Source: Leptolyngbyaceae cyanobacterium
GTDB lineage: Bacteria; Cyanobacteriota; Cyanobacteriia; Cyanobacteriales; Aerosakkonemataceae
NCBI GenBank assembly: GCA_036703985.1
Contig: DATNQN010000057.1
Span: 372,001-436,000 of the forward strand
Direction: 5' to 3'
Length of the DNA stretch: 64,000 nt
Part shown: piece after piece, positions 1-64,000 of the stretch
Numbering within the stretch: the first letter of the stretch is position 1
Layout: each line of letters starts with the position of its first letter
Made by a program: the position numbers and the translations under genes
The notes under the pieces: generated by a model
Databases searched by the model: none
Seen by the model: only the letters and a program-made list of their open reading frames with translations
What the model was told of the DNA's origin: nothing

Positions 1-1
1 A

Positions 2-1402
2 TTACCGTTTTGTTTTGTAAGTTAACTGTTGGAGTGGGTCGGAAATTTCCATTGGAGGAGAAGTGGGTCGATCCAGTTGGCGAGTTTGGGGTGGTAGACT
101 GGCAACGGAAGCGGCAGTGCGATCGCGAATTTGCTCTAAACTTTCCCCCCACATCCGCTTACCTTGGCTGAAAACTAACTGCAATAAAAGTTGTTCTTCC
201 ATTGGTTGTTCCGACATCAGTCCCAATCGATCGGAAATCATCTCACCGTTTTCAATTCGGCGGAAGATTTGTTTGCGACCGGGATAAGAAATTTTATTAC
301 TAGATTGTTTCATCGTGGGAATGCCATCAATTTCCACCAGTTTGTAAACTCCATTGACTGGCGCACCAGTGACTAATCGAGTTCCCAAACCGAAACCATC
401 GATGCAAGCACCAGACTGTTTTAACCGGGCAATTTCCCACTCATCTAGATCTCCAGTAGCAAAAATCGGTACTCCAGGCAACAGCGATCGCACTTGTTTC
501 GATAAACTAACTAAATCTCCCGAATCCAACCGCACTCCCGATAATTGTAATTCCCCCGCATTTACTCTTTCTGCTAACTGTTTAGCAGCTGCTAAAGGAT
601 CGTAAGTATCGATCAACAAAGGTGCGCCCGGAAAATAGCGATGAAAAGCCGCAAATGCCTCCATCTCGCTACCGCTAGTTGCCGTTAACGCCATCACCAA
701 AGAATGCGCCATCGTACCGCTCGGTTTTTGGCCCAATTTCAGCGCCGCCAGCACGTTAGATGTCGCATCCAAACCCCCCGCCAAGGCAGCCCGTGCCGCC
801 CACAGAGAAGCTTGAGCGCTAAAAGCCCGCCGCGTCCCGAATTCCAGCAAAGTAGCTAGTGGGCCAGCGACATCCCGCAACCTAGCGGCCCTCGTCGCCA
901 CCAACGTTTGGTAATTCAGCACGTTCAGCAGATAAGTTTCCACCACCTGAGCTTGCCATAACGGTGCTTCTACCCGCAGCAAAGGTTGATTGGCAAATAC
1001 CGCCGTTCCCTCTGGTACTGCCCACAGATCCCCCGTAAAACGAGCTTCTGCCAATCGCGACCAGAATTCCTTTGGTGCGTGCTGAAAAATACCAGTTGCC
1101 TGCAAAGCTTCCAGATGTTCTGGAGTAAAGCGAAATTGTTCTAAATATTCTAGGGCTTGTTGCAAACCCATCGCGATTAAGTAACCGAAACCTTCTGGTA
1201 ATCGTCGGGTAAATAGCTCGAAACTGGCTTGTCGATCGTCTAAACCTTCACCAACGTAGCACGCCGCCATCGTCAGTTGATAAAGGTCGGTTAACAAGCT
1301 CAAATCTTCAGAATCAACCGTAAGTTCTTTGGTTCGTAAGTTTTCGGTTGTGGGAAGATTACCACTCAGGTGTAAACGGTTCAATTCGGGGGCAATATTC
1401 AT
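2..1402 (-). CDS. pncB: Nicotinate phosphoribosyltransferase
   Basis: Converts nicotinate plus PRPP (with ATP) to nicotinate mononucleotide in the cytoplasmic NAD salvage pathway. The N-terminal LTDLYQLTMA segment, the central GVRLDSGDL motif and the FATGDLDEWEI stretch are typical of the NAPRTase family, and the length (about 466 aa) fits. I chose the ATG at 1402 (MNIAPELN). A TTG 33 bases further upstream would add 11 residues that look unlike a conserved start. The gene is complete, with its stop at the window's first bases. No operon partner is visible on the right, where an AT-rich intergenic stretch follows. Confidence 0.93.
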   Translation of the reverse strand: MNIAPELNRLHLSGNLPTTENLRTKELTVDSEDLSLLTDLYQLTMAACYVGEGLDDRQASFELFTRRLPEGFGYLIAMGLQQALEYLEQFRFTPEHLEALQATGIFQHAPKEFWSRLAEARFTGDLWAVPEGTAVFANQPLLRVEAPLWQAQVVETYLLNVLNYQTLVATRAARLRDVAGPLATLLEFGTRRAFSAQASLWAARAALAGGLDATSNVLAALKLGQKPSGTMAHSLVMALTATSGSEMEAFAAFHRYFPGAPLLIDTYDPLAAAKQLAERVNAGELQLSGVRLDSGDLVSLSKQVRSLLPGVPIFATGDLDEWEIARLKQSGACIDGFGLGTRLVTGAPVNGVYKLVEIDGIPTMKQSSNKISYPGRKQIFRRIENGEMISDRLGLMSEQPMEEQLLLQLVFSQGKRMWGESLEQIRDRTAASVASLPPQTRQLDRPTSPPMEISDPLQQLTYKTKR

Positions 1403-1872
1403 GGCCCAGCTTCCTAGCACGATCTTTGGTTTCAATTATAGTAGATTTCACCAAAATACTGTCAAGTCATTTTTCTGAAATTTTGATAAAGCTAGCCCGA
1501 TCGAGCAATATTTTCCTTTATTTAATTTAATGTAAATATTTATATAATTTACTTAATAGTAATTTTCTCAAAAATATTACCAGTTTCACGCACATTTAGC
1601 AGAATCAGGAGTAAATTAGCTCTCCCCTTTTCTCTTTCTCTTCCCTTTTCCTATAAAACAAGCTAACAAATATCACAAAACATTAAAAAACTGTACGGTT
1701 TTTTCCTTAAACTCAACAAGTAGCTGAGTCATAAACAAAGTATTGCAACAATAATCAAACAAGTATTGCGAAATTGTACGTTACCACCAAATTTATCGAT
1801 AATTAGAGTTAGAGGTACTAAAAAGTATCTGATTCAGAGCAAACGGAACATTTGAACGGGAGAGTATTTACT
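1403..1872. other. AT-rich intergenic region with a U-tract hairpin
   Basis: No convincing gene is seen here. It lies between the divergent starts of pncB and the small gene at 1873, so both promoters should be inside. A pyrimidine-rich run occupies about 1620-1655. At 1685..1704 there is a short hairpin: a 7-bp stem of A6C pairing with GT6 around a 6-base loop. It resembles a terminator but has no gene directly before it. Confidence 0.4.
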
Positions 1873-2025
1873 ATGACTGTCTACCAAATGTTTGATCGAG
1901 TTACCCAATTCTTTTTAGAAGCGGCTGCTCGCATTTTTGGCCCAACCGATGATGCTTATCCAGTAACCGGCGTTCAACCTTTTGAAGGAGACCCCTATAA
2001 AGAATCAGATAAATCGGATTGGTAG
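1873..2025 (+). CDS. Conserved-looking small protein, 50 aa
   Basis: This short frame starts with ATG after a GGGAG-like ribosome site and encodes 50 residues. The first half is an amphipathic or hydrophobic helix (QFFLEAAARIF). The second half is polar with PTDDAYPVTGVQPFEGDPY and an acidic C-terminus ending in DW. Composition and codon use are coding-like, and the style resembles small conserved cyanobacterial proteins of unknown function. I do not recognise a function. There is no membrane segment long enough to be certain and no cysteine. A strong hairpin 258 bases downstream could end its transcript. Confidence 0.6.
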   Translation: MTVYQMFDRVTQFFLEAAARIFGPTDDAYPVTGVQPFEGDPYKESDKSDW

Positions 2026-2282
2026 TGGTAAGAGATATCACCTTGATAGGTAGAAAAGTGTCAGATCTAAATCTGAAAACTCTTACGCAAGTTCGAGGTT
2101 CAGCCATATTTGGTTTGGGCGATTACCAAAAACCAAAATTGATAAGAATCAGAACAAAATTTCACCTTAGTCCAGAGCTACCATATTTATCTGTGGGTCG
2201 CTCTAAAATCGATTGGCAAGCTCTGTTATTATCACCTAATTCTTTGTATTGTAAACGTGGACTCGATTTTTTCTAGAGAAAC

Positions 2283-2317
2283 TCGGTGGAGAAGAAAACT
2301 TCTCCACCGAAATTTTT
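2283..2317 (+). terminator. Rho-independent-type terminator
   Basis: A perfect 12-bp inverted repeat (TCGGTGGAGAAG / CTTCTCCACCGA) surrounds an AAAA loop and is followed by AATTTTT. It could end the transcript of the small gene at 1873 on the plus strand. It lies just beyond the 3' end of the convergent gene at 2366 on the minus strand and may serve both. Confidence 0.75.
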
Positions 2318-2365
2318 GGAAATTTGAATAAATATGACAGCACTTAAGTAAAGTATTATTAGCCG

Positions 2366-2995
2366 TTAATTTCCCTGACAAGCACCTAAAGAATCCCACT
2401 GCAATTCAGCTAATAGCAGTATGGTTCCACCCATAATAATGCCAGTGGTAAGGTATTGCCAAAATCCTACGTAAGGAAGAATGAATATACTCAATAAATG
2501 AATAACACCAGTCATCATAAAGGTGCGCGATCGCATTCCCCACCCAGTACAAAAATAACCTACCCCTACCAAACCCAACCACAAATGGCAAAGAACGAGC
2601 AAAACTTCACCCCAACCTAAAAAAATACTCAAATCAGTTAAAATTAACCCAAATAACATTAAAATTATCCAACTATAAAGTACCCATCTCAACCGCTTTT
2701 CTTTAAACCAAGACCGAGTTAAATCTATCGTCGCCACCGTACCGATCGCAGTCAGCACTGACCATAAAATAGCTTGTAACTGCCAACTAATTGGAAAAAA
2801 CTGTGCCGTAGCAAAAATGCCGCTCGAGATTAAACCCCATAAAATGCAAGCTTGGTCTAATTTAGTATAAAAGCTACTATAAACGATCGTATCGCCAATC
2901 TTGAAATGAACGCGCCACGCGCCGGGAAACTTTTTTAAATCGACATTTGTTACTTTACGACGGATGGGAGGGACTGACGGGTTAAAGAAAGTCAT
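2366..2995 (-). CDS. Integral membrane protein of unknown function, 209 aa
   Basis: The protein has a soluble N-terminus of about 45 residues (basic, with VDLKKFPGAWRVHFKIGDT), then roughly five to six hydrophobic helices: ACILWGLISSGIFATAQFF, AILWSVLTAIGTVATI, VLYSWIILMLFGLIL, VLLVLCHLWLGLVGVGYF and TGVIHLLSIFILPYVGF. No catalytic motif is visible. It looks like a conserved cyanobacterial inner-membrane protein. The ATG start at 2995 is the first in frame. It stands alone between two intergenic gaps. Confidence 0.7.
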   Translation of the reverse strand: MTFFNPSVPPIRRKVTNVDLKKFPGAWRVHFKIGDTIVYSSFYTKLDQACILWGLISSGIFATAQFFPISWQLQAILWSVLTAIGTVATIDLTRSWFKEKRLRWVLYSWIILMLFGLILTDLSIFLGWGEVLLVLCHLWLGLVGVGYFCTGWGMRSRTFMMTGVIHLLSIFILPYVGFWQYLTTGIIMGGTILLLAELQWDSLGACQGN

Positions 2996-3449
2996 ATTAA
3001 AAGTTGCTAAAAATAATTTATTTGTAGTTCTGATGATTAAATACTCGATCGGAACACCTTAATTACGTCTCTATCAACAGAAATGAGTTAGGCGTTTTTA
3101 ATCTACGACCAATTAAGTAATTGTTAAATCATTCTGTATATCTCCCGTACTAACCCATTTGGTGTATGTCCGAGATATTGCTAAGTTATATTAAGTTTAT
3201 TATAAATTTTGTAAAATTAGATGCTTAGGGTACAAATTTTTCCTAAAAGTAATCGAACTGAAGCTGAGAGCATCAGTTCGTTAATCATGATTTAAGCTTT
3301 TTTACTCATTCGTCAGTGGTAATCCGGATTGGCGAATTTAATTGCTACTAAAATTCGGTAAAACTAAGCACCAAACCACAAACAATAGTCAATAATTCCT
3401 ATTTCTTAATGAGTATTTTTACCAGTCACTAGCTCCTCTTTAATACCCG
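2996..3449. other. Intergenic region, nothing recognised
   Basis: This is an AT-rich spacer of about 450 bases between two minus-strand genes. It should carry the promoter of the membrane protein at 2366. I see no ORF with coding character and no strong hairpin or RNA gene. Confidence 0.4.
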
Positions 3450-4160
3450 CTACCAATTGCCAAACCAAACCTGATTCAACAAAAAGCATAATGCCGCGCT
3501 ACCAACTGGAACGGTTATGTTATCAATACCTAACTTAGAGAAAGCTTCCAAACTGGTCGCAACTAAAGCGATCGCCAATGGCACTACCCAAGTTTGCCAA
3601 ACATTACCTTGAACGGCCAATAAAATCAGAAAGCACACTGCATAGCTAACCAATGCCATCGTCAGAGAACCTTCCCAACTTTTTTGCATTCCCCAAATCT
3701 TATAAGGATGTTTACCAAATTGCTGTCCCACCAGCGCTGCCAATCCATCTCCCCAAGTCATCACCAAAATTCCCACCGCAGCGTAATAAGGTTGTTGTAG
3801 AGGCCAAAACCAACCGACTAAAATACCGATACTGAGGGCATAAAAAAACGTACCTAAGCTTTTGCGTCCTACGCTATTAATTCCTGGCAAAATTGGTAAT
3901 TTATACGACAAAAGAGCCACCGTACTTGCTAAAATCGAAGCGGTAATTCCCACCCAAGCGGGAATTTGCAACCACCATGCCAAGAGGATCACCTGTCCCG
4001 TACCAATGTGAACTACTTTGCGTATTCTTTCCGGTTCTGTAGAAGTGTAGCGATGCAGCAACTCGGCAGCCAAAATAATTACTCCTACCCAAACTGCGGC
4101 AATCGCAATATGGAACCAGAGAGTAGGATCGGATAGAAAAGGTGGCACTGAATTAAGCAA
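3450..4160 (-). CDS. Phytol kinase-like protein of the CTP-dependent polyprenol kinase family
   Basis: This is a membrane protein with about six to seven hydrophobic helices. It carries the family signatures RKVVHIGTGQVIL near residue 48 and WGDGLAALVGQQFGKHPY followed by KSWEGSL near 140-170. These are shared by plant and cyanobacterial phytol kinase (VTE5) and dolichol kinase. Such enzymes phosphorylate free phytol from chlorophyll turnover for tocopherol or phylloquinone recycling. No in-frame ATG lies near the start: translation would use TTG at 4160 or GTG about 12 bases inside. Substrate assignment is from family knowledge only. It diverges from yidD. Confidence 0.78.
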   Translation of the reverse strand: MLNSVPPFLSDPTLWFHIAIAAVWVGVIILAAELLHRYTSTEPERIRKVVHIGTGQVILLAWWLQIPAWVGITASILASTVALLSYKLPILPGINSVGRKSLGTFFYALSIGILVGWFWPLQQPYYAAVGILVMTWGDGLAALVGQQFGKHPYKIWGMQKSWEGSLTMALVSYAVCFLILLAVQGNVWQTWVVPLAIALVATSLEAFSKLGIDNITVPVGSAALCFLLNQVWFGNW

Positions 4161-4217
4161 AGATTTGGTTTAGTTAAACTAGGCTCTCCTTAACACTTTA
4201 TTAGATTTTGTTCGTAC

Positions 4218-4457
4218 ATGAAAATTTTATTCATCTGGTTGATTAAAGGTTACCGAACCTTTATTTCACCTTTGTATCCTCCTACCTGTCGCTTTCACCC
4301 AACTTGTTCGCAGTATGCCATTCAAGCGATCGAACGATTTGGCCCTTGGCGCGGTAGTTGGTTAGCCGTTCGCCGCATCTTGCGCTGCCATCCCCTGCAT
4401 CCCGGTGGATACGATCCGGTACCAGAGGTTGAGAATTCAACAAATAAGAAGGATTGA
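4218..4457 (+). CDS. yidD: Membrane protein insertion efficiency factor YidD
   Basis: This 79-residue protein has the full YidD pattern: an amphipathic N-terminus, then [53 protein letters not shown] in pieces. The paired cysteines ([10 protein letters not shown]) and the RC(H)[10 protein letters not shown] tail are characteristic. It is an inner-membrane-associated helper of YidC-dependent protein insertion. In many bacteria it sits between rnpA and yidC; here it stands alone, 57 bases from the divergent phytol-kinase-like gene and convergent with the diguanylate cyclase. Confidence 0.92.
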
Positions 4458-4467
4458 TCGATAATTT

Positions 4468-6984
4468 TCACTGCTCTGCTACGACAACACGATCGCGTCC
4501 TTGTCTTTTCGCCTCGTACAACGCTGCATCCGCCGCCGCAATCACCGTCTCCCCAGTCAATCCGTGATCGGGGAAAATCGCTACACCCAAAGACACCGTA
4601 ATACTGCCGAGATGCTGACGGCGATGTTGCAATTTTAAGCGTTTCACCCCTTCCCGAATAAATTCAGCCCGTCTGATAATAGTTTCTAAAGATGCTTCCG
4701 GCAGAATTAACGTTAATTCCTCACCACCATAGCGACAAGCAATATCCGAACCGCGAAATTTTTCTTGTAAAAATTTTCCCAATTCCCGCAGCACCGCATC
4801 CCCACCATCATGACCGTAAGTATCGTTATAACGCTTAAAATGATCGACATCGATCATAATTACTCCCAACGTTTGCTTTAAACGAACGGCGCGACTAATC
4901 TCTCTTTCTAAAGATTCTTCTAAATAACGTCGATTGTATAAACCAGTTAACGAATCCCGAATACTTTGCTGTTGCAGCGCTTCTCGTAACTTTAAATTAG
5001 CTAATGCTAACCCAATATGCTCTGCCACCGTGACCCCTAATTGTTCTTTGGCTGACGTGAAATATCCCGGCTGCTGAGAAGTTAAATAAAGTATCCCTAA
5101 AGCTTCTCCCTGCGCCATCATGGGAACGCAAAGAGTTTCAGCCGGAATCGGTAACAAAGAAAAGTTTTGGTATTCTTCCGCTATCCAATGATGAGATATC
5201 CCTGAGTCTCTATTTTTTTGACAATCATCGTTACAAACTATATTTTCCGAGTCATTTTCTCCCAACGATTGGCTAAGAATATGGCAATATTCTTGTGGCG
5301 GATCGCATACTTTTTGGCCAATCCTATCTGAATTATCATTTAATAACCCTTGGGTTACCAACGGTTGTAATTGAACGTGTTTGCACTGTAAGCTAAGTTC
5401 CGAATATTTAACTAAATGAGGTCTGCCTCTTCGCAATGACCAGCAATCATTTGGACTGAAAATTTTCTTACTACTAAAATTATTTCCACTTTGTTCGCTC
5501 GACCAAGTAGAAACTGCCTCTGCGACATTTTTAGAAGAGCTAATTACAAATATTCCCCCCGACACATCGGGAAACAACGGTTTGACCAATTGAGCGAGCA
5601 TTTTATAGGCTTCGTCAATGGTCATACAGGCTTGCAAAATATCGCTCATTTTACCAAGTAACGCGATTTCCCGATTTCTCAACGCCAATTCTTCTACCCA
5701 CTTATTTAATCTTTTATTGGCTTGTTCCAAATCTTTCTGAATCCTTTTTAGTTCGGTAATATTGCGAATAATAGCCAGGACAAATTCAACCTTTCCCTGC
5801 CTGGAAAATTCCGGTACTGCACGGGCTTGATAGTAAGCTTTTCCATTTAAATCTGTTAATTCAAACTCAATAGATTCTTGCCTACCCGTGATAAATACTT
5901 TTTGTAAAACTTTTTTCCACATATTCTGAAATTCATTACTAAATCCCACTTCAGAGAGCTTTTTACCGATGAAAGCTTGGGGAGGTATGCCAATTTGCCT
6001 TTCTATTTCTGGATTAATATACTGACAGCGCAACTCCCGATCGTATCGCGCGATCGCATCCGGCGCATTTTCAATCAAAGCGCGAAATTCTTCCTCTTGA
6101 TGAAGTCTTTCTTCCGCCGCTTTTTTGCGTTCGGAAATATCGCGCAAAATTAAAGTAAAGATTTTTCCCGATACTAACTCTACTTGAGAAATTGAAGCTT
6201 CGATCGGAAATTCAGTTCCGTCTTTGCGACGACCGACTAATTCATCTAATTTTACTTTATGAAAGGATTGAACGTACCATTGATTGAGCCTAGCGGTTTG
6301 CTCGCTATCAACTTCTGCAAGGCAATCTGGCAACAGTAAAATTAGGGGTTTGCCTAATACTTCATTAGTAGCGTAACCGAAAATTTTGACTGCACCTTGA
6401 TTAAATAAATTAATTTTTTGGTTTTCATCTATAGAAATAATAGCATCTTTAGCAATATCTAAAATAGTTGCAAAACGAACGCTGGCTGCTAGCAAATTGT
6501 CTTCTACTGTTTTGGCAAATGTAATATCCTGATTGGTTTCTAAAATCACGGGTATCTTACTATTTAATTTATTGATAACCCAACGGCTAGCCACTATAAT
6601 TTTACTCCCATCTCTTTTAGTTTGGAGCAGTTCGCCTTCCCAAATCCCCCTTTGAAAAAGCTCTGTTTCTATTTCTGATAAAGGTTTGGGAAATTTTGTG
6701 AAGAGAAAATTATGATGGTTCTTTCCGAAAGCTTCTTCTTTACTAAACCCATACATTTCTTCAGCCCGATCGTTCCAAAATGCGATTGCACCTTGTAAAT
6801 CTCTGATTAATATTCCCTCATGAGCTAAATTCAACAGATCTGCTCGTTCTTGAATACTTTTAAATAAATCTTGTTGATGATAATTTAATTTTAAGAAAAT
6901 TTTAGAAAAGAAAGCATTTTGATGGCTAATTTTCTTGACTAAATTAGCAATTAATTGACAGAAAGCGATACCTAGAGGTTTCAT
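4468..6984 (-). CDS. Diguanylate cyclase with three PAS domains and a GAF domain
   Basis: This 838-aa protein is predicted to make cyclic di-GMP from two GTP. PAS domains lie at about 45-160, 165-290 and 295-415, a coiled coil at 412-440, a GAF domain at about 445-665, and a GGDEF domain at 670-835. The active site is GGEEL (753-757), preceded exactly five residues earlier by RGSD (744-747), which fits an inhibitory I-site. The GAF domain carries the usual DCWSLRRGRPHLV and LCVPMMAQGEALGILYL segments, but about 80 extra residues with extra cysteines separate them (see findings). No strong transmembrane helix is visible, so it is probably cytoplasmic. It has no obvious operon partner. Confidence 0.92.
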   Translation of the reverse strand: MKPLGIAFCQLIANLVKKISHQNAFFSKIFLKLNYHQQDLFKSIQERADLLNLAHEGILIRDLQGAIAFWNDRAEEMYGFSKEEAFGKNHHNFLFTKFPKPLSEIETELFQRGIWEGELLQTKRDGSKIIVASRWVINKLNSKIPVILETNQDITFAKTVEDNLLAASVRFATILDIAKDAIISIDENQKINLFNQGAVKIFGYATNEVLGKPLILLLPDCLAEVDSEQTARLNQWYVQSFHKVKLDELVGRRKDGTEFPIEASISQVELVSGKIFTLILRDISERKKAAEERLHQEEEFRALIENAPDAIARYDRELRCQYINPEIERQIGIPPQAFIGKKLSEVGFSNEFQNMWKKVLQKVFITGRQESIEFELTDLNGKAYYQARAVPEFSRQGKVEFVLAIIRNITELKRIQKDLEQANKRLNKWVEELALRNREIALLGKMSDILQACMTIDEAYKMLAQLVKPLFPDVSGGIFVISSSKNVAEAVSTWSSEQSGNNFSSKKIFSPNDCWSLRRGRPHLVKYSELSLQCKHVQLQPLVTQGLLNDNSDRIGQKVCDPPQEYCHILSQSLGENDSENIVCNDDCQKNRDSGISHHWIAEEYQNFSLLPIPAETLCVPMMAQGEALGILYLTSQQPGYFTSAKEQLGVTVAEHIGLALANLKLREALQQQSIRDSLTGLYNRRYLEESLEREISRAVRLKQTLGVIMIDVDHFKRYNDTYGHDGGDAVLRELGKFLQEKFRGSDIACRYGGEELTLILPEASLETIIRRAEFIREGVKRLKLQHRRQHLGSITVSLGVAIFPDHGLTGETVIAAADAALYEAKRQGRDRVVVAEQ

Positions 6985-7438
6985 AGAGAAAACTTAGAGT
7001 TACATTTGGGAGAAATAGGTATAACTGCGAAGAAGTTTTCCCCATTTCTATAGGAAAACTCCTCCTTGCTGCCCCTGAAGTGACTTCTACTGTAATTCGC
7101 TGTTGACAATCACTGCTCGAAGCGCTAAGCCAATTATTGAGATTTTTTAAGGAAAGCTAAGTTGATAACAGTGTTTGCTTTATAACTAGGCTAATTTCAG
7201 TATATCAACGAGAAACACCCAATGTAAAAAGATTATAAAATTAACCGTATCTTGATTGTATAAGATTAACTTAGAAATAATTACCCTCTTCCGGTAGATT
7301 AATTATCTAACATATGGTTAGTTGCCAAAATATAAAAATATTATTAAGAATTTTTTATCGGTCGGTTTACTCTCCTAATTTTTCTCAATGTAACGAATAG
7401 TTTAGTTTATTTATTTTTTGAAAAGTTTAACAGAAATT
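6985..7438. other. Intergenic region between divergent genes
   Basis: AT-rich, about 450 bases. It contains an 8-bp inverted repeat (AGTTTTCC / GGAAAACT, 7034..7060) in the 5' region of the diguanylate cyclase gene. No coding or RNA gene is recognised. Promoters for both flanking genes are expected here. Confidence 0.4.
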
Positions 7439-8143
7439 ATGAAACCATATCAACAAATATTAATAGTCGAGTCTGGAGAACCACTAATCCCCATCCCCTT
7501 AGAACTATTTGCCGTTGAATCTCCCCATCCTTACGAAAAATTAGGCGCACCCTACGGAGATCGATCGCCCTATTATCTACGTCAAACAGTATTAAAAAAG
7601 CTGATCGAAGCGCAAAACCTACTACAGCAAACGCATCCCTACTGGCGCATCCAAATTTTTGATGCTTATCGACCAATTGAAGTGCAAAAATTTATGGTCG
7701 AGTACACCTTCGCCGAACTACTGAGAGCGCAGAATTTAAACTTATCCCAAATATCAGACATCGAACAACAAAACATTTGGCAGCAGGTTTATCAATTTTG
7801 GGCATCGCCCAGCCCCGATCCCGCTACCCCACCGCCCCATAGTACCGGTGGCGCGATCGACATTACCCTAGTTAACGAGCAAGGTAATCCAGTAAATATG
7901 GGTACAGCTATTGATGAAGTTTCACCGCTCTCCTATCCAGATTACTTTGCTAACAGCACCAACCCCATAGAACGGCAATATCACGCCTACCGCCAACTAT
8001 TGTGGAGTATTATGCAAAAAGTCGGTTTTCAGCGCCATCCTAATGAATGGTGGCATTTTTCTTTTGGCGATCAAATGTGGGCTTGGTTATCTAATCAAGC
8101 AAATCCCCATCATTCACTTACAGCACGATACGGAAGAATTTAA
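7439..8143 (+). CDS. D-Ala-D-Ala dipeptidase, VanX/DdpX family (M15D)
   Basis: Zinc-dependent hydrolase of D-alanyl-D-alanine or related peptides. In the sequence: FDAYRPIEVQKFMV (substrate-binding Arg region), HSTGGAIDITL supplying the His and Asp zinc ligands, and NEWWHFSFGD supplying the catalytic Glu and last His ligand. The size (about 234 aa) suits the family. I prefer the ATG at 7439; a TTG 21 bases upstream would add seven residues. No signal peptide is visible, so it probably acts in the cytoplasm. There is no vanA/vanH partner, so a role in peptidoglycan turnover or peptide use is more likely than glycopeptide resistance. Confidence 0.85.
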   Translation: MKPYQQILIVESGEPLIPIPLELFAVESPHPYEKLGAPYGDRSPYYLRQTVLKKLIEAQNLLQQTHPYWRIQIFDAYRPIEVQKFMVEYTFAELLRAQNLNLSQISDIEQQNIWQQVYQFWASPSPDPATPPPHSTGGAIDITLVNEQGNPVNMGTAIDEVSPLSYPDYFANSTNPIERQYHAYRQLLWSIMQKVGFQRHPNEWWHFSFGDQMWAWLSNQANPHHSLTARYGRI

Positions 8144-8185
8144 AAAAGGGGTTCAGAATAGATTTTTTTCTGTTTCAGTCCTCTC

Positions 8186-9955
8186 TCATCTACATAAATA
8201 ACGTCGAAATCTGAAACCTTCCACCTGACGCCAGCGAGGTTCGGCTTTCGCGCAATTTTGCTCCTCCAAAAGAATGGGAGCGTGAAAATTAACAGCCCAA
8301 ACATCTAAAGGTCGAGGAAGCTTAGCAACCGTTTGTAATAAAGTAGTTGCCGGATCGTTATTAGGATCGTTACAAGAATTATCTTTACACAAACCTTGAT
8401 GTTTATGCGCTAAAAGAAACCTAGCATCATAACCAAAACGCTTCAATTCCCAAGCTAATCCCATCATTCTGCCCGTTTGTCCGTGATGCTTGTGAGTATG
8501 AGCGATCAATACCGGAACCTCAGATTCCTTTTGAATTGCACTCGCGATCGCATCGCTGCGTTCGTGTTGCAAATAACCTACATTCCAAACTACAGTTATT
8601 CCACCCAGCAACCCAATGAGTAAAATTAGCCCCACAGATAATTTTCCGAATGTAATTGGTAGTCGGTAAATGTTTTTAGTTTGCTGGCTCCCATAAGCAG
8701 CAAAGCACGCTGCCAGTAATGCGATCGCAACTGGAAAATAAAAATATTGAAACCGAGGAGCCAGGGTTAAATCTGTCCCTAAAGCGTAAGTTATTCCCAA
8801 AATAACGAACAAAGAAGCTAAAAAATATATACTTAAATCTTTAACTCTAAAATGCTTATCTGGGTGTTCTCGAAAATTTACTATACTATATTTAATCATT
8901 TGAAATAACCAAAATAAAAAAGCCAAAATTACTATGATATAAAAACCGACATTTATAACATTTAAATTAGAAATATCTATCGGTATCAACAAAATTATCG
9001 ATAGCAGCCAAGATAATAACCGAATTAATGGGCCTAACCACCTGTTAACTGGGTCGCCTATATAAACCCATTTAGTTAACTCGCTATCTTGAATATCATG
9101 CAAAACAGGTAACCAAACTAATCCTCCTGCCAACGTTCCCAGTGCCACTATTAAAATAGGCCGCCAATGAGGTGATACGAACAAAGAATTTAAAGTATAT
9201 TTAACAGATAATTTTTCTCTTTCTTTGACTAAAATTAACAATAAAACTAATGCTTGAGCAATTAAAGTAAGGGCAAAAAAGTAATGATTGGCAATACCCA
9301 GGCTATTGATAATTACCCAAATTAATCCGAGCCAAGCTGGTAAAGACGATCGTTTTTCTACAAATCGAACAGCTACTATAAAACAACTCAAAGAAGCGAT
9401 AACTAATAGAATTCCTAATGTATAGTGACGTGCCTCTTGCGCCAAAAATATTCCTAAAGGCGATACGGCCATAATTGCTGCTGACAATTGTGCCACCAAC
9501 CGGGAACGAAATGCCAACCAAGCAAAACCAAACATCGCTGGTATGGACAGCACGCCGAATATAGCTGATAAAGCTCTTGATGCCCATACTAAAACTACTT
9601 CGTTTTGGATCGGAAATAGTTTTAACCAGAGGTGAGCTAGTACGAAGTAAAGTGGTGGGTGGGTACTTTCATTCAGCAGGCGATCGATCGCATCTCCTAC
9701 ACCGCGATCGATCTGCGGTTTTAAAGGTTGCAGCAGAGTATCGATATCGATCGCCCGATCCAAAGGTACGGTTTGAAAAGTATTCCCCAAACTAAAAACC
9801 ATTGTGGCAAATTCATCAGTCCACAACGGCTTCATTTCCAAACGACTAAAGCGCAAACTAGCGCCAATTATCACCCACATTAATAAAAAAAATAATTGAC
9901 CCCAACGACTGCGGAAAATAGCATTAAAACCAGACCAGTTTAACTTATCAACCAT
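8186..9955 (-). CDS. Membrane glycosyltransferase, GT39/ArnT-like (PMT_2 superfamily)
   Basis: This 589-aa polytopic protein has about 11-13 hydrophobic helices and a polar C-terminal domain of about 120 residues (from HERSDAIASAIQ on) with several cysteines. The first extracytoplasmic loop contains KPLWTDEFATMVFS; the Asp-Glu pair is the catalytic signature of lipid-phosphate-sugar-dependent glycosyltransferases. Next comes NESTHPPLYFVLAHLWLK, the conserved HPPLYY-type motif. It probably moves a sugar from a polyprenyl phosphate carrier to a lipid or protein outside the membrane; the substrate is unknown. Its start follows the repeat-bearing spacer after argG. Confidence 0.82.
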   Translation of the reverse strand: MVDKLNWSGFNAIFRSRWGQLFFLLMWVIIGASLRFSRLEMKPLWTDEFATMVFSLGNTFQTVPLDRAIDIDTLLQPLKPQIDRGVGDAIDRLLNESTHPPLYFVLAHLWLKLFPIQNEVVLVWASRALSAIFGVLSIPAMFGFAWLAFRSRLVAQLSAAIMAVSPLGIFLAQEARHYTLGILLVIASLSCFIVAVRFVEKRSSLPAWLGLIWVIINSLGIANHYFFALTLIAQALVLLLILVKEREKLSVKYTLNSLFVSPHWRPILIVALGTLAGGLVWLPVLHDIQDSELTKWVYIGDPVNRWLGPLIRLLSWLLSIILLIPIDISNLNVINVGFYIIVILAFLFWLFQMIKYSIVNFREHPDKHFRVKDLSIYFLASLFVILGITYALGTDLTLAPRFQYFYFPVAIALLAACFAAYGSQQTKNIYRLPITFGKLSVGLILLIGLLGGITVVWNVGYLQHERSDAIASAIQKESEVPVLIAHTHKHHGQTGRMMGLAWELKRFGYDARFLLAHKHQGLCKDNSCNDPNNDPATTLLQTVAKLPRPLDVWAVNFHAPILLEEQNCAKAEPRWRQVEGFRFRRYLCR

Positions 9956-10150
9956 TATTACGATTTCAGGATTAAAAGATTAATCAGGATTTAAAGATTA
10001 GAGGTTTAATCTGGATTGATTTGAAGATGGATAGGATTAATTTATTTCATTATTTCATCTTCAAATCTTGGATAAAGGATTAATTTTTTTTCCTTTCATC
10101 TTCAAATCCTGGACAAAGGATTATCTAATTCATCCTTTTATTGCCAACTT
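9956..10150. repeat. Spacer with imperfect direct and inverted repeats
   Basis: Two 30-base copies of a unit beginning TTTCATCTTCAAATC lie at 10053..10082 and 10094..10123 and differ at two positions. A reverse-complement copy of the core (GATTTGAAGATG) is at 10018..10029, so it can pair with either unit. Short GGATTTAAAGATTA-like repeats precede it. The stretch sits between the 3' end of argG and the start of the GT39 gene on the minus strand and could form alternative hairpins ending argG transcripts. Confidence 0.65.
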
Positions 10151-11392
10151 TTAGCCAAGCTTAACTTGACCGCTGGTAGCCAATACGCGGGCGCTCACAC
10201 CAAACACTCGCAGTAATCCTTCAGAGTCAGCATGATTGTAACTACCCACACCTTCCATAGAAGCATTTTCTTCCGAATATAGAGAGTGAGGCGCATTACT
10301 TGCCGAGACAAAAGAGATATTACCTTTGTAAACAGAAACGGTAATCGTTCCCGTTGCCAATTCTGCGGTAGGCGCGATCGCTTTTAGCGCCATTTGAGTG
10401 GCCAAATCGAACCAATAACCCTGATAAATCTGCTTGGCAACTAACAACGATAACCGATCGAAGAACTCGCGAGCGCGACGGTCTAAAATCAGTTGCAACA
10501 AGTAAGCATAGCAGGTTCCCAGCAATTCTACCCCTGGACTTTCATAAACTCCCCGCGACTTAATCCCCACAAAGCGATTTTCTACCAAGTGAGTGCCGAT
10601 ACCTACGCCATGCTTTCCACCCAGAGCATTTGCTTGCAAAATTGCTTCCACCAAATCAACCGAATTACCGTTAATTTTCACCGGGCGACCCTTCTCAAAT
10701 TCGACGATACACTCCTCTGCTGTATCTGGTGCATTTATGGGGTAGCAACCCATGATCGGCTTCACGAATTGGGCTGGCGTAGTCAGTTCTTCCAGCTTTC
10801 CCGACTCGTGAGTTAAACCTAATAAATTCGCATCCGTCGAATAGGGTTTATCCTTAGTAGCAGATACCGACAGCCCTTTTTCTTGACAAAAGTCGATCAT
10901 TTCGCTCCGACCGGGAAAACGAGCTAGAAATTCCTCATCTCGCCAAGGAGCGTAAACTTCAAATTCCGGAGCCAACATATTAGTAATTAGTTGAAACCGT
11001 ACCTGATCGTTGCCCCGTCCCGTCGCACCGTGACTGAAAATCGTCAGTCCCCTTTTTTTCATTTCTTCGATCATCGCCTTCGCCAAGACGCAACGGGCAA
11101 TTCCGGTAGTATTCCAGTAGCGTCCCTCATAGCAAGCTTGGGATTGAATCACCTGTAAACCCGCTTCTGCGATAGCTTCCCGTGCGGGTAACAACACGAA
11201 ATCTGCCGCCCCAGCCAATTGCATCCGCTTGCGAATGGCGTCCATATCCTCTTCATCCGGTTGTCCCAAGTCGGCAGTAAAGCAGACTACCCCCACTCCT
11301 TTATCCGTCAGCCAACGGGTAATCGTACAGCTATCAAGACCGCCAGAACCAGCAAATGCAACCGTTCTTCCCTTTAAATCTTCAGCTTTCAT
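10151..11392 (-). CDS. argG: Argininosuccinate synthase, divergent clade
   Basis: Joins citrulline and aspartate using ATP to make argininosuccinate, the penultimate step of arginine synthesis. The N-terminal nucleotide-binding loop reads AFAGSGGLDSCTITRW rather than the usual AYSGGLDTS. Other family segments are intact: ADLGQPDEED, HGATGRGNDQVRF, KPYSTDANLLGLTHE, NALGGKHGVGIG, ENRFVGIKSRGVYESPG and the YKGN and SLYSEENASME region. The ATG at 11392 (MKAEDLKGRT, 413 aa) is preferred over a GTG 69 bases upstream. It resembles a clade distinct from the usual cyanobacterial ArgG, as recalled, so it may be an extra copy or a replacement. Confidence 0.87.
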   Translation of the reverse strand: MKAEDLKGRTVAFAGSGGLDSCTITRWLTDKGVGVVCFTADLGQPDEEDMDAIRKRMQLAGAADFVLLPAREAIAEAGLQVIQSQACYEGRYWNTTGIARCVLAKAMIEEMKKRGLTIFSHGATGRGNDQVRFQLITNMLAPEFEVYAPWRDEEFLARFPGRSEMIDFCQEKGLSVSATKDKPYSTDANLLGLTHESGKLEELTTPAQFVKPIMGCYPINAPDTAEECIVEFEKGRPVKINGNSVDLVEAILQANALGGKHGVGIGTHLVENRFVGIKSRGVYESPGVELLGTCYAYLLQLILDRRAREFFDRLSLLVAKQIYQGYWFDLATQMALKAIAPTAELATGTITVSVYKGNISFVSASNAPHSLYSEENASMEGVGSYNHADSEGLLRVFGVSARVLATSGQVKLG

Positions 11393-11638
11393 GCCCAATT
11401 TCCTTATCCAATCGCATAGCGTATGTTTGCGTATGTTGTTTAATCGATCGCCAACCAGCACGAGAAAAGTAGGGGCGACCCATCATGTCTATCCCGCAAA
11501 ACAACGAGTTTTTATTATCTACCACTACAATGCCGATTCTTGTCCGCGAAGGCACAGATTTAAGTTTTCCCCGAATCGCAAATCGCTCGATCGCTCTTTA
11601 TACTATTGGCAGCCATACTCAGATCTTGCACCTGGCAT

Positions 11639-11653
11639 AGAAACCTGGTTTCT
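11639..11653. repeat. Short dispersed palindrome
   Basis: AGAAACCTGGTTTCT is a 15-base inverted repeat (7-bp arms) in the spacer between argG and the GT2 gene. It is the short form of the palindrome seen at 50818..50850. Such elements are common in cyanobacterial intergenic DNA. Confidence 0.55.
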
Positions 11654-11702
11654 GGCAAATCGCTAAACTTGAAAGCCTATATTAGCCCCTTCTCCTCAAA
11701 AC

Positions 11703-12641
11703 GTGTTTTTCAGCATAGTAATTCCCACTTACAACCGCAAACCAATTCTCCAAAAGTGCCTCCGCGCTTTGGAACGCCAGCATTTAGATGTTGGTAGCCC
11801 AGTTAATGGTTATGAAGTCGTGCTGGTCGATGATGGTTCCACAGATGGCACGATTTCTTGGCTAGAGTCCCATCACACCGAGTTTCCCCACCTGCGAATA
11901 TTTTCCCAAGACCACCAAGGGCCAGCCGCCGCCCGCAATCTCGGTGTAGAGAAAGCTAAAGGCGATACCATCATTTTTATCGATAGCGATTTGGTAGTCG
12001 CGGAAAACTTTCTGCAAGCCCATGCTGCCACATTGATTCAAGGGGAAAAAACGTTAGGTAGCGATCGCCTTTTCACCTACGGGCGCGTCATCAACACCTG
12101 TAACTTCGATAACCCAACCTCAGAACCCTACAAACTCACCGACTTCTCAGCTGCTTATTTTGCCACTGGAAATGTTGCGATCGCCCGTCACTGGCTTTTA
12201 ACAGCCGGACGATTCGACACCCGCTTTCAACTTTACGGCTGGGAAGACTTAGAACTAGGCGTGCGACTCAAAGCACTCAATTTAAAATTAATTAAATGTC
12301 CCGATGCCGTTGGTTACCACTGGCATCCACCCTTTAGCTTAGACCAACTACCCCAACTGATTGACAAAGAAATTCAACGCGGACGAATGGGAGTTCTTTT
12401 CTACCAAAAACATCCCACTTGGGAAGTTCGCATGATGATCCAAATGACTTGGCTGCATCGAATCCTTTGGGGTATTCTTTCCCTTGGCGGTTTACTAAAC
12501 GAAAGGACAATGGCTCCCTTATTGCAATTGCTAATCAAGACAGGTAAACCTCAATTAGCATTGGAAATCGCCCGTATTTTCCTTAATTGGTACAATGTCA
12601 GAGCAGTTTATGCCGCTTACGCTCAAATCGGAAAAAGTTGA
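11703..12641 (+). CDS. Family 2 glycosyltransferase
   Basis: Cytoplasmic GT-A fold enzyme, 312 aa. It opens at a GTG start with FSIVIPTYNRKPIL, then VVLVDDGSTDGT (nucleotide-sugar binding), GPAAARNLGVEKAKGD, the metal-binding DSD in FIDSDLVV, and YGWEDLELGVRL, the ED-type catalytic base. No clear membrane helix is present, but hydrophobic C-terminal stretches could bind the membrane. The sugar donor and acceptor are unknown. It is unlike the five clustered GT2 enzymes near 54-60 kb except in the fold motifs. No GTG-proximal ribosome site is obvious. Confidence 0.87.
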   Translation: MFFSIVIPTYNRKPILQKCLRALERQHLDVGSPVNGYEVVLVDDGSTDGTISWLESHHTEFPHLRIFSQDHQGPAAARNLGVEKAKGDTIIFIDSDLVVAENFLQAHAATLIQGEKTLGSDRLFTYGRVINTCNFDNPTSEPYKLTDFSAAYFATGNVAIARHWLLTAGRFDTRFQLYGWEDLELGVRLKALNLKLIKCPDAVGYHWHPPFSLDQLPQLIDKEIQRGRMGVLFYQKHPTWEVRMMIQMTWLHRILWGILSLGGLLNERTMAPLLQLLIKTGKPQLALEIARIFLNWYNVRAVYAAYAQIGKS

Positions 12642-12967
12642 ATTCCCTTCGTTAAAACTCTCATCGGCCAAAGAAAATGTTTTATTAGTACCTAATAAAA
12701 CAATTGATACTCCACGGCTGTAGAACCGCCAGACTTGAAACAAATTTCTAGAGCCAATATTCTGGTACTCTCCGTATAGTTATAAGTAAGGTAGAAGTAC
12801 CCTAAGAAGATCATTAGCTATTCTTAGTATTACCTGCTCGCCAGAATTCGATAAAGTTGTGGTATCTTAAGATGGCAATTTAAATGGCCATCTTCTTGAT
12901 TTCGGGTGTTTGGTGGAAGTAAAAACTTCCAAAAATACAACAATTCACTTTAACCTCAAACATTGTT
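12642..12967 (+). promoter_or_regulatory. Leader region with TTTCGGGTGTTT motif and hairpin
   Basis: About 325 bases precede the lipoprotein gene. They contain an inverted repeat GATGGC / GCCATC (12871..12892), then TTTCGGGTGTTT (12900..12911), followed at once by a perfect hairpin TGGAAGT-AAAA-ACTTCCA (12914..12931). The same 12-base motif followed by a hairpin recurs before rpsB (13718). I infer a transcribed leader with some shared regulatory or protein-binding role. No gene is seen in the rest. Confidence 0.4.
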
Positions 12968-13573
12968 ATGCTTGAACGGGCAAAAATTTTTGGTGTGATT
13001 TCAGTTCTCGCTCTTTCATTAGCAGCTTGCGGTGATAACTCAGGAACCGCTACTAATGAAACCACTCCATCAGATAACTCAACCACAGCAGTTACGCCCG
13101 CCGCTTCTCCTGTGGCAGACAAAACAACGACAACAGCTTCCGCATCCATCCCCGGAGTTAAAAGTCTCAGTGAAGTAAATTTGAAACCAGCACCTGCTAA
13201 TAGTAAATTTGGGGCTGGTGTATTTGATTTAGTTAATAATTCACCGGCATCAACACACAAGGTTTCTAAAGCAACTCCGATCAACCTAGCTGGTTGGGCT
13301 ATTCTACCTACCCAAGGAAAGCCAGCCGATAACGTAATTATTACTTTGGCAGACAACAAAACGGTTGTTGCCGTTGCTCCCGTAAATGTAGCAAGACCGG
13401 ATGTTGCTAAAGCATTAAACAATCCTGCTTATAAAAATACTGGCTGGAGCGCGCGAATTAATCCTTCCAGTTTACCAACAGACAAAGTAGTTCTGAAAGC
13501 TTGGGCTTACGATTCTGCCAGCAAAGAAGCTATTCCGCTCTCTGGTAACCACAACCTGGATTTAAGTGAGTAA
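12968..13573 (+). CDS. Secreted lipoprotein of unknown function, 201 aa
   Basis: The N-terminus is a lipoprotein signal peptide with lipobox SLAAC (Cys21), followed by a Thr/Ser/Ala-rich linker of about 45 residues and a compact domain from about residue 65. That domain contains FDLVNNSPASTHKVSKATPINLAGWAI, DNVIITLADNKTVVAVAP and a TGWSARINPSSLP segment, suggesting a beta-rich fold. It is probably anchored on the periplasmic face of a membrane. I do not recognise a function. A hairpin terminator follows six bases after the stop. Confidence 0.75.
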   Translation: MLERAKIFGVISVLALSLAACGDNSGTATNETTPSDNSTTAVTPAASPVADKTTTTASASIPGVKSLSEVNLKPAPANSKFGAGVFDLVNNSPASTHKVSKATPINLAGWAILPTQGKPADNVIITLADNKTVVAVAPVNVARPDVAKALNNPAYKNTGWSARINPSSLPTDKVVLKAWAYDSASKEAIPLSGNHNLDLSE

Positions 13574-13578
13574 CGCCT

Positions 13579-13632
13579 AAAAACGGGGGATATCTCACTG
13601 AGTGCTAAGACAATAGTAGTTCTCCCGTTTTT
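13579..13632 (+). terminator. Rho-independent terminator after the lipoprotein gene
   Basis: AAAAACGGGGGA (13579..13590) pairs with TCTCCCGTTTTT (13621..13632), with one mismatch and about a 30-base loop. The 3' arm ends in a T run. It separates the lipoprotein transcript from rpsB. Confidence 0.7.
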
Positions 13633-13689
13633 CATCAAATTCTCGAAATATCTACTTGCCCTGTTTAAGCACATTTGTGCTAGTTTAAA

Positions 13690-13797
13690 GGATGTTGTAA
13701 AAATCACACATCCGAGGTTTCGGGTGTTTCTGAAGAATAAAAATTCCTCAGAAATCCCCTTGGATGGAGGATTAACCCGAAAGGAGTTCGATCGAAT
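13690..13797 (+). promoter_or_regulatory. Candidate structured 5' leader of rpsB
   Basis: Two hairpins stand before rpsB. GGATGT (from 13690) pairs with ACATCC (to 13713). Then TTTCGGGTGTTT (13718..13729) leads into TCTGAAGAAT-AAAA-ATTCCTCAGA (13729..13752, one mismatch). A good ribosome site AAAGGAG lies about ten bases before the ATG. Ribosomal protein operons often use leader structures for autoregulation by the encoded protein. Assignment to S2 is inference; no named RNA family was recognised. Confidence 0.45.
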
Positions 13798-14595
13798 ATG
13801 CCAGTTGTCTCATTAGCTCAAATGATGGAGGCAGGGGTTCACTTTGGCCACCAAACTCGCCGTTGGAACCCGAAAATGTCTCCCTACATTTACACCTCCC
13901 GCAACGGAGTTCACATCATCGACTTGGTGCAAACAGCCCAGTTGATGGAAAATGCTTACAGCTATATGCGGACTGCTGCCGAGCAAGGAAAGAAATTTCT
14001 CTTTATCGGCACCAAGCGTCAAGCAGCCGGAATAGTAGCGCAAGAAGCCAGCCGTTGTGGAGCTTACTATATTAACCAACGTTGGTTAGGTGGAATGCTC
14101 ACCAACTGGGCTACCATCAAAACGCGGGTAGAGCGTTTAAAAGATTTGGAACGTCGCCAGGAAAGCGGTGCCCTAGATTTATTACCGAAAAAAGAAGCAG
14201 CCGTATTGCGTCGCGAGATGGAAAAGCTGCAAAAATATCTGGGCGGCATCAAAGCAATGCGGAAAATTCCCGATGTAGTGGTGATCGTAGATCAACGGCG
14301 GGAGTATAACGCAGTTCAAGAATGCTTGAAACTGGGAATTCCGATCGTATCTTTATTAGATACAAACTGCGACCCCGATGTAGTAGATATTCCCATTCCA
14401 GCTAACGATGACGCCATTCGATCGATTAAACTAATCGTTGGAAAATTGGCTGATGCCATCTACGAAGGTCGTCACGGTCAGCTAGAAGCAGCAGAAGAAG
14501 AAGACTACGAAGATTACGAAGGCGCTGAAGACGAGATCGACTACGATGAGAGTGAATACATCGATGAAGATGAGGATGAAGACACCGAGGAGTAG
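13798..14595 (+). CDS. rpsB: 30S ribosomal protein S2
   Basis: A core small-subunit protein. The whole S2 signature is present: [19 protein letters not shown] at the start, [39 protein letters not shown] and the [24 protein letters not shown] region. The C-terminus carries an extra acidic and tyrosine-bearing tail of about 36 residues (from about residue 229), rich in Asp and Glu. It forms an operon with tsf, with 42 bases between the genes. A structured leader lies upstream. Confidence 0.97.
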
Positions 14596-14637
14596 TCAGC
14601 GTTAATAAAGGTAAATAGAGTAGGGACAAAAAGCAAC

Positions 14638-15297
14638 ATGGCGGAAATATCTGCAAAAGCAGTCCAAGAACTGCGCCAAAAAACTGGCGCAGGCATGATG
14701 GATTGCAAAAAAGCGCTCATAGAAACCGGCGGCGACATGGAAAAAGCCGGCGATTGGCTGCGGCAAAAAGGATTGGCTCGGGCCGGTAAAATAGAAGCAA
14801 AAGCAGCAACAGATGGTTTAGTAGGTAGCTACATTCACACTGGTGGGCGAGTAGGCGTACTGGTAGAAGTCAACTGCCAGACTGACTTTGTTGCCCGCAC
14901 GGAAGGTTTTAAAGCCTTAGTACAAAACATTGCCATGCAGATTGCTGCTTCCCCCAACGTCGAGTACGTCAAGGTAAGCGATATCCCCTCCCAAGTCGTA
15001 GAAAAAGAAAAAGCGATCGAAATGGGACGGGAAGACCTGGGTAATAAACCAGAAAACATCAAAGAAAAAATCGTTCAGGGTCGAATTGAAAAACGCCTGA
15101 AAGAAATGACTTTGTTGGATCAACCTTACATCAAAGACCAAAACATCACGGTAGAAGAGTTGATCAAAAACAACGTAGCTCAGTTGGGTGAAAACATCCA
15201 AGTGCGCCGCTTCGCCCGTTTCGTATTGGGTGAAGGACTAGAAAAAGAAGAAAGCAACTTTGCAGAAGAAGTAGCCGCTCAAATGGGCGCTAAGTAA
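14638..15297 (+). CDS. tsf: Translation elongation factor Ts
   Basis: The guanine nucleotide exchange factor for EF-Tu. The TS-N domain ([22 protein letters not shown]) is followed by [40 protein letters not shown] and the core up to [19 protein letters not shown]. At 219 aa it has the shortened form usual in cyanobacteria, lacking the longer insertion of the E. coli protein. It is the second gene of the rpsB operon, closed by the terminator at 15323. Confidence 0.97.
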
Positions 15298-15322
15298 ATC
15301 GCAATGACTGTTTGGTAGCAAC

Positions 15323-15358
15323 AAAAACAGGTCAACCTTAAGTGGGTGACCTGTTTTT
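15323..15358 (+). terminator. Rho-independent terminator of the rpsB-tsf operon
   Basis: AAAAACAGGTCAACC pairs with GGGTGACCTGTTTTT (15-bp stem, one mismatch, six-base loop) and ends in a T run. It starts 26 bases after the tsf stop. Confidence 0.9.
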
Positions 15359-15420
15359 GGTTTCTGCCGTATCCTAAAAAAAGAAGTGTTGTCAGCTAAT
15401 TATCCGCAAACTATAAGGTG

Positions 15421-16377
15421 ATGGCGAGAGCGATCGAGCAAATCGAACGAGATATCGTAATCCTAGAAGAAACTACTTCCGCCCTGGCAGAAGAATTAAA
15501 GAAAATCTACGAGCGTTACCTGATTGCCTTAGGGCAGGCAACGCGACAGCAACTAATTGTGGCAAGTTATTATTTATGTACCCAAGGCTATCCCGAAGCT
15601 TTTCTCAGTTTATCTTTCAGTCAACGACAAAAACTACAACAAGATATTCAAAAGTTAGCTCGCGATGCTAAACAAGAGTTACTCGCTCAACTAGATTCCC
15701 CAACTAGCGCTGATATACCAACCAGCGCCGATGTAATATTCGTTAATCAAGATACTGGTTCCCTAGAACTCACAGAGGAATACCTAGAAGATTTGGTAGA
15801 AAAAGCCCTCAAAGCAGAAAATCAACCCCAAGAAACGCCAAAGGAAGAATCATTTGAAGCTGAAGAAAATCAGCAAGTAGAAGAAAAAGCACTAACAGAA
15901 AATTCCTCTTTGTCTTCACCGATCATCCTCAATAAACCAGAACAATTAACTCTTTGGCAAGAAAAATTGGAAAAGGCAATAGTCAAACGCCTCCAAAAAC
16001 TCTCCCGCGATAGCAACCGCCTTTTACATCAAGCAGGTATACTATCCAAAAAATTACCCGAACCACTCTTAGAAGCAGCAGCTAAAGTAGAAGCAGCTGG
16101 AGAAAGTATGCCGGGGCCACCTAACCTATTAAACTTAGTAATTGAAACCGAAAGTGACCCGGATTCACAAACCTCTACAGTTACTCATCTGGTTGCCATT
16201 CACCTGCGCTTATCCGAAATTGAATTTGCCGAACCTACAGTAGCAACCGGACGGCAGCAAATTCGCAGCTTATCTGCTAAACTCAGTAACCTGCGGCGCG
16301 ACTATCAAAAAAAACAGCGGGAAAAAGCAGTAGCAGAAGCCGAAGCCGCTTGGCGTTCTAGTTGGTATGAAAAATAA
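15421..16377 (+). CDS. Coiled-coil protein of unknown function, upstream of recG
   Basis: This 318-aa soluble, highly charged protein is predicted mostly helical. An N-terminal coiled-coil part (EQIERDIVILEETTSALAEELKKIYERYL, about 5-35) contains a conserved-looking QLIVASYYLCTQGYPEAFLSLS segment. A Glu/Gln-rich low-complexity linker spans about 130-180. The C-terminal half has two more helical stretches ending in LRRDYQKKQREKAVAEAEAAWRSSWYE. No enzyme motif is seen. I chose the ATG at 15421; a GTG lies one codon before. It sits 24 bases before recG, so co-transcription is likely, but a role in DNA repair is only a guess. Confidence 0.72.
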   Translation: MARAIEQIERDIVILEETTSALAEELKKIYERYLIALGQATRQQLIVASYYLCTQGYPEAFLSLSFSQRQKLQQDIQKLARDAKQELLAQLDSPTSADIPTSADVIFVNQDTGSLELTEEYLEDLVEKALKAENQPQETPKEESFEAEENQQVEEKALTENSSLSSPIILNKPEQLTLWQEKLEKAIVKRLQKLSRDSNRLLHQAGILSKKLPEPLLEAAAKVEAAGESMPGPPNLLNLVIETESDPDSQTSTVTHLVAIHLRLSEIEFAEPTVATGRQQIRSLSAKLSNLRRDYQKKQREKAVAEAEAAWRSSWYEK

Positions 16378-16401
16378 TAGGTCGATCGGAATGGGGAGGT
16401 T

Positions 16402-18900
16402 ATGCTAGCAGAAGCACCAGATTGGGCGCGATTGCAAAAAGCCCTGGAAGTAGAAGAGAAAAGCGGTTACACGGACTTAGTAGGAAATCAATACCGCTTT
16501 AGCGAGTTTCTTTGCTTAGAGTTCGGCAAAACTCCCACTACTTCCACCCCACTGTTACGAAAGCAATGGCAAGAAATGGCCATTCAGTTTGCTGTTTATC
16601 AAAATTTGACACTAACGCAACGTCAACATCTGCTCGCACAAACCAAGCACTTCATCCTGCAAATTCAACAAGATTTGCAGGGCATTACCGACGAAAAACC
16701 GATACCAGAAGAAAAGCGAAATTATCAATTACCAATTAGCAATTCTCGCACTAAGGATATCAATAATCAAAAGAAAAAAGCTTTTTTGAAGATAAACATA
16801 TCACTTGACCAAAAACTGAGTGATTTAGGAGAAATTGGCCCTAGAAAAGCTAATTACTTAACAAGGTTGGGACTTTACACAGTACGCGACCTTCTATTTT
16901 ACTATCCTCGCGATTACATTGATTATTCCCGTCAAGTAAGTATTTGCGATTTAGTAGCAGGAGAAACAGTTACCGTAGTAGGAAAAGTGAAGCGTTGTAA
17001 CTGTTTTACTAGCCCCAAAAATAAAAAACTAACTATATTAGAAATAGTACTGCAAGACGGCCCTGACAAACTTAAAATCAATCGATTTTTTGCAGGTACT
17101 CGCTATAGTTACCCTGGTTTTCAAGAAAGTTTAAAACGAAATTATCCAGTAGGTGCAATAATTGCTGCTTCTGGATTAGTCAAAGATAACAAATACGGAC
17201 TTACATTAGACGACCCGCAACTGGAAGTATTAGCTAATCCAGGGGATGCTATTGAATCAATTAATATCGGTCGAGTCGTTCCGATTTATCCCCTAACTGA
17301 GGGAGTGCCTGCTGATTTAGTCAGACAAGCTATATTGGCAGTGCTACCAGCAGCTACTGAAATAAAAGACCCTTTGCCAGAAGGGTTGCGAAATCAATAC
17401 GGATTAATTAGCTTACCCGATGCCATTATTAACATTCATTTCCCTACAGATAATGCTGCCAAAGATGCTGCCCGTCGCCGCTTAGTTTTCGATGAGTTTT
17501 TCTATTTGCAATTGGGATTTCTCAAACGCCGTCAAATTTTACGCCACACCCAAGCTAGCGCTATTTTAGCTCCGACTGGTCAACTAATCGAACAATTTTA
17601 TCAAGTATTACCTTTTAAATTAACCAACGCGCAAGAAAGAGTAATCAACGATATCTTGAACGACTTACAAAACCCAGAACCGATGAATCGGTTAGTGCAA
17701 GGAGATGTGGGTTCTGGTAAAACTGTAGTTGGTGTGGTGACGATACTCGCTGCTATTCAATCAGGTTACCAAGCAGCATTGATGGCTCCGACAGAAGTTT
17801 TAGCAGAACAACATTACCGTAAGTTAGTTAGTTGGTTTAATTTACTGCATTTACCTGTAGAATTACTTACTGGTTCGACGAGAACTGCTAAAAGGCGAGA
17901 AATTCACGCTCAATTAGAAACAGGTGAATTGCCGCTTTTAGTAGGTACTCATGCTTTAATTCAAGACCCGGTAAACTTTTATCGATTGGGTTTAGTGGTG
18001 ATTGACGAACAACATCGGTTTGGCGTTCACCAACGAGCAAAATTACAACAAAAAGGCGAACAACCTCATGTTTTAACTATGACAGCCACACCGATTCCGC
18101 GCACTTTAGCTTTAACTTTGCATGGGGATTTAGATGTCAGTCAAATTGATGAATTACCACCTGGTAGGCAAGCAATTCAGACAGTAGCATTATCGGGGAG
18201 AGATCGCAATCAAGCTTATGACTTAATTCGTAGAGAAATCGCTCAAGGTCAACAAGCTTATATTGTATTTCCTTTAGTAGAAGAATCGGAAAAATTAGAT
18301 GTAAAAGCGGCTGTTGAAGAATATCAACGACTTTCGGAAGTAATTTTTCCTGAATTTAAATTAGGATTGCTTCACGGTCGCATGAGTTCGGCTGAAAAGG
18401 ATGAAGCAATTAATTTATTTCGCAATAATCAAACTCAAATTCTCGTGGCAACTACCGTGATTGAAGTAGGCGTTGACGTACCGAATGCGTCGGTCATGAT
18501 GATTGAAAATGCCGAACGTTTTGGTTTATCTCAGTTACATCAATTGCGGGGTCGGGTCGGTCGGGGTGCGGCTAAATCTTATTGTCTGTTGATGAGTAGT
18601 TCTCAAACTCCCGATGCGCGTCAGAGGTTAAATGTTTTGGAGCAGTCGCAAGATGGCTTTTTTATCTCAGAAATGGATCTGCGTTTCCGTGGCCCGGGAC
18701 AAGTTTTAGGTACTCGTCAATCAGGTTTACCGGATTTTGCTTTAGCTAGTTTGGTGGAAGATCAAGAAGTTTTGGAAATTGCCAGAAATGCGGCGGAAAA
18801 GATAATTTTGAGAGATGAAAGTTTGCAAAGATGGCCTGTGTTGCAAGCCGAGTTGGAGTATCGGTATCAAAAGTTGATGGGCGGTACGATTTTGACTTGA
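16402..18900 (+). CDS. recG: ATP-dependent DNA helicase RecG
   Basis: Branch-migration helicase that remodels stalled forks and Holliday junctions. At 832 aa it is longer than the E. coli protein because of an N-terminal extension of about 130 residues typical of cyanobacteria. In order: wedge/OB-fold domain (LGPRKANYLTRLGLYTVRDLLFYYPRDY in parts, about 145-290), helicase motif I GDVGSGKTVV (about 434-443), motif II DEQH (about 535), TMTATPIPRTLALT, and motif VI QLRGRVGRG with the RecG tail FRGPGQVLGTRQSG. The ATG follows a strong GGGGAGG ribosome site. Confidence 0.96.
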   Translation: MLAEAPDWARLQKALEVEEKSGYTDLVGNQYRFSEFLCLEFGKTPTTSTPLLRKQWQEMAIQFAVYQNLTLTQRQHLLAQTKHFILQIQQDLQGITDEKPIPEEKRNYQLPISNSRTKDINNQKKKAFLKINISLDQKLSDLGEIGPRKANYLTRLGLYTVRDLLFYYPRDYIDYSRQVSICDLVAGETVTVVGKVKRCNCFTSPKNKKLTILEIVLQDGPDKLKINRFFAGTRYSYPGFQESLKRNYPVGAIIAASGLVKDNKYGLTLDDPQLEVLANPGDAIESINIGRVVPIYPLTEGVPADLVRQAILAVLPAATEIKDPLPEGLRNQYGLISLPDAIINIHFPTDNAAKDAARRRLVFDEFFYLQLGFLKRRQILRHTQASAILAPTGQLIEQFYQVLPFKLTNAQERVINDILNDLQNPEPMNRLVQGDVGSGKTVVGVVTILAAIQSGYQAALMAPTEVLAEQHYRKLVSWFNLLHLPVELLTGSTRTAKRREIHAQLETGELPLLVGTHALIQDPVNFYRLGLVVIDEQHRFGVHQRAKLQQKGEQPHVLTMTATPIPRTLALTLHGDLDVSQIDELPPGRQAIQTVALSGRDRNQAYDLIRREIAQGQQAYIVFPLVEESEKLDVKAAVEEYQRLSEVIFPEFKLGLLHGRMSSAEKDEAINLFRNNQTQILVATTVIEVGVDVPNASVMMIENAERFGLSQLHQLRGRVGRGAAKSYCLLMSSSQTPDARQRLNVLEQSQDGFFISEMDLRFRGPGQVLGTRQSGLPDFALASLVEDQEVLEIARNAAEKIILRDESLQRWPVLQAELEYRYQKLMGGTILT

Positions 18901-18923
18901 TTTAGATGGGAATCAACAATTAA

Positions 18924-19336
18924 TTATGGTTCGGACTCATTTAGGTAGGGTTCGTCGATCGATCGCGTATCCCAATAAGATGCTTCTATCTTATGACCGT
19001 CTGGATCGCGCACGAAGCAACCATAGTAGGGTTCGCCATATTCTGGCCTGGGGCTGGGAGCGCCATCATCGATCGCTCCGGCAGCTAACGCAGCCTCGTA
19101 GAAAGCGCGAACTGATTCTTTGGTGGGAGCAACAAAGCCGATGTGAGTTCCATTTCCGACCGTTGCGGGTTGACCATCGATCGGGATTTGTACCCAAAAT
19201 TCTGGATACTGCTTGCCATGATTCGCTTGCAGCCTAGAGTTGGCAATACGCGATCGTAAAACGCGATCGCACGCTCAAAATGATTAGTGCCGATCGAGAT
19301 GTGGGAAATAATATTTGGATTATCGTTTACCGTGAT
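18924..19336 (-). pseudogene. Decayed VOC (glyoxalase/bleomycin-resistance-like) family gene
   Basis: The minus strand encodes two parts of one VOC-family protein in different frames. The N-terminal part reads ISHISIGTNHFERAIAFYDRVLPTLGCKRIMA. The larger C-terminal part reads YPEFWVQIPIDGQPATVGNGTHIGF, then AFYEAALAAGAIDDGAPSPRPEYG and GCFVRDPDGHKIEASYWD, given here in pieces. The frame changes near 19213-19222, where residues also seem to be missing. The expected start codon position reads ATC, with an in-frame stop just upstream. So both initiation and frame are broken. The family binds metals and acts on small metabolites or antibiotics. Confidence 0.8.
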
Positions 19337-19428
19337 GTCCGTACCTTAGCCATCTACCCGCTTTAATTTTCACTAAATTACTGAAAAATACAAAGTATTA
19401 TTTTTAACTCAGTAAGATTGTTCGCCCC

Positions 19429-19557
19429 ATGAAAGAAAATGGAGATAACAACAGTTATAGCCCGGTAAATCGATTCATTACCATATTATTTGTGATCATA
19501 TCAACCGTATTTACCATGTTGCTCCTTAATATTCCTTCTCAGCAGCTACACTGTTGA
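19429..19557 (+). CDS. Possible small membrane peptide, 42 aa
   Basis: A short ATG frame: a polar N-terminus of about 15 residues, then one hydrophobic helix (FITILFVIISTVFTMLLLNI) and a short tail ending HC. The size and shape fit a single-span membrane peptide, but no strong ribosome site precedes it and I do not recognise it. It lies in the roughly 300-base gap between the VOC pseudogene and desB; nothing else is seen there. Confidence 0.3.
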   Translation: MKENGDNNSYSPVNRFITILFVIISTVFTMLLLNIPSQQLHC

Positions 19558-19645
19558 CTAATCAACGCTTTTACCTCTTATTGCACTCATTGATTAACTG
19601 TAGAATAATGCGATTTGTCTACAATAATGTAAATTTTAAAACTTC

Positions 19646-20725
19646 GTGCAAGCTCCCTCGATCGACTTAAATACTTTTCCTCAAGCGGAATCTTCCGATC
19701 TCAGTGCAGAACTCCCCTTCACCCTCAGTCAGTTAAAATCTGCCATTCCGCCCCAATGTTTTGAACCATCCATCCCAAAATCTCTTTTCTATTTATTTTT
19801 GGACGTGTCTATAGTTAGCCTGCTTTACGCAGTTGCCTACTACCTAAACTCCTGGTGGTTTTGGCCCGTATTTTGGCTGATGCAAGGAACTATGTTTTGG
19901 GCTTTGTTTGTCGTAGGACATGACTGCGGTCACGGCTCTTTTTCTAAGAAGAAATGGCTGAATAATTTAGTAGGACATTTAACCCATACTCCCATCCTAG
20001 TCCCTTTTCACGGTTGGCGAATTAGCCACAGAACTCACCATCAAAATACAGGTAATATCGATACCGACGAAAGCTGGTATCCCGTCACCGAAAGCAAATA
20101 TAAGGAGATGGGTTGGCCGGAAAAATTAATCCGCTTTCAATTGTTACTAATTGCTTATCCTATATATCTTTTTAAACGTTCTCCAGGAAAGCAAGGTTCT
20201 CATTTTAATCCGAACAGTCCTCTGTTTAAACCATCGGAAAAATGGGATATTATCACCAGTACCGTATGCTGGTCATTAATGATAGGTTTTTTGGGTTGGT
20301 TGACCTATCAATTTGGCTGGATGTTTTTGCTAAAATACTACCTCGGCCCCTATGTGGTGTTTGTGGTTTGGCTCGATTTAGTAACCTATTTACATCACAC
20401 AGAACCAGATATTCCTTGGTATCGCGGTAAAGATTGGTATTTCCTCAAAGGTGCATTATCTACGATCGATCGCGATTACGGATTTATCAATAACATTCAC
20501 CACAATATCGGCACTCATGTAGCCCATCACATTTTTCTAAGCATCCCTCACTATCATTTAAAAACCGCAACAGAAGCAATCAAACCAATTTTGGGAGATT
20601 ATTACCGCGAGTCTCGCGAATCCATTTGGCGATCTTTTGTTCGTTCCTACCTAACCTGTCATTTTGTTTCAGATACAGGCAGTAAGGTTTATTACCAATC
20701 TAAAGAAAAGTTAGGAAAAGCTTAA
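19646..20725 (+). CDS. desB: Acyl-lipid omega-3 (delta-15) fatty acid desaturase
   Basis: Membrane di-iron enzyme placing the omega-3 double bond in glycerolipid acyl chains; in cyanobacteria this family is cold-inducible. Three histidine boxes are seen: HDCGHGSF (about residue 92), HRTHHQNTGNIDTDESWYP (about 128) and HVAHHIF (about 290). Hydrophobic pairs surround them (FYLFLDVSIVSLLYAVAYYL, WFWPVFWLMQGTMFWALFVVG). The DTDESWYP context and HHNIGTHVAHH favour DesB over DesA. The start is GTG. At 359 aa the length is normal. A perfect 11-bp hairpin follows about 30 bases after the stop. Confidence 0.9.
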   Translation: MQAPSIDLNTFPQAESSDLSAELPFTLSQLKSAIPPQCFEPSIPKSLFYLFLDVSIVSLLYAVAYYLNSWWFWPVFWLMQGTMFWALFVVGHDCGHGSFSKKKWLNNLVGHLTHTPILVPFHGWRISHRTHHQNTGNIDTDESWYPVTESKYKEMGWPEKLIRFQLLLIAYPIYLFKRSPGKQGSHFNPNSPLFKPSEKWDIITSTVCWSLMIGFLGWLTYQFGWMFLLKYYLGPYVVFVVWLDLVTYLHHTEPDIPWYRGKDWYFLKGALSTIDRDYGFINNIHHNIGTHVAHHIFLSIPHYHLKTATEAIKPILGDYYRESRESIWRSFVRSYLTCHFVSDTGSKVYYQSKEKLGKA

Positions 20726-20753
20726 CTTTCTAAAACTGGTTAAATTTTAATTA

Positions 20754-20789
20754 CTGTTGTAGGGTGTAAGGGATAACGCCCTACAACAG
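20754..20789. terminator. Perfect hairpin after desB (dispersed-palindrome type)
   Basis: CTGTTGTAGGG (20754..20764) and CCCTACAACAG (20779..20789) form a perfect 11-bp stem with a 14-base loop. There is no long T run after it, so it may act as an RNA 3' end stabiliser or dispersed repeat as much as a classic terminator. Confidence 0.6.
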
Positions 20790-20859
20790 AATATTGTATT
20801 TGATGATAAATTTGTGTAATTCCTTGCCGAATCATTATAGCCCAGCACTATAAATTATC

Positions 20860-22473
20860 ATGTATCGTAAACTTTCGCAGTTGGGTAATCAAGAGAGCCG
20901 TTTGCTTCGCGCTGAAAGCTCGATCGACCGCTTGTGGGTCTTTGGGTTGCTACTAGCCGCACTTTTCCTCTATCTGATTAATTTAGGCAATCTACCACTG
21001 CGGGATTGGGATGAGGGAATTGTTGCTCAAGTAGCCCGCGAAATTTACCAAGCACCCGCAGGTTCTCTCCGTTGGCTTTACCCTACTTTAGGGGGAGAAG
21101 CTTATATTAATAAGCCGCCTTTGGTACATTGGTTAATAGCTTGGGCGTATTCTCTAGGAGATGTCAACGAGTGGACGAGCCGCTTGTCGGGAGCAATACT
21201 GGCGGCTATTTCAATACCCTTACTGTATAAAATCGGGCGCGAAATTTTTCACTGTCGTCTCTACGCTATTTTCGCCGCTTTGATTTATTTGACTTTACTG
21301 CCAGTAGTGCGTCACGGACGTTTGGCAATGCTGGATGGAGCGGTATCGTGCTTTTTTCTATTTGCGATGTGGTTTTTGTTACGTAGTCGGCGCGACTTGC
21401 GTTATTGCTTGGGCGCCGGAATCGGCTTTGGGTTAATTTGCTTAACAAAAGGTATTTTAGGATTACTATTGGGCGCGATCGCGCTTTTATTCCTCGCTTG
21501 GGATACCCCCCGACTGTTGAAATCCGGTTATTTTTGGGTCGGCATCTTGATAGGCAGCATCCCAGTAGGTTTTTGGTACGGCGCTCAAGTGCTGCACTAC
21601 GGTCAAACTTTTATTGATGTCGGCCTAATCGATCAATCTTTCAAACGTGTTTGGACACCGATCGAAAATCATGCAGGGCCGCCTTGGTATTACTTACTAG
21701 AAATCTTTAAATATAACTGGCCTTGGCTCATCTTCTTACCCCAAAGTTTAATTTATACATGGGAAAATCGCAATTCAAGCTGGGCTAAATTATTACTGGT
21801 TTGGAGCGGTGCTTATTTCTTAGCCATTTCTTTGATGACAACCAAACTTCCCTGGTATGTCATGCCAATTTATCCAGCTTTAGCCCTCGCTTTAGGAGCT
21901 TACTTAGCAGAAATATGGTATTGGCCTAGTACAAAAACTTATCCCCGTGCTTGGTCGATCGTTTTAGGATTGCTAGCTTTAGTTAGTTGGCTCGGTAGTA
22001 TTTATTTTGGCAAGTTTATTCCCGAACCAGAAACTGATTTACAGCTAGTCATGGTGGCGATTGCCATCACCATGAGTTTAGCCGCTTTTTTAGTTGCCCA
22101 GCGTGACTTTCAGTTTATACCAATTTTAATATGGGGCAGTTATGTTTCCCTATCCTTACTAATGATTTCCGACCATTGGATTTGGGAATTAGCAGAACAT
22201 TACCCCGTTAAACCAGTTGCCGAAATTATCCAGCGTATCCCAGTTAATCAGAAAGTTTATACCTCACATCCCCATTTTCGTCCTTCCTTAAATTTTTATA
22301 GCGATCGCCAAGTTATTCCAGCAACTTTACCTCAACTAAAAGAATTTTGGGCGCAAGAGCCTAGCCCTTATTTGCTGCTCGATCGAGAAGCCCTGCAAAA
22401 TCTCAAGCTAGAACGAGTAAAAACCCGTGGTGCAGCCGCAGGATGGACGCTGATTACACGGGATAAGCAATAA
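20860..22473 (+). CDS. Membrane glycosyltransferase, GT39/ArnT-like (PMT_2 superfamily)
   Basis: This 537-aa protein has about 11 hydrophobic helices and a short polar C-terminus. The first loop carries LPLRDWDEGIVAQVAREIYQ (the Asp-Glu catalytic pair), then GGEAYINKPPLVHWLIAWAY, the KPPLxxW motif typical of ArnT-like enzymes, and HGRLAMLDGAVSCFF. It probably uses a polyprenyl-phosphate sugar to modify a lipid or glycan at the outer face of the inner membrane. The substrate is unknown. It is a second member of this superfamily in the window, clearly divergent from the one at 8186. Confidence 0.85.
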   Translation: MYRKLSQLGNQESRLLRAESSIDRLWVFGLLLAALFLYLINLGNLPLRDWDEGIVAQVAREIYQAPAGSLRWLYPTLGGEAYINKPPLVHWLIAWAYSLGDVNEWTSRLSGAILAAISIPLLYKIGREIFHCRLYAIFAALIYLTLLPVVRHGRLAMLDGAVSCFFLFAMWFLLRSRRDLRYCLGAGIGFGLICLTKGILGLLLGAIALLFLAWDTPRLLKSGYFWVGILIGSIPVGFWYGAQVLHYGQTFIDVGLIDQSFKRVWTPIENHAGPPWYYLLEIFKYNWPWLIFLPQSLIYTWENRNSSWAKLLLVWSGAYFLAISLMTTKLPWYVMPIYPALALALGAYLAEIWYWPSTKTYPRAWSIVLGLLALVSWLGSIYFGKFIPEPETDLQLVMVAIAITMSLAAFLVAQRDFQFIPILIWGSYVSLSLLMISDHWIWELAEHYPVKPVAEIIQRIPVNQKVYTSHPHFRPSLNFYSDRQVIPATLPQLKEFWAQEPSPYLLLDREALQNLKLERVKTRGAAAGWTLITRDKQ

Positions 22474-22630
22474 TTTGTTTCTGGTTAATTAACAATTGGC
22501 CGTTCTGAAGTATCGCGGGGAAAATTTTGGTCAACTACCAATATGGAACTAATGGCTGGCCAATAAATTTTAACTATTTTTTTAATGCCCGAAATACCAG
22601 TCCCGATCGCGATCGCCAAGTAAACCTCTC

Positions 22631-23209
22631 TTAAAGACCGAAGCGACAATCCGAAGTACATGAAATTACTTCTTCACTTTTGCCATCTTTAGTTGAACCA
22701 ATAAGCGTTAAACTAACTATCCTGCCACCTATCGTACCACCAGTAAACGGGTTTCGATTAATATTACTTAGTAAAATATCTAACTTAGTAAGTTGCATTG
22801 GCTTACCGTTAATACTGGTAAATGCGGAAGCTTGACAACGGCCATCATTCAACTTAACAGATTTAAATGAAATTAACTTTTGGATACCTCTGGAGCGGAA
22901 AGCATTAAGAACGATGTCTACCTTTGCACCGGAGACAGCTTGGCTGAATATACCGTAACCAGATTGTTCTAGCGAGATCAGTTCCCTAGTTGTTCCGTCT
23001 TCTTTCTGCCAATATACATATACTGGTTGATTTGGGATTGGTACGCAGTTTTGATTCAGTCGTATCCCATAATGCACTTGATTGCCATTATCATTTTTGG
23101 AAATGTGAAAAACGCTGGGAATGTCATTTGCTAATAAGGGCGCTGCACCAGACAACAACATGAAGCTGGTAAAGCCAACTATAGCGAATTGATTTTGGCG
23201 ATTAAACAT
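22631..23209 (-). CDS. Secreted DUF4833-domain protein
   Basis: This 192-aa protein has an N-terminal signal peptide (FAIVGFTSFMLLSGAAPLLA). The mature part starts with SVFHISKNDNGNQVHYGIRLNQNC, which matches the DUF4833 pattern, followed by PVYVYWQKEDGTTREL. Three to four cysteines (including ISCTSDCRFGL at the end) could form disulfides in the periplasm. Function is unknown. The ATG at 23209 is preferred to a TTG two codons upstream. Confidence 0.75.
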   Translation of the reverse strand: MFNRQNQFAIVGFTSFMLLSGAAPLLANDIPSVFHISKNDNGNQVHYGIRLNQNCVPIPNQPVYVYWQKEDGTTRELISLEQSGYGIFSQAVSGAKVDIVLNAFRSRGIQKLISFKSVKLNDGRCQASAFTSINGKPMQLTKLDILLSNINRNPFTGGTIGGRIVSLTLIGSTKDGKSEEVISCTSDCRFGL

Positions 23210-23409
23210 GAGCAAATCTGCTCCTTTGAAGTGGTGGTGGAAATCACTAAAACGGCTATTGTTCTGAAGCCGGAAAATTCAGTTAAGTAGAATTCTGTTC
23301 TTTGGCTGCTCAAAAACCCTTTTCTGTCCTCTTTTAGATTGGTAGCCGACTTCATAATTCATAGTTGCTACTTCCTCGTATCCCTATCTATAAAAAAAAT
23401 AAATAAACC

Positions 23410-23793
23410 TCACTCGCTCATTTTAGTTGCCCAATCTATAAAATCCTGAACTGGGTTTGTTTGATTTGGCCTTTCATCCAGAGTGGCCAATGAATAACCG
23501 AACAAAATAGCACTACTGACGATCGCGATCAGGAAAATTGGCTTGATGAGTTGGAAATCACGACGCATCCGAGCCAACGGACGACTTTGCCGACGTAACA
23601 TTTGCCCATCAGCTTTTTGCTTCTTATTAGGCTGGGGATCTCTGACATAATTACCGCTTTGACTAACAACAAAGCATTCTTGGCAATACGGACACATATA
23701 AAGTCCATTGCCCGTGTTCCCCAACTTCATTCCTTTGGAACGATGGCAAATTGGACAAGTAACGGAATTACCATCAAAGGTGTGAGAATTCAT
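23410..23793 (-). CDS. Zinc-ribbon membrane protein, 127 aa
   Basis: The N-terminal half holds a zinc-ribbon: CPICHRSKGMKLGN, then YMCPYCQECF, four cysteines in two CxxC pairs plus one extra. A basic linker (KKQKADGQMLRRQSRPLARMRRD) leads to one membrane helix (PIFLIAIVSSAILFGYSLA, about 85-105) and a short acidic tail. The zinc domain is therefore likely cytoplasmic and membrane-tethered. No function is recognised. Confidence 0.65.
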   Translation of the reverse strand: MNSHTFDGNSVTCPICHRSKGMKLGNTGNGLYMCPYCQECFVVSQSGNYVRDPQPNKKQKADGQMLRRQSRPLARMRRDFQLIKPIFLIAIVSSAILFGYSLATLDERPNQTNPVQDFIDWATKMSE

Positions 23794-24245
23794 CAGAATT
23801 TCCTATTTTTCCACGGGATGTGCCTATTATTCAGTGATGTGATGAGAAGCTGACTTTCTGTGACACCAAGGGTCAAAACAAGAATATTCGATCGGGGAAT
23901 CACGATTTGAAGATGGTTCGATCGGGATGAAAGCATCAAAGGCTATTTTCCAGTACCTTCCTCTATTCCCTAATTTTTTAGTAGCAGCAGTTAGTTAGCC
24001 TCAAACACACGTATTTGGCGGTAGATACCACTAATTAACGATGACATTTACCATCAAGTTGCTCCCCAGGCGCGACCCCAAAATTAACAGGCGATTTCCA
24101 AAGGAGCTATATAGATGGGATTATACTGGCATCATCCTTAGTCTACCCTTCTTAACTGCCAATACTGTACACCTGTAGTGTTTCTTGTCGATAGAATTTA
24201 AATGAGGAGCTAGTAACAAAATTTAATTAATATAGTCGTTTTTAT
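23794..24245. other. Intergenic region between divergent genes
   Basis: About 450 bases between the zinc-ribbon gene and the ClC gene, holding both promoters. It includes GATTTGAAGATGG near 23907, a chance or dispersed copy of the motif at 10018. No coding sequence or stable hairpin was recognised. Confidence 0.4.
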
Positions 24246-26180
24246 ATGAACTCGATCCCAAACGCTGCGGTGCGGCTGAACGAACAGCCATTGCAAGGTA
24301 CGGGACAATCTTGCCAGGGCTTGACTCTTTCTTCCCGTCTGACTCGTCTTTTCAATCATCTCCAACCATCACCAGAAACCGTCGTATTAATTTTGGCGGT
24401 ACTGATTGGTAGTGTTACTGGCATGGGTGTAGTGACGTTTCATTATTTAATTAAGTCAATCCACAGCCTGATGCTAGAAAACCTGATGGGTAAGATTTCC
24501 CTCTGGGGTGCTTGGACTTTAGCCTGCGTACCTACCATCGGTGGTCTACTCGTCGGCTTAATGCGCTGGCGGTGGCGTGACTTAGGGCCAAGTATTTCTT
24601 CTTTAATTGCCGCTACACAGGGAAAACCCTCTGCGGTCGTCAGACAACTCCGACCCGTTACTAAAATGGTAGCTGCCTCTATTTCCTTGGGAACGGGGGC
24701 TTCTCTTGGCCCGGAAGGACCGAGCGTGGAAATTGGCGCTAATTTCGGTATGTTACTAGGGCAAGTGATGCAAGTGTCTCAAGAACGGCATCGTTTGCTT
24801 TTGGGTGCCGGGGCTGCAGCCGGCTTAGCGGCTGGTTTTAATGCTCCTATTGCAGGAGTATTCTTTGCCCTAGAAGTAGTTCTGGGTACTACGTTTGCCA
24901 CTTCCGCAGTTAGCGTAGTCCTTTTATCGGCTGTAGTTTCGGCTTTAATCGCCCAAATTGGATTGGGGGCGCAACCGGCTTTTAGCTTACCTGTTTATGA
25001 AGTTCGCAGCCCCTTAGAATTACCTTTATATATGGGGCTGGGTTTATTAGCCTGTTTGGTATCTCTTACTTATACTCAAGCTATTCAGTTAGCTCAAAAG
25101 TGTTTTCGCGGAGAATTACTTGGTTTTCGCTGGCTAGGTCGAATTCCTCGGTTTATTCATCCAGTAATCGGCGGTCTGTGCGTGGGATTGGTGGCTTTGC
25201 AATGGCCTCAAATCCTGGGCATCGGTTACGAAACCGTAGAAGCCATGCTCCAAGATGTAGAATTTTCCCTTCAGTTATTACCGATTTTATTAGTAATCAA
25301 GCTGGTCATGACCGCCCTCAGTTTGGGTAGTGGCTTAGTTGGTGGGGTGTTTGCCCCAGCCATGTTTTTAGGAGCTTCTTTAGGAGCAGCTTACGGAAAA
25401 GTTTTAGCGGCTTTGCTGCCACAAATGAGTCCCTATATTGCCGCACCACCTGCCTATGCAATGGTGGGAATGGCAGCAGTTTTAGCTGGTAGCGTCAGAG
25501 CTCCTTTAACAGCTATTTTGTTGCTGTTTGAACTAACGCGAGACTACCGAATTGTTTTACCGTTAATGGCAGCAGTCGGTCTTAGCGTTTGGTTAGTGGA
25601 ACGACTCAAACCAACTGCTACTCAAGGTTTAAACCTTCAACAAATGGGCGTCAATTTAGAAAAAGACCAGAATCTGGAAATCTTAAAGCAAATGCCAGTA
25701 TCGGCAGCTATGGAAAAGCTACCTTTGATGTTACCTGGCTCTTATAATTTTCTAGAAGCTGGTCTTGCGCTGACGCGAGAAAGATGCCATACGGCTTTAG
25801 TAATTGATGCAGAATCGCAATTAATTGGTTTGGTAACGCTGCAAGATATTAATCGAGCGATCGCACGCACTCAAACTGACAGCGTGGGGAGCAACTTAGC
25901 CGCACAAACTCTGGAATCTATCTGCACCAAAGAAATCCTTTACGCTTACCAAGATGAGTCGGTTGCTGAAGCTTTAGACCGCATGGCAGCGCGTGGTTTG
26001 CATCAGTTACCCGTGGTTGAGCGAGATAATCCCCATCAAGTTTTAGGCTTATTACAACAGCAGGGGATTACCTTAGCTTGTGATATAGCAGTGACTAGCC
26101 AGACACTCAACCGTTACCTATTAACCATAGGAGAAACGGAAGAGTTACCTGTCCCTAAATTTAAGCAACCTGCTTTGTGA
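24246..26180 (+). CDS. ClC-family chloride transporter with C-terminal CBS pair
   Basis: This 644-aa protein has ClC membrane domains (about 45-450) and two CBS domains (about 480-620) that usually sense nucleotides. The selectivity and gating segments are visible: LGTGASLGPEGPSVEIG with the gating Glu at 157, GFNAPIAGVFFALE, and GSGLVGGVFAPAMFLGA. The conserved GREGP motif reads GPEGP. The residue after Glu210, where exchangers such as ClC-ec1 carry the proton glutamate, is Val. It moves chloride across the inner membrane; whether as a channel or exchanger cannot be told. A terminator hairpin follows. Confidence 0.92.
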   Translation: MNSIPNAAVRLNEQPLQGTGQSCQGLTLSSRLTRLFNHLQPSPETVVLILAVLIGSVTGMGVVTFHYLIKSIHSLMLENLMGKISLWGAWTLACVPTIGGLLVGLMRWRWRDLGPSISSLIAATQGKPSAVVRQLRPVTKMVAASISLGTGASLGPEGPSVEIGANFGMLLGQVMQVSQERHRLLLGAGAAAGLAAGFNAPIAGVFFALEVVLGTTFATSAVSVVLLSAVVSALIAQIGLGAQPAFSLPVYEVRSPLELPLYMGLGLLACLVSLTYTQAIQLAQKCFRGELLGFRWLGRIPRFIHPVIGGLCVGLVALQWPQILGIGYETVEAMLQDVEFSLQLLPILLVIKLVMTALSLGSGLVGGVFAPAMFLGASLGAAYGKVLAALLPQMSPYIAAPPAYAMVGMAAVLAGSVRAPLTAILLLFELTRDYRIVLPLMAAVGLSVWLVERLKPTATQGLNLQQMGVNLEKDQNLEILKQMPVSAAMEKLPLMLPGSYNFLEAGLALTRERCHTALVIDAESQLIGLVTLQDINRAIARTQTDSVGSNLAAQTLESICTKEILYAYQDESVAEALDRMAARGLHQLPVVERDNPHQVLGLLQQQGITLACDIAVTSQTLNRYLLTIGETEELPVPKFKQPAL

Positions 26181-26198
26181 AAACTTCAGGTAATATGA

Positions 26199-26248
26199 CG
26201 GGAATTTATCTTGGCTTAGCGGCACGAAGCCAACATTCCCGTTCTTTT
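26199..26248 (+). terminator. Hairpin terminator after the ClC gene
   Basis: CGGGAAT and TTGGCTT on the left pair with AAGCCAA and ATTCCCG on the right, with a small asymmetric bulge and a nine-base loop, followed by TTCTTTT. Confidence 0.65.
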
Positions 26249-26311
26249 GCCTTAGCCGGTACTATTTAACTGTAGGCTTCTTTTGGTGGTAGCCCTTAGT
26301 TTAACTAATGC

Positions 26312-26722
26312 TCAGGATTCTTCGTCTATAACTTCACCATCAGCATTTACTTGCCGCAAACGAATATGCTTGCGTCCGAGAGAAATTTCAAATTCATCTC
26401 CTGACTTGAGTCCCATCTGTTTAGTGTAAGCTGAGCCAATTAGTAAGTTCCCGTTAGACTGAACGCTAATGCGATAGCTAGCGCTACGTCCGCCACGTCC
26501 GTTACCGCCTTGTTTGCTATCTAACTGAATACCTTCAGCATCGATCAGGGCGTTTAAGAACTTCATCATGTTAACGCGCTCTACACCGTTTTTAGTGACA
26601 GTGTAGTAGCCGCAGGCTTTCGCCTTTTCTTCTTTGCTCAGGTTATCTAGCTCTTTTACTTTTTTAAGGAGAGCTTCACCAGTTAGGGGTTCGATCTTTT
26701 TTGATTTATTCATTAACTTCAC
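26312..26722 (-). CDS. AbrB-family DNA-binding regulator of the cyanobacterial type (cyAbrB)
   Basis: This 136-aa protein has a conserved N-terminal region (EPLTGEALLKKVKELDNLSKEEKAKACGYYT) and RVNMMKFLNALIDAEGI, followed by a C-terminal SpoVT/AbrB-type swapped-hairpin domain (NLLIGSAYTKQMGLKSGDEFEISLGRKHIRL). Cyanobacterial homologues regulate carbon and nitrogen metabolism genes and hydrogenase. The sequence looks closer to cyAbrB1/CalA than to cyAbrB2, but this is from memory. The ATG start at 26722 could be replaced by one three codons inside (MNKSKKIEP). Confidence 0.9.
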   Translation of the reverse strand: MKLMNKSKKIEPLTGEALLKKVKELDNLSKEEKAKACGYYTVTKNGVERVNMMKFLNALIDAEGIQLDSKQGGNGRGGRSASYRISVQSNGNLLIGSAYTKQMGLKSGDEFEISLGRKHIRLRQVNADGEVIDEES

Positions 26723-27042
26723 TCAACAACCAAGGTTTCAAGTAGTTTATATTATCCTACTTTAGCTGAATTTTACTATAGTTATGAAGCTTTAGCATTG
26801 TATCAGCATACAAAATTATGTAACATTCCTTTGCCAGGTTGTTATTTCTGTTTGGTCAATAGTTCTATGGGTGGGTTGCAAGCAACAATCCAATCAGTAA
26901 GCTATCACTAGCCTTTGCCTCTTTGTCAGTAGCAACTGCCAATAATCTGTTGATTTGGTATGATGTCCCTTTCCTTAGAAAAGCTTACACACTTGAATGG
27001 AAGGATAAATATAGACGATCTGCCATATATAGATACCTGAGA
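26723..27042. other. Intergenic region between cyAbrB and Rrf2 genes
   Basis: Divergent promoters are expected here. The Rrf2 frame remains open upstream to about 26923, but those 40 residues do not resemble the family and are not included. No other structure was recognised. Confidence 0.4.
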
Positions 27043-27486
27043 ATGAAATTAACCACTCGCGGACACTATAGTGTGAAGGCGCTGTTAGATTTAAGTCTAC
27101 AGCCGGGATATCGCCCTACTTCTGTAAGAGCGATCGCTCAGCGTCAAGAAATACCCGCACCTTATTTGGAAAAACTGCTTATAGAAATGCGTCGTGCGGG
27201 TTTAGTTGAATCAGTTCGCGGTGCTCAAGGAGGTTATAAATTAGCACGGGAACCGGCACAAATTTCTCTGGGACAAATTTTAGAAGCAGTGGGTGAAACG
27301 ATCGAACCACTACCTCGTCACGCTCCAGATGCAAAGCTAGCTGAAGACTGGGTAACATTTACCCTTTGGCGACAATTACACCAAAAGCTAAAAGAAGCAC
27401 TCTACAGTATTTCTTTGGAAGACCTTTATTTTGATGCCCGTAGTTGGCAAGCCGCCCAAGGAGGTGAAACTAGTTTTGTTGTTTAA
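27043..27486 (+). CDS. Rrf2-family transcriptional regulator lacking cysteines
   Basis: This 147-aa winged-helix protein begins MKLTTRGHYSVKALLDLS, then SVRAIAQRQEIPAPYLEKLLIEMRRAGLVESVRGAQGGYKLAR (helix-turn-helix and wing) and an ISLGQILEAVGE dimerisation segment. No cysteine is present anywhere, so it cannot bind an iron-sulfur cluster in the way IscR or NsrR do. I chose the ATG at 27043 because it starts exactly at the family N-terminus; an upstream GTG frame is open. Targets are unknown. Confidence 0.85.
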   Translation: MKLTTRGHYSVKALLDLSLQPGYRPTSVRAIAQRQEIPAPYLEKLLIEMRRAGLVESVRGAQGGYKLAREPAQISLGQILEAVGETIEPLPRHAPDAKLAEDWVTFTLWRQLHQKLKEALYSISLEDLYFDARSWQAAQGGETSFVV

Positions 27487-27725
27487 AACTGAGCGGTGAT
27501 TACCAAGTCAACTATATCAGGATCAAACCCTACTGAACTAATAATTACTTTACCAGTAAAGCAATCTCTAACCTATAGGCTATTTGCTGGTTACCCTAAC
27601 CGGAATTACTTCGGATTAGCAGAAGCTAATACCATAGAGAACGGTTGTTAATCCGATAATAATTGACAAATTTAAGGGAAAATTTAGAGGCTGTTTCCCA
27701 GAATGCTTCGTCCTGATTAAATTCT

Positions 27726-28778
27726 ATGCAGGTTAATTTTTCTCGATTAGAGCCAGCGCTCGTCCTCGCCTTAGCATCTTGGCTAGATTTCATCATAGGC
27801 GATCCTTGGGGTTGGCCCCATCCGGTACAAGCGATCGGCTGGGTAATTAATCGTTTATTTCAATGGGCGATCGAATTTTTAAACAATCCTGACACGAAAA
27901 GCTATCTTCATTGGCTAAAGAAAATTACTAATTTTCCGATCGACAACATAATCAGTCGCTTCACAGGCGCAGTTTTAGGAATTGGATTAGTCATCGGTAG
28001 CGGATCGATCGGCTGGTTAACCATCGCAGGTGCTAGATGGGTACATCCTTTATTAGGTATGACAGTTAATACGATTCTGCTAGCCAGTTGTTTTGCAGGT
28101 AGGAGTTTAACAAATGCTGGCATAGCAGTTTTGCAACCATTAATAAAAGGAGATATAGATACAGCCCGTTCTACTTTACGTCAATATGTCGGTCGAGATA
28201 CAGCTAACTTATCGGCACCGGAAATCTTGCGGGCTGTTTTGGAAACCGTTACGGAAAATGCTACCGATGGAGTATTGGCTCCTTTGTTTTATGCTTTAAT
28301 CGGTCTATTTTTTCCCCCGATCGGTAGTGTTCCCCTCGTGCTTGCTTATAAAACTGCCAGCACTCTTGATTCAATGGTGGGCTATCGAGAAGCTCCCTAC
28401 ACCTATATAGGATGGTTTAGTGCCAAACAAGAAGATGTTCTAACTTGGTTGCCTTGTCGGTTATTAGTAATTACTTTGGCATTTTTATCTGGCAGACCAT
28501 ACCAGATCTGGAAAATTTGTTGGCGAGACGCGCCAAAAGACCCCAGCCCTAATTCTGGATGGAGCGAATGCGTTTATGCTGCTCTACTCAATGTTCGGGT
28601 TGGAGGCACAAATTGGTATCGCGGTGTAGCCAAACCTAAACCGTTGTTGGGAGATCCTAAAGCGCCGATTACTCCTGACAAAATAAAACAGGCAATGCAG
28701 CTAACTCGCTATTGTTTTTTGATTTGGTTGTCGATCGCATTAAGTTTTTGGGTCTGGTTAAGATTACTACTACATTAA
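27726..28778 (+). CDS. cobD: Adenosylcobinamide-phosphate synthase CobD/CbiB
   Basis: Integral membrane enzyme attaching the aminopropanol arm to adenosylcobyric acid in cobalamin synthesis. The N-terminus LASWLDFIIGDPWGWPHPVQAIGWVI matches the DxxxGDPxxxPHPV signature. Later come YVGRDTANLSAPEILRAVLETVTENATDGVLAPLFY, the AYKTASTLDSMVGYR segment and ALLNVRVGGTNWYRG. The length (350 aa) is slightly long because of a loop at about 40-70. No cobalamin riboswitch was recognised upstream. A hairpin follows the stop. Confidence 0.92.
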   Translation: MQVNFSRLEPALVLALASWLDFIIGDPWGWPHPVQAIGWVINRLFQWAIEFLNNPDTKSYLHWLKKITNFPIDNIISRFTGAVLGIGLVIGSGSIGWLTIAGARWVHPLLGMTVNTILLASCFAGRSLTNAGIAVLQPLIKGDIDTARSTLRQYVGRDTANLSAPEILRAVLETVTENATDGVLAPLFYALIGLFFPPIGSVPLVLAYKTASTLDSMVGYREAPYTYIGWFSAKQEDVLTWLPCRLLVITLAFLSGRPYQIWKICWRDAPKDPSPNSGWSECVYAALLNVRVGGTNWYRGVAKPKPLLGDPKAPITPDKIKQAMQLTRYCFLIWLSIALSFWVWLRLLLH

Positions 28779-28785
28779 GTAAGTC

Positions 28786-28823
28786 ATTTGTCAATCCTCA
28801 TTTCCTAAGGACGGATGACAAAT
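28786..28823 (+). terminator. Hairpin after cobD
   Basis: ATTTGTCA (28786..28793) and TGACAAAT (28816..28823) form an 8-bp stem that can extend inward by TCC/GGA with one bulge. It begins eight bases after the cobD stop. Confidence 0.5.
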
Positions 28824-28941
28824 AATAAATCATCTATATGATTTTCAATTTCATCCAGTAGGGCGACACGAAGGAACGAAGTGGGAGATGAGCAGTCAAT
28901 CTTAAAGTAATCACAATACCCAAGAGGAAAAGGAGTGGCCA

Positions 28942-29145
28942 ATGGGTACAAAATTTTTGCAAGCTGCCATTCTTACATTCTTGCTTCAATTGCTGGCCTT
29001 AATTAGTTCGCCTACGGCGGAAAACAACGCGCTACCCAGCTGGCAAACAACTCAAACACCATTAGTTATTTTACTAAATCGTTTAATTAGGTTACAAAAT
29101 ACACATTTCATCAAACGATTCCCCAATAACAATCAATTTAACTGA
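28942..29145 (+). CDS. Possible small secreted or membrane protein, 67 aa
   Basis: The ATG is preceded by AAAAGGAG at good spacing. The protein begins with a signal-like hydrophobic segment (FLQAAILTFLLQLLALISS) and then a polar, Asn/Gln-rich tail with a second weak hydrophobic stretch. I do not recognise it. The ribosome site is the best argument for it being real. Confidence 0.4.
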   Translation: MGTKFLQAAILTFLLQLLALISSPTAENNALPSWQTTQTPLVILLNRLIRLQNTHFIKRFPNNNQFN

Positions 29146-29311
29146 AGAGCATTTTTTATCTATCGATGGGTAGGAATTTTAGCTCGAAAATCGGTATGGC
29201 GACAAATCGCAAGCTAGGCTTTCACAGAGGATAATTATTTATATAGATGTAGGATCGGGTGCAAATCCACCTAATTATAAAGTGAAGAAATATCGCCACT
29301 ACCTTCGAGCC

Positions 29312-31399
29312 ATGACCAATCGCCTTGCACGCTCCCAAAGTCTTTACCTCCGCAAACACGCTGAAAATCCGATCGACTGGTGGCCTTGGTGCGAGGAAGC
29401 CTTGGAAGTGGCTCTTCGCGACAATAAGCCGATTTTCCTTTCGATCGGTTACTCAAGCTGTCACTGGTGTACTGTCATGGAAGGGGAGGCATTTTCCGAT
29501 CGCGCCATTGCCGAATATATGAACGGTAATTTTATTCCTATTAAAGTAGATCGGGAAGAACGACCAGACCTAGACAGCATCTATATGCAAGGACTGCAAA
29601 TGATGGTCGGTCAAGGTGGGTGGCCGCTTAATGTATTTTTAGATCCGAAAAATTTAATCCCCTTTTACGGCGGGACTTATTTTCCCATCGAACCCCGTTA
29701 TGGACGACCGGGATTTTTACAAGTATTGCAAGCAATTCGCCGCTACTACGACACGGAAACCACCAAAGTCGAGTCTGTAACGTCAGAAATTTTTGGTTAT
29801 CTTCAACAATCAGCCGCACTTCATTCTCCAGGCGGCGAAGCGCTGGATTTTACTTTGTTGCGTCAAGGTATAGAAACTAATGCTAGCGTACTCAGTGGTG
29901 TCGGGTACGGCCCTAGTTTTCCCATGATGCCTTATGGGGAAACCGTGTTGCGGGGCGTTCGGTTTGATTTATCAGGAAAATACGATTTAAAGGAAGTTTG
30001 TCGCCAACGGGGATTAAATTTAGCGTTGGGTGGAATTTACGATGTGGTAGGGGGGGGTTTTCACCGTTACACGGTTGACCCGACTTGGACGGTGCCTCAC
30101 TTTGAAAAAATGCTATATGACAACGGTCAGATCGTAGAGTATCTGGCTAATTTGTGGAGTAGCGGTATAGAGGAGCCTGCGATAAAAAGAGCGATCGCAG
30201 GTACGGTAAAGTGGTTGAAAAGGGAAATGACTGCCCCTGAAGGTTATTTTTATGCTGCTCAAGATGCGGATAGTTTTAGCGATGCTACAGCAGCAGAACC
30301 GGAGGAAGGGGATTTTTATGTTTGGAGTTATCGAGAATTAGAAAGTTTACTCGCTGCGGAAGAATTGGCAGAAATCAAAGCGCAATTTACGGTAACCGAA
30401 GAAGGCAATTTTGAAGGACGCAACGTTTTACAATGTCGCCATTCCGGTGATTTATCTCTTACGGTAGAAGCTGCTTTAGCAAAACTTTTCGTCGTGCGCT
30501 ACGGGGCAAAACCTGAAGCTGTGGAAACTTTCCCACCAGCACGTAATAATCAGGAGGCAAAAAGCAATAACTGGCCGGGACGCATCCCTCCCGTGACAGA
30601 CCCTAAAGCGATCGTAGCTTGGAATAGCTTGATGATTTCCGGTTTGGCAAGAGCTTATGTAGTGTTCGGGCAACTGGAATATTTGTCTCCAGCGGTGAAA
30701 GCTGCCAATTTTATTTTAGAGCGTCAATGGGTGAACGATCGTTTTCATCGCCTCAATTATGACGGGCAACCAGCAGTTTTAGCCCAGTCAGAGGATTACG
30801 CGCTGTTTATTAAAGCTTTACTGGATTTGTATCAAGCGGCGTTGAAATTGACTGCTGCGAAAGAAAACGAATTTCCAACGGCTTATTTTTGGTTAGAAAA
30901 AGCCATCAAGGTGCAGCAGGAGTTCGATGAATTTCTCTGGAGTATTGAATTAGGGGGCTACTATAACACTGCTAGCGATGCTAGTCGGGAACTTTTGGTG
31001 CGGGAACGCAACTATAGTGATAACGCCACCCCTTCTCCTAATGGTGTGGCGATCGCTAATCTAGTGCAACTAGCTTTACTGACTGAAAATCTAGAATATC
31101 TCGATCGCGCCCAACAAAGCTTACAAGCTTTTATTACTCCGATGAAGGAGTCTCCCCAAGCTTGTCCGAGTTTATTTGCAGGTTTAGATTGGTATCTTAA
31201 CCACACCCTGGTGCGAACTGATTCGGATCGGATGTCATCTCTAATTAATAGTTATTTACCCGTAGCCGTTTACAAAGTGATAGAACATCTACCAGAAGGT
31301 AGTATTGGTTTAGTTTGCCAGGGCCTTAATTGTGCGGAACCTGCTAAAAGTTGGCAACAAATTTGGGAACAAATCAGAAATAGTCAGTTGAGGAGTTAG
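29312..31399 (+). CDS. DUF255 thioredoxin-domain protein (YyaL / SPATA20 family)
   Basis: This 695-aa protein has an N-terminal thioredoxin-like domain containing [25 protein letters not shown] and [14 protein letters not shown]; the CHWC motif is the redox or metal site. [15 protein letters not shown] and [11 protein letters not shown] follow. The rest is an alpha/alpha toroid resembling glycoside hydrolases or N-acylglucosamine epimerases, with [25 protein letters not shown] and [11 protein letters not shown]. The precise reaction of the family is not established. The ATG at 29312 matches the family start; a GTG 30 bases upstream is in frame. Confidence 0.9.
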
Positions 31400-31928
31400 A
31401 TATCTATCGGACGGGAGATTTTAGCAGGAAATTTTACTAGCAAAATAAATTGCGAAGAATCATTAAGGAGTCAGCAATAGAAATTCATTATGCTAGTTTA
31501 TGAAGAATTAATTCACCAGCAACTGATGAATAATGTACTTTGTTAGCGATCGGATTATAGTTTTTATTTTTTGCTCTCACCACTTGAAAAAGGGAAAACT
31601 TTAGATTTTTCATACCCTTTTTCAGAATGTTAAGAGAAAAAATAAACTATAAAATTTGGCAGCAACTATTTTGCGATTATTCTAAATTGCTGAGTTCTGG
31701 CTTTTTAACTCTGTTTTGCTAGACCTGCATTTATGACAAAGAGAAAATTTTAATACTTTGTTTCAATCTACTTTTTTATACTCTTTATGATAATAAAACA
31801 AGCTTTTTTGTTGAGATTTTACCCAATTGTTAAGTAATGCCCAATTCTTGGTGGACGAGATTGAAATCACAAGGTCAGTTAATTTAGATCGCTGCTTTTA
31901 ATGTTCTCTAAATAGATCCTAAAAAATT
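31400..31928. other. Intergenic region with a 9-bp hairpin
   Basis: About 530 AT-rich bases with no convincing gene. GAAAAAGGG (31586..31594) and CCCTTTTTC (31615..31623) form a perfect 9-bp stem with a 20-base loop, possibly a distant terminator for the DUF255 gene. The promoter of the gene at 31929 should lie in the right part. Confidence 0.4.
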
Positions 31929-32243
31929 ATGGTTTTCATACTTAACTATACCAACTCTATGTTCGATTGGTTATCGAATATGCTACCTTCAGCAACTGCC
32001 TCAAACCCTGTTCGTAAAACACACGATTACAGGAAATACCAACCAGCTTTAGATTACTTTTTCGATCCTATTGAAGAAGGTAATGGCGGTTATATGACAG
32101 CACAAGGAAAAGGTATCAAGCAGGGAGATTATTTAGTGTTGCAAGAAAGTTCTGGTTCTTGCGTGTATCAAGTTGAAGAAATAGAATATTATACCAATCC
32201 GCCAGAAATGTGGATGGCAAAGTTAGTAAAAGTACGATCGTAA
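31929..32243 (+). CDS. Conserved-type small soluble protein, 104 aa
   Basis: No function is recognised. The segment FDWLSNMLPSATASNPVRKTHDYRKYQPALDYFFDP, given here in pieces, leads into a compact beta-rich part (GNGGYMTAQGKGIKQGDYLVLQ, SSGSCVYQVEEIEYYTNPPEMWMAKLVKV) that resembles a small barrel. Translation may instead start ten codons inside at MFDWLSNM. It converges on ftsI, and a hairpin between them can end both transcripts. Confidence 0.65.
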   Translation: MVFILNYTNSMFDWLSNMLPSATASNPVRKTHDYRKYQPALDYFFDPIEEGNGGYMTAQGKGIKQGDYLVLQESSGSCVYQVEEIEYYTNPPEMWMAKLVKVRS

Positions 32244-32251
32244 AAATATAA

Positions 32252-32281
32252 ATCTCAAATTACCGTCATTAAAGTTGAGAT
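32252..32281. terminator. Bidirectional hairpin between convergent genes
   Basis: ATCTCAA (32252..32258) pairs with TTGAGAT (32275..32281) around a 16-base loop, just between the stop of the small gene at 32243 and the ftsI stop at 32283. Confidence 0.5.
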
Positions 32282-32282
32282 A

Positions 32283-34262
32283 TTACTGATTTGATGGTTG
32301 ATTTGATTGGCTGGGTGGAATTTGCTCGATGCTAATCAAAGATTCCATTATCGATTTAACGATCGGTGCTGCTACTGTTGAACCAAAAACCCTACCCTTC
32401 GGTTCATCTACGACAGCTACCACGACGTAGCGGGGTTCTTGGATTGGCAGAATACCGACAAAGCTAGTAATTTTGGCATCAGGTAAGTAGCCACCTTTAG
32501 GGCTGGCTTTTTGCGCCGTACCGGTTTTACCTCCAATTCGATATCCGGGAATTTGAGCAGCTTTTCCGGTTCCATTCGTGACTACATTTTCCATCATTTC
32601 CAAAACTGTCTGCGTGGTTTTTGGCGAAAAGATGGGTCTATTTGTCGGTAACGTGGGTTGCCAGTGCATTTGTCCTTGAGAGTCAACTAAACCTCTAACT
32701 ACGTGAGGACTAACTAATTTGCCACCGTTAGCGAGGGCACTATGCAATTGCGCTAGTTGTAAGGGAGTGATCGAAAATCCTTGGCCAAAAGAAGCGGTAG
32801 CTGGCTCGATCGGAGATATCGTAAATTTTTCTTGACTTTTTAACTGGCTGGTAGCTTCAAAAGGCAAGTCTGTTTCTACTGCTTGTCCGAGTCCGAGTCT
32901 TTCTAGCCAACCGTAGTAAACGCTGGGCTTGAGTTGCTGGATAATTTGTACCATACCCACGTTGCTAGAGACTTGCAGAATCTCGCTGATATTTATTGAC
33001 CCCCGTCCACCACCTTCAGCATTTTTAATCGACCAACGACCGACGCGAATGGTACCGGTGTCAACAAAGGTACTCTCTGGTTTGATGGCTCCCGTTTCTA
33101 ATGCGATCGCTATATTAAGCGGTTTAAAAGTAGAGCCAGGTTCGTAAAGGTCTGTGAGCGCCCAGTTTTTATACAGACCTACATCGTATTTAGAATAATG
33201 GTTGGGATCGTAGGAAGGTTCGGAAACCAGTGCCAGTAAAGCACCATCCCGTGCATCCATCACGATCGCGGTGCCTCGTTTGGCCTTGAATTGTTCGATT
33301 TTTTCTTTTAAGGCAGCACGAGCCGCCCTTTGCAGGCGACTATCGATGGTTAGTTGCAATTGCAAATCATCAAAGCTCAATACCCCCATCGGTGCGTAAT
33401 CGGGCATCATCGCGCCGTTACCTGCCCTGCTGAGTCTCACTGCTTTGACAGAACGCTCTAATAGTTTTTGCTGGCTGCGTTCTATCCCTGCTTGCCCTTT
33501 GTGGTCTATATCGACGTAGCCAACTATGTCTGCTGCTAATTCTTGTTGGGGGTAGAGGCGGGAGTAATGGGGAATTAATTCTAAGCCATCCACACGAAGG
33601 GCAGTAATTCGATCGGCTACTTCTTCGAGCAAGGTATTTTCGATTCGGATACCACTTTCAGCGATATTAAATTGTTTTAGTAATTCTTCTGGTGTTTTAC
33701 CGATAAAGTTTGATAATTCGGTGGCAATCTCTTGTTTGGATTTTTTAAATAGTTTGGGATGGGCATATAAAGTATAAACTGGCCGATCGACCGCTAAAAC
33801 GTTTTGATTTCGGTCAACGATGGGACGACGAGGTACGTAAGGGCGCAGAGAAACCATTTGCTGTTGCTTGGCAGCCTTGGCCAGTACGGGGCCGCGCACC
33901 ATTTGTAAGCGATGCAAGTTCCAACCCAGCGCCAATCCACTCAATACCAAAAATACCCATACTAATATGATTCGGTTTAATTGAGGGGTTTTGAGGATAG
34001 ATTTGAGACTTTGAGGGGGCTGGTCGGTTTTTAAATTTTGTTTGCGATCGCTAATATTTCCCACCTCAAAATCTTGTTGTGAGGCAGAACCGATGATTTG
34101 AGTTAGTTTGGCAACTCCCATCGGCAAATCAGTCTGCTTAGGCAGTTTCGGTGGCGCTATATTCAAAAAATTTGGTTGACGTTTGCTGTTTCTAGGTCGC
34201 CGCGTTCTAGTTCTACTACGGCCTTTTCCATTACCAGAAGAAGGTGGATGACTAGAAGCCAT
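32283..34262 (-). CDS. ftsI: Division transpeptidase FtsI (class B penicillin-binding protein)
   Basis: This 659-aa septal peptidoglycan transpeptidase has a basic cytoplasmic N-terminus of about 95 residues, one membrane helix (about 98-114), a dimerisation/pedestal domain starting RPYVPRRPIVDRNQNVLA, and the transpeptidase domain. The active-site motifs are STFK (nucleophile Ser377), SSN (432-434) and KTG (579-581). The Ser/Arg/Lys-rich N-terminal tail is longer than in E. coli. It lies downstream of the FtsL-like gene but is separated by about 290 bases with a hairpin. Confidence 0.93.
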   Translation of the reverse strand: MASSHPPSSGNGKGRSRTRTRRPRNSKRQPNFLNIAPPKLPKQTDLPMGVAKLTQIIGSASQQDFEVGNISDRKQNLKTDQPPQSLKSILKTPQLNRIILVWVFLVLSGLALGWNLHRLQMVRGPVLAKAAKQQQMVSLRPYVPRRPIVDRNQNVLAVDRPVYTLYAHPKLFKKSKQEIATELSNFIGKTPEELLKQFNIAESGIRIENTLLEEVADRITALRVDGLELIPHYSRLYPQQELAADIVGYVDIDHKGQAGIERSQQKLLERSVKAVRLSRAGNGAMMPDYAPMGVLSFDDLQLQLTIDSRLQRAARAALKEKIEQFKAKRGTAIVMDARDGALLALVSEPSYDPNHYSKYDVGLYKNWALTDLYEPGSTFKPLNIAIALETGAIKPESTFVDTGTIRVGRWSIKNAEGGGRGSINISEILQVSSNVGMVQIIQQLKPSVYYGWLERLGLGQAVETDLPFEATSQLKSQEKFTISPIEPATASFGQGFSITPLQLAQLHSALANGGKLVSPHVVRGLVDSQGQMHWQPTLPTNRPIFSPKTTQTVLEMMENVVTNGTGKAAQIPGYRIGGKTGTAQKASPKGGYLPDAKITSFVGILPIQEPRYVVVAVVDEPKGRVFGSTVAAPIVKSIMESLISIEQIPPSQSNQPSNQ

Positions 34263-34515
34263 AGTAAAACCTCACTCGTTCCGAATTTAGATAACCAATA
34301 TACCGCTCCTTTGATTGGCAGCAGTTTTGACGGATTTTTTGATTGGCAAAAAGGGTATCAGCCATAACGATCGAAATATTAAAATAGCTTACTATTTACA
34401 CAAAAAGTAACCCCTGTAACCGTTTGCGATCGCTAATAAGCGTATCTTTTCACCAGAAAGCATTATTATCCCTCTCGATTTACTTCTCGCTCGAACTCCT
34501 AGCCAATCAAAATCA

Positions 34516-34535
34516 AAAAAGTAGGTCTACTTTTT
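34516..34535 (-). terminator. Hairpin between the FtsL-like gene and ftsI
   Basis: AAAAAGTAG and CTACTTTTT flank a two-base centre, so the stem-loop ends in T runs on both strands. It is 19 bases after the FtsL-like stop on the minus strand and suggests ftsI has its own promoter in 34263-34515. Confidence 0.6.
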
Positions 34536-34553
34536 AATTTTTTATTTTTCTTT

Positions 34554-35165
34554 CTAATATCCTACTGGAGTGGGAGTTAAACTTGGATTAGCTATTGGCT
34601 GGGAGGGAGTATTTCCTTCTGGTGCTGGTCGAGATGGTGATGCTTCTAGAAATAAATTATTCTCTGGATGAGGAGAAACTAAACCGGCATCTGTATTTTC
34701 TGCTTGATTGGCTAGCTGATATTTCAATACTTCACCAGCCGCAGTGACCTGTCTTTCTTGCCGTTGCAATTTTTCTAGTTTCCGATACTCTCGACTCCAC
34801 AATTGCTGAGTATATACAGTAGTGCCATATACTACCAGTACAGCACCCACTAGCAAAAAAGTCGTCACGCTAGAAAATTTTTGCAATCCTATGAAGGCAC
34901 GTAACCATGTAGGAATTGATTCGGTTTGGGGTAATACTTTAACGTCTGGCTGGTTAGATAATTCAGCTGAGTAAGGTTGAGTTTTGGGAAACCGTAGTTT
35001 TGCTGTCTGCTGTCGAGCGGGAAAATTTGTGGTTTCCTCCACCAAACGCAAAAATTCCCGCGAACGGCTATCTCTGCGCTGTTTTTGGCTATGGATGGAA
35101 GTAACGGCTGATTTCTGGGAAAAGTGCTTTTGTCTAGAAGCAGCAGATTTAGGGCCAACCGACAT
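34554..35165 (-). CDS. FtsL-like single-span protein upstream of ftsI
   Basis: This 203-aa protein has a long basic cytoplasmic N-terminus (about 95 residues), one membrane helix (SSVTTFLLVGAVLVVYGTTVY, about 100-120), then a short coiled-coil segment (WSREYRKLEKLQRQERQVTAAGEVLKYQLANQ, in pieces) and a Pro/Ser/Thr-rich tail. Topology, coiled coil and position directly upstream of ftsI fit an FtsL-type divisome protein. The sequence itself is too divergent to prove this. The ATG codon at 35165 is preferred to a TTG four codons before. Confidence 0.65.
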   Translation of the reverse strand: MSVGPKSAASRQKHFSQKSAVTSIHSQKQRRDSRSREFLRLVEETTNFPARQQTAKLRFPKTQPYSAELSNQPDVKVLPQTESIPTWLRAFIGLQKFSSVTTFLLVGAVLVVYGTTVYTQQLWSREYRKLEKLQRQERQVTAAGEVLKYQLANQAENTDAGLVSPHPENNLFLEASPSRPAPEGNTPSQPIANPSLTPTPVGY

Positions 35166-35556
35166 AAGTTTTACCAATTAGATTAAATAAATTTTCGCTG
35201 ACTGGCAGTGGCAAGGATATTTTTAGGGATGGGAAAGCTGGTCAAGCGTTGTTTATCTGATGTTTATATTCTTTATTCTCGGTGTTCTGACAGGATTTTA
35301 ACATCAAATCCCGAGCAGTTTCCTACGTAACAAGGCTGCTTAGGGTGCGGTGATGAGTACCGCCCCCATTCCTGCGATCGCTAAAAACATCGGGATGCGA
35401 AGCCTTTTGAAGGACTTCTGCGGTTATAGTTGATAAATGCGAAGGCTTTGCTTCACGAAGACAACAAGACTTGTTTAATGAAGCTAGCTTAGTAAATCAA
35501 GAGTTGTTATTATCATTTAGTTACAAATTGTGAGACGATCGGTAACCAAGGAGTTT
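35166..35556. other. Intergenic region between divergent genes
   Basis: About 390 bases. It includes a stretch with related GCGAAGCCTT / GCGAAGGCTTTGCTTC segments (about 35397-35460) that may be a degenerate dispersed repeat. No gene was recognised. The promoter of the lipoprotein at 35557 should be near its right end. Confidence 0.4.
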
Positions 35557-35754
35557 ATGAACAAGAAAATCGTTACTCTGGCTCTAGGACTCGGTTTGAC
35601 TGCTATGTTGGGAGCTTGCCAACAAACCAGCACCCCAGAAGCTACCCCCCCTGCTACTTCTTCACCAGCCGCAACTACCCCTCCTGCTGCTACTCCTAAA
35701 CCAGCCGCAACTACTCCTCCTGCTGCTACGCCAACTCCTACCAAATCTCCCTAA
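35557..35754 (+). CDS. Small Pro/Thr/Ala-rich lipoprotein, 65 aa
   Basis: The ATG follows AAGGAG at good spacing. The signal peptide (KKIVTLALGLGLTAMLGAC) ends in the lipobox LGAC, with the lipidated Cys at about residue 20. The mature part is almost entirely Pro, Ala and Thr. A 12-residue unit is repeated, matching a 36-base tandem repeat in the DNA. There is no folded domain, so it is probably an extended, membrane-anchored surface or periplasmic peptide. Function is unknown. The upstream in-frame start (35530) gives no signal peptide at the terminus and is rejected. Confidence 0.72.
   Translation: MNKKIVTLALGLGLTAMLGACQQTSTPEATPPATSSPAATTPPAATPKPAATTPPAATPTPTKSP
35665..35736 (+). repeat. 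Two tandem copies of a 36-base coding repeat
   Basis: Copies at 35665..35700 and 35701..35736 each begin CCAGCCGCAACTAC and continue with CTCCTGCTGCTAC. They differ at a few bases near the 3' end of the unit. They encode the PAATTPPAATP-type repeat of the lipoprotein and could expand or contract by slippage. Confidence 0.75.
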
Positions 35755-36070
35755 GCTGGTTTTAGATTCTCACATCAGCTTGATTGGGTAACAGCCCGAG
35801 CAAGTTGATTAGTTTTGATACAAAGTTAAAAGACGATAACTGCGGGATGACTTAGCTGGCAATCGCTCCTCACTGCCTCTCTGAGGCAATCCCATAGATC
35901 TCGTCTTGGCTTTAGCAGAAGATTTGTGAGATAGTCACCAGTATAAAAGTAAATATTGATACCCGCTGGCTGATGTAGAAAACACGCTAGTAATCTGGTA
36001 ATTGATTATCTAGATTAAAAGTATCCATTAGCCGCAAATTCTCTTTTTACTTTTTTTTAGAGAGCAAAAA
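35755..36070. other. Intergenic region after the small lipoprotein
   Basis: About 315 bases. TGCCTC-TCT-GAGGCA (35874..35888) is a short hairpin. The remainder is AT-rich and should hold the promoter of the gene at 36071. No gene was recognised. Confidence 0.4.
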
Positions 36071-36385
36071 ATGAAATTTTTGCTACTTTCTTTTTTACAT
36101 ATTTCATTTTTGGCGATCGCAGCAGGATTTGCTGTAAGACCAGCCTTTTCTTTACCGCCAGCCGAGGATATACCAGAGGAGGTACTACGAACGGAAATTG
36201 TTATTGAAGCGCGATCGCCGATTGATGGTAAACCTTTAACTCCTGCTGAGTACGCTGAATTAAAAGCAGAGTTAGAAAGAATACCATCCCAACCACCTCA
36301 AGTTAACCCCGAAATACAACATTTAATTTTTCTATTGCGCGTCAGCGAACCTCTCAGGAAGCTATTTCCATTTGTAAGGTTTTAA
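36071..36385 (+). CDS. Secreted protein of unknown function, 104 aa
   Basis: The signal peptide is about the first 27 residues (FLLLSFLHISFLAIAAGFAV up to PAFS). The mature part starts with LPPAEDIPEEVLRTEIVIEARSPIDGKPLTPAEYAELKAELE, given here in pieces, which looks like a conserved cyanobacterial pattern. A hydrophobic C-terminal stretch follows. Probably periplasmic or thylakoid-lumenal. No function is recognised. Confidence 0.7.
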   Translation: MKFLLLSFLHISFLAIAAGFAVRPAFSLPPAEDIPEEVLRTEIVIEARSPIDGKPLTPAEYAELKAELERIPSQPPQVNPEIQHLIFLLRVSEPLRKLFPFVRF

Positions 36386-36651
36386 GCGATCAACCTAAGC
36401 ATTAACACTTAAAGAGAAGAAAAAATTCTCGTATATTATCCTATAAAAAATTAGTTTCTTTTGCCTTATAGCGTGCTGGTTATCTTAATTAATTAGCGAT
36501 ATAACATTTTCATTTGAAATGTAAACACTAGATTTTTTATAAAATACTTATAACCAAGGGCTTCTTGTAGAGTAGATGGCAAGAACCTCAAAATTAAATA
36601 AGAGAAATAAGTAAGAAGTGCGTTTACATCTCATTTGAAAATGCTATATCC

Positions 36652-38682
36652 TTAGTTATGATTAGTAGATTCCCCGTGATTAGCCTTACCCCAATCAATT
36701 GGTAATTCGACAATAAAGCGAGTTTGATTTGATTCGCTTTCTGCCCAAACCGTACCTCCTAAATGTTGAACTAATTTTTTTACTAATGCTAATCCCAATC
36801 CCGTTCCTCCTTGTTTCCATGGATCGGCGCTGGGCAGGCGGTAAAATTTTTCAAAAATCCGAGTTAGTTCATTTTGAGGAATCGAAGAACCAGAATTTGA
36901 TACAATTATTTGTAGTAACTCTACAGCAGGCTGTAAAGATTTTTTTCTCGGCATATCAACGAAATTAATATCTGTTGCAATTGGATTTTTATAATTAGCA
37001 GATATGGCGATCTTACCACCTGGAGGAGTATATTTACACGCATTATTTATCAGTTCAGAAACAATTCGCTCTAAACTAGAGACATGACAAGTAATCAAAG
37101 GTATATCGGGATGAATATAAACATTTAAATTTTGATGACGGTTGTAAACTCGTTCTTCAAAAGAAGCAACGGCTTTTGGCAACCATTCGTGTAAATATAT
37201 TGTTGTAAAATTCAAAAGCTGAGGCTCGGCATCAAGCCGTCTTAATTCTAGGATATCGTTAATTAAATTAATTTCGCGATCGCATTCATAATCTAATATT
37301 TCTAAATAGCGTTCTATTTTGGAAATATTTTCTTTTTCTTGCTCTAAATTATGATTTATACAATTAATATATGTGGCTTTTTTACAACTAATTTTTAACA
37401 TAGTAATCGCCATTTTCATGTTAGACATTGGTGTTCTTAACTCATGAGAAACCGTACTGAGAAAATCATCCTTTAAACTATTAAGTACAGCCAATTCTTG
37501 CATCTGCGCGACTAGTTGAGCGGTACGTTCTTCTACTTGCAACTCTAATTCTAAATTCAGGTTTTGGAGTTGAGTTTCGGCGGTTTTCCTCTGAGTAATA
37601 TCCATCAGAGTACCTGCAATACCAGAAAGTTCACCGTTTGCAGAAAACAAAAGTCGAGCGAACATTTCTAACCAACGTATCGTGCCATCTTGACCTAGAT
37701 AGCGAGCTTCATAACGACAATATTCTATTTTTTTTTGGTAGAGAAGTTCTAAATACTGTTGGCTGTTATGGCGATCTTCTGGATAAACGTAATCTAAAAA
37801 GCTAGTTCCTAAAGTGCTTTCTACAGTGTAACCCATTACTTCTACCCAAGCTGGATTTAAAAAGATCCATCTACCCTGCTGATTTTGTTGAAAAACGATT
37901 TCCTTGAGATTATTTACCAATTCTCTATGTTTTTCTTCCGATTCTCGCAAGGCTTGTTCTGCTTGCTTATACAAAGTAATATCTTTAGCAGCCCCTACCA
38001 TCCCGATTATCGAATTGTTATAATTATCCCATTTTGGTCGAGCATAATCTCGCAACCATAATATTTTGCCCTGTTTATTAATAATGCGGAATTCTGTAAC
38101 TACCGATTCCCCAGCGCGAATTTTTTCTCCTTTTTGATAAATTAAACTTTGGTCTTCTGGAACGACTATTTTCATCCAGTCTTGTCCGTTACTAATGTCT
38201 GTTTGCTGGTAACCAGTTACGCGAAAAAAAGCTTCTGCCATCCATTTAGGATAAAACTCTCCTTCAGGAGTAATGTCGATCGCGTAAGCATAATCAGAAG
38301 TAAGCTCTGCAATTAAGCGGTAGCGTTCTTCACTTAGTTGTAAAGCTTTTTGACTTTCTTCCAATTGAGAGAGTTGTTCTTTGACTGTAGCTGTTGTCTT
38401 GTTGAGTTGATCGTTACTTTCTCGTAAAGCTATTTCCGTACTTTTAAGTATTTTCATGTGGCGGTAAATCAGCCAGTAAAACAGCCATGCAGTGAAAAAA
38501 ACATAGAACCAACCTTTAAATGACTGTAAGTAAGTCAGCTTTTCTGGATCTTTAATTATCGTCAACAAAATCCGATCGGAAAACGATATCCATGCAATTC
38601 CGAATGCTAGATAAATAGCACTAATTTTTAAAGAAGTTAATCTTAAATTGAGAGATTTTCTCCAGTTAAAATATATTTTCAT
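36652..38682 (-). CDS. Membrane histidine kinase with two PAS domains
   Basis: This 676-aa protein has two membrane helices at about 20-42 and 57-76 with a short extracytoplasmic loop, a coiled coil (about 80-118), PAS/PAC domains at about 120-240 and 250-370, and a coiled linker. The HisKA domain has the phospho-acceptor His413 in VSHELRTPMS, and the HATPase has the N-box ELINNACKYTPPGG (N546/N547) and GGTGLGLALVKKL (625-637). About 20 extra residues sit between the two HisKA helices. No response regulator gene is adjacent, so it is an orphan kinase with unknown partner and signal. Confidence 0.9.
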   Translation of the reverse strand: MKIYFNWRKSLNLRLTSLKISAIYLAFGIAWISFSDRILLTIIKDPEKLTYLQSFKGWFYVFFTAWLFYWLIYRHMKILKSTEIALRESNDQLNKTTATVKEQLSQLEESQKALQLSEERYRLIAELTSDYAYAIDITPEGEFYPKWMAEAFFRVTGYQQTDISNGQDWMKIVVPEDQSLIYQKGEKIRAGESVVTEFRIINKQGKILWLRDYARPKWDNYNNSIIGMVGAAKDITLYKQAEQALRESEEKHRELVNNLKEIVFQQNQQGRWIFLNPAWVEVMGYTVESTLGTSFLDYVYPEDRHNSQQYLELLYQKKIEYCRYEARYLGQDGTIRWLEMFARLLFSANGELSGIAGTLMDITQRKTAETQLQNLNLELELQVEERTAQLVAQMQELAVLNSLKDDFLSTVSHELRTPMSNMKMAITMLKISCKKATYINCINHNLEQEKENISKIERYLEILDYECDREINLINDILELRRLDAEPQLLNFTTIYLHEWLPKAVASFEERVYNRHQNLNVYIHPDIPLITCHVSSLERIVSELINNACKYTPPGGKIAISANYKNPIATDINFVDMPRKKSLQPAVELLQIIVSNSGSSIPQNELTRIFEKFYRLPSADPWKQGGTGLGLALVKKLVQHLGGTVWAESESNQTRFIVELPIDWGKANHGESTNHN

Positions 38683-39186
38683 AAGAAACTGGCATATATT
38701 AGCAACAGGCAGAGGGGTTTATTTTACGTAGTGATTAATTGATGCTCCTCAACTAAACCGACGGTTTGGTTGCAACCTCATTTTTTAATTAGCTTAACCT
38801 GCCATTGGGATATCTGTCTGTTGGCAAAACGCGGGGTAAAAAACTAGAAATAATAAATTTGAGCCGGAAATAGAGGACAATAAGGCAACACGAGCAAGAA
38901 TTCTGGCTATAGCTGAAAAAAACTTTGTAGTGGTGTAGCCAATATTTCAGCGATCGACTATAGCCGGGGCAATCTTGCTTTTCGCATCGATCCTTATACC
39001 TCGTGGAGCAATGAGAAGCAAAGCAAACGGGTTAAGTCTGTCCCAAAGCAGATTGATAGCTAGTATTTTAGCCGTAAAGCATACCATATGATGTCATTAC
39101 ATGAAAAAATGTATAAAAATATAAAGTGCTTTTGCTACTCTCTCCTTTAAGCCAACTCAGTAAGTTCCGATTAGGAAGGTACCCCC
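38683..39186. other. Intergenic region upstream of glgB
   Basis: About 500 bases between divergent genes, holding both promoters. A ribosome site (AGGAAGG) lies just before glgB. No small gene or clear RNA structure was recognised. Confidence 0.4.
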
Positions 39187-41514
39187 ATGTCCATAACTAT
39201 TGCACCCGAGCAGATTGACCGGATTGTTTGGAATCAGCATCAAGACCCATTTGAAGTGCTGGGGCCTCATCCCATAGAAGAAAATGGCAAAACAACTGCT
39301 TGGGTAGTGCGAACTTACCTTCCGAATGCCGATGCAGTGTGGGTGGTGCTGCCAGAGGAGCGCAAAGAATACCCGATGCAATCGGTGCATAATCCTCATT
39401 TTTTTGAATGCACTATTACGATCGAAGAATTAGCGAATTATCAGTTACGGATTAAGGAAGGGGAACACGAGCGAGTAACTTACGACCCTTACGCTTTCCG
39501 GTCCCCTTTGCTGACAGATTTTGACATTCACTTATATGCAGAAGGAAATCATCACCGAATTTACGAGAAGCTAGGGTCACACATCACGGAAGTTAACGGT
39601 GTCAAAGGAGTATATTTTGCTGTCTGGGCCCCCAATGCGCGAAATGTTTCGTTAATTGGCGATTTCAATTTGTGGGATGGACGCAAGCACCAGATGCGAA
39701 GACGAGGAAATGGTGTTTGGGAGTTGTTCGTTCCCGAACTGGGAGCGGGTGACCACTATAAGTATGAAATCAAAAATCAAGCGGGTCACATTTACGAGAA
39801 ATTTGACCCCTTCGGTTTCCAACAGGAAGTAAGACCGAAAACGGCATCGATCGTCACTGACTTAGATACTTATACTTGGCACGATGATGATTGGATGGAG
39901 AAGCGCCGTCATACGGAACCTTTAACTAAGCCAATAGCAGTGTATGAGTGCCATTTGGGTTCTTGGCTGCACGCTTCCTCAGCCGAACCTGCGAAACTGC
40001 CGAATGGGGAAGAAGAGCCGGTTGTAATTACTTCCGAACTCAGACCTGGGTCGCGTTTCCTGACTTATCGGGAGTTAGCAGACAAACTGATTCCTTACGT
40101 AAAGGATTTGGGATTCACTCATATTGAATTGTTACCTGTAGCGGAACATCCCTTTGATGGTTCTTGGGGATATCAGGTAACTGGTTTCTACGCGCCAACT
40201 TCTCGTTTTGGCAAGCCAGATGATTTTATGTATTTCGTGGATAAGTGCCACGAGAACGGAATTGGAGTGATTGTGGATTGGGTGCCGGGTCACTTCCCGA
40301 AAGACGGTCATGGTTTGGCTTTCTTTGACGGTACTCATTTATACGAACACGCCGACCCCCGCAAAGGCGAACACAAAGGCTGGGGTACTTTGGTGTTCAA
40401 CTACGGACGTAATGAGGTAAGGAATTTTTTAGTTGCCAACGCTCTTTTTTGGTTTGATAAGTACCACATTGATGGTATCCGAGTGGATGCGGTGGCTTCG
40501 GTGATTTACCTAAACTATTGTCGTCCGGATGGGGAATGGGTTGCTAACCAGTATGGCGGTTGCGAAAATATCGAAGGGGCGGATTTCCTGCGGCAGGTAA
40601 ATCACGTTATTTTCAGTTATTTCCCCGGTATTTTGTCTATTGCAGAAGAGTCCACTTCTTGGCCGATGGTGTCTTGGCCTACTTATGTGGGAGGTTTGGG
40701 CTTTAATTTGAAGTGGAATATGGGCTGGATGCACGATATGTTGGATTATTTCCACATGGACCCGTGGTTCCGCCAGTTCCACCAAAACAATATTACTTTC
40801 AGTATTTGGTATCATCACAGCGAGAACTTCATGTTAGCGCTGTCTCACGATGAAGTGGTACATGGTAAGAGTCCGCTGATTGGTAAGATGCCGGGGGACA
40901 AGTGGCAGAAGTTTGCGAACGTGCGGGCTTTGTTGACCTATATGTACGGTCACCCTGGTAAGAAGACTCTGTTTATGAGTATGGAGTTCGGTCAGTGGAG
41001 TGAGTGGAATGTGTGGTCGGATTTGGAATGGCATTTATTGCAGTACGAACCCCACCAACAAACGCTCAAGTTCATGACTGACTTGAACCATTTGTATCAA
41101 ACCGAACCTGCTTTGTATACTTGGGATTTCGGTGAAGGTGGTTTTGAGTGGATTGATTGCAATGATAACCGCCATAGCGTAGTATCTTTCTTACGTCGCG
41201 ATAAGGAAAACCCAGAGAATTACATAGTGATAGTGTGTAATTTTACGCCTCAACCTCACAGCCATTACCGGGTAGGCGTACCGGATCACGGTTTCTATCA
41301 CGAGTTGTTCAATAGCGATGCTGCTCAGTATGGTGGCAGTAATATGGGCAATTTAGGTGGCAAATGGTCGGATGAATGGAGTTGTCAAAATCGTCCTTAT
41401 TCGATCGATCTTTGTTTACCTCCTTTAGCCGTTTTGATGCTGAAGTTGGATCGGGAGAAAACACAGGCGATGTTAAAGGGCACACAAGTAGAAGAATCTG
41501 TTTCTGAGGAATAA
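39187..41514 (+). CDS. glgB: 1,4-alpha-glucan branching enzyme
   Basis: GH13 enzyme creating alpha-1,6 branches in glycogen. At 775 aa it has the long cyanobacterial form with two N-terminal beta-sandwich modules (about 15-110 and 130-240; the second contains FAVWAPNARNVSLIGDFNLWD). The catalytic barrel has the nucleophile Asp434 in DGIRVDAV, the acid in IAEEST (about 487) and Asp555 in LSHDEV. The C-terminal beta domain ends in LPPLAVLMLKL. It converges with the pseudopilin genes, two bases apart, with no separate terminator visible. Confidence 0.97.
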   Translation: MSITIAPEQIDRIVWNQHQDPFEVLGPHPIEENGKTTAWVVRTYLPNADAVWVVLPEERKEYPMQSVHNPHFFECTITIEELANYQLRIKEGEHERVTYDPYAFRSPLLTDFDIHLYAEGNHHRIYEKLGSHITEVNGVKGVYFAVWAPNARNVSLIGDFNLWDGRKHQMRRRGNGVWELFVPELGAGDHYKYEIKNQAGHIYEKFDPFGFQQEVRPKTASIVTDLDTYTWHDDDWMEKRRHTEPLTKPIAVYECHLGSWLHASSAEPAKLPNGEEEPVVITSELRPGSRFLTYRELADKLIPYVKDLGFTHIELLPVAEHPFDGSWGYQVTGFYAPTSRFGKPDDFMYFVDKCHENGIGVIVDWVPGHFPKDGHGLAFFDGTHLYEHADPRKGEHKGWGTLVFNYGRNEVRNFLVANALFWFDKYHIDGIRVDAVASVIYLNYCRPDGEWVANQYGGCENIEGADFLRQVNHVIFSYFPGILSIAEESTSWPMVSWPTYVGGLGFNLKWNMGWMHDMLDYFHMDPWFRQFHQNNITFSIWYHHSENFMLALSHDEVVHGKSPLIGKMPGDKWQKFANVRALLTYMYGHPGKKTLFMSMEFGQWSEWNVWSDLEWHLLQYEPHQQTLKFMTDLNHLYQTEPALYTWDFGEGGFEWIDCNDNRHSVVSFLRRDKENPENYIVIVCNFTPQPHSHYRVGVPDHGFYHELFNSDAAQYGGSNMGNLGGKWSDEWSCQNRPYSIDLCLPPLAVLMLKLDREKTQAMLKGTQVEESVSEE

Positions 41515-41516
41515 CA

Positions 41517-42053
41517 TTAATTTCCCAGACAACCGCTATTTCTATCTGTACGTAATGCTCCCAGTAAAGTTGATACCCAAACACAACTTCTGGGAGCATT
41601 TTCTCTATTTCTTAGGGAGGGAAGAATGAAAGTTACTTTGCCTAATTGTCCGTTAACGCGACCTTTATACTGAAACTGTACGTGGTAAATATCGTTTTCT
41701 TTTCTTAATGTGGTGTTGGTATCTTCAATATCAATTTTGTCTGCGTCTTCTCCAAGTAAGTTATTCCAATTCACATTATCAACAGATACGTTTTCTGGAT
41801 GAACAGCCCATTGAATTTTACCGTTGCTGTTACGGAAACTAGCTTGCCAAATGCGTTTCTCAGCTTTCGCATTTACTTGGGCTTGTCGTATTACACTTAG
41901 AGCTTCAGCTTGTGCAGAGTTGAGCCGTTGGCGATTGAGGAACGAGATCCAGCTTGGGGCTGCGATCGCACCTAAGATGCCAATTAACGCAATAACTACC
42001 AGCATTTCAACCAGCGAGAATCCGGCATTGAGCTTAGGAGAAGAATATTTCAT
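41517..42053 (-). CDS. Pseudopilin, GspH/HpsD-like (second copy)
   Basis: This 178-aa protein has a prepilin peptidase site NAGFSLVEMLVV: cleavage after Gly11, Phe at +1 and Glu at +5, followed by the hydrophobic helix. The body resembles the neighbour at 42292 (shared RQRLNSAQAEALSVIRQAQVNAKAEKRIW-type segment, in pieces, and the C-terminal CVWVSTLLGALR). Two C-terminal cysteines could form a disulfide. It is the last gene of the hps-like run, after a 238-base gap, and ends two bases from the glgB stop. Confidence 0.8.
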   Translation of the reverse strand: MKYSSPKLNAGFSLVEMLVVIALIGILGAIAAPSWISFLNRQRLNSAQAEALSVIRQAQVNAKAEKRIWQASFRNSNGKIQWAVHPENVSVDNVNWNNLLGEDADKIDIEDTNTTLRKENDIYHVQFQYKGRVNGQLGKVTFILPSLRNRENAPRSCVWVSTLLGALRTDRNSGCLGN

Positions 42054-42291
42054 TGGCTAAATACTACTGTAAATGCACGTTATCGAATTTTCTCATTTCG
42101 ATAAGCGATCGCAACAGGTAATATTTGCCTAAAGCAATGGTAATTTTTAGATATAGTAACAATTCGGAGCAAAAAAAGTACAAAATAAGTACTTTTTAAC
42201 TCCCATAAAATTATTATACGGTTAGAGTTTATATATCAAACAGGGTATCCAGCCTTTTGTTTGTTAAAAATGAATGTATTAAAAGTTACTA

Positions 42292-42897
42292 TTACTGCGT
42301 GCATTCAGTGTCGTTACCTGCCCGCATAGCTCCCAGCAAAGTTTCTACAAATACGCAACGTTTAGTACCTTGTCTCACACCTTGCTGTCCTTGATTATTG
42401 CGAACGCCAAAGGTTAGTTTAACGGGGTTTCCATCGGGTTGTAGTTGAGGAGGATTTTCTACTAATAAACCTTTGTACTGAAACTTGACGCTATAGGTAT
42501 TGGCGCCAGAAGCTACCATATTTGTATTAGGAAGGTCGATCGCTATTATATTGGCATCTTCTCCTGCCATACTGTTCCAAACAATGCCTGCGCTAGGGCT
42601 TTGACCGACGTCAAGGCAATTGTCTCTTTCCTGTACGGCGGGCTGTACAGACCAGCTAACTTTATTTCCATCATCTCGAAAGCAAGCTTGCCAAATTCGT
42701 TTTTCTCTTTTAGCGTTAGCTTGAGCTTCCCGTAGCACAGTCATAGCTTCTGCTTGGGCAGAGTTGATTCGTTGCCTAGTTAACCAGGTTAGCCAACTAG
42801 GGGTGGCGATCGCGGCTAAGATACCGATGATGGCAATCACAACTAACATTTCGATCAAGCTAAAACCTGCGCTCGCTCGCTTAATTTTCGGTTTCAT
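42292..42897 (-). CDS. hpsD: Pseudopilin, GspH/HpsD-like (first copy)
   Basis: This 201-aa protein has the class III/type IV prepilin leader SAGFSLIEMLVVIAIIGILAAI (Gly11 cleavage, Glu +5). The globular part includes QRINSAQAEAMTVLREAQANA and ends with CVFVETLLGAMRAGNDTECTQ, in pieces. It lies 48 bases downstream of the HpsC-like gene. In Nostoc punctiforme, pseudopilins HpsB-D act in secretion of hormogonium polysaccharide during gliding; the symbol here rests on gene order and domain type. Confidence 0.72.
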   Translation of the reverse strand: MKPKIKRASAGFSLIEMLVVIAIIGILAAIATPSWLTWLTRQRINSAQAEAMTVLREAQANAKREKRIWQACFRDDGNKVSWSVQPAVQERDNCLDVGQSPSAGIVWNSMAGEDANIIAIDLPNTNMVASGANTYSVKFQYKGLLVENPPQLQPDGNPVKLTFGVRNNQGQQGVRQGTKRCVFVETLLGAMRAGNDTECTQ

Positions 42898-42945
42898 ATT
42901 TTTCTCCTATTTTCAGCCGGATGCTGCAAGTAGTTATATTTAGAA

Positions 42946-44040
42946 CTATTGAGGTTGTTTGTTAACTACACCACGAGCTACTGCTTGGGTTTTCACAGCA
43001 ATTAGTGGTGCAATTTTAACCCCTGCTTTTCCTGTCGGGTTACCTCTCAAGAAAATAAGCACGTCTTGGTTAGTATTGCTTAAGTCTGCACCATTATTAA
43101 AGGTATTATTAGTACTGACGCAAACCATAAAGCTAGGATTATTGAAGCCGCTGCTAAAACTACTGGTTGGGTTAGGAATGGGGCTGTAAAACCGTTGAGC
43201 TTGCGGTAAATTTTCATCCGGACACCGAGAATTAGCTGGTGGTGCTAAGTTATCCGTGCGATTGGTAGTAGGAAAATCTACGAAATCAACTAGCACTGCT
43301 CTGCTACCTTGAGCTCTTCCTGCACCTGGTGCTGGCGCACCGCCACGCGGATTGTTAGGATCGCTGCTAGCTATGCGAGGCCAAGAAGCAAAGGTAACTG
43401 TATTTTCTTGCGGATCTACATATCTTTCTGTTTTTCGGAGATTGGTTACTCCGTTTTGTGCGTATTTATTTAGTTGAAAACGCTCAATGCGAGATATTCC
43501 CTTCCATCTCCTTTCTCTTTCCTGAGGTGTGTTTACTTTTTGTAGGTAAACCACCAAGCTAAAAGCGCGGCGTCTGATTATGAGTTGATCGCACTCTGTT
43601 CTGTCAGGATTGTTATTACCAAACCGACTGCAATTACCTAAATCATCTAAATCCGTATCTGCAATAGTTTCTGGCTTCCAGAAAGCCAAAATTGGTGTAT
43701 ATTCCTGGGGTATATCTAGAAAATTTCTAACATCACTGAGTTCAGTTTCGTTGTAAACATAAGCCGCTTCTCTAATATCGTTAACCATATAGTCGAGAGC
43801 CATCTGCATTTCCCGTTGGGTTTCATTGCGAGCATATTCTCGACGGTCTGTTTGCAACAGATCCACTACCATGTCTAGCAGGGCAAGGATGATCATCGTA
43901 GCGATCAGAGTAGCGACCAACAGTTCCAACAGAGTAAAACCTGCGTTTTTTTTGCGCTTTTTTGACTTAGATTTTCGCAGATTGAGTAGAGCTTTTAAAA
44001 GTTGTGCAGCCATTGTTTTTACCAGAAGTTGGGTAGACAA
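42946..44040 (-). CDS. hpsC: Pseudopilin, HpsC-like (PilW/GspJ type)
   Basis: This 364-aa protein has a basic N-terminus and leader KNAGFTLLELLVATLIATMI (cleavage after Gly34, Glu39 at +5). The region RREYARNETQREMQMALDYMVNDIREAAYVYN, in pieces, matches the PilW/HpsC type. A Pro/Gly-rich low-complexity stretch (about 230-290) follows. It is 11 bases after the HpsB-like gene, so co-transcribed. It likely forms part of a pseudopilus complex at the inner membrane. Confidence 0.8.
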   Translation of the reverse strand: MSTQLLVKTMAAQLLKALLNLRKSKSKKRKKNAGFTLLELLVATLIATMIILALLDMVVDLLQTDRREYARNETQREMQMALDYMVNDIREAAYVYNETELSDVRNFLDIPQEYTPILAFWKPETIADTDLDDLGNCSRFGNNNPDRTECDQLIIRRRAFSLVVYLQKVNTPQERERRWKGISRIERFQLNKYAQNGVTNLRKTERYVDPQENTVTFASWPRIASSDPNNPRGGAPAPGAGRAQGSRAVLVDFVDFPTTNRTDNLAPPANSRCPDENLPQAQRFYSPIPNPTSSFSSGFNNPSFMVCVSTNNTFNNGADLSNTNQDVLIFLRGNPTGKAGVKIAPLIAVKTQAVARGVVNKQPQ

Positions 44041-44051
44041 CTAAAAAATGG

Positions 44052-44852
44052 TTAATTATTACACCGATCGTTACCAGAAATTGGCCGACCTAAAAATTCG
44101 TGATAGCACTGAAGTGAAGTGCGAGCATCACTACGGACAACGCTGGTATACATAAGCGCTAAAGGACGACGTTGCTGTTGCCCCAGAGCAGTACTGAATT
44201 TCAAAGAAGCAGATCTTTGAGGAGGGTTTTCTACCAAGCCCCAGTTATCACGTATAGAAACCGTATAAACTCTTACACCTATGTTAAAACCAACTAGTCT
44301 TCCAGTATTATTTCTAACTCCTGGAGTACGGTAAGTTTGTACGATAAAATCATCAGAACCATCGCCATTAACATCAACCAATAAACCTTGGGTCGCTGAT
44401 GATGGAAAACTTTGAGTATTAGGAATGTCTTCTGGTCTTACCGTTGAACTAGGCGCTGCCTGTTGCTTAACATTATTGTCACTTACACCACCTTGAGGAG
44501 GTAAATCTCGGTCTTCATAAGATCCTCGCTCTACAGTTCTTCTTACCCGGTCAACTTCTCCTTGTGCTAGTTGTATTGCTTGTTCTGCTCGTCGGTTTTG
44601 AATGCGAGTAGCCACAGCGATAAAAATTGGTGGTGTCAAAAAAGTGATTACCATCGTCACAACTACAATGGCGATCAAACATTCTAATAAGCTCATTCCT
44701 TGCTCTGAGCTATTACCCTTTGAGACCTTGGCTAATATTCCTTTGGGAGTTAATGTAGTTTGCTTAGTTTGGCAATGTTGAGTTGGAATGGGGGTAGATG
44801 GTGGAGATTTCTCCAAAACTGGAGATGCAAATCGAACGTTTCTTAGTAGCAT
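44052..44852 (-). CDS. hpsB: Pseudopilin, HpsB-like
   Basis: This 266-aa protein has an unusually long leader (about 52 residues) before the cleavage site QGMSLLECLIAIVVV (Gly52, Glu57 at +5). The helix is followed by NRRAEQAIQLAQGEVDRVRR, a Pro/Gly-rich loop and a small globular domain with two C-terminal cysteines. It lies 27 bases downstream of the HpsA-like gene with a purine-rich ribosome site. Assignment is by order and prepilin type. Confidence 0.8.
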   Translation of the reverse strand: MLLRNVRFASPVLEKSPPSTPIPTQHCQTKQTTLTPKGILAKVSKGNSSEQGMSLLECLIAIVVVTMVITFLTPPIFIAVATRIQNRRAEQAIQLAQGEVDRVRRTVERGSYEDRDLPPQGGVSDNNVKQQAAPSSTVRPEDIPNTQSFPSSATQGLLVDVNGDGSDDFIVQTYRTPGVRNNTGRLVGFNIGVRVYTVSIRDNWGLVENPPQRSASLKFSTALGQQQRRPLALMYTSVVRSDARTSLQCYHEFLGRPISGNDRCNN

Positions 44853-44879
44853 GGTTACCTCCTTAAGTAATTATTGGTG

Positions 44880-47800
44880 TTAATTACACTCTCTTTGAGA
44901 AGCCGGATCTAGCTGGTTGTTTATTCTATTGAGAGCTAACCGCAGGCGACAAATATATGGATCGTCTACTTTCAAATCTCGGTAGAATTCGCTGCGCGGT
45001 ACGCCGGAGGTAACGAAACGTTGAGATAGAGGGCCAGCAGGTGCGTATTGCAAGCCGACATCGTAACCCCACAACCGATTAGGTGGTTGATAGTACTGGA
45101 TGACGTTGCCATTTGGATTAGTACCGGGTTCCCATGCTACGTGGCTGAAAGGTGCCGTACTGTAGGTGCTAAAGTTTAGCTGCACGAACGACCCATTGAT
45201 GAAAGAGTTTACATTACTCCAGTTTTCTATGTAGCGAGGGAAGTTGTGGAAACCACCATTTTGTTGTCCTTGTCGAGTAGGCGTGATGCCGCTAACAATG
45301 ATGGCATTTACTCTGGTATCGATCGCTTGATTGATGTCACCTCGGTAGTCGTTATTAAAGGCTAGATAACCGTTACCTTGGGTATACTCAACTACGTTGG
45401 CTGGTGGACAGTAACCATTAGTCGGGGCAGTGTTGCAGAAGAAAGGATTGCCATTATGGGAGAGTTTAATTGGCAATGTGTTGTTAGTTGCCGTTCTAAC
45501 TGTGCCATTTTCTAGTAACCAACCATTACCAGGGTTACTGTTGGTAGGACGATTCATAGCACGGAAAGAATAGCGACCGCCCGGTACAATCGTCGTATCA
45601 TTTGCAATGCCAAGGTCTACATATCCTTCTGCAAAATTGTTAGAAAGGATGGTGATGGCATCGCTGAGAATTTCAGCGGGTCGCCAAGTATCGTTGCCAT
45701 TGCCAGACCTGGCAAACCGAGGATCTAGGTTGGTTCGGTTATAGAAAGTACCGTTCCAGTTATTTGGATCTAGCCTTTCGTTAAATTCTTCTATTTGGTT
45801 ACCAGCAGTTCCATCGGTGCTGTGGAAGTTGAAGTCTCCCTGGATGTAGATTGGGTTATCGGAAACAAACGTTACACCTCTGGGATTAGTGTTATCAATA
45901 CCTCCATTAGGCCAACGTCTTAAATCTTGACCGTTTCTGAGTCGGAAACCAAAGGGGCGACGATCGGGGTCTGGATAGAAATCTACTGGTTTGCGAGATA
46001 TGCGATTGACTTCGAGTTGGGGGTCTCTAGGTTGGTTAGGATTGGTATTGTTGTTGGGGTTAGTACCGTTGGCAGGTCTAATAATCGCATCTTCTCTTGC
46101 TGAATCTTCCCGGAAAGCATAGACGATACCGCTTCTCGGCAGCCAGGTATTGCCATTAGCGATGGTGGTTCGTCTCAGCAAGTTTAGGTCGAGGTTTAAC
46201 GCACGCACCGTCATTTTTTCGCGGCTATCGAAGAAAGCGCTATCTATGACGGAAACAAATCTGGTTCCACCGTTGCGAGTAACGATCCGGAAGTCGGTTT
46301 CTCCGGCTGGGTTGGCAGCATCGGTGTTTGGCAAATACCAATTTCCGTTGGCGTTGTTGTTGCCACCAGCCCAGTTTTCACCTTTTGGTCGAACCGTTGT
46401 AATTGCGGTTGGTTCAACTGCTACAAATCGATCGTTGGGATAGGGGTTATTGCTGGGTGCTGGTGGGCTGATATAGGGTTCGCCTGCTGGTAGCGCGGCA
46501 CCAGCAGGAGCGCCAACGCGATCGTGGTTGTCAACGGCAGCTACCGGGAAAATGTAATAGAGTGATGGGAATTTCGGTTTAGTGCTGCACAGGCTGGTTG
46601 CTAAGATAATTAATCTTTCTTCTTTATCTAATTTCTCAGCCGTTGTACCCCAAGTGGAGGGAGCGTCCAGACCAAAATAGTTGTTAGCTGTAAGGTCGCA
46701 ACCTACATTTATGGTAGTTGTAACGCCTGTACCAGCGACACTACTGTAAGTTACACCAGCATAGGTAAGAGTTCGGTTAAAAGTAGCAGTAGCAGGAGGA
46801 GGAGGAGCAGGAGTAACAGCAGCACCGAGATACTGCACATTGTATTGAAATCCCCCCGCTGTTGGTGTATCTGCAAAACCAAATCTTCGATCGCGAGTAA
46901 TTTGTTCCCTCATGTGAACAAATCTTGCCAACTTAGCTAAATCGTTTATTGGTGTAGGATTAGGAGGGTCAGCATTAGGAAGTCTTAGAATATAGTCATC
47001 AGGTGTTGGCCTGTAGCCAGTTGGCCAAGGAGAAGTAGTACCGACTGCGGTTTTTAGCTCGTTGGCTAAGGTAGTAAAGTTAGCCTGAGCAGCCGTCCAC
47101 CAACTAGGGTCATAATTAGGAGCTTGTTGGAAATAGCTGATGTTATTTGCCAACATTCCCACGACGCAACCAGCCGTGTGCAGATAAGAATTGTCTGCAA
47201 TGCTATTATTTGCTGGCAAAGTCAGCGCTCGTTTGAGGTTAGAGAAGTTACCCCACATTGCTAAATATGGGTTGGGAAAAACTCTACCCCCTTGCGTTGG
47301 TGGGAAAGCACCGCTGTTATTAATATCTTGATAGTCGCCAGCAAAATTAGCTAAATTTTGCAAAGCAGTTCTCAGGGGACCACCACCAAAATCGCCAGCT
47401 TGAGGAACGGTGTATTCCCATCCATTTGTACCGATACCGTAGAAAAAGTCACTAACTAAAGCTTGTGGTTGGTTTGGATACCAATACCTTTGACCAGAAC
47501 GTTGGAAATTTCTACTCAGATCCTCTGCTTGCCTGCTTCCCGGATGCACGGTAGTTGCTAAACAAGCGATGGGAAAGTCTCCTGCTGGGTTGCCCAAACC
47601 GCTATCGTGATGATAGACAACGGTTGCTTGTACCGCAGCTAAGTTATCGAAAAGCGTCCGTCGTTGTTGTTGTTCGTGAAGGATAGGTGCTGGGCTTTGA
47701 GGGTCTGGATTAGCTGGATAAAGGGGATCAATTTCACCTGGGTCGTCACGGTCTGCATCGGCATTTAAGCTGGAGTTAACCCAGCCAAAAGGATTACCCA

Positions 47801-49550
47801 GTTCCAACCGGGGAGAAACTACGACTCGCAAGCCATTAGCCCAAGCGCGGCGTTCCCAGTAACCATCTAAACCTAAATTTCTAAATTCTGGGTCGGATAC
47901 TGGGTCAGTAGCATTGTTGATCAGTAATCGCTCTGAAGCTGGGATGGGATCGCCGTTAACCGGGCCGCCTGGATTTGCTGCGGCATCGCGAAGCCAATAA
48001 CGGGTGTTTACTCGATCGTATTTTGGTTTCGGGCCGTAGCGATTGTCTGCTCGGTAAGTATCGTCAACGTAGGGAGGGTCTTGCTGGTTGTTGCGGACGC
48101 GCCCTCTTTGTACGAAAACCGTGTTTTCCCAACCACCTTCTCTAGAAGTTTGGTTAGTGGGGTCTGACCATAAGGAGCGGGATACATCGCGAGTAAATAA
48201 AGCTACCGGATCTAGTGCTAACTGAGCCGCGTTTTGGCCTCCAGCTGAGTCGTTACTTTCCTGTAAAGTACCTCTTGTGGGGTTGGTATCTTCTGGTGTA
48301 TCGTTACCTCCTTGCTGTTGCAAGTCAAAGCGGACGCTACCAGCTGCGTTATCAAATACTCTTCTTGCGACAAATTGACCTTGAAATCCTCCCTGACGGG
48401 GTTCTTGAAGGACGGAAATTTCCGAAGAATCTTTACCGTAGAAACAAGACCTCCTAGCGCTGATCAGATAAGCTCTAAAGTTGCCCGTGAAGCCGCCGAC
48501 AAACATATTGCCAGCACTATACATGGCTCCGTTCCAGTTAAACGGGGCACCTGGATAAATGTCCATATCGTAGCGGAACCAAGCACCCCATCGGTTGGCT
48601 CTATCTAGCTGTCTATCTTGTTGAAATTCAAGAGTAGCAACGGTTCGGCTGGTACCTTGGTTATTGGAAATTACAATGGCATCGACTTGGAAAGTTTTTC
48701 GCAGTACACCGCTACCTACTGGATACCAAACGCTTTCATCTACTGGTAAGATTTGGCCAGCAGCTGGGGCTGCATTTGGTTGGGTAATACTAGCACAAAC
48801 AGTATCGTTCAGATTGGTTGTATTGATCGGGCCGTTCCGCGTTACTAAGGCTAATGCTTTATTACGATCGGTGTCCGGCCCAGTATTATCTACCGGATCT
48901 CCGTTGGCGTCTCTACCACCTACACCATCTATACTGACCCTACGATCGTCGCTTCTACTTCTCAGATAGATTCCGTATACAACTGTTTCTGGTCTGTTAT
49001 CGTTATCTACATCAAGTTGATAAGACCAAGCCGGATCTAGCCTCCCATCATTATTTATATCTAAAGGCCCTGTTTCGTCTGGAAAAGTATATGGATTTGG
49101 ATTAAGTGGAATTGTTAAGCCTGGATATAGGTTCTGATCGTTCACCAACAAGCTCAATAGCATTTGGTCGGAAGCTGCGCCTGTCGGACGACGAGAGTCC
49201 TGCTGAAATAAATACTCCAGTTTAGCTTTTCCTCTCTCAATTGCTGGTGTCGCAGCATTATAAATAACTTGTTCTTCTCTAGCACCGATTACTTGATTAG
49301 TTCGGCTGGTAGTGCGAAAGAGAATTCCCCCAATTACTAAAGTCACTACTAACAACATCAAAACTACTGTTGGCAGCACGAAACCCGATTTAGCGTGGGC
49401 ATAACGCCTGCTACGGCGACCTTTATGAAAGAGATTATGCACCAACCAACGGCTCAGCTGTCTGCCAGCACTTCTACTAAGTTGCCAGACTTGTTTGAAT
49501 ACGCTGTAGATGAATTTTTGAATAGCCCTGGTTTGCTTGCGTGTTAACAT
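44880..49550 (-). CDS. hpsA: Hormogonium polysaccharide protein HpsA-like, 1556 aa
   Basis: A very large protein with a basic N-terminus of about 55 residues, then a prepilin-like segment KSGFVLPTVVLMLLVVTLVIGG (Gly56/Phe57 junction, helix to about 79). It lacks the usual Glu at +5 (Pro-Thr there). IYNAATPAIERGKAKLEYLF follows. The remaining roughly 1450 residues are Asn/Pro/Gly/Asp-rich, beta-type, probably extracytoplasmic, with few cysteines. In Nostoc, hpsA heads the operon needed for motility-associated polysaccharide. It leads this five-gene run, and 880 bases of spacer precede it. Confidence 0.85.
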   Translation of the reverse strand: MLTRKQTRAIQKFIYSVFKQVWQLSRSAGRQLSRWLVHNLFHKGRRSRRYAHAKSGFVLPTVVLMLLVVTLVIGGILFRTTSRTNQVIGAREEQVIYNAATPAIERGKAKLEYLFQQDSRRPTGAASDQMLLSLLVNDQNLYPGLTIPLNPNPYTFPDETGPLDINNDGRLDPAWSYQLDVDNDNRPETVVYGIYLRSRSDDRRVSIDGVGGRDANGDPVDNTGPDTDRNKALALVTRNGPINTTNLNDTVCASITQPNAAPAAGQILPVDESVWYPVGSGVLRKTFQVDAIVISNNQGTSRTVATLEFQQDRQLDRANRWGAWFRYDMDIYPGAPFNWNGAMYSAGNMFVGGFTGNFRAYLISARRSCFYGKDSSEISVLQEPRQGGFQGQFVARRVFDNAAGSVRFDLQQQGGNDTPEDTNPTRGTLQESNDSAGGQNAAQLALDPVALFTRDVSRSLWSDPTNQTSREGGWENTVFVQRGRVRNNQQDPPYVDDTYRADNRYGPKPKYDRVNTRYWLRDAAANPGGPVNGDPIPASERLLINNATDPVSDPEFRNLGLDGYWERRAWANGLRVVVSPRLELGNPFGWVNSSLNADADRDDPGEIDPLYPANPDPQSPAPILHEQQQRRTLFDNLAAVQATVVYHHDSGLGNPAGDFPIACLATTVHPGSRQAEDLSRNFQRSGQRYWYPNQPQALVSDFFYGIGTNGWEYTVPQAGDFGGGPLRTALQNLANFAGDYQDINNSGAFPPTQGGRVFPNPYLAMWGNFSNLKRALTLPANNSIADNSYLHTAGCVVGMLANNISYFQQAPNYDPSWWTAAQANFTTLANELKTAVGTTSPWPTGYRPTPDDYILRLPNADPPNPTPINDLAKLARFVHMREQITRDRRFGFADTPTAGGFQYNVQYLGAAVTPAPPPPATATFNRTLTYAGVTYSSVAGTGVTTTINVGCDLTANNYFGLDAPSTWGTTAEKLDKEERLIILATSLCSTKPKFPSLYYIFPVAAVDNHDRVGAPAGAALPAGEPYISPPAPSNNPYPNDRFVAVEPTAITTVRPKGENWAGGNNNANGNWYLPNTDAANPAGETDFRIVTRNGGTRFVSVIDSAFFDSREKMTVRALNLDLNLLRRTTIANGNTWLPRSGIVYAFREDSAREDAIIRPANGTNPNNNTNPNQPRDPQLEVNRISRKPVDFYPDPDRRPFGFRLRNGQDLRRWPNGGIDNTNPRGVTFVSDNPIYIQGDFNFHSTDGTAGNQIEEFNERLDPNNWNGTFYNRTNLDPRFARSGNGNDTWRPAEILSDAITILSNNFAEGYVDLGIANDTTIVPGGRYSFRAMNRPTNSNPGNGWLLENGTVRTATNNTLPIKLSHNGNPFFCNTAPTNGYCPPANVVEYTQGNGYLAFNNDYRGDINQAIDTRVNAIIVSGITPTRQGQQNGGFHNFPRYIENWSNVNSFINGSFVQLNFSTYSTAPFSHVAWEPGTNPNGNVIQYYQPPNRLWGYDVGLQYAPAGPLSQRFVTSGVPRSEFYRDLKVDDPYICRLRLALNRINNQLDPASQRECN

Positions 49551-50202
49551 GGCTGCTTTCCTGAATTGAGAGAGTTTGAGAGGATGGCTTTCAGCAGGCT
49601 AAAAACAGAAAAAATTAAAGAATAAAAGGTTTGATTATTTTGGTGAATTAGTTGTGTAAATCCTCAATTTTTTTAGCTGTAATTTAATTGACTGGACTTC
49701 ACATCAAATTCATAAACTTTTTGCTTATCTATGTGCTAACACTTGAAATTTTGAGTTCCCACCGAGAAAATACGTTTTTCTAAACATAAACTAAGTTTTC
49801 TTTTTTTCTGTAATTTACCGGAGAAAAGTAGAGTCACTTAGTACTTGGTTTTTCGATCGCAGAAGTTGTTCTCAGTAGAATTTAGAGTTAACTTCTTTAA
49901 TGACTACATCTGTCCGTCGATAGATTTCGTTCATATTTAAAAAATTTATTAATTTCTACACTTGGATACTAAGGTTATAGTACCCAGGAGTTCGATAAAA
50001 CCTATCACTTTCAAGAAAACGAGCTCTTTTTAGAGAGTGGGAGAGCAGATGGAAGGGGAAGTAGGAGAGATGAGGGGAATTACTGAATTTTTAGATTCGT
50101 AGTTTGTAGTGACGGCTAAAGTCGAATGTCACTAAGTTTAGTCTGAGAAAGATGAGAAGGAGGCTGGAGTCTCTTGTCCCAATACTGTTCGGGTTTTGGG
50201 TA

Positions 50203-50230
50203 GGGGCGTTCGCGTAGCGTGCCGTAGGCA
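50203..50230. repeat. Dispersed intergenic repeat fragment
   Basis: The segment starting GGGGCGTTCGCGTAGCG and ending CCGTAGGCA has the self-complementary TTCGCGTAGCG / CCGTAGG type found scattered in genomes of filamentous cyanobacteria. Recognition is from memory of such repeats. Confidence 0.45.
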
Positions 50231-50391
50231 TCAGCATTCGGGCAACAATTTATTGTTGAAACCCTAGATTTTCTGTCCGAATGCGAGAGTCACTACAAAA
50301 TACTGGAGTTCACACCCAGGCCGGCTTTCAACTATTGGACATGATATGAGAAAAAATAAAATGCGATCGCTCTGGTGAAAAATCAAAAAAA

Positions 50392-50414
50392 TAGGTGGGC
50401 AACCGCCCACCCTA
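50392..50414 (-). terminator. GGTGGGC-AACC-GCCCACC hairpin after rpmB
   Basis: A 7-bp G+C-rich stem with a four-base loop, extendable by TA pairs, 20 bases beyond the rpmB stop. It matches a palindrome type repeated in many cyanobacterial genomes and may serve as a transcription end. Confidence 0.65.
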
Positions 50415-50433
50415 CATAAAGCGAAAAGTCCCA

Positions 50434-50670
50434 TTAAAACTTGTTTAGGTCGATTCCCGCTTCTTTAGCCATTGCTGCCAAACCTTTGCTTTCCAAGGTT
50501 TTGATTGCTTTGGTGGAAAGGCGCAACTTCACCCAGCGATTTCCTTGTGCCCACCATAACCTTTTCCATTGCAAGTTAGCTTCTTGCAGCTTTTTAGTAC
50601 GACGGTGAGAGTGAGAAACGGCATAAGCGTTATTAGCTTTTTTGCCTGTTAGTTGACATACGCGGGACAT
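50434..50670 (-). CDS. rpmB: 50S ribosomal protein L28
   Basis: This 78-aa large-subunit protein reads [21 protein letters not shown], then [18 protein letters not shown] and [20 protein letters not shown], the full bL28 pattern. It is expressed on its own, 199 bases downstream of htpG on the same strand, with palindromic elements on both sides. Confidence 0.96.
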
Positions 50671-50817
50671 AGCGATCTCCAGGTTTTAGTCTTTTATGTG
50701 CAATCTATTATTGTACTGAATTAATAATCCAGAATGGGTGAAGATAAATTATGGGTGAGACCCTTGCGATCGGGAAACTCGACCAAATCAGGTTTACAGT
50801 TCGATCGAGTTAACCTC

Positions 50818-50850
50818 AGAAACCCGGTTTCTTCAAGAAACCGGGTTTCT
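50818..50850. repeat. Perfect 33-base palindrome after htpG
   Basis: AGAAACCCGGTTTCTT and AAGAAACCGGGTTTCT (arms 50818..50833 and 50835..50850 around a central base) form a 15-16-bp stem 19 bases beyond the htpG stop. A shorter relative is at 11639. It is a known-looking cyanobacterial dispersed palindrome and probably ends htpG transcripts. Confidence 0.75.
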
Positions 50851-50869
50851 AGACACCAAGTATAGTGTC

Positions 50870-52861
50870 TTAAGCAATAGCCCGTTCGGTTAAGCGCGTC
50901 AATACTTGATTAGAACGTTCTACAAAGGCTTTCATACCATCGGCGTTAAAACCTTTTTGGGCCATTAGTGCCAAATCGTAGACGTGATGGCAAATCATGT
51001 TCGCTAACTCGCTACTGGGAGATTGACCTTCACCTTGAACGATGCTGCCTTGACTCAAACTCGCTAGATTTTGGATCAGGGGGTGAGCAGTGTTCACGAC
51101 TAGAGTGTGTTCTTCTGGGAATTGCACGCTTTGCTGTTGCAATAAAGCGCTCATTTCTTGCAAGCGGCGCAAGAATTCTGGCAGTAACACCATTGCGGGA
51201 GGCGTTCCTTGGGGGTCATCTGATTTGAGCGCTTCTGTCCGAATGGTTACTTTTGGCTTGTTGAGTGCTTTCTCGAAGATTTCTTTAATCGTTTCGCTGC
51301 GAGTTTTGTTGGTTTTGGGGTCAACGATTTCGTTAGCTTTATCTTGTTCGAGCAAGCTTTGGTCTAGTTCTGCGTCTACGCGAGAGAACTTTACCTCTGG
51401 ATGCTCCCGCTCTAGGAATGAGATAAAGTGGGAGTCGATGAAGGAGTCCATAAATAGGACTTCCAAACCTTGTTTTTTGTGTAGTTCTACGTAAGTAGCT
51501 TGAGCATTTTCGTCGTTACAGTAAAAAACTCGGTTTTCATGCCGTGGTTTGTTACGTTCTAAGTATTCTTGCAGGGTAGTGTATGTTTTACCTTCCCCAT
51601 CTTTGTTAACTGCTGGGGGAGTAACATCTTGCCAAGCATCTCCTTCGGAAGTTTGCACTTGTACGCTGGTGGCTGCACTTTCTGAGGTTTGCTCTTGGGG
51701 TTGGTAGCTGGTGCGATAGATAAGTATATCTTCGACTTGCTTTTTGAACTTGTCGTCGTTCATACAGCCGAATTTAACGAAGGTGCCGATATCTTTCCAG
51801 CAGGTGATATATTCGGCGCGGCTGTCGCGATAGAGTTCTTTTAAGCGATCGCCTACTTTCTTGGCTACGAAGTCGGCTATTTTGCGAACGGTGCGATCCA
51901 TTTGCAGCGCACTGCGAGAAACGTTGAGGGGAATATCCGGACTATCGATGACTCCCCGCATTGCCAGCAAGAATTTGGGCATGATTTCTTCGCAGTTGTC
52001 GCTGACGAAGACTTGGTTGCAGAATAATTTGATCTGTCCTTTGGTTACGTCTACTTCCGGTTTGAGTTTGGGGAAGAAGAGAATGCCGTTGATTTGGAAG
52101 GGATAGTCGGTGTTGAGGTGTACCCACAGCAGGGGGTCTTCTTGGAAAGGATAGAGATAGCGGTAAAATTCTAGGTAATCTTCTTTGTTGAGATCTCTAG
52201 GAGATTGTCTCCATACTGCCTTTTGCTTGTTGATTACTTCGCCGTCAAGTTCGATCGCTACTGGCATAAAATCGCAGTAGGTTTTCACCAATTGCCGAAT
52301 CCGGGTAGGTTCGAGGTATTCTGCTTCTTCTTCTTGCAGGGTGAGGGTGACGGTGGTTCCGCGATCGCTACGAGATGAATCTTCTAAAGTGAAGGTGGGG
52401 GAACCGTCGCAAGACCAATGTACTGCTGTGGCTCCTTCTTGGTAAGAAAGAGTGTCGATCTCGACTTTTTGAGCCACCATGAAGGAGGAGTAAAAGCCCA
52501 AACCGAAGTGCCCAATAATTGCTTCGCTGTTGCCTTGATACTTTTGGATAAATTCTTCGGCACTAGAGAAGGCGACTTGGTTGATGTATTTCTTGACTTC
52601 TTCAGCTGTCATGCCGATGCCATTATCGCTGACAGAAAGAGTTTTTTTATCTTTGTCAATAGCAATTTGAATTTTTGGTTCGCCGATCTCTCCCTTGAGT
52701 TCGCCGGAGTGACTAACCATTTTCAGCTTTTGGATGGCATCCACGGCGTTGGAGATCAATTCCCGCAGGAAAACTTCGTGTCCGGAGTAAAGGGACTTCT
52801 TGATGATCGGGAAAATATTCTCGGTATGAATAGTAATCGTGCCTTGTTCCAGCATGGTCAT
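50870..52861 (-). CDS. htpG: Molecular chaperone HtpG (Hsp90)
   Basis: This 663-aa ATP-dependent cytosolic chaperone has N-terminal ATPase motifs EVFLRELISNAVDAIQKL, LSVSDNGIGMTAEEV and GHFGLGFYSSFMVAQKVEI. The middle domain has the LFCNQVFVSDNCEEIMPKFL and PDIPLNVSRSALQMD segments. The C-terminal dimerisation domain lacks the eukaryotic MEEVD tail. Two ATGs (52861 and 52855) are equally possible starts. An 18-bp perfect palindrome lies about 43 bases upstream, and a palindromic hairpin follows the gene. No full CIRCE element was found. Confidence 0.95.
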   Translation of the reverse strand: MTMLEQGTITIHTENIFPIIKKSLYSGHEVFLRELISNAVDAIQKLKMVSHSGELKGEIGEPKIQIAIDKDKKTLSVSDNGIGMTAEEVKKYINQVAFSSAEEFIQKYQGNSEAIIGHFGLGFYSSFMVAQKVEIDTLSYQEGATAVHWSCDGSPTFTLEDSSRSDRGTTVTLTLQEEEAEYLEPTRIRQLVKTYCDFMPVAIELDGEVINKQKAVWRQSPRDLNKEDYLEFYRYLYPFQEDPLLWVHLNTDYPFQINGILFFPKLKPEVDVTKGQIKLFCNQVFVSDNCEEIMPKFLLAMRGVIDSPDIPLNVSRSALQMDRTVRKIADFVAKKVGDRLKELYRDSRAEYITCWKDIGTFVKFGCMNDDKFKKQVEDILIYRTSYQPQEQTSESAATSVQVQTSEGDAWQDVTPPAVNKDGEGKTYTTLQEYLERNKPRHENRVFYCNDENAQATYVELHKKQGLEVLFMDSFIDSHFISFLEREHPEVKFSRVDAELDQSLLEQDKANEIVDPKTNKTRSETIKEIFEKALNKPKVTIRTEALKSDDPQGTPPAMVLLPEFLRRLQEMSALLQQQSVQFPEEHTLVVNTAHPLIQNLASLSQGSIVQGEGQSPSSELANMICHHVYDLALMAQKGFNADGMKAFVERSNQVLTRLTERAIA

Positions 52862-52903
52862 AGGTTAGCGCAAGTTGTATATACTATCTCCAAGATAGAT
52901 TGT

Positions 52904-52921
52904 GCGCTTTAGCTAAAGCGC
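52904..52921. promoter_or_regulatory. 18-bp perfect palindrome upstream of htpG
   Basis: GCGCTTTAGCTAAAGCGC reads the same on both strands and lies 43-60 bases before the htpG start. A small hairpin CTATC-TCCAA-GATAG sits between it and the gene. It may be an operator for a dimeric repressor or part of the untranslated leader; the binding factor is unknown. Confidence 0.45.
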
Positions 52922-53021
52922 TCGGCAAGGCATAAATTTTTATTTGCCAAAGGGATTACCCCCAGTACAGATTCGGATTTCCCTACTTTATAAAATTGGT
53001 GGATTAACAGCAAACACGGCT

Positions 53022-53627
53022 TTATTGTTTTTTTTCAACTGCAAAAAACCAGTGATAGGGGTGGAGAGGGTCTTGATAGTCTCTTTTGAGATTCAAGCCT
53101 AATTTTTTAATGGTGTCTATAAAACGTTTTTTGGGATAGCCTTTCATTCCTAGCTCCCAACAATGATTGGCACATATTGGTTTGGTTTTCCAAAAATGGG
53201 GAATTTGAATAAATAAATGCCTTGGTAAAATTGTCCGAGAATTTGTCAATCTCAAGCAAAAATACTCGCTAGAATATGGCAGAGAGATTACGACATATTT
53301 TTTGGTGGCCTCGGCTAGTTTTTGCAGGGCTTTTTCGGCGTCTTCGTAAGGTATGTGTTCTAAAACCTGAAAACAGACGATCGCATCAAATTTGTCTTTA
53401 GGTAATTCAAAATCGCTGTTTAAATCTAAAATTATATCTGGCTTTAATTCTGGATTTACATCAGCAGTAGTTACTAAATAACCATTTTTCTTCATCAGAT
53501 CGGAGAAAATTTGATTAAATATTCCTATTTCTAGAATAGTTGTTATTTGATTGCCCAAACTCTTAATTATTCTAACTTGGTTGTAGTAGCTGATCATTCT
53601 TTCTTTAGATAAATATTCGTAGCTCAT
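53022..53627 (-). CDS. Class I SAM-dependent methyltransferase
   Basis: This 201-aa Rossmann-type enzyme has motif I ILEIGIFNQIFSDLM (atypical: the usual second and third Gly are missing), then VTTADVNPELKPDIILDL and motif IV DAIVCFQVLEHIPYEDAEKALQKL. The C-terminus contains KKRFIDTIKKLGLNLKRDYQ. It probably methylates a sugar or other small acceptor, given the adjoining polysaccharide genes, but that is inference. It diverges from the sulfotransferase across 110 bases. Confidence 0.78.
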   Translation of the reverse strand: MSYEYLSKERMISYYNQVRIIKSLGNQITTILEIGIFNQIFSDLMKKNGYLVTTADVNPELKPDIILDLNSDFELPKDKFDAIVCFQVLEHIPYEDAEKALQKLAEATKKYVVISLPYSSEYFCLRLTNSRTILPRHLFIQIPHFWKTKPICANHCWELGMKGYPKKRFIDTIKKLGLNLKRDYQDPLHPYHWFFAVEKKQ

Positions 53628-53737
53628 GATTACTATTTGGTTGCCATTATTAGATTTTAAGGTTATATTATAATTTATTGGTTCGTTTAATAATCTAATT
53701 CTTTCTTTACATTTTGTTAAATTAACACGGGTGTTTT

Positions 53738-54649
53738 ATGACAATGCCAAATTTTTTAGTAATTGGTGCTGGTAAAGCTGGTAGTACCTCGATCGACGAG
53801 TATTTGAAGCAACATCCGCAAATTTATATGAGTCCCGTCAAAGAACCGAACTTTTTTGCATTGGAAGGAGAAAAGGTAGATTTTCGAGGCCCAAAAGCGG
53901 AAAATTTGATTAATTCTTGGTCTGTTACTGATATTGAAAGTTACCGCGCTTTGTTTAAAGATGTTGGGGAGCAGAAAGCGATCGGAGAAGTATCCCCCTT
54001 GTATCTGTACAGTCCGAAAGCGCCCGATCGGATCAAGCACTACATCCCGGATACCAAAATAATTGCCATTCTCAGACATCCTGCCGATCGCGCTTATTCA
54101 GCTTATTTGTGGTTATTCGGTCAAGAAAGGGAAAAGATCGCCGATTTTGCTAAAGCACTGGCAGCAGAGGAAAGTCGTATCCAAAGTAATTGGGAGTGGA
54201 TTTGGCATTACAAAAATATGGGTTTTTATTATCAGCAGTTACAGCGATATTACGATAGATTCGATCGAAATAAAATTAAAGTTTATTTATTTGAAGACTT
54301 GAAAAAGAATGATGTTGGATTAACTAAGGATCTCTATCAATTTTTAGGTGTTGAAGAAGATTACGTACCAGATACGTCGATCAAATATGCCTACTCAGTT
54401 ATTCCACCTAAAAATAAAGCTTTGCAAGATTTTCTCACTCAGGAGAATTCGCTTAAGCAATTTTTAAGGGGTATTTTACCAGAGAAGCTCAGGAAGCCTT
54501 GGGCAGCTAAAGCTTATAGAAAAAATATGGCTCAATCCTTAAAATTATCCAAGGAAATGCGACAGCAGTTAATTGAAGATTATCGAGAAGATATTTTGAG
54601 ATTGCAAGATTTAATTCAAAGAGACCTTTCATCATGGCTGATTGCTTAG
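53738..54649 (+). CDS. PAPS-dependent sulfotransferase
   Basis: This 303-aa cytoplasmic enzyme has the 5'-phosphosulfate-binding loop FLVIGAGKAGSTSIDEYL (about 6-23), the 3'-phosphate motif ILRHPADRAYSAYLW (Arg113, Ser121) and IGEVSPLYLY, with KVYLFEDLKKN further on. This is the heparan-sulfate/NodH-like sulfotransferase type. It is the first plus-strand gene of the block followed 36 bases later by five glycosyltransferases, so it likely adds sulfate to the same glycan. The substrate is not known. Confidence 0.88.
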   Translation: MTMPNFLVIGAGKAGSTSIDEYLKQHPQIYMSPVKEPNFFALEGEKVDFRGPKAENLINSWSVTDIESYRALFKDVGEQKAIGEVSPLYLYSPKAPDRIKHYIPDTKIIAILRHPADRAYSAYLWLFGQEREKIADFAKALAAEESRIQSNWEWIWHYKNMGFYYQQLQRYYDRFDRNKIKVYLFEDLKKNDVGLTKDLYQFLGVEEDYVPDTSIKYAYSVIPPKNKALQDFLTQENSLKQFLRGILPEKLRKPWAAKAYRKNMAQSLKLSKEMRQQLIEDYREDILRLQDLIQRDLSSWLIA

Positions 54650-54685
54650 TCAAAATAAACAATAACAATTATGTAAATAGCTGAT

Positions 54686-55684
54686 ATGCCACTAATTTCA
54701 GTGATAATTCCGGCTTACAATAATGAAAAAACGATTCGAGAGACGATCGAATCAGTTTTAAATCAAACTTTTTCGGATTTTGAGTTAATTATAATTAACG
54801 ATGGCGCGACTGACTCAACTTTAGAAATTGTCTCCAGCATACAAGATCCTAGAATCAAGGTTTTTTCTTATCCAAACGCTGGTGTTTCTGTCAGCCGCAA
54901 TCGAGGTTTTCAGCTTGCTAGTGGTAAATTTATTTCTTTTCTGGATGCCGATGATTTGTGGACACCAAATAAGTTAGAATTGCAATTAGAAGCTTTGCAA
55001 TCAAATCCTGAAGCCGCAGTTGCTTACAGTTGGCTCGATCGAATTGACGAATCAGGTCAATTTTTAACTAAGGGTAATTATAGAAATTTTACTGGTAATG
55101 TTTACGAACACTTGGTAGAGCAAAATTTTTTAGAGACGGCTTCTAATCCTTTGATTTGCGCTGAAGCTTTAAAGGCAGTAGGTGATTTTAATTCTGAACT
55201 TACTCCTGCTGAAGATTGGGATATGTTTTTGCGATTAGCTGAACATTATCATTTTGTAGTTGTTCCCCGCCCGCAAATTTTATATCGAGTGTCTGCTAAT
55301 GCTCAATCCACTAATATGCTAAAAATGGAAGCTGTTGGCAGACAAATACGTAAAAAAATAGCCGATCGCGCACCCGAACATTTACAGCAGATAAATAGAA
55401 TTGCGATCAAAAGAAGATACAAGTATTACACTTACAAAATAATGGAAGGATTACCAGACAGAGAGAAAGGACTAATAGGGATAAGGTTTTTATGGGAGGC
55501 AATAAAATATGATGCTTCGTTATTAAAAACGCGAGTAATCTGGAAAGTATTGTTAAAAATCGCAATTACCGTACTAACGCCACGTCAAGTAGCTGTATTT
55601 TTACAAAAGAAATACCCAAAATTATTTAATATTGAAACATTAATGATTCATGCCAATAAGGATATGTCCTTGGAAAGTGAATAA
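54686..55684 (+). CDS. GT2 glycosyltransferase, tandem paralogue 1 of 5
   Basis: This 332-aa GT-A fold protein begins LISVIIPAYNNEKTIRETIE. Next comes IINDGATDSTLEIV (Ala instead of the Ser usual at this position), then SVSRNRGFQLASG, metal-binding DADDLW, AAVAYSWLDRIDESG and PAEDWDMFLRLAEHYHF with the ED catalytic pair. The C-terminal ~90 residues are basic and helical (RFLWEAIKYDASLLKTRVIWKVLLK, in pieces), shared by all five copies. It is 36 bases after the sulfotransferase. Confidence 0.87.
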   Translation: MPLISVIIPAYNNEKTIRETIESVLNQTFSDFELIIINDGATDSTLEIVSSIQDPRIKVFSYPNAGVSVSRNRGFQLASGKFISFLDADDLWTPNKLELQLEALQSNPEAAVAYSWLDRIDESGQFLTKGNYRNFTGNVYEHLVEQNFLETASNPLICAEALKAVGDFNSELTPAEDWDMFLRLAEHYHFVVVPRPQILYRVSANAQSTNMLKMEAVGRQIRKKIADRAPEHLQQINRIAIKRRYKYYTYKIMEGLPDREKGLIGIRFLWEAIKYDASLLKTRVIWKVLLKIAITVLTPRQVAVFLQKKYPKLFNIETLMIHANKDMSLESE

Positions 55685-55704
55685 ATATATATAGCAAGTT
55701 AAAT

Positions 55705-56691
55705 ATGGCAGTTATTTCAGTAATTATTCCTGCATATAATAGCGAACAAACAATTCGAGAGACGATCGAATCAGTTTTACAGCAAACGTTTTCGGATTTT
55801 GAATTAATCGCGATCGATGATGGTTCAACTGATAAAACATTAGAGATTGCTTCGAGTTTCAAAGATACTCGAATAAAAGTTTTTTCTTATCCCAATGCTG
55901 GCGGTGCTGTCAGTCGCAATCGCGGTTTCTCCCATTCTTCGGGAGAATTTATCGCTTTTTTAGATGCGGATGATTTATGGACGCCGGACAAGCTAGAATT
56001 GCAATTAAAAGCTTTGCAAGATAATCCAGAAGCGGCGGTAGCTTACAGTTGGTTAGATGCGATCGATGAAGCGGGAAAATTTCTAAGAGAAGGTAATCAT
56101 AGAACGGAAAATGGCGATATTTTTGCCAAACTTTTTTTAATTCCATTTGTAGAAAGCGGTTCCAATCCCTTGATTCGCAGACAAGCTTTTATCGATGTTG
56201 GTGGTTTTGATGAATCACTTACAGCCAGTCAAGATTATGATTTGTATTTGCGATTGGCAGCGCGGTATAATTTTGTAGCGGTGCCATCAGCGCAAGTTTT
56301 ATATCGAATTTCAGCTAATTCTATGTCTGCTAACGTTCGCAGACAAGAAGCAACCAGCTTGTTCGTGAGAGAACGTGCTTTTAAAGAATCTCCTCAACCT
56401 TTACCTTCAGAGTTAAAGCAATATAGTATCGCCAACTTTTATAAAGATATTATGTTTCGATTGCTGAACATGAATCCGCAAAGAAAAAGGGGTTTGGAAG
56501 CAGCGCGATTTCTCTGGTATGCTGTGAAATACGATCCGGCACTATTGCGAAGGAGAATTCTTTGGAAGGTGGTGTTGAGAATTTTCGCGATCGTACTTTT
56601 ACCACCCCAACAAGCTGAGTTATTGCTCAACAGAATGAACAAGTTAGCAGATATTAGCACTTTATATATATTTATGCGACAAGAACCTTAA
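55705..56691 (+). CDS. GT2 glycosyltransferase, tandem paralogue 2 of 5
   Basis: This 328-aa protein has the same architecture as its neighbours: VISVIIPAYNSEQTIRETIE, IAIDDGSTDKTLEI, AVSRNRGFSHSSG, LDADDLW and AAVAYSWLDAIDEAG. It differs at the catalytic-base region: TASQDYDLYLRLAARYNF has Gln where the other copies have Glu. This could lower or change activity. It starts 20 bases after copy 1 with an ATG and is part of a single dense transcription block. Confidence 0.85.
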   Translation: MAVISVIIPAYNSEQTIRETIESVLQQTFSDFELIAIDDGSTDKTLEIASSFKDTRIKVFSYPNAGGAVSRNRGFSHSSGEFIAFLDADDLWTPDKLELQLKALQDNPEAAVAYSWLDAIDEAGKFLREGNHRTENGDIFAKLFLIPFVESGSNPLIRRQAFIDVGGFDESLTASQDYDLYLRLAARYNFVAVPSAQVLYRISANSMSANVRRQEATSLFVRERAFKESPQPLPSELKQYSIANFYKDIMFRLLNMNPQRKRGLEAARFLWYAVKYDPALLRRRILWKVVLRIFAIVLLPPQQAELLLNRMNKLADISTLYIFMRQEP

Positions 56692-56694
56692 AAT

Positions 56695-57693
56695 ATGACA
56701 ATGATTTCTGTAGTTATACCTGTTTATAATGGTGAAAAAACCCTGAAAGAAACGATCGAATCGGTTTTAACCCAAACTTTTCAAGATTTTGAGTTAATTA
56801 TAATTAACGATGGCTCTACTGACAACAGTTTAGAAATTATTTCTGGTATTAAAGATGAAAGAATAAAGGTATTTTCTTACCCAAATGCTGGCTTATCTGC
56901 TAGCCGCAATCGAGGTATCGATCTCGCGAACGGGGAATATATTTCTTTTATCGATGCGGATGATTTATGGACACTTGATAAATTAGAAGCTCAATTAAAA
57001 ACACTGCAAGAAAATCCTGAAGCGGCAGTAGCTTATAGTTGGACTGACTGCATAGATGAATCGGGTAAATTTTTAGGGAAAGGTAGTTATTTTAGTTTTA
57101 GCGGTGATGTGCGTGCTAATCTTTTATTAACTAATTTTATTGATAGCGGATCGAATGTTTTAATTCGCATGGAAGCCTTAAAAAAGGTTGGTAATTTCGA
57201 TGAATCGCGTCAATCTTGCGAAGATTGGGATATGTGGTTGCGGTTAGCAATTAACTATAGTTTCGCGGCAGTATCCAAGCCGCAAATTTTATATCGAATG
57301 TCTTCTAGTTCGATGTCGGTTAATTTCTTGCGGATGGAAAGAGAAAGCTTAGATGTAATAGAAAAAGCTTGCGATCGCGATCCGGCATATTTTTCACCAT
57401 TCAAGCAGTTAAGCAAAGGAAACATTTATAAGTACCTGCTGTTTCGCTCGCTTACGTTAGCGACGAAACGAGAGGATGGTTTAATGGCGGCTAGATTTTC
57501 ATGGCAATCTTTGAAATACGATCGTTCTTTGCTAAAAACAAAAGTTATTTGGAAAATTTTATTTAGAATCGTTACCTTACTTTTATTGCCGAAAGAAATG
57601 GCTGTTACAACGATCGCTAAATATAAAAGGCTATATAATATAGATTCTCTACTAATATATATGAGAAAAGGAGTACCTTTTGAAGGAAAATAA
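56695..57693 (+). CDS. GT2 glycosyltransferase, tandem paralogue 3 of 5
   Basis: This 332-aa protein contains MISVVIPVYNGEKTLKETIE, IINDGSTDNSLEI, SASRNRGIDLANG, IDADDLW, AAVAYSWTDCIDESG and SCEDWDMWLRLAINYSF. The ED pair and DxD are intact. Only three bases separate its ATG from the stop of copy 2, implying translational coupling. Donor and acceptor are unknown. Confidence 0.87.
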   Translation: MTMISVVIPVYNGEKTLKETIESVLTQTFQDFELIIINDGSTDNSLEIISGIKDERIKVFSYPNAGLSASRNRGIDLANGEYISFIDADDLWTLDKLEAQLKTLQENPEAAVAYSWTDCIDESGKFLGKGSYFSFSGDVRANLLLTNFIDSGSNVLIRMEALKKVGNFDESRQSCEDWDMWLRLAINYSFAAVSKPQILYRMSSSSMSVNFLRMERESLDVIEKACDRDPAYFSPFKQLSKGNIYKYLLFRSLTLATKREDGLMAARFSWQSLKYDRSLLKTKVIWKILFRIVTLLLLPKEMAVTTIAKYKRLYNIDSLLIYMRKGVPFEGK

Positions 57694-57718
57694 CTAATTT
57701 TTCAAAGAGGTGAATAAT

Positions 57719-58705
57719 ATGCCAACTATCTCTGTAATTATTCCTGTCTATAATGGTGAGAAAACGATTCGAGAAACTATCGAATCGGTTTTGAATCAAA
57801 CTTTTACGGATTTTGAATTAATCGTAATTGATGATGGTTCCCAGGATAAAACTGTAGAGATTGTTTCCAGCATAAGAGATGAGCGTTTAAAGATATTTTC
57901 TTACCCTAATTCAGGGGTTTCTATCAGTCGCAATCGTGGAATTTCTCATGTTTCTGGTGAATACATATCCTTTATAGATGCTGACGATCTCTGGACAGAA
58001 GATAAATTAGAATTGCAATTAAAAGCGTTAAAAGAAAATTCTCAAGCTGCTGTTGCTTATAGTTGGACTAAATGTATTGATGAATCAGGTAATTTTTCAC
58101 GCCGAGGTAGCCATATTAGCGTTACTGGCGATGTTTATGCCAAACTGTTATTAATTGATTTTATCGAAAATGGTTCCAATCCTTTAATTCGCAAACAAGC
58201 TTTAACAGAAGTGGGAGAGTTTGATGCGTCAGTTACTCCTTCTGAAGACAGAGATATGTGGCTACGTTTAGCTGCTAAATATCATTTTGTTGCTGTTCCT
58301 TCCCCACAAATTTTATATCGCCAATCAGATAATTCGGCTTCAGCTAATATTGCCAAGCAAAAGGTGGCTAGCTTGAAAGTAATTGAAAAAGCTTTCGAGC
58401 GAACACCTGCATCTTTACAGTATTTAAAAAGGTATTCTGTTGGTAATATTTACAAGGGTCTTACTTTCAAAGCTTTGGAAGGGAACCCACATCCAAAACA
58501 GGGATTAATAGCAGCTAGATTGCTTTGGATTTCTGTTAAAAACGATCCTAATCTACTGAAGACACGAGTAATTTGGAAAGCCTTGTTAAAAATTGCCGTA
58601 ATGATTATTTTACCGCCTCAACTATCTCAAGGATTAATAAGTAAATTTAAAGCAATGTTTAATACTACCACTATTCTTGGTTACTTACAATTAGAATTAT
58701 TTTAG
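57719..58705 (+). CDS. GT2 glycosyltransferase, tandem paralogue 4 of 5
   Basis: This 328-aa protein contains TISVIIPVYNGEKTIRETIE, IVIDDGSQDKTVEI, SISRNRGISHVSG, IDADDLW, AAVAYSWTKCIDESG and TPSEDRDMWLRLAAKYHF; the Trp after ED is replaced by Arg. The ATG at 57719 with AAAGAGG before it is preferred over a GTG three codons upstream. The shared basic C-terminus (ARLLWISVKNDPNLLKTRVIWKALL, in pieces) is present. Confidence 0.87.
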   Translation: MPTISVIIPVYNGEKTIRETIESVLNQTFTDFELIVIDDGSQDKTVEIVSSIRDERLKIFSYPNSGVSISRNRGISHVSGEYISFIDADDLWTEDKLELQLKALKENSQAAVAYSWTKCIDESGNFSRRGSHISVTGDVYAKLLLIDFIENGSNPLIRKQALTEVGEFDASVTPSEDRDMWLRLAAKYHFVAVPSPQILYRQSDNSASANIAKQKVASLKVIEKAFERTPASLQYLKRYSVGNIYKGLTFKALEGNPHPKQGLIAARLLWISVKNDPNLLKTRVIWKALLKIAVMIILPPQLSQGLISKFKAMFNTTTILGYLQLELF

Positions 58706-58713
58706 GATTTAAG

Positions 58714-59667
58714 ATGCCAAATATATCAGTAATTATTCCAGTTTATAATAGCGAAAAGACAATTCGAGAAACAATCGAGTCGGTATTAAATCAAACTTTT
58801 ACAGATTTCGAGCTAATCATTATTAACGATGGTTCTCAAGATTCTAGCTTAGAGATTATTTCCAGTATCCAAGACACCCGTTTGAAAGTATTTTCCTATC
58901 CAAATGCGGGGGTATCAGCTAGTAGAAATCGCGGTATAGATCGAGCAAGTGGCGAATATATTGCTTTTTTGGATTCGGATGATTTGTGGACAGCTGATAA
59001 GTTGGAATCTCAGTTACAGGCTTTGCAAGCTAATCCTCATGCAGCCGTTGCTTATAGTTGGACTGAATATATCGATCGATCTGGTAAATTTGTCTGTCCC
59101 GGTAATCACGTCACTGCTAGTGGGAATGTTTACGAGCAGCTTTTACTGCAAAATTTCTTAGAAAATGGCTCTACACCATTAATTCGGAAGGAAGCTTTGA
59201 TAAAAGTGGGGAATTTTGATGAGTCATTATTTGGCCCTGAAGATTGGGATATATACTTACGTTTGGCTGCAAATTATCAGTTTGTAGCCGTACCGAAAGT
59301 GCAAGTTTTATATCGAATCTCAGCTAATTCAGTTTCTTCTAATGTTTTCCGGCAGGCATCAGAATGCTTAAAGGTGATTGAGAGAGCTTTTAACCAGGCT
59401 CCAGCATCTTTACAACATCTGAAAAAAATGAGTATTTCTAATCTTTATCAATATTTAGTTTTTAAGACGATCGAAGGTTATCCCAATCGAGAGCAGGGTG
59501 TAGCGGCGGCGAAATGTCTTTGGCTTGCGATCGTTAATGACCCGGCTCTGCTGAAAAAGCGATCGCGCCTAATCTCGATCGTATTTATTAAGATATTAGC
59601 TATTATTTTATTACCTCAATCTCCAAAATTTTTCGATAAAATTAAGGCTGTTTTTAGAAAATCATAA
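58714..59667 (+). CDS. GT2 glycosyltransferase, tandem paralogue 5 of 5
   Basis: This 317-aa protein contains NISVIIPVYNSEKTIRETIE, IINDGSQDSSLEI, SASRNRGIDRASG, metal-binding site DSDDLW (Ser in place of Ala), AAVAYSWTEYIDRSG and FGPEDWDIYLRLAANYQF. It is slightly shorter at the C-terminus than the other copies. It starts eight bases after copy 4 and ends the plus-strand block, converging with the HpsE-like pair 19 bases away. Confidence 0.87.
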   Translation: MPNISVIIPVYNSEKTIRETIESVLNQTFTDFELIIINDGSQDSSLEIISSIQDTRLKVFSYPNAGVSASRNRGIDRASGEYIAFLDSDDLWTADKLESQLQALQANPHAAVAYSWTEYIDRSGKFVCPGNHVTASGNVYEQLLLQNFLENGSTPLIRKEALIKVGNFDESLFGPEDWDIYLRLAANYQFVAVPKVQVLYRISANSVSSNVFRQASECLKVIERAFNQAPASLQHLKKMSISNLYQYLVFKTIEGYPNREQGVAAAKCLWLAIVNDPALLKKRSRLISIVFIKILAIILLPQSPKFFDKIKAVFRKS

Positions 59668-59686
59668 ACAGTTAACTTCTGGATAA

Positions 59687-60628
59687 CTAAAATTTTAGGA
59701 TTAACCAATAAAAAGGGCTAATTAAGCTTCCGATAAAAAAAGCCATTTCGCACTCAGCAACTAAGTCATTTTTAAATTTTCCTCGATATTTAATGAAGTG
59801 CATTACAACGCGACGCAAGTTACCTAAAAAAGTTCTAACAGCAATTACTGGTTTTTGTTGAGGTGCAGCATTAATCATGCGGAGTTGACAAGTAGCTAAA
59901 CCACAATTACGAGATATACAAAGCAAATAACTTCTTTCTAAACGTCTGCTGGGAATTTGATGATATGTCTGCATTGCCGGATTGTACCAAATTTCCCAAC
60001 CTGCTTTATGGATGTGAAGTGATATTTCGTAGTCGTCTCCTTGGGACAAAGATTTACCTATTCTTCCTGTTAAAATAGGCGTGTCGGGTATGCTTTCGCA
60101 CCATGCTTGTTTGCGGACTACTAAAGCTGCACCGGGAGGAAGTCTGAGGTTTTGCGGTTCGTATAAAATTGGTTCTGCACCGCATCTCTTAATTGCCAAA
60201 AAAGATTCTATTCTTTGGAAGTTTTCCGGAGGTTGCACTTCAAAATCACCGTGAATTTGACCGCCGTAAACACCTGCTTTTGGATGTTCTTGCCCGAATG
60301 AATAAGCTGTTGCAACCCAGTTATTATCGGGTAGATTGTCATCATCTAAAAAAGCAACTAATTCTCCGTTTGCTTCTGCGATCGCGCGTTTTCTTGCCCA
60401 GACTAATCCCTGTTTGGGTTCAAAAACGTATTTAAGAGGGTAAGGGTATTTCCAGGTATTTTGATACTCTTTAACTACTTTAGATGTACTATCATTACTA
60501 TTATTATCAATTACAATGATTTCCCAGTTAAAGGATTCTGTGGCTGTTTGCGATCGCAATTTTTCTAAAACTTTCGGTAATCTGTTTTCCCCATTATAAG
60601 TAGGTATCGCAACTGTTATATTAATCAT
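59687..60628 (-). CDS. HpsE-like family 2 glycosyltransferase (second of pair)
   Basis: This 313-aa protein contains INITVAIPTYNGENRLPKVLEKL, EIIVIDNNSNDSTSKVV, YVFEPKQGLVWARKRAIAEANGELVAFLDDDNLPD (in pieces; the DDD metal site), YGGQIHG and LSQGDDYEISLHIHKAGWE as the catalytic region. This start and the AFLDDDNLP motif match the HpsE type of hormogonium polysaccharide glycosyltransferase, from memory. A C-terminal hydrophobic stretch (MAFFIGSLISPFYWLIL) may bind the membrane. Its ATG overlaps the stop of the upstream gene by eight bases. Confidence 0.82.
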   Translation of the reverse strand: MINITVAIPTYNGENRLPKVLEKLRSQTATESFNWEIIVIDNNSNDSTSKVVKEYQNTWKYPYPLKYVFEPKQGLVWARKRAIAEANGELVAFLDDDNLPDNNWVATAYSFGQEHPKAGVYGGQIHGDFEVQPPENFQRIESFLAIKRCGAEPILYEPQNLRLPPGAALVVRKQAWCESIPDTPILTGRIGKSLSQGDDYEISLHIHKAGWEIWYNPAMQTYHQIPSRRLERSYLLCISRNCGLATCQLRMINAAPQQKPVIAVRTFLGNLRRVVMHFIKYRGKFKNDLVAECEMAFFIGSLISPFYWLILKF

Positions 60629-61583
60629 TAGAATTACTCTCTAAATATATTTTTCGCCAGATAAAAAATGGGCTGACTAAACTACTTAAATATAACTGCA
60701 TTTCACAAGCCGCCACTACATCGGTTTTGACTTTAGTGCGATATTTCAATAAGTGAAAAATAATTTTTTTAGTATCGTTTATCATATAAGCGATATTTAC
60801 CAGAGGTTTTAGCCAAGGTTGAATACCGATCGTTCTAGTTACATAACGACTCAAACCAATCCCGCGAGCTAATGAAATGAGATAGCTTTTTTCTAGCCTC
60901 CATTTGGAAATTTTATGATCGATTTCCATCTCAGGATTATACCAAATTTCCCAATCCGAGTTCTGAATATATGATAATACTTCTAAATCTTCACTTGTTA
61001 GCATTTTGCCATGTGCTCTACCTGTCAAAATTAGTTGCTTAGGAACATTTTCTAGCCATGCTTGTTTGCGTATAACTAGACCTGCTGATGGAGGTAATAG
61101 TTTACTAGAAGGGTTGTATAAAAGCGGATTTTCACCTCTTTCTATAATTGCTAATAGTGAGGCAATTCTCTTAAAATTTTTTGGCGGCTCAATTTCGTAC
61201 ATTGGATGAATTTGACTACCGTAAGCACCAGCTTTTGGATATTCTTGGCTAAATAAATAAGCTTTTGATACCCAATCAAGTGCAGGGAGATTATCGTCAT
61301 CTAAAAAACCAATCAGTGAACTATTCGCCTCTTCAATTGCTTTTTGTCGTGCAAATCCTGCACCTTGTTTTTGCTCGTAATAGTATCTTATTGGGTACGG
61401 ACATGACCAATTTTTTTGGTAATCTTCTACTATCTTTTTGGTACGATCGCTGCTATTGTTATCAACAACAATGATTTCCCAAGAAATGCTTTCAGTATTA
61501 ATTTGCGCTCTTAGCCGTTCCAGAACTTCTGGCAAACGATTTTCCCCATTGTAAGTAGGAATGGCAACCGTGAAGTCTAGCAT
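60621..61583 (-). CDS. HpsE-like family 2 glycosyltransferase (first of pair)
   Basis: This 320-aa protein starts at the ATG at 61583 (LDFTVAIPTYNGENRLPEVLERL); a longer open frame upstream adds 21 unrelated residues. EIIVVDNNSSDRTKKIV, GFARQKAIEEANSSLIGFLDDDNLPALDWV, YGSQIHP and MLTSEDLEVLSYIQNSDWE follow. It is a clear paralogue of the following gene and overlaps it by eight bases. It lies 75 bases downstream of clpB, separated from it by a hairpin. Confidence 0.82.
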   Translation of the reverse strand: MLDFTVAIPTYNGENRLPEVLERLRAQINTESISWEIIVVDNNSSDRTKKIVEDYQKNWSCPYPIRYYYEQKQGAGFARQKAIEEANSSLIGFLDDDNLPALDWVSKAYLFSQEYPKAGAYGSQIHPMYEIEPPKNFKRIASLLAIIERGENPLLYNPSSKLLPPSAGLVIRKQAWLENVPKQLILTGRAHGKMLTSEDLEVLSYIQNSDWEIWYNPEMEIDHKISKWRLEKSYLISLARGIGLSRYVTRTIGIQPWLKPLVNIAYMINDTKKIIFHLLKYRTKVKTDVVAACEMQLYLSSLVSPFFIWRKIYLESNSND

Positions 61584-61605
61584 AGGGAATTTTTTGTTTG
61601 GTGAA

Positions 61606-61653
61606 TTGGAAAATGGGAAAAAATATCTGGCTTCCCAATTTCCCATTTCCCAA
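61606..61653 (-). terminator. Hairpin after clpB
   Basis: TTGGAAAATGGGAA (61606..61619) pairs with TTCCCATTTCCCAA (61640..61653): a 14-bp stem with one mismatch and a 20-base loop. It begins just beyond the clpB stop on the minus strand, where an A/T-rich run follows. Confidence 0.65.
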
Positions 61654-61658
61654 TATGG

Positions 61659-64000
61659 TTAACTTTCTACTACTTGAACTGCGGCTGGCGAGATCGTAAT
61701 AGTTTGTTTTTTGTTGAACGTAAGCTTATTATTGGCACAATCAACGGAAATCGTATCACCTGGAACGAAAGAATTTTCCAAAATCAGCGTCGCGATCGGA
61801 TTTTCCAGTTCTCGTTGAATGGCCCGTTTCAAAGGACGAGCGCCGTATACCGGATCGTAACCTGCTTCTGCCAGATGATTTTGGGCAGCAGGGGACAATT
61901 CCAAGGCAATTTTTTGATCGGCGAGTAACTTTTGAATCCGCTGCATTTGAATACCCACAATTTGGCGTAATTCGCTCAAATTCAGAGTATGGAAGAGAAT
62001 TGTATCATCAACCCGGTTGAGAAATTCCGGACGGAAATGTTTTCTTAAAGCTTCCGTTACCTGTTTCCGCATTTTCTCGTATTGGGAGTCGTCGCGGGCG
62101 AATTCTAAAATACGATCGCTTCCGATATTACTCGTCATTACGATCACCGTATTGCGGAAATCTACCGTTCTACCTTGAGAATCGGTGATTCTGCCATCAT
62201 CCAACACTTGCAGCAAAATGTTGAATACGTCCGGGTGTGCCTTTTCCACTTCATCCAGCAACACCACCGAATAAGGACGCCGACGAATCGATTCGGAAAG
62301 TTGCCCTCCTTCTTCATACCCCACATAACCGGGAGGCGCACCCACCAAACGGGAGACGGCGTGTTTCTCCATGTACTCGGACATATCAATTCGCACTAAA
62401 GCGTCTTCCGAGTCAAACAAAAATTGAGCCAAAGCACGGGCTAACTCGGTTTTTCCGACCCCAGTTGGCCCCATTAAGAGGAAAGAACCGATCGGGCGTC
62501 CGGGGTCTTTCATTCCCGCCCTCGCGCGACGAATTGCTGCTGCAACTGCGGAAACAGCTTCTTCTTGCCCGATCACCCTCTTATGCAGTTGCGCTTCCAA
62601 TTGCAATAACTTTTGCCGTTCCGATTCCAGCAAACGGTTAACTGGGATTCCCGTCCATTTTCCGACAATTTCGGCAATATCTGCTTCCGTAACTTGTTCC
62701 CGTAACAGGGTAGAACCTTGAGATTGCACTTTCAGGAGTTCTGCTTCTTTCGCTTCCCGATCGCGCTGCACTCCTTCCAGTTTCCCATACTTCAACTGCG
62801 CCGCTTTATTCAAATCATAAGCTCTTTCGGCTTGTTCGATTTGAACTCGCAATTGTTCTTCTTCTTCCTTCAAAGCGTTGATTGCTTGCAGGACTTGCTT
62901 TTCACCTTGCCATTGGGAAGCGAGTTTATCTTGTTCTGCTTTTAATTCATTAATCTCATCTTCAATTTTGCCCAGACGTTCTCGCGACGCTTTATTTTCT
63001 TCCCCTTCTAAGGAAAGTTTTTCCATTTCCAACTGCATCAAGCGTCTGTCAATTGCCTCTAACTCTTCTGGTTTTGAGGTAATTTCCATTTTCAATTTAG
63101 CAGCTGCTTCGTCTACTAAGTCGATCGCTTTATCTGGCAAAAAGCGATCGGTAATGTAACGTTGAGAAAGAGTAGCTGCCGCCACTAACGCCGAATCGGT
63201 AATTTTAACACCGTGGTGAACTTCGTACCTTTCCTTCAATCCCCGCAGAATGGAAATCGTATCTTCTACTGTGGGTTGATCTACGTAAACTTGTTGGAAA
63301 CGACGTTCCAGGGCAGCATCTTTTTCGATATGCTTGCGGTACTCATCTAAAGTAGTTGCCCCGATGCAGCGCAACTCTCCTCTAGCTAACATGGGTTTGA
63401 GTAGATTTCCCGCATCCATCGCGCCTTGGGCGTTACCACCGGCACCGACAACGGTATGAAGTTCATCGATAAATAGGACTATTTGCCCTTCCGAGTTGGT
63501 AACTTCTTTCAATACCGCCCGCAATCTGTCTTCAAATTCGCCTCGATATTTCGCACCCGCCACCAAACTACCCATATCCAGGGAAATCAGTCGGCGGTTT
63601 TTCAGGGATTCCGGTACGTCCCCGTTGACGATTCGCTGGGCGAGTGCTTCTGCGATCGCAGTTTTTCCCACCCCAGGTTCCCCAATTAACACGGGATTAT
63701 TCTTCGTTCGCCGCGATAACACCTGAATTACCCGCCTAATCTCATCATCTCGCCCGATTACCGGGTCTAGTTTACCAGCTTTAGCTTGTTCCGTGAGATC
63801 GCGACCGAATTTTTCTAAGGCGTCATAACGATTTTCCGGGGTTTGATCGGTAACTTTTTGGCTACCCCGCATCGTTTTAATGACAGCTTCTAACTTTTTA
63901 AGATCGACATCAAAAACTTTAAGTAAACGGCGTCCGATTCTTTCATCTTCCGCAAAACCGATCCATAAATGTTCTACTGAAATAAAGCCATCTTGCCAAG
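61659..64000 (-). CDS. clpB: ATP-dependent chaperone ClpB, 5' end outside the window
   Basis: A disaggregase working with DnaK. About 780 residues are visible and the reading frame runs off the window edge. The visible start is the end of the N-terminal Clp_N domain ([22 protein letters not shown]), then linker [27 protein letters not shown]-1 has Walker [10 protein letters not shown] and Walker [16 protein letters not shown] coiled-coil M domain follows, and AAA-2 has [14 protein letters not shown] and [16 protein letters not shown]. The M domain separates it from ClpC. The promoter is not visible. Confidence 0.95.

Follow-up and report, generated by a model that had tools for sequence, protein, structure and literature searches.

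Five glycosyltransferase genes behind a predicted sulfotransferase gene

What do five adjacent, related glycosyltransferase genes help to make, and how did such an array arise and come to differ between related cyanobacteria? The window, that is, the whole stretch of 64,000 nucleotides from a Leptolyngbyaceae cyanobacterium that we analyzed, raises this question with an array on its plus strand. A preliminary description had placed a sulfotransferase gene and five consecutive GT2 genes here, and inspection of the open reading frames confirmed their coordinates and spacing.

53738-54649, plus strand: sulfotransferase ORF, 303 aa (PF13469, 2e-14; PF00685, 2e-12)
54686-55684, plus strand: GT2 copy A, hpsG-type, 332 aa
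55705-56691, plus strand: GT2 copy B, hpsG-type, 328 aa
56695-57693, plus strand: GT2 copy C, hpsG-type, 332 aa
57710-58705, plus strand: GT2 copy D, hpsG-type, 331 aa from GTG, or 328 aa from ATG at 57719
58714-59667, plus strand: GT2 copy E, hpsG-type, last slot, 317 aa

The gaps from the sulfotransferase gene through copy E are 36, 20, 3, 25 (16 with the GTG start of copy D), and 8 bases. The array genes may be cotranscribed; of 8 terminator-like sites predicted, none falls in the gaps between them, and promoter-like sites showed no excess (23 observed versus 23.8 in shuffles). The DNA of the five copies is in register, with start-to-start distances of 1019, 990, 1024, and 995. All five proteins match PF10111 and PF00535 far above the cutoffs, and because five in a row match PF10111 at 1e-43 or better, the array is not due to chance. 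D87, D89, D90, and D177 are unchanged across all five. One motif departs in detail from the preliminary description: the ED-type motif is QD in copy B, and all 5 genomes compared have Q in that slot.

A structure model of copy D (pLDDT, 95.4) has as its nearest solved fold the chondroitin polymerase K4CP (PDB 2z86/2z87; 26 to 27% identical), which is also nearest by sequence profile. The five copies are predicted GT2 enzymes of the GT-A fold, inverting by family, that retain the DxD motif and the catalytic aspartate, the roles that D87, D89, D90, and D177 would have by family. The first gene encodes a predicted sulfotransferase (match to the sulfotransferase PDB 3rnl, E of 1e-69) that likely adds sulfate.

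The interval between clpB and htpG differs between congeners

The array lies between two chaperone genes that serve as anchors of an interval, with further genes on the minus strand on both sides.

41517-42053, minus strand: pilin-like protein (TIGR02532, over cutoff)
42292-42897, minus strand: pilin-like protein (TIGR02532, over cutoff)
42946-44040, minus strand: HpsC-like pseudopilin (best match NF038304, 146 bits, under the cutoff of 200)
44052-44852, minus strand: HpsB-like pseudopilin (sole match NF038303, 70 bits, under the cutoff of 150)
44880-49550, minus strand: HpsA (NF038301, 617 bits; cutoff, 400)
50870-52861, minus strand: HtpG (Hsp90), interval anchor on the copy A side, named from its sequence
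53022-53627, minus strand: methyltransferase inside the interval, upstream of the array (PF13489, 3e-9)
59687-60628, minus strand: HpsE-family glycosyltransferase, convergent to the array (NF038302, 484 bits; cutoff, 300)
60621-61646, minus strand: second HpsE-family glycosyltransferase (NF038302, 514 bits; cutoff, 300)
61659-63998, minus strand: ClpB, the opposite anchor, running off the window edge, named from its sequence

The interval is GC-poor (0.363 versus 0.46), and its GC content lies under that of both anchors in all 20 loci having both (66 loci examined). The window's ClpB is 80 to 90% identical to those of 11 relatives, and its HtpG is 80 to 84% identical to those of ten relatives and 73% identical to that of G012. 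Among stretches of 11 other genomes, the interval methyltransferase has a relative only in G012.

In comparisons of genomes chosen one per species, at least some of them metagenome-assembled, ClpB is 97 to 99% identical in all seven congeneric pairs; in five of these, with ClpB at least 98% identical, the arrays are only 58 to 64% identical (the G008 array in these comparisons counts one copy beyond htpG). The pair G003-G007 illustrates the pattern, with ClpB at 99%, HtpG at 97%, HpsA at 51%, and the array at 61%. The array is kept in the other two pairs, at 96% in G001-G005 and at 80% in G002-G006, where at the DNA level it reaches 83% versus 90 to 91% for the anchors. In blastn comparisons along three congeners, identity drops after ClpB and climbs again at HtpG, although in G003-G007 the drop comes only after the first HpsE gene, which is 94% identical in that pair and 68 to 69% in the other two. 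The window's second HpsE lies as close to those of G002 and G006 (73 and 75% identical) as to that of G009 (71%), a pattern that neither copy E nor the first HpsE shows. Conserved flanks around divergent, low-GC content, as in a capsule locus, are thus seen in five of the seven pairs, between species of one genus. Outside the interval, divergence of HpsA was correlated with that of the array (partial Mantel r of 0.44 to 0.46, P of 0.018 to 0.025, nine genomes; P values unadjusted for several tests), a suggestive link.

These comparisons suggest that the block between the chaperone genes may have been swapped between species, possibly by homologous recombination in the flanks. Very fast evolution plus loss alone, without exchange, is an unlikely explanation of the differences between congeners. 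A fast-evolving surface protein could indeed show the divergence of HpsA (at most 62% identity in all five congeneric pairs in which both members possess it), and the two pairs with retained arrays fit such a course. However, gene content and copy number vary as well, and the sulfotransferase is present at the locus in two of ten family genomes (the source genome and G007; E ≤ 1e-50). Moreover, a sister glycosyltransferase of the same family elsewhere in the three congeners is 84 to 91% identical, and G003 copy 9499 joins Microseira copies rather than those of its congeners (SH-aLRT of 99, quick tree). Variation is real between related species, but it comes from copies, or the interval, being replaced; recombination within the array, as proposed earlier, has no clear trace in the window.

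The array occupies the hpsG position of a hormogonium polysaccharide locus

HpsA and both HpsE genes exceed their NCBIfam cutoffs, while the best matches of HpsB and HpsC stay below theirs. Judged by this gene content, the array sits within a known hormogonium polysaccharide (hps) locus, i.e., one for motility slime. The loci L058, L064, L084, and L133 are compact, with the order hpsA, hpsB, hpsC, pilin, hpsE, hpsE, array-family glycosyltransferase, pilin; L063 has the same order plus one extra pilin. The array occupies the position of hpsG in these loci, whose order matches that of hpsA to hpsH in Nostoc punctiforme as given in excerpts of PMC10581220. Our label "HpsG-type" rests on this position and on the naming of such tandem genes as hpsG by Sato et al. 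(excerpts of PMC4284469), not on the sequence of N. punctiforme HpsG, and the NCBIfam profile search gave no match to an HpsG model.

Among 50 loci with an array-family glycosyltransferase (at least 385 bits; several loci share one genome), HpsE is also found in 35, and at least one of HpsE, HpsA, HtpG, and ClpB is found in 36. Since the other 14 have no hps or chaperone neighbor in the stretch examined, the family is not confined to hps loci. These 14 loci, together with the fused proteins among the relatives of the array glycosyltransferases, could point to an array that serves exopolysaccharide or sheath synthesis in general, came to adjoin hps genes by chance, and has no part in making hormogonium polysaccharide. 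We nonetheless regard that reading as quite unlikely, given the HpsE gene in the same stretch at most loci, the hpsG position that the array takes, and the loss of motility in N. punctiforme when hpsEFG is disrupted (excerpts of PMC10581220). The earlier view is supported in that the GT2 genes are paralogues, belong to a polysaccharide locus, and have sulfation as a plausible further step.

The duplications behind the array are probably old

Our tree held 43 rows: 25 array copies and 18 others hand-picked from a 106-row set that left out duplicate contigs (L039, L041, L042, L044, and L045), all members scoring below 385 bits, and two loci's fused proteins (L069 and L072). Copy B groups with the first-slot copies of G007, G006, G002, and G009 and the G008 copy beyond htpG (support, 100/99). 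Copy C groups with the second-slot copies of G009, G002, and G006 (100/100; 99/99 upon adding G007), and copy D groups with their third-slot copies (100/100; 100/99 upon adding Symplocastrum copies 3 and 4). The sister of copy E is the last copy of G009 (100/100), within a wider clade (98/88) of the last copies of G002, G006, Symplocastrum, and G012 and a copy on C108 of the source genome. Slots B, C, D, and E thus occur in one order in three genomes of two other genera (G009, G002, and G006); the slot letters of G007 were assigned by position, and its third copy falls outside the slot D group. For copy A, on a long end branch (0.66), no orthologue was found among the sequences compared (best identity, 57%).

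The AU test rejected a tree in which the five window copies form a clade of their own (lnL difference of 657, P = 0.0006). Five further clades were picked after inspection of the tree, which makes their P values less than strict; the test rejected four of them but not the grouping of G007B with G009B (P = 0.0995); replacement is therefore unproven for slot B of G007. Synonymous divergence between the window paralogues is near saturation (pS of 0.61 to 0.72). Recombination among the window copies left no clear trace, with a longest exact run of 30 bases and, in the best 40-codon stretch (between copies A and C), 0.75 third-position identity; a short, old event may still have occurred. A search for plasmid origin with copy E alone (E ≤ 1e-40) matched 25 of 25 records at <60% identity.

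The proposal that recent, lineage-specific local duplication made the five copies, with recombination between them varying the glycan between strains, is very improbable and already largely refuted: the tandem arrangement on one strand, the similar lengths, the 54 to 56% protein identity of copies B to E to copy A, and a younger pair in Symplocastrum torsivum (78% identical, with a 50-base exact run) favor it, but the tree, the AU test, the synonymous divergence, and the short exact runs support neither recent duplication nor gene conversion in the window. Taken together, these results suggest that the duplications behind the array are old, with slots B to E recognizable in other genera. The slot groups appear compatible with old local duplication, and they would look alike under descent and under block transfer of the array.

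Slot specialization is not strongly marked, because a strict rule leaves only 3 positions that separate the slots. A relaxed rule (fixed within and different between slots) finds 10 of 96 at positions 1 to 120 and 57 of 135 thereafter; this rule and its Fisher test treat linked positions as independent, and the final copies of G002 and G006 are scored under slot E even though neither is the sister of window copy E. Given also that the N-terminal half of GT2 enzymes is conserved in any case, the residue pattern is weak support.

A proposed species-variable glycan module and its precedents

The explanation that we favor, and consider likely, is that the array is an expanded set of HpsG-type GT2 enzymes in an hps locus, built by old duplications, and that the clpB-htpG interval is a species-variable glycan module exchanged in the manner of capsule loci. 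Each copy most likely contributes a sugar of its own as the repeat unit of the gliding slime is built up, presumably in some order of action, with the two adjoining HpsE enzymes acting together with the five copies on that unit; the sulfotransferase may add sulfate to the product, which would be secreted as hormogonium polysaccharide. Copies, HpsE alleles, and the sulfotransferase would be gained, lost, or replaced between the conserved chaperone genes, and because the interval content changes there, related species probably make different slimes. More tentatively, and with slightly less than even confidence, we propose that the interval is a slime-type locus of gliding cyanobacteria, a low-GC module comprising hpsG slots and HpsE alleles, with or without a sulfotransferase, that passes from species to species through recombination in the conserved chaperone genes while the secretion partner HpsA co-changes, so that slime types would resemble the serotypes of capsulated bacteria.

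Gliding cyanobacteria need slime, the chemistry of which is little understood. Matching slots across genera could allow a single sugar step to be assigned to each gene, and congeners with differing intervals but like flanks are natural pairs for testing slime variation at the species level, for which phage, grazers, self-recognition, or surface are possible causes. Should HpsA really vary along with the glycan genes, it would be the likely polymer-recognizing part.

This kind of array is already known, since tandem hpsG genes with clpB, htpG, and a sulfotransferase gene were published in 2014 for the hps cluster of Phormidium sp. KS (Sato et al., excerpts of PMC4284469). That cluster also holds a further GT2 gene, and its sulfotransferase, orf303, has by name the same length as the one here; it differs in having four hpsG copies versus five. 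In the portion of PMC4284469 consulted, slot phylogeny or interval exchange was not found, and the word "horizontal" is absent from the main text. The N. punctiforme hpsA-hpsK genes are alike in hpsA, the pseudopilins, HpsE, and a GT2 gene in the hpsG position (excerpts of PMC10581220, PMC6495340, and PMC4284469). In contrast to the window's five copies, the five compact loci each hold one, without clpB or htpG in the stretch examined. K4CP, the closest protein by profile and by fold, shares the GT-A fold but is one protein with two GT-A domains, unlike the single-domain genes of the window. In capsule and O-antigen loci, a low-GC glycosyltransferase interval varies between relatives while the flanking genes are conserved. 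The clpB-htpG interval is alike in its variable, low-GC glycosyltransferase content within conserved flanks; unlike those loci, it concerns motility slime, is anchored by chaperone genes, and is seen to vary between species rather than strains.

A sulfotransferase and five hpsG-type genes in an hps cluster

ORF calling of the window recovered a sulfotransferase gene and five tandem GT2 genes where the preliminary description had placed them and with the same gaps (36 bases after the sulfotransferase, then 20, 3, 25, and 8 bases). Most of that description was borne out; its proposals of recent local duplication and of recombination among the copies were not. The main features are as follows.

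44880-49550, HpsA (617 bits; cut-off, 400)
52862-61658, interval bounded by HtpG (50870-52861) and ClpB (61659-63998), one on each side
53738-59667, plus strand, sulfotransferase followed by the five GT2 genes
54686-59667, plus strand, copies A to E, the hpsG-type GT2 genes in that order
Directly downstream of the array, minus strand, two HpsE genes (NF038302; 484 and 514 bits; cut-off, 300)

The gene ahead of the array is a PF13469/PF00685 sulfotransferase related to PDB 3rnl. All five GT2 copies match PF10111/PF00535, and their DNA units (990-1024 bases each) are in register. Copies B to E are 54-56% identical to copy A. The acidic motifs noted previously are retained across the copies, but the ED expected at the second motif holds only outside copy B (55705-56691), which has QD; this difference is slot-fixed in 5/5 genomes compared. 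A structure model of copy D built from a 59-sequence alignment had a mean pLDDT of 95.4, and its nearest solved folds were the chondroitin polymerase K4CP, a Leptospira GT, and the fucosyltransferase WrtF. Residues diagnostic of array slots lie mostly past position 120 (57/135, versus 10/96 before it), a spread loosely compatible with common nucleotide handling and differing acceptors or sugars.

HpsA is followed by genes whose best matches are HpsB and HpsC, both under their own cut-offs, and by two pilin-like proteins. ClpB, the HpsE genes, the array, HtpG, and HpsA were found together repeatedly in relatives. Among 50 loci with a GT family member of at least 385 bits, which are not 50 independent cases because several come from one genome, HpsE occurred in 35, HtpG or ClpB in 24, and a sulfotransferase of at least 300 bits in 6; HpsE, HpsA, HtpG, and ClpB were all absent from the DNA stretch examined in 14. 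Loci with HtpG and ClpB on either side of the GT genes include Nostoc, Calothrix, Rivularia, Symplocastrum, and Moorena records. ClpB and HtpG were both present in 20/66 loci examined, 19 of which carried GT copies, one to five in number, between these anchors, and the GT was present in all 10 genomes of the host family examined (5 genera). Five loci have a single GT copy after two HpsE genes in hpsA-to-hpsH order (L058, L063, L064, L084, and L133, with one extra pilin in L063), their HpsB and HpsC labels being weak matches to window proteins. In Planktothrix rubescens (L055), four partial HtpG-like ORFs form two groups (2411-6107 and 12430-16284) flanking the HpsE and GT genes, as though htpG had been split and duplicated.

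Fused GT relatives were also observed (L050, 9012-12311; L061, 6033-8993; L069, 25-2886; L072, 6927-10034). Each of these proteins, 953-1099 aa long, contains between two and four GT2 domains, not all of them complete, and in a quick tree the domains of the L050 protein pair one by one with those of the L061 protein. Further single GT copies lie near some of them, as do weak sulfotransferase matches (51-69 bits) in L061, L069, and L072 and, in L050, a 605-aa protein named from sequence as ABC-exporter-like.

The array copies are old

In a 43-row tree, copy B grouped with the first-slot copies of relatives G007, G006, G002, and G009 and with one G008 copy beyond htpG (support, 100/99). Copies C and D each grouped with G009, G002, and G006 copies (100/100 for both). 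Copy E grouped with the last copy of G009 (100/100), within a wider clade of last copies from G002, G006, Symplocastrum, and G012 (98/88). The third G007 copy fell outside both the D and E groups. Copy A sat on a long branch (0.66), without an orthologue in this tree; joining it with B or with D was rejected by a test of constrained clades.

The recombination proposed among the copies finds no clear trace in the window, where no exact run between copies exceeds 30 bases. Recent local duplication is not supported: a single clade of the five window copies costs 657 log-likelihood units (P = 0.0006), synonymous divergence (pS) between paralogous copies is 0.61-0.72, and slots B to E have relatives in other genera. 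Given the slot clades, the rejected clade, this divergence, and the short exact runs, the sequences indicate that the copies are old and that their order is common to three genomes of two other genera. Slot sharing would fit descent and block transfer of the array equally well. Among six arrays compared, the youngest duplicate pair is in L040 (5931-6938 and 6954-7940; 78% identity, 50-base exact run).

Divergence of the clpB-htpG interval

Along contigs of the congeneric genomes G003, G007, and G009, blastn identity was 89-98% up to and through ClpB and about 92-93% in HtpG, with 68-74% or no match between them. The drop began after ClpB in both comparisons involving G009 and one gene later between G003 and G007, whose first HpsE genes are 94% identical, versus 68-69% in the other two pairs. 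In the G003-G007 comparison, patches of 68-73% continued through HpsA and past it; the G009 contig stops after HtpG. A same-family GT elsewhere in these genomes, a single control gene, showed 84-91% identity. Across seven congeneric pairs of the family, ClpB was 97-99% and HtpG 86-98% identical, and best-match identity in the array was 58-64% for five of them, with the remaining two at 80% and 96%. Identity in HpsA (relatives in L146-L153) was 47-62% in 5/5 congeneric pairs in which both genomes have this gene, with ClpB at 97-99%.

Affinities also differ within the window interval. Within the host family, the sole close relative of the sulfotransferase outside its own genome (E ≤ 1e-50) is in G007 (81%), also beside an array, and copy B is closest to G007 (82%). 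For copy E and the first HpsE the closest genome is G009 (86% and 81%, versus 66-68% for G002 and G006), whereas HtpG is about equidistant from all of them. The second HpsE runs counter to this pattern (71% to G009, 73-75% to G002 and G006). Interval GC is 0.363 in the window, versus 0.461 and 0.466 for the anchors, and it lies under both anchors in 20/20 loci. HpsA and array distances correlated weakly once HtpG was allowed for (r = 0.44, P = 0.025, 9 genomes). The clpB-htpG interval may have been exchanged, with a possible tie to HpsA, and this is the part worth following.

Comparison with known hps clusters

Hormogonium polysaccharide (HPS) is described as the product of a Wzx/Wzy-type system and as required for hormogonium motility (PMC12288463); disruption of hpsEFG is stated to abolish motility in N. 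punctiforme (PMC10581220). Lectins point to fucose, and possibly galactose, in HPS, and a DnaK chaperone system (DnaK1/DnaJ3) is linked to HPS/slime production in a report whose main text does not name HtpG or ClpB (PMC9239167). The hps cluster reported for Phormidium sp. KS by Sato et al. 2014 holds clpB, htpG, orf303 (sulfotransferase), and orf297 (GT2) (PMC4284469). The window array is a new five-copy case of this already known arrangement, in which Phormidium sp. KS has four tandem hpsG genes.
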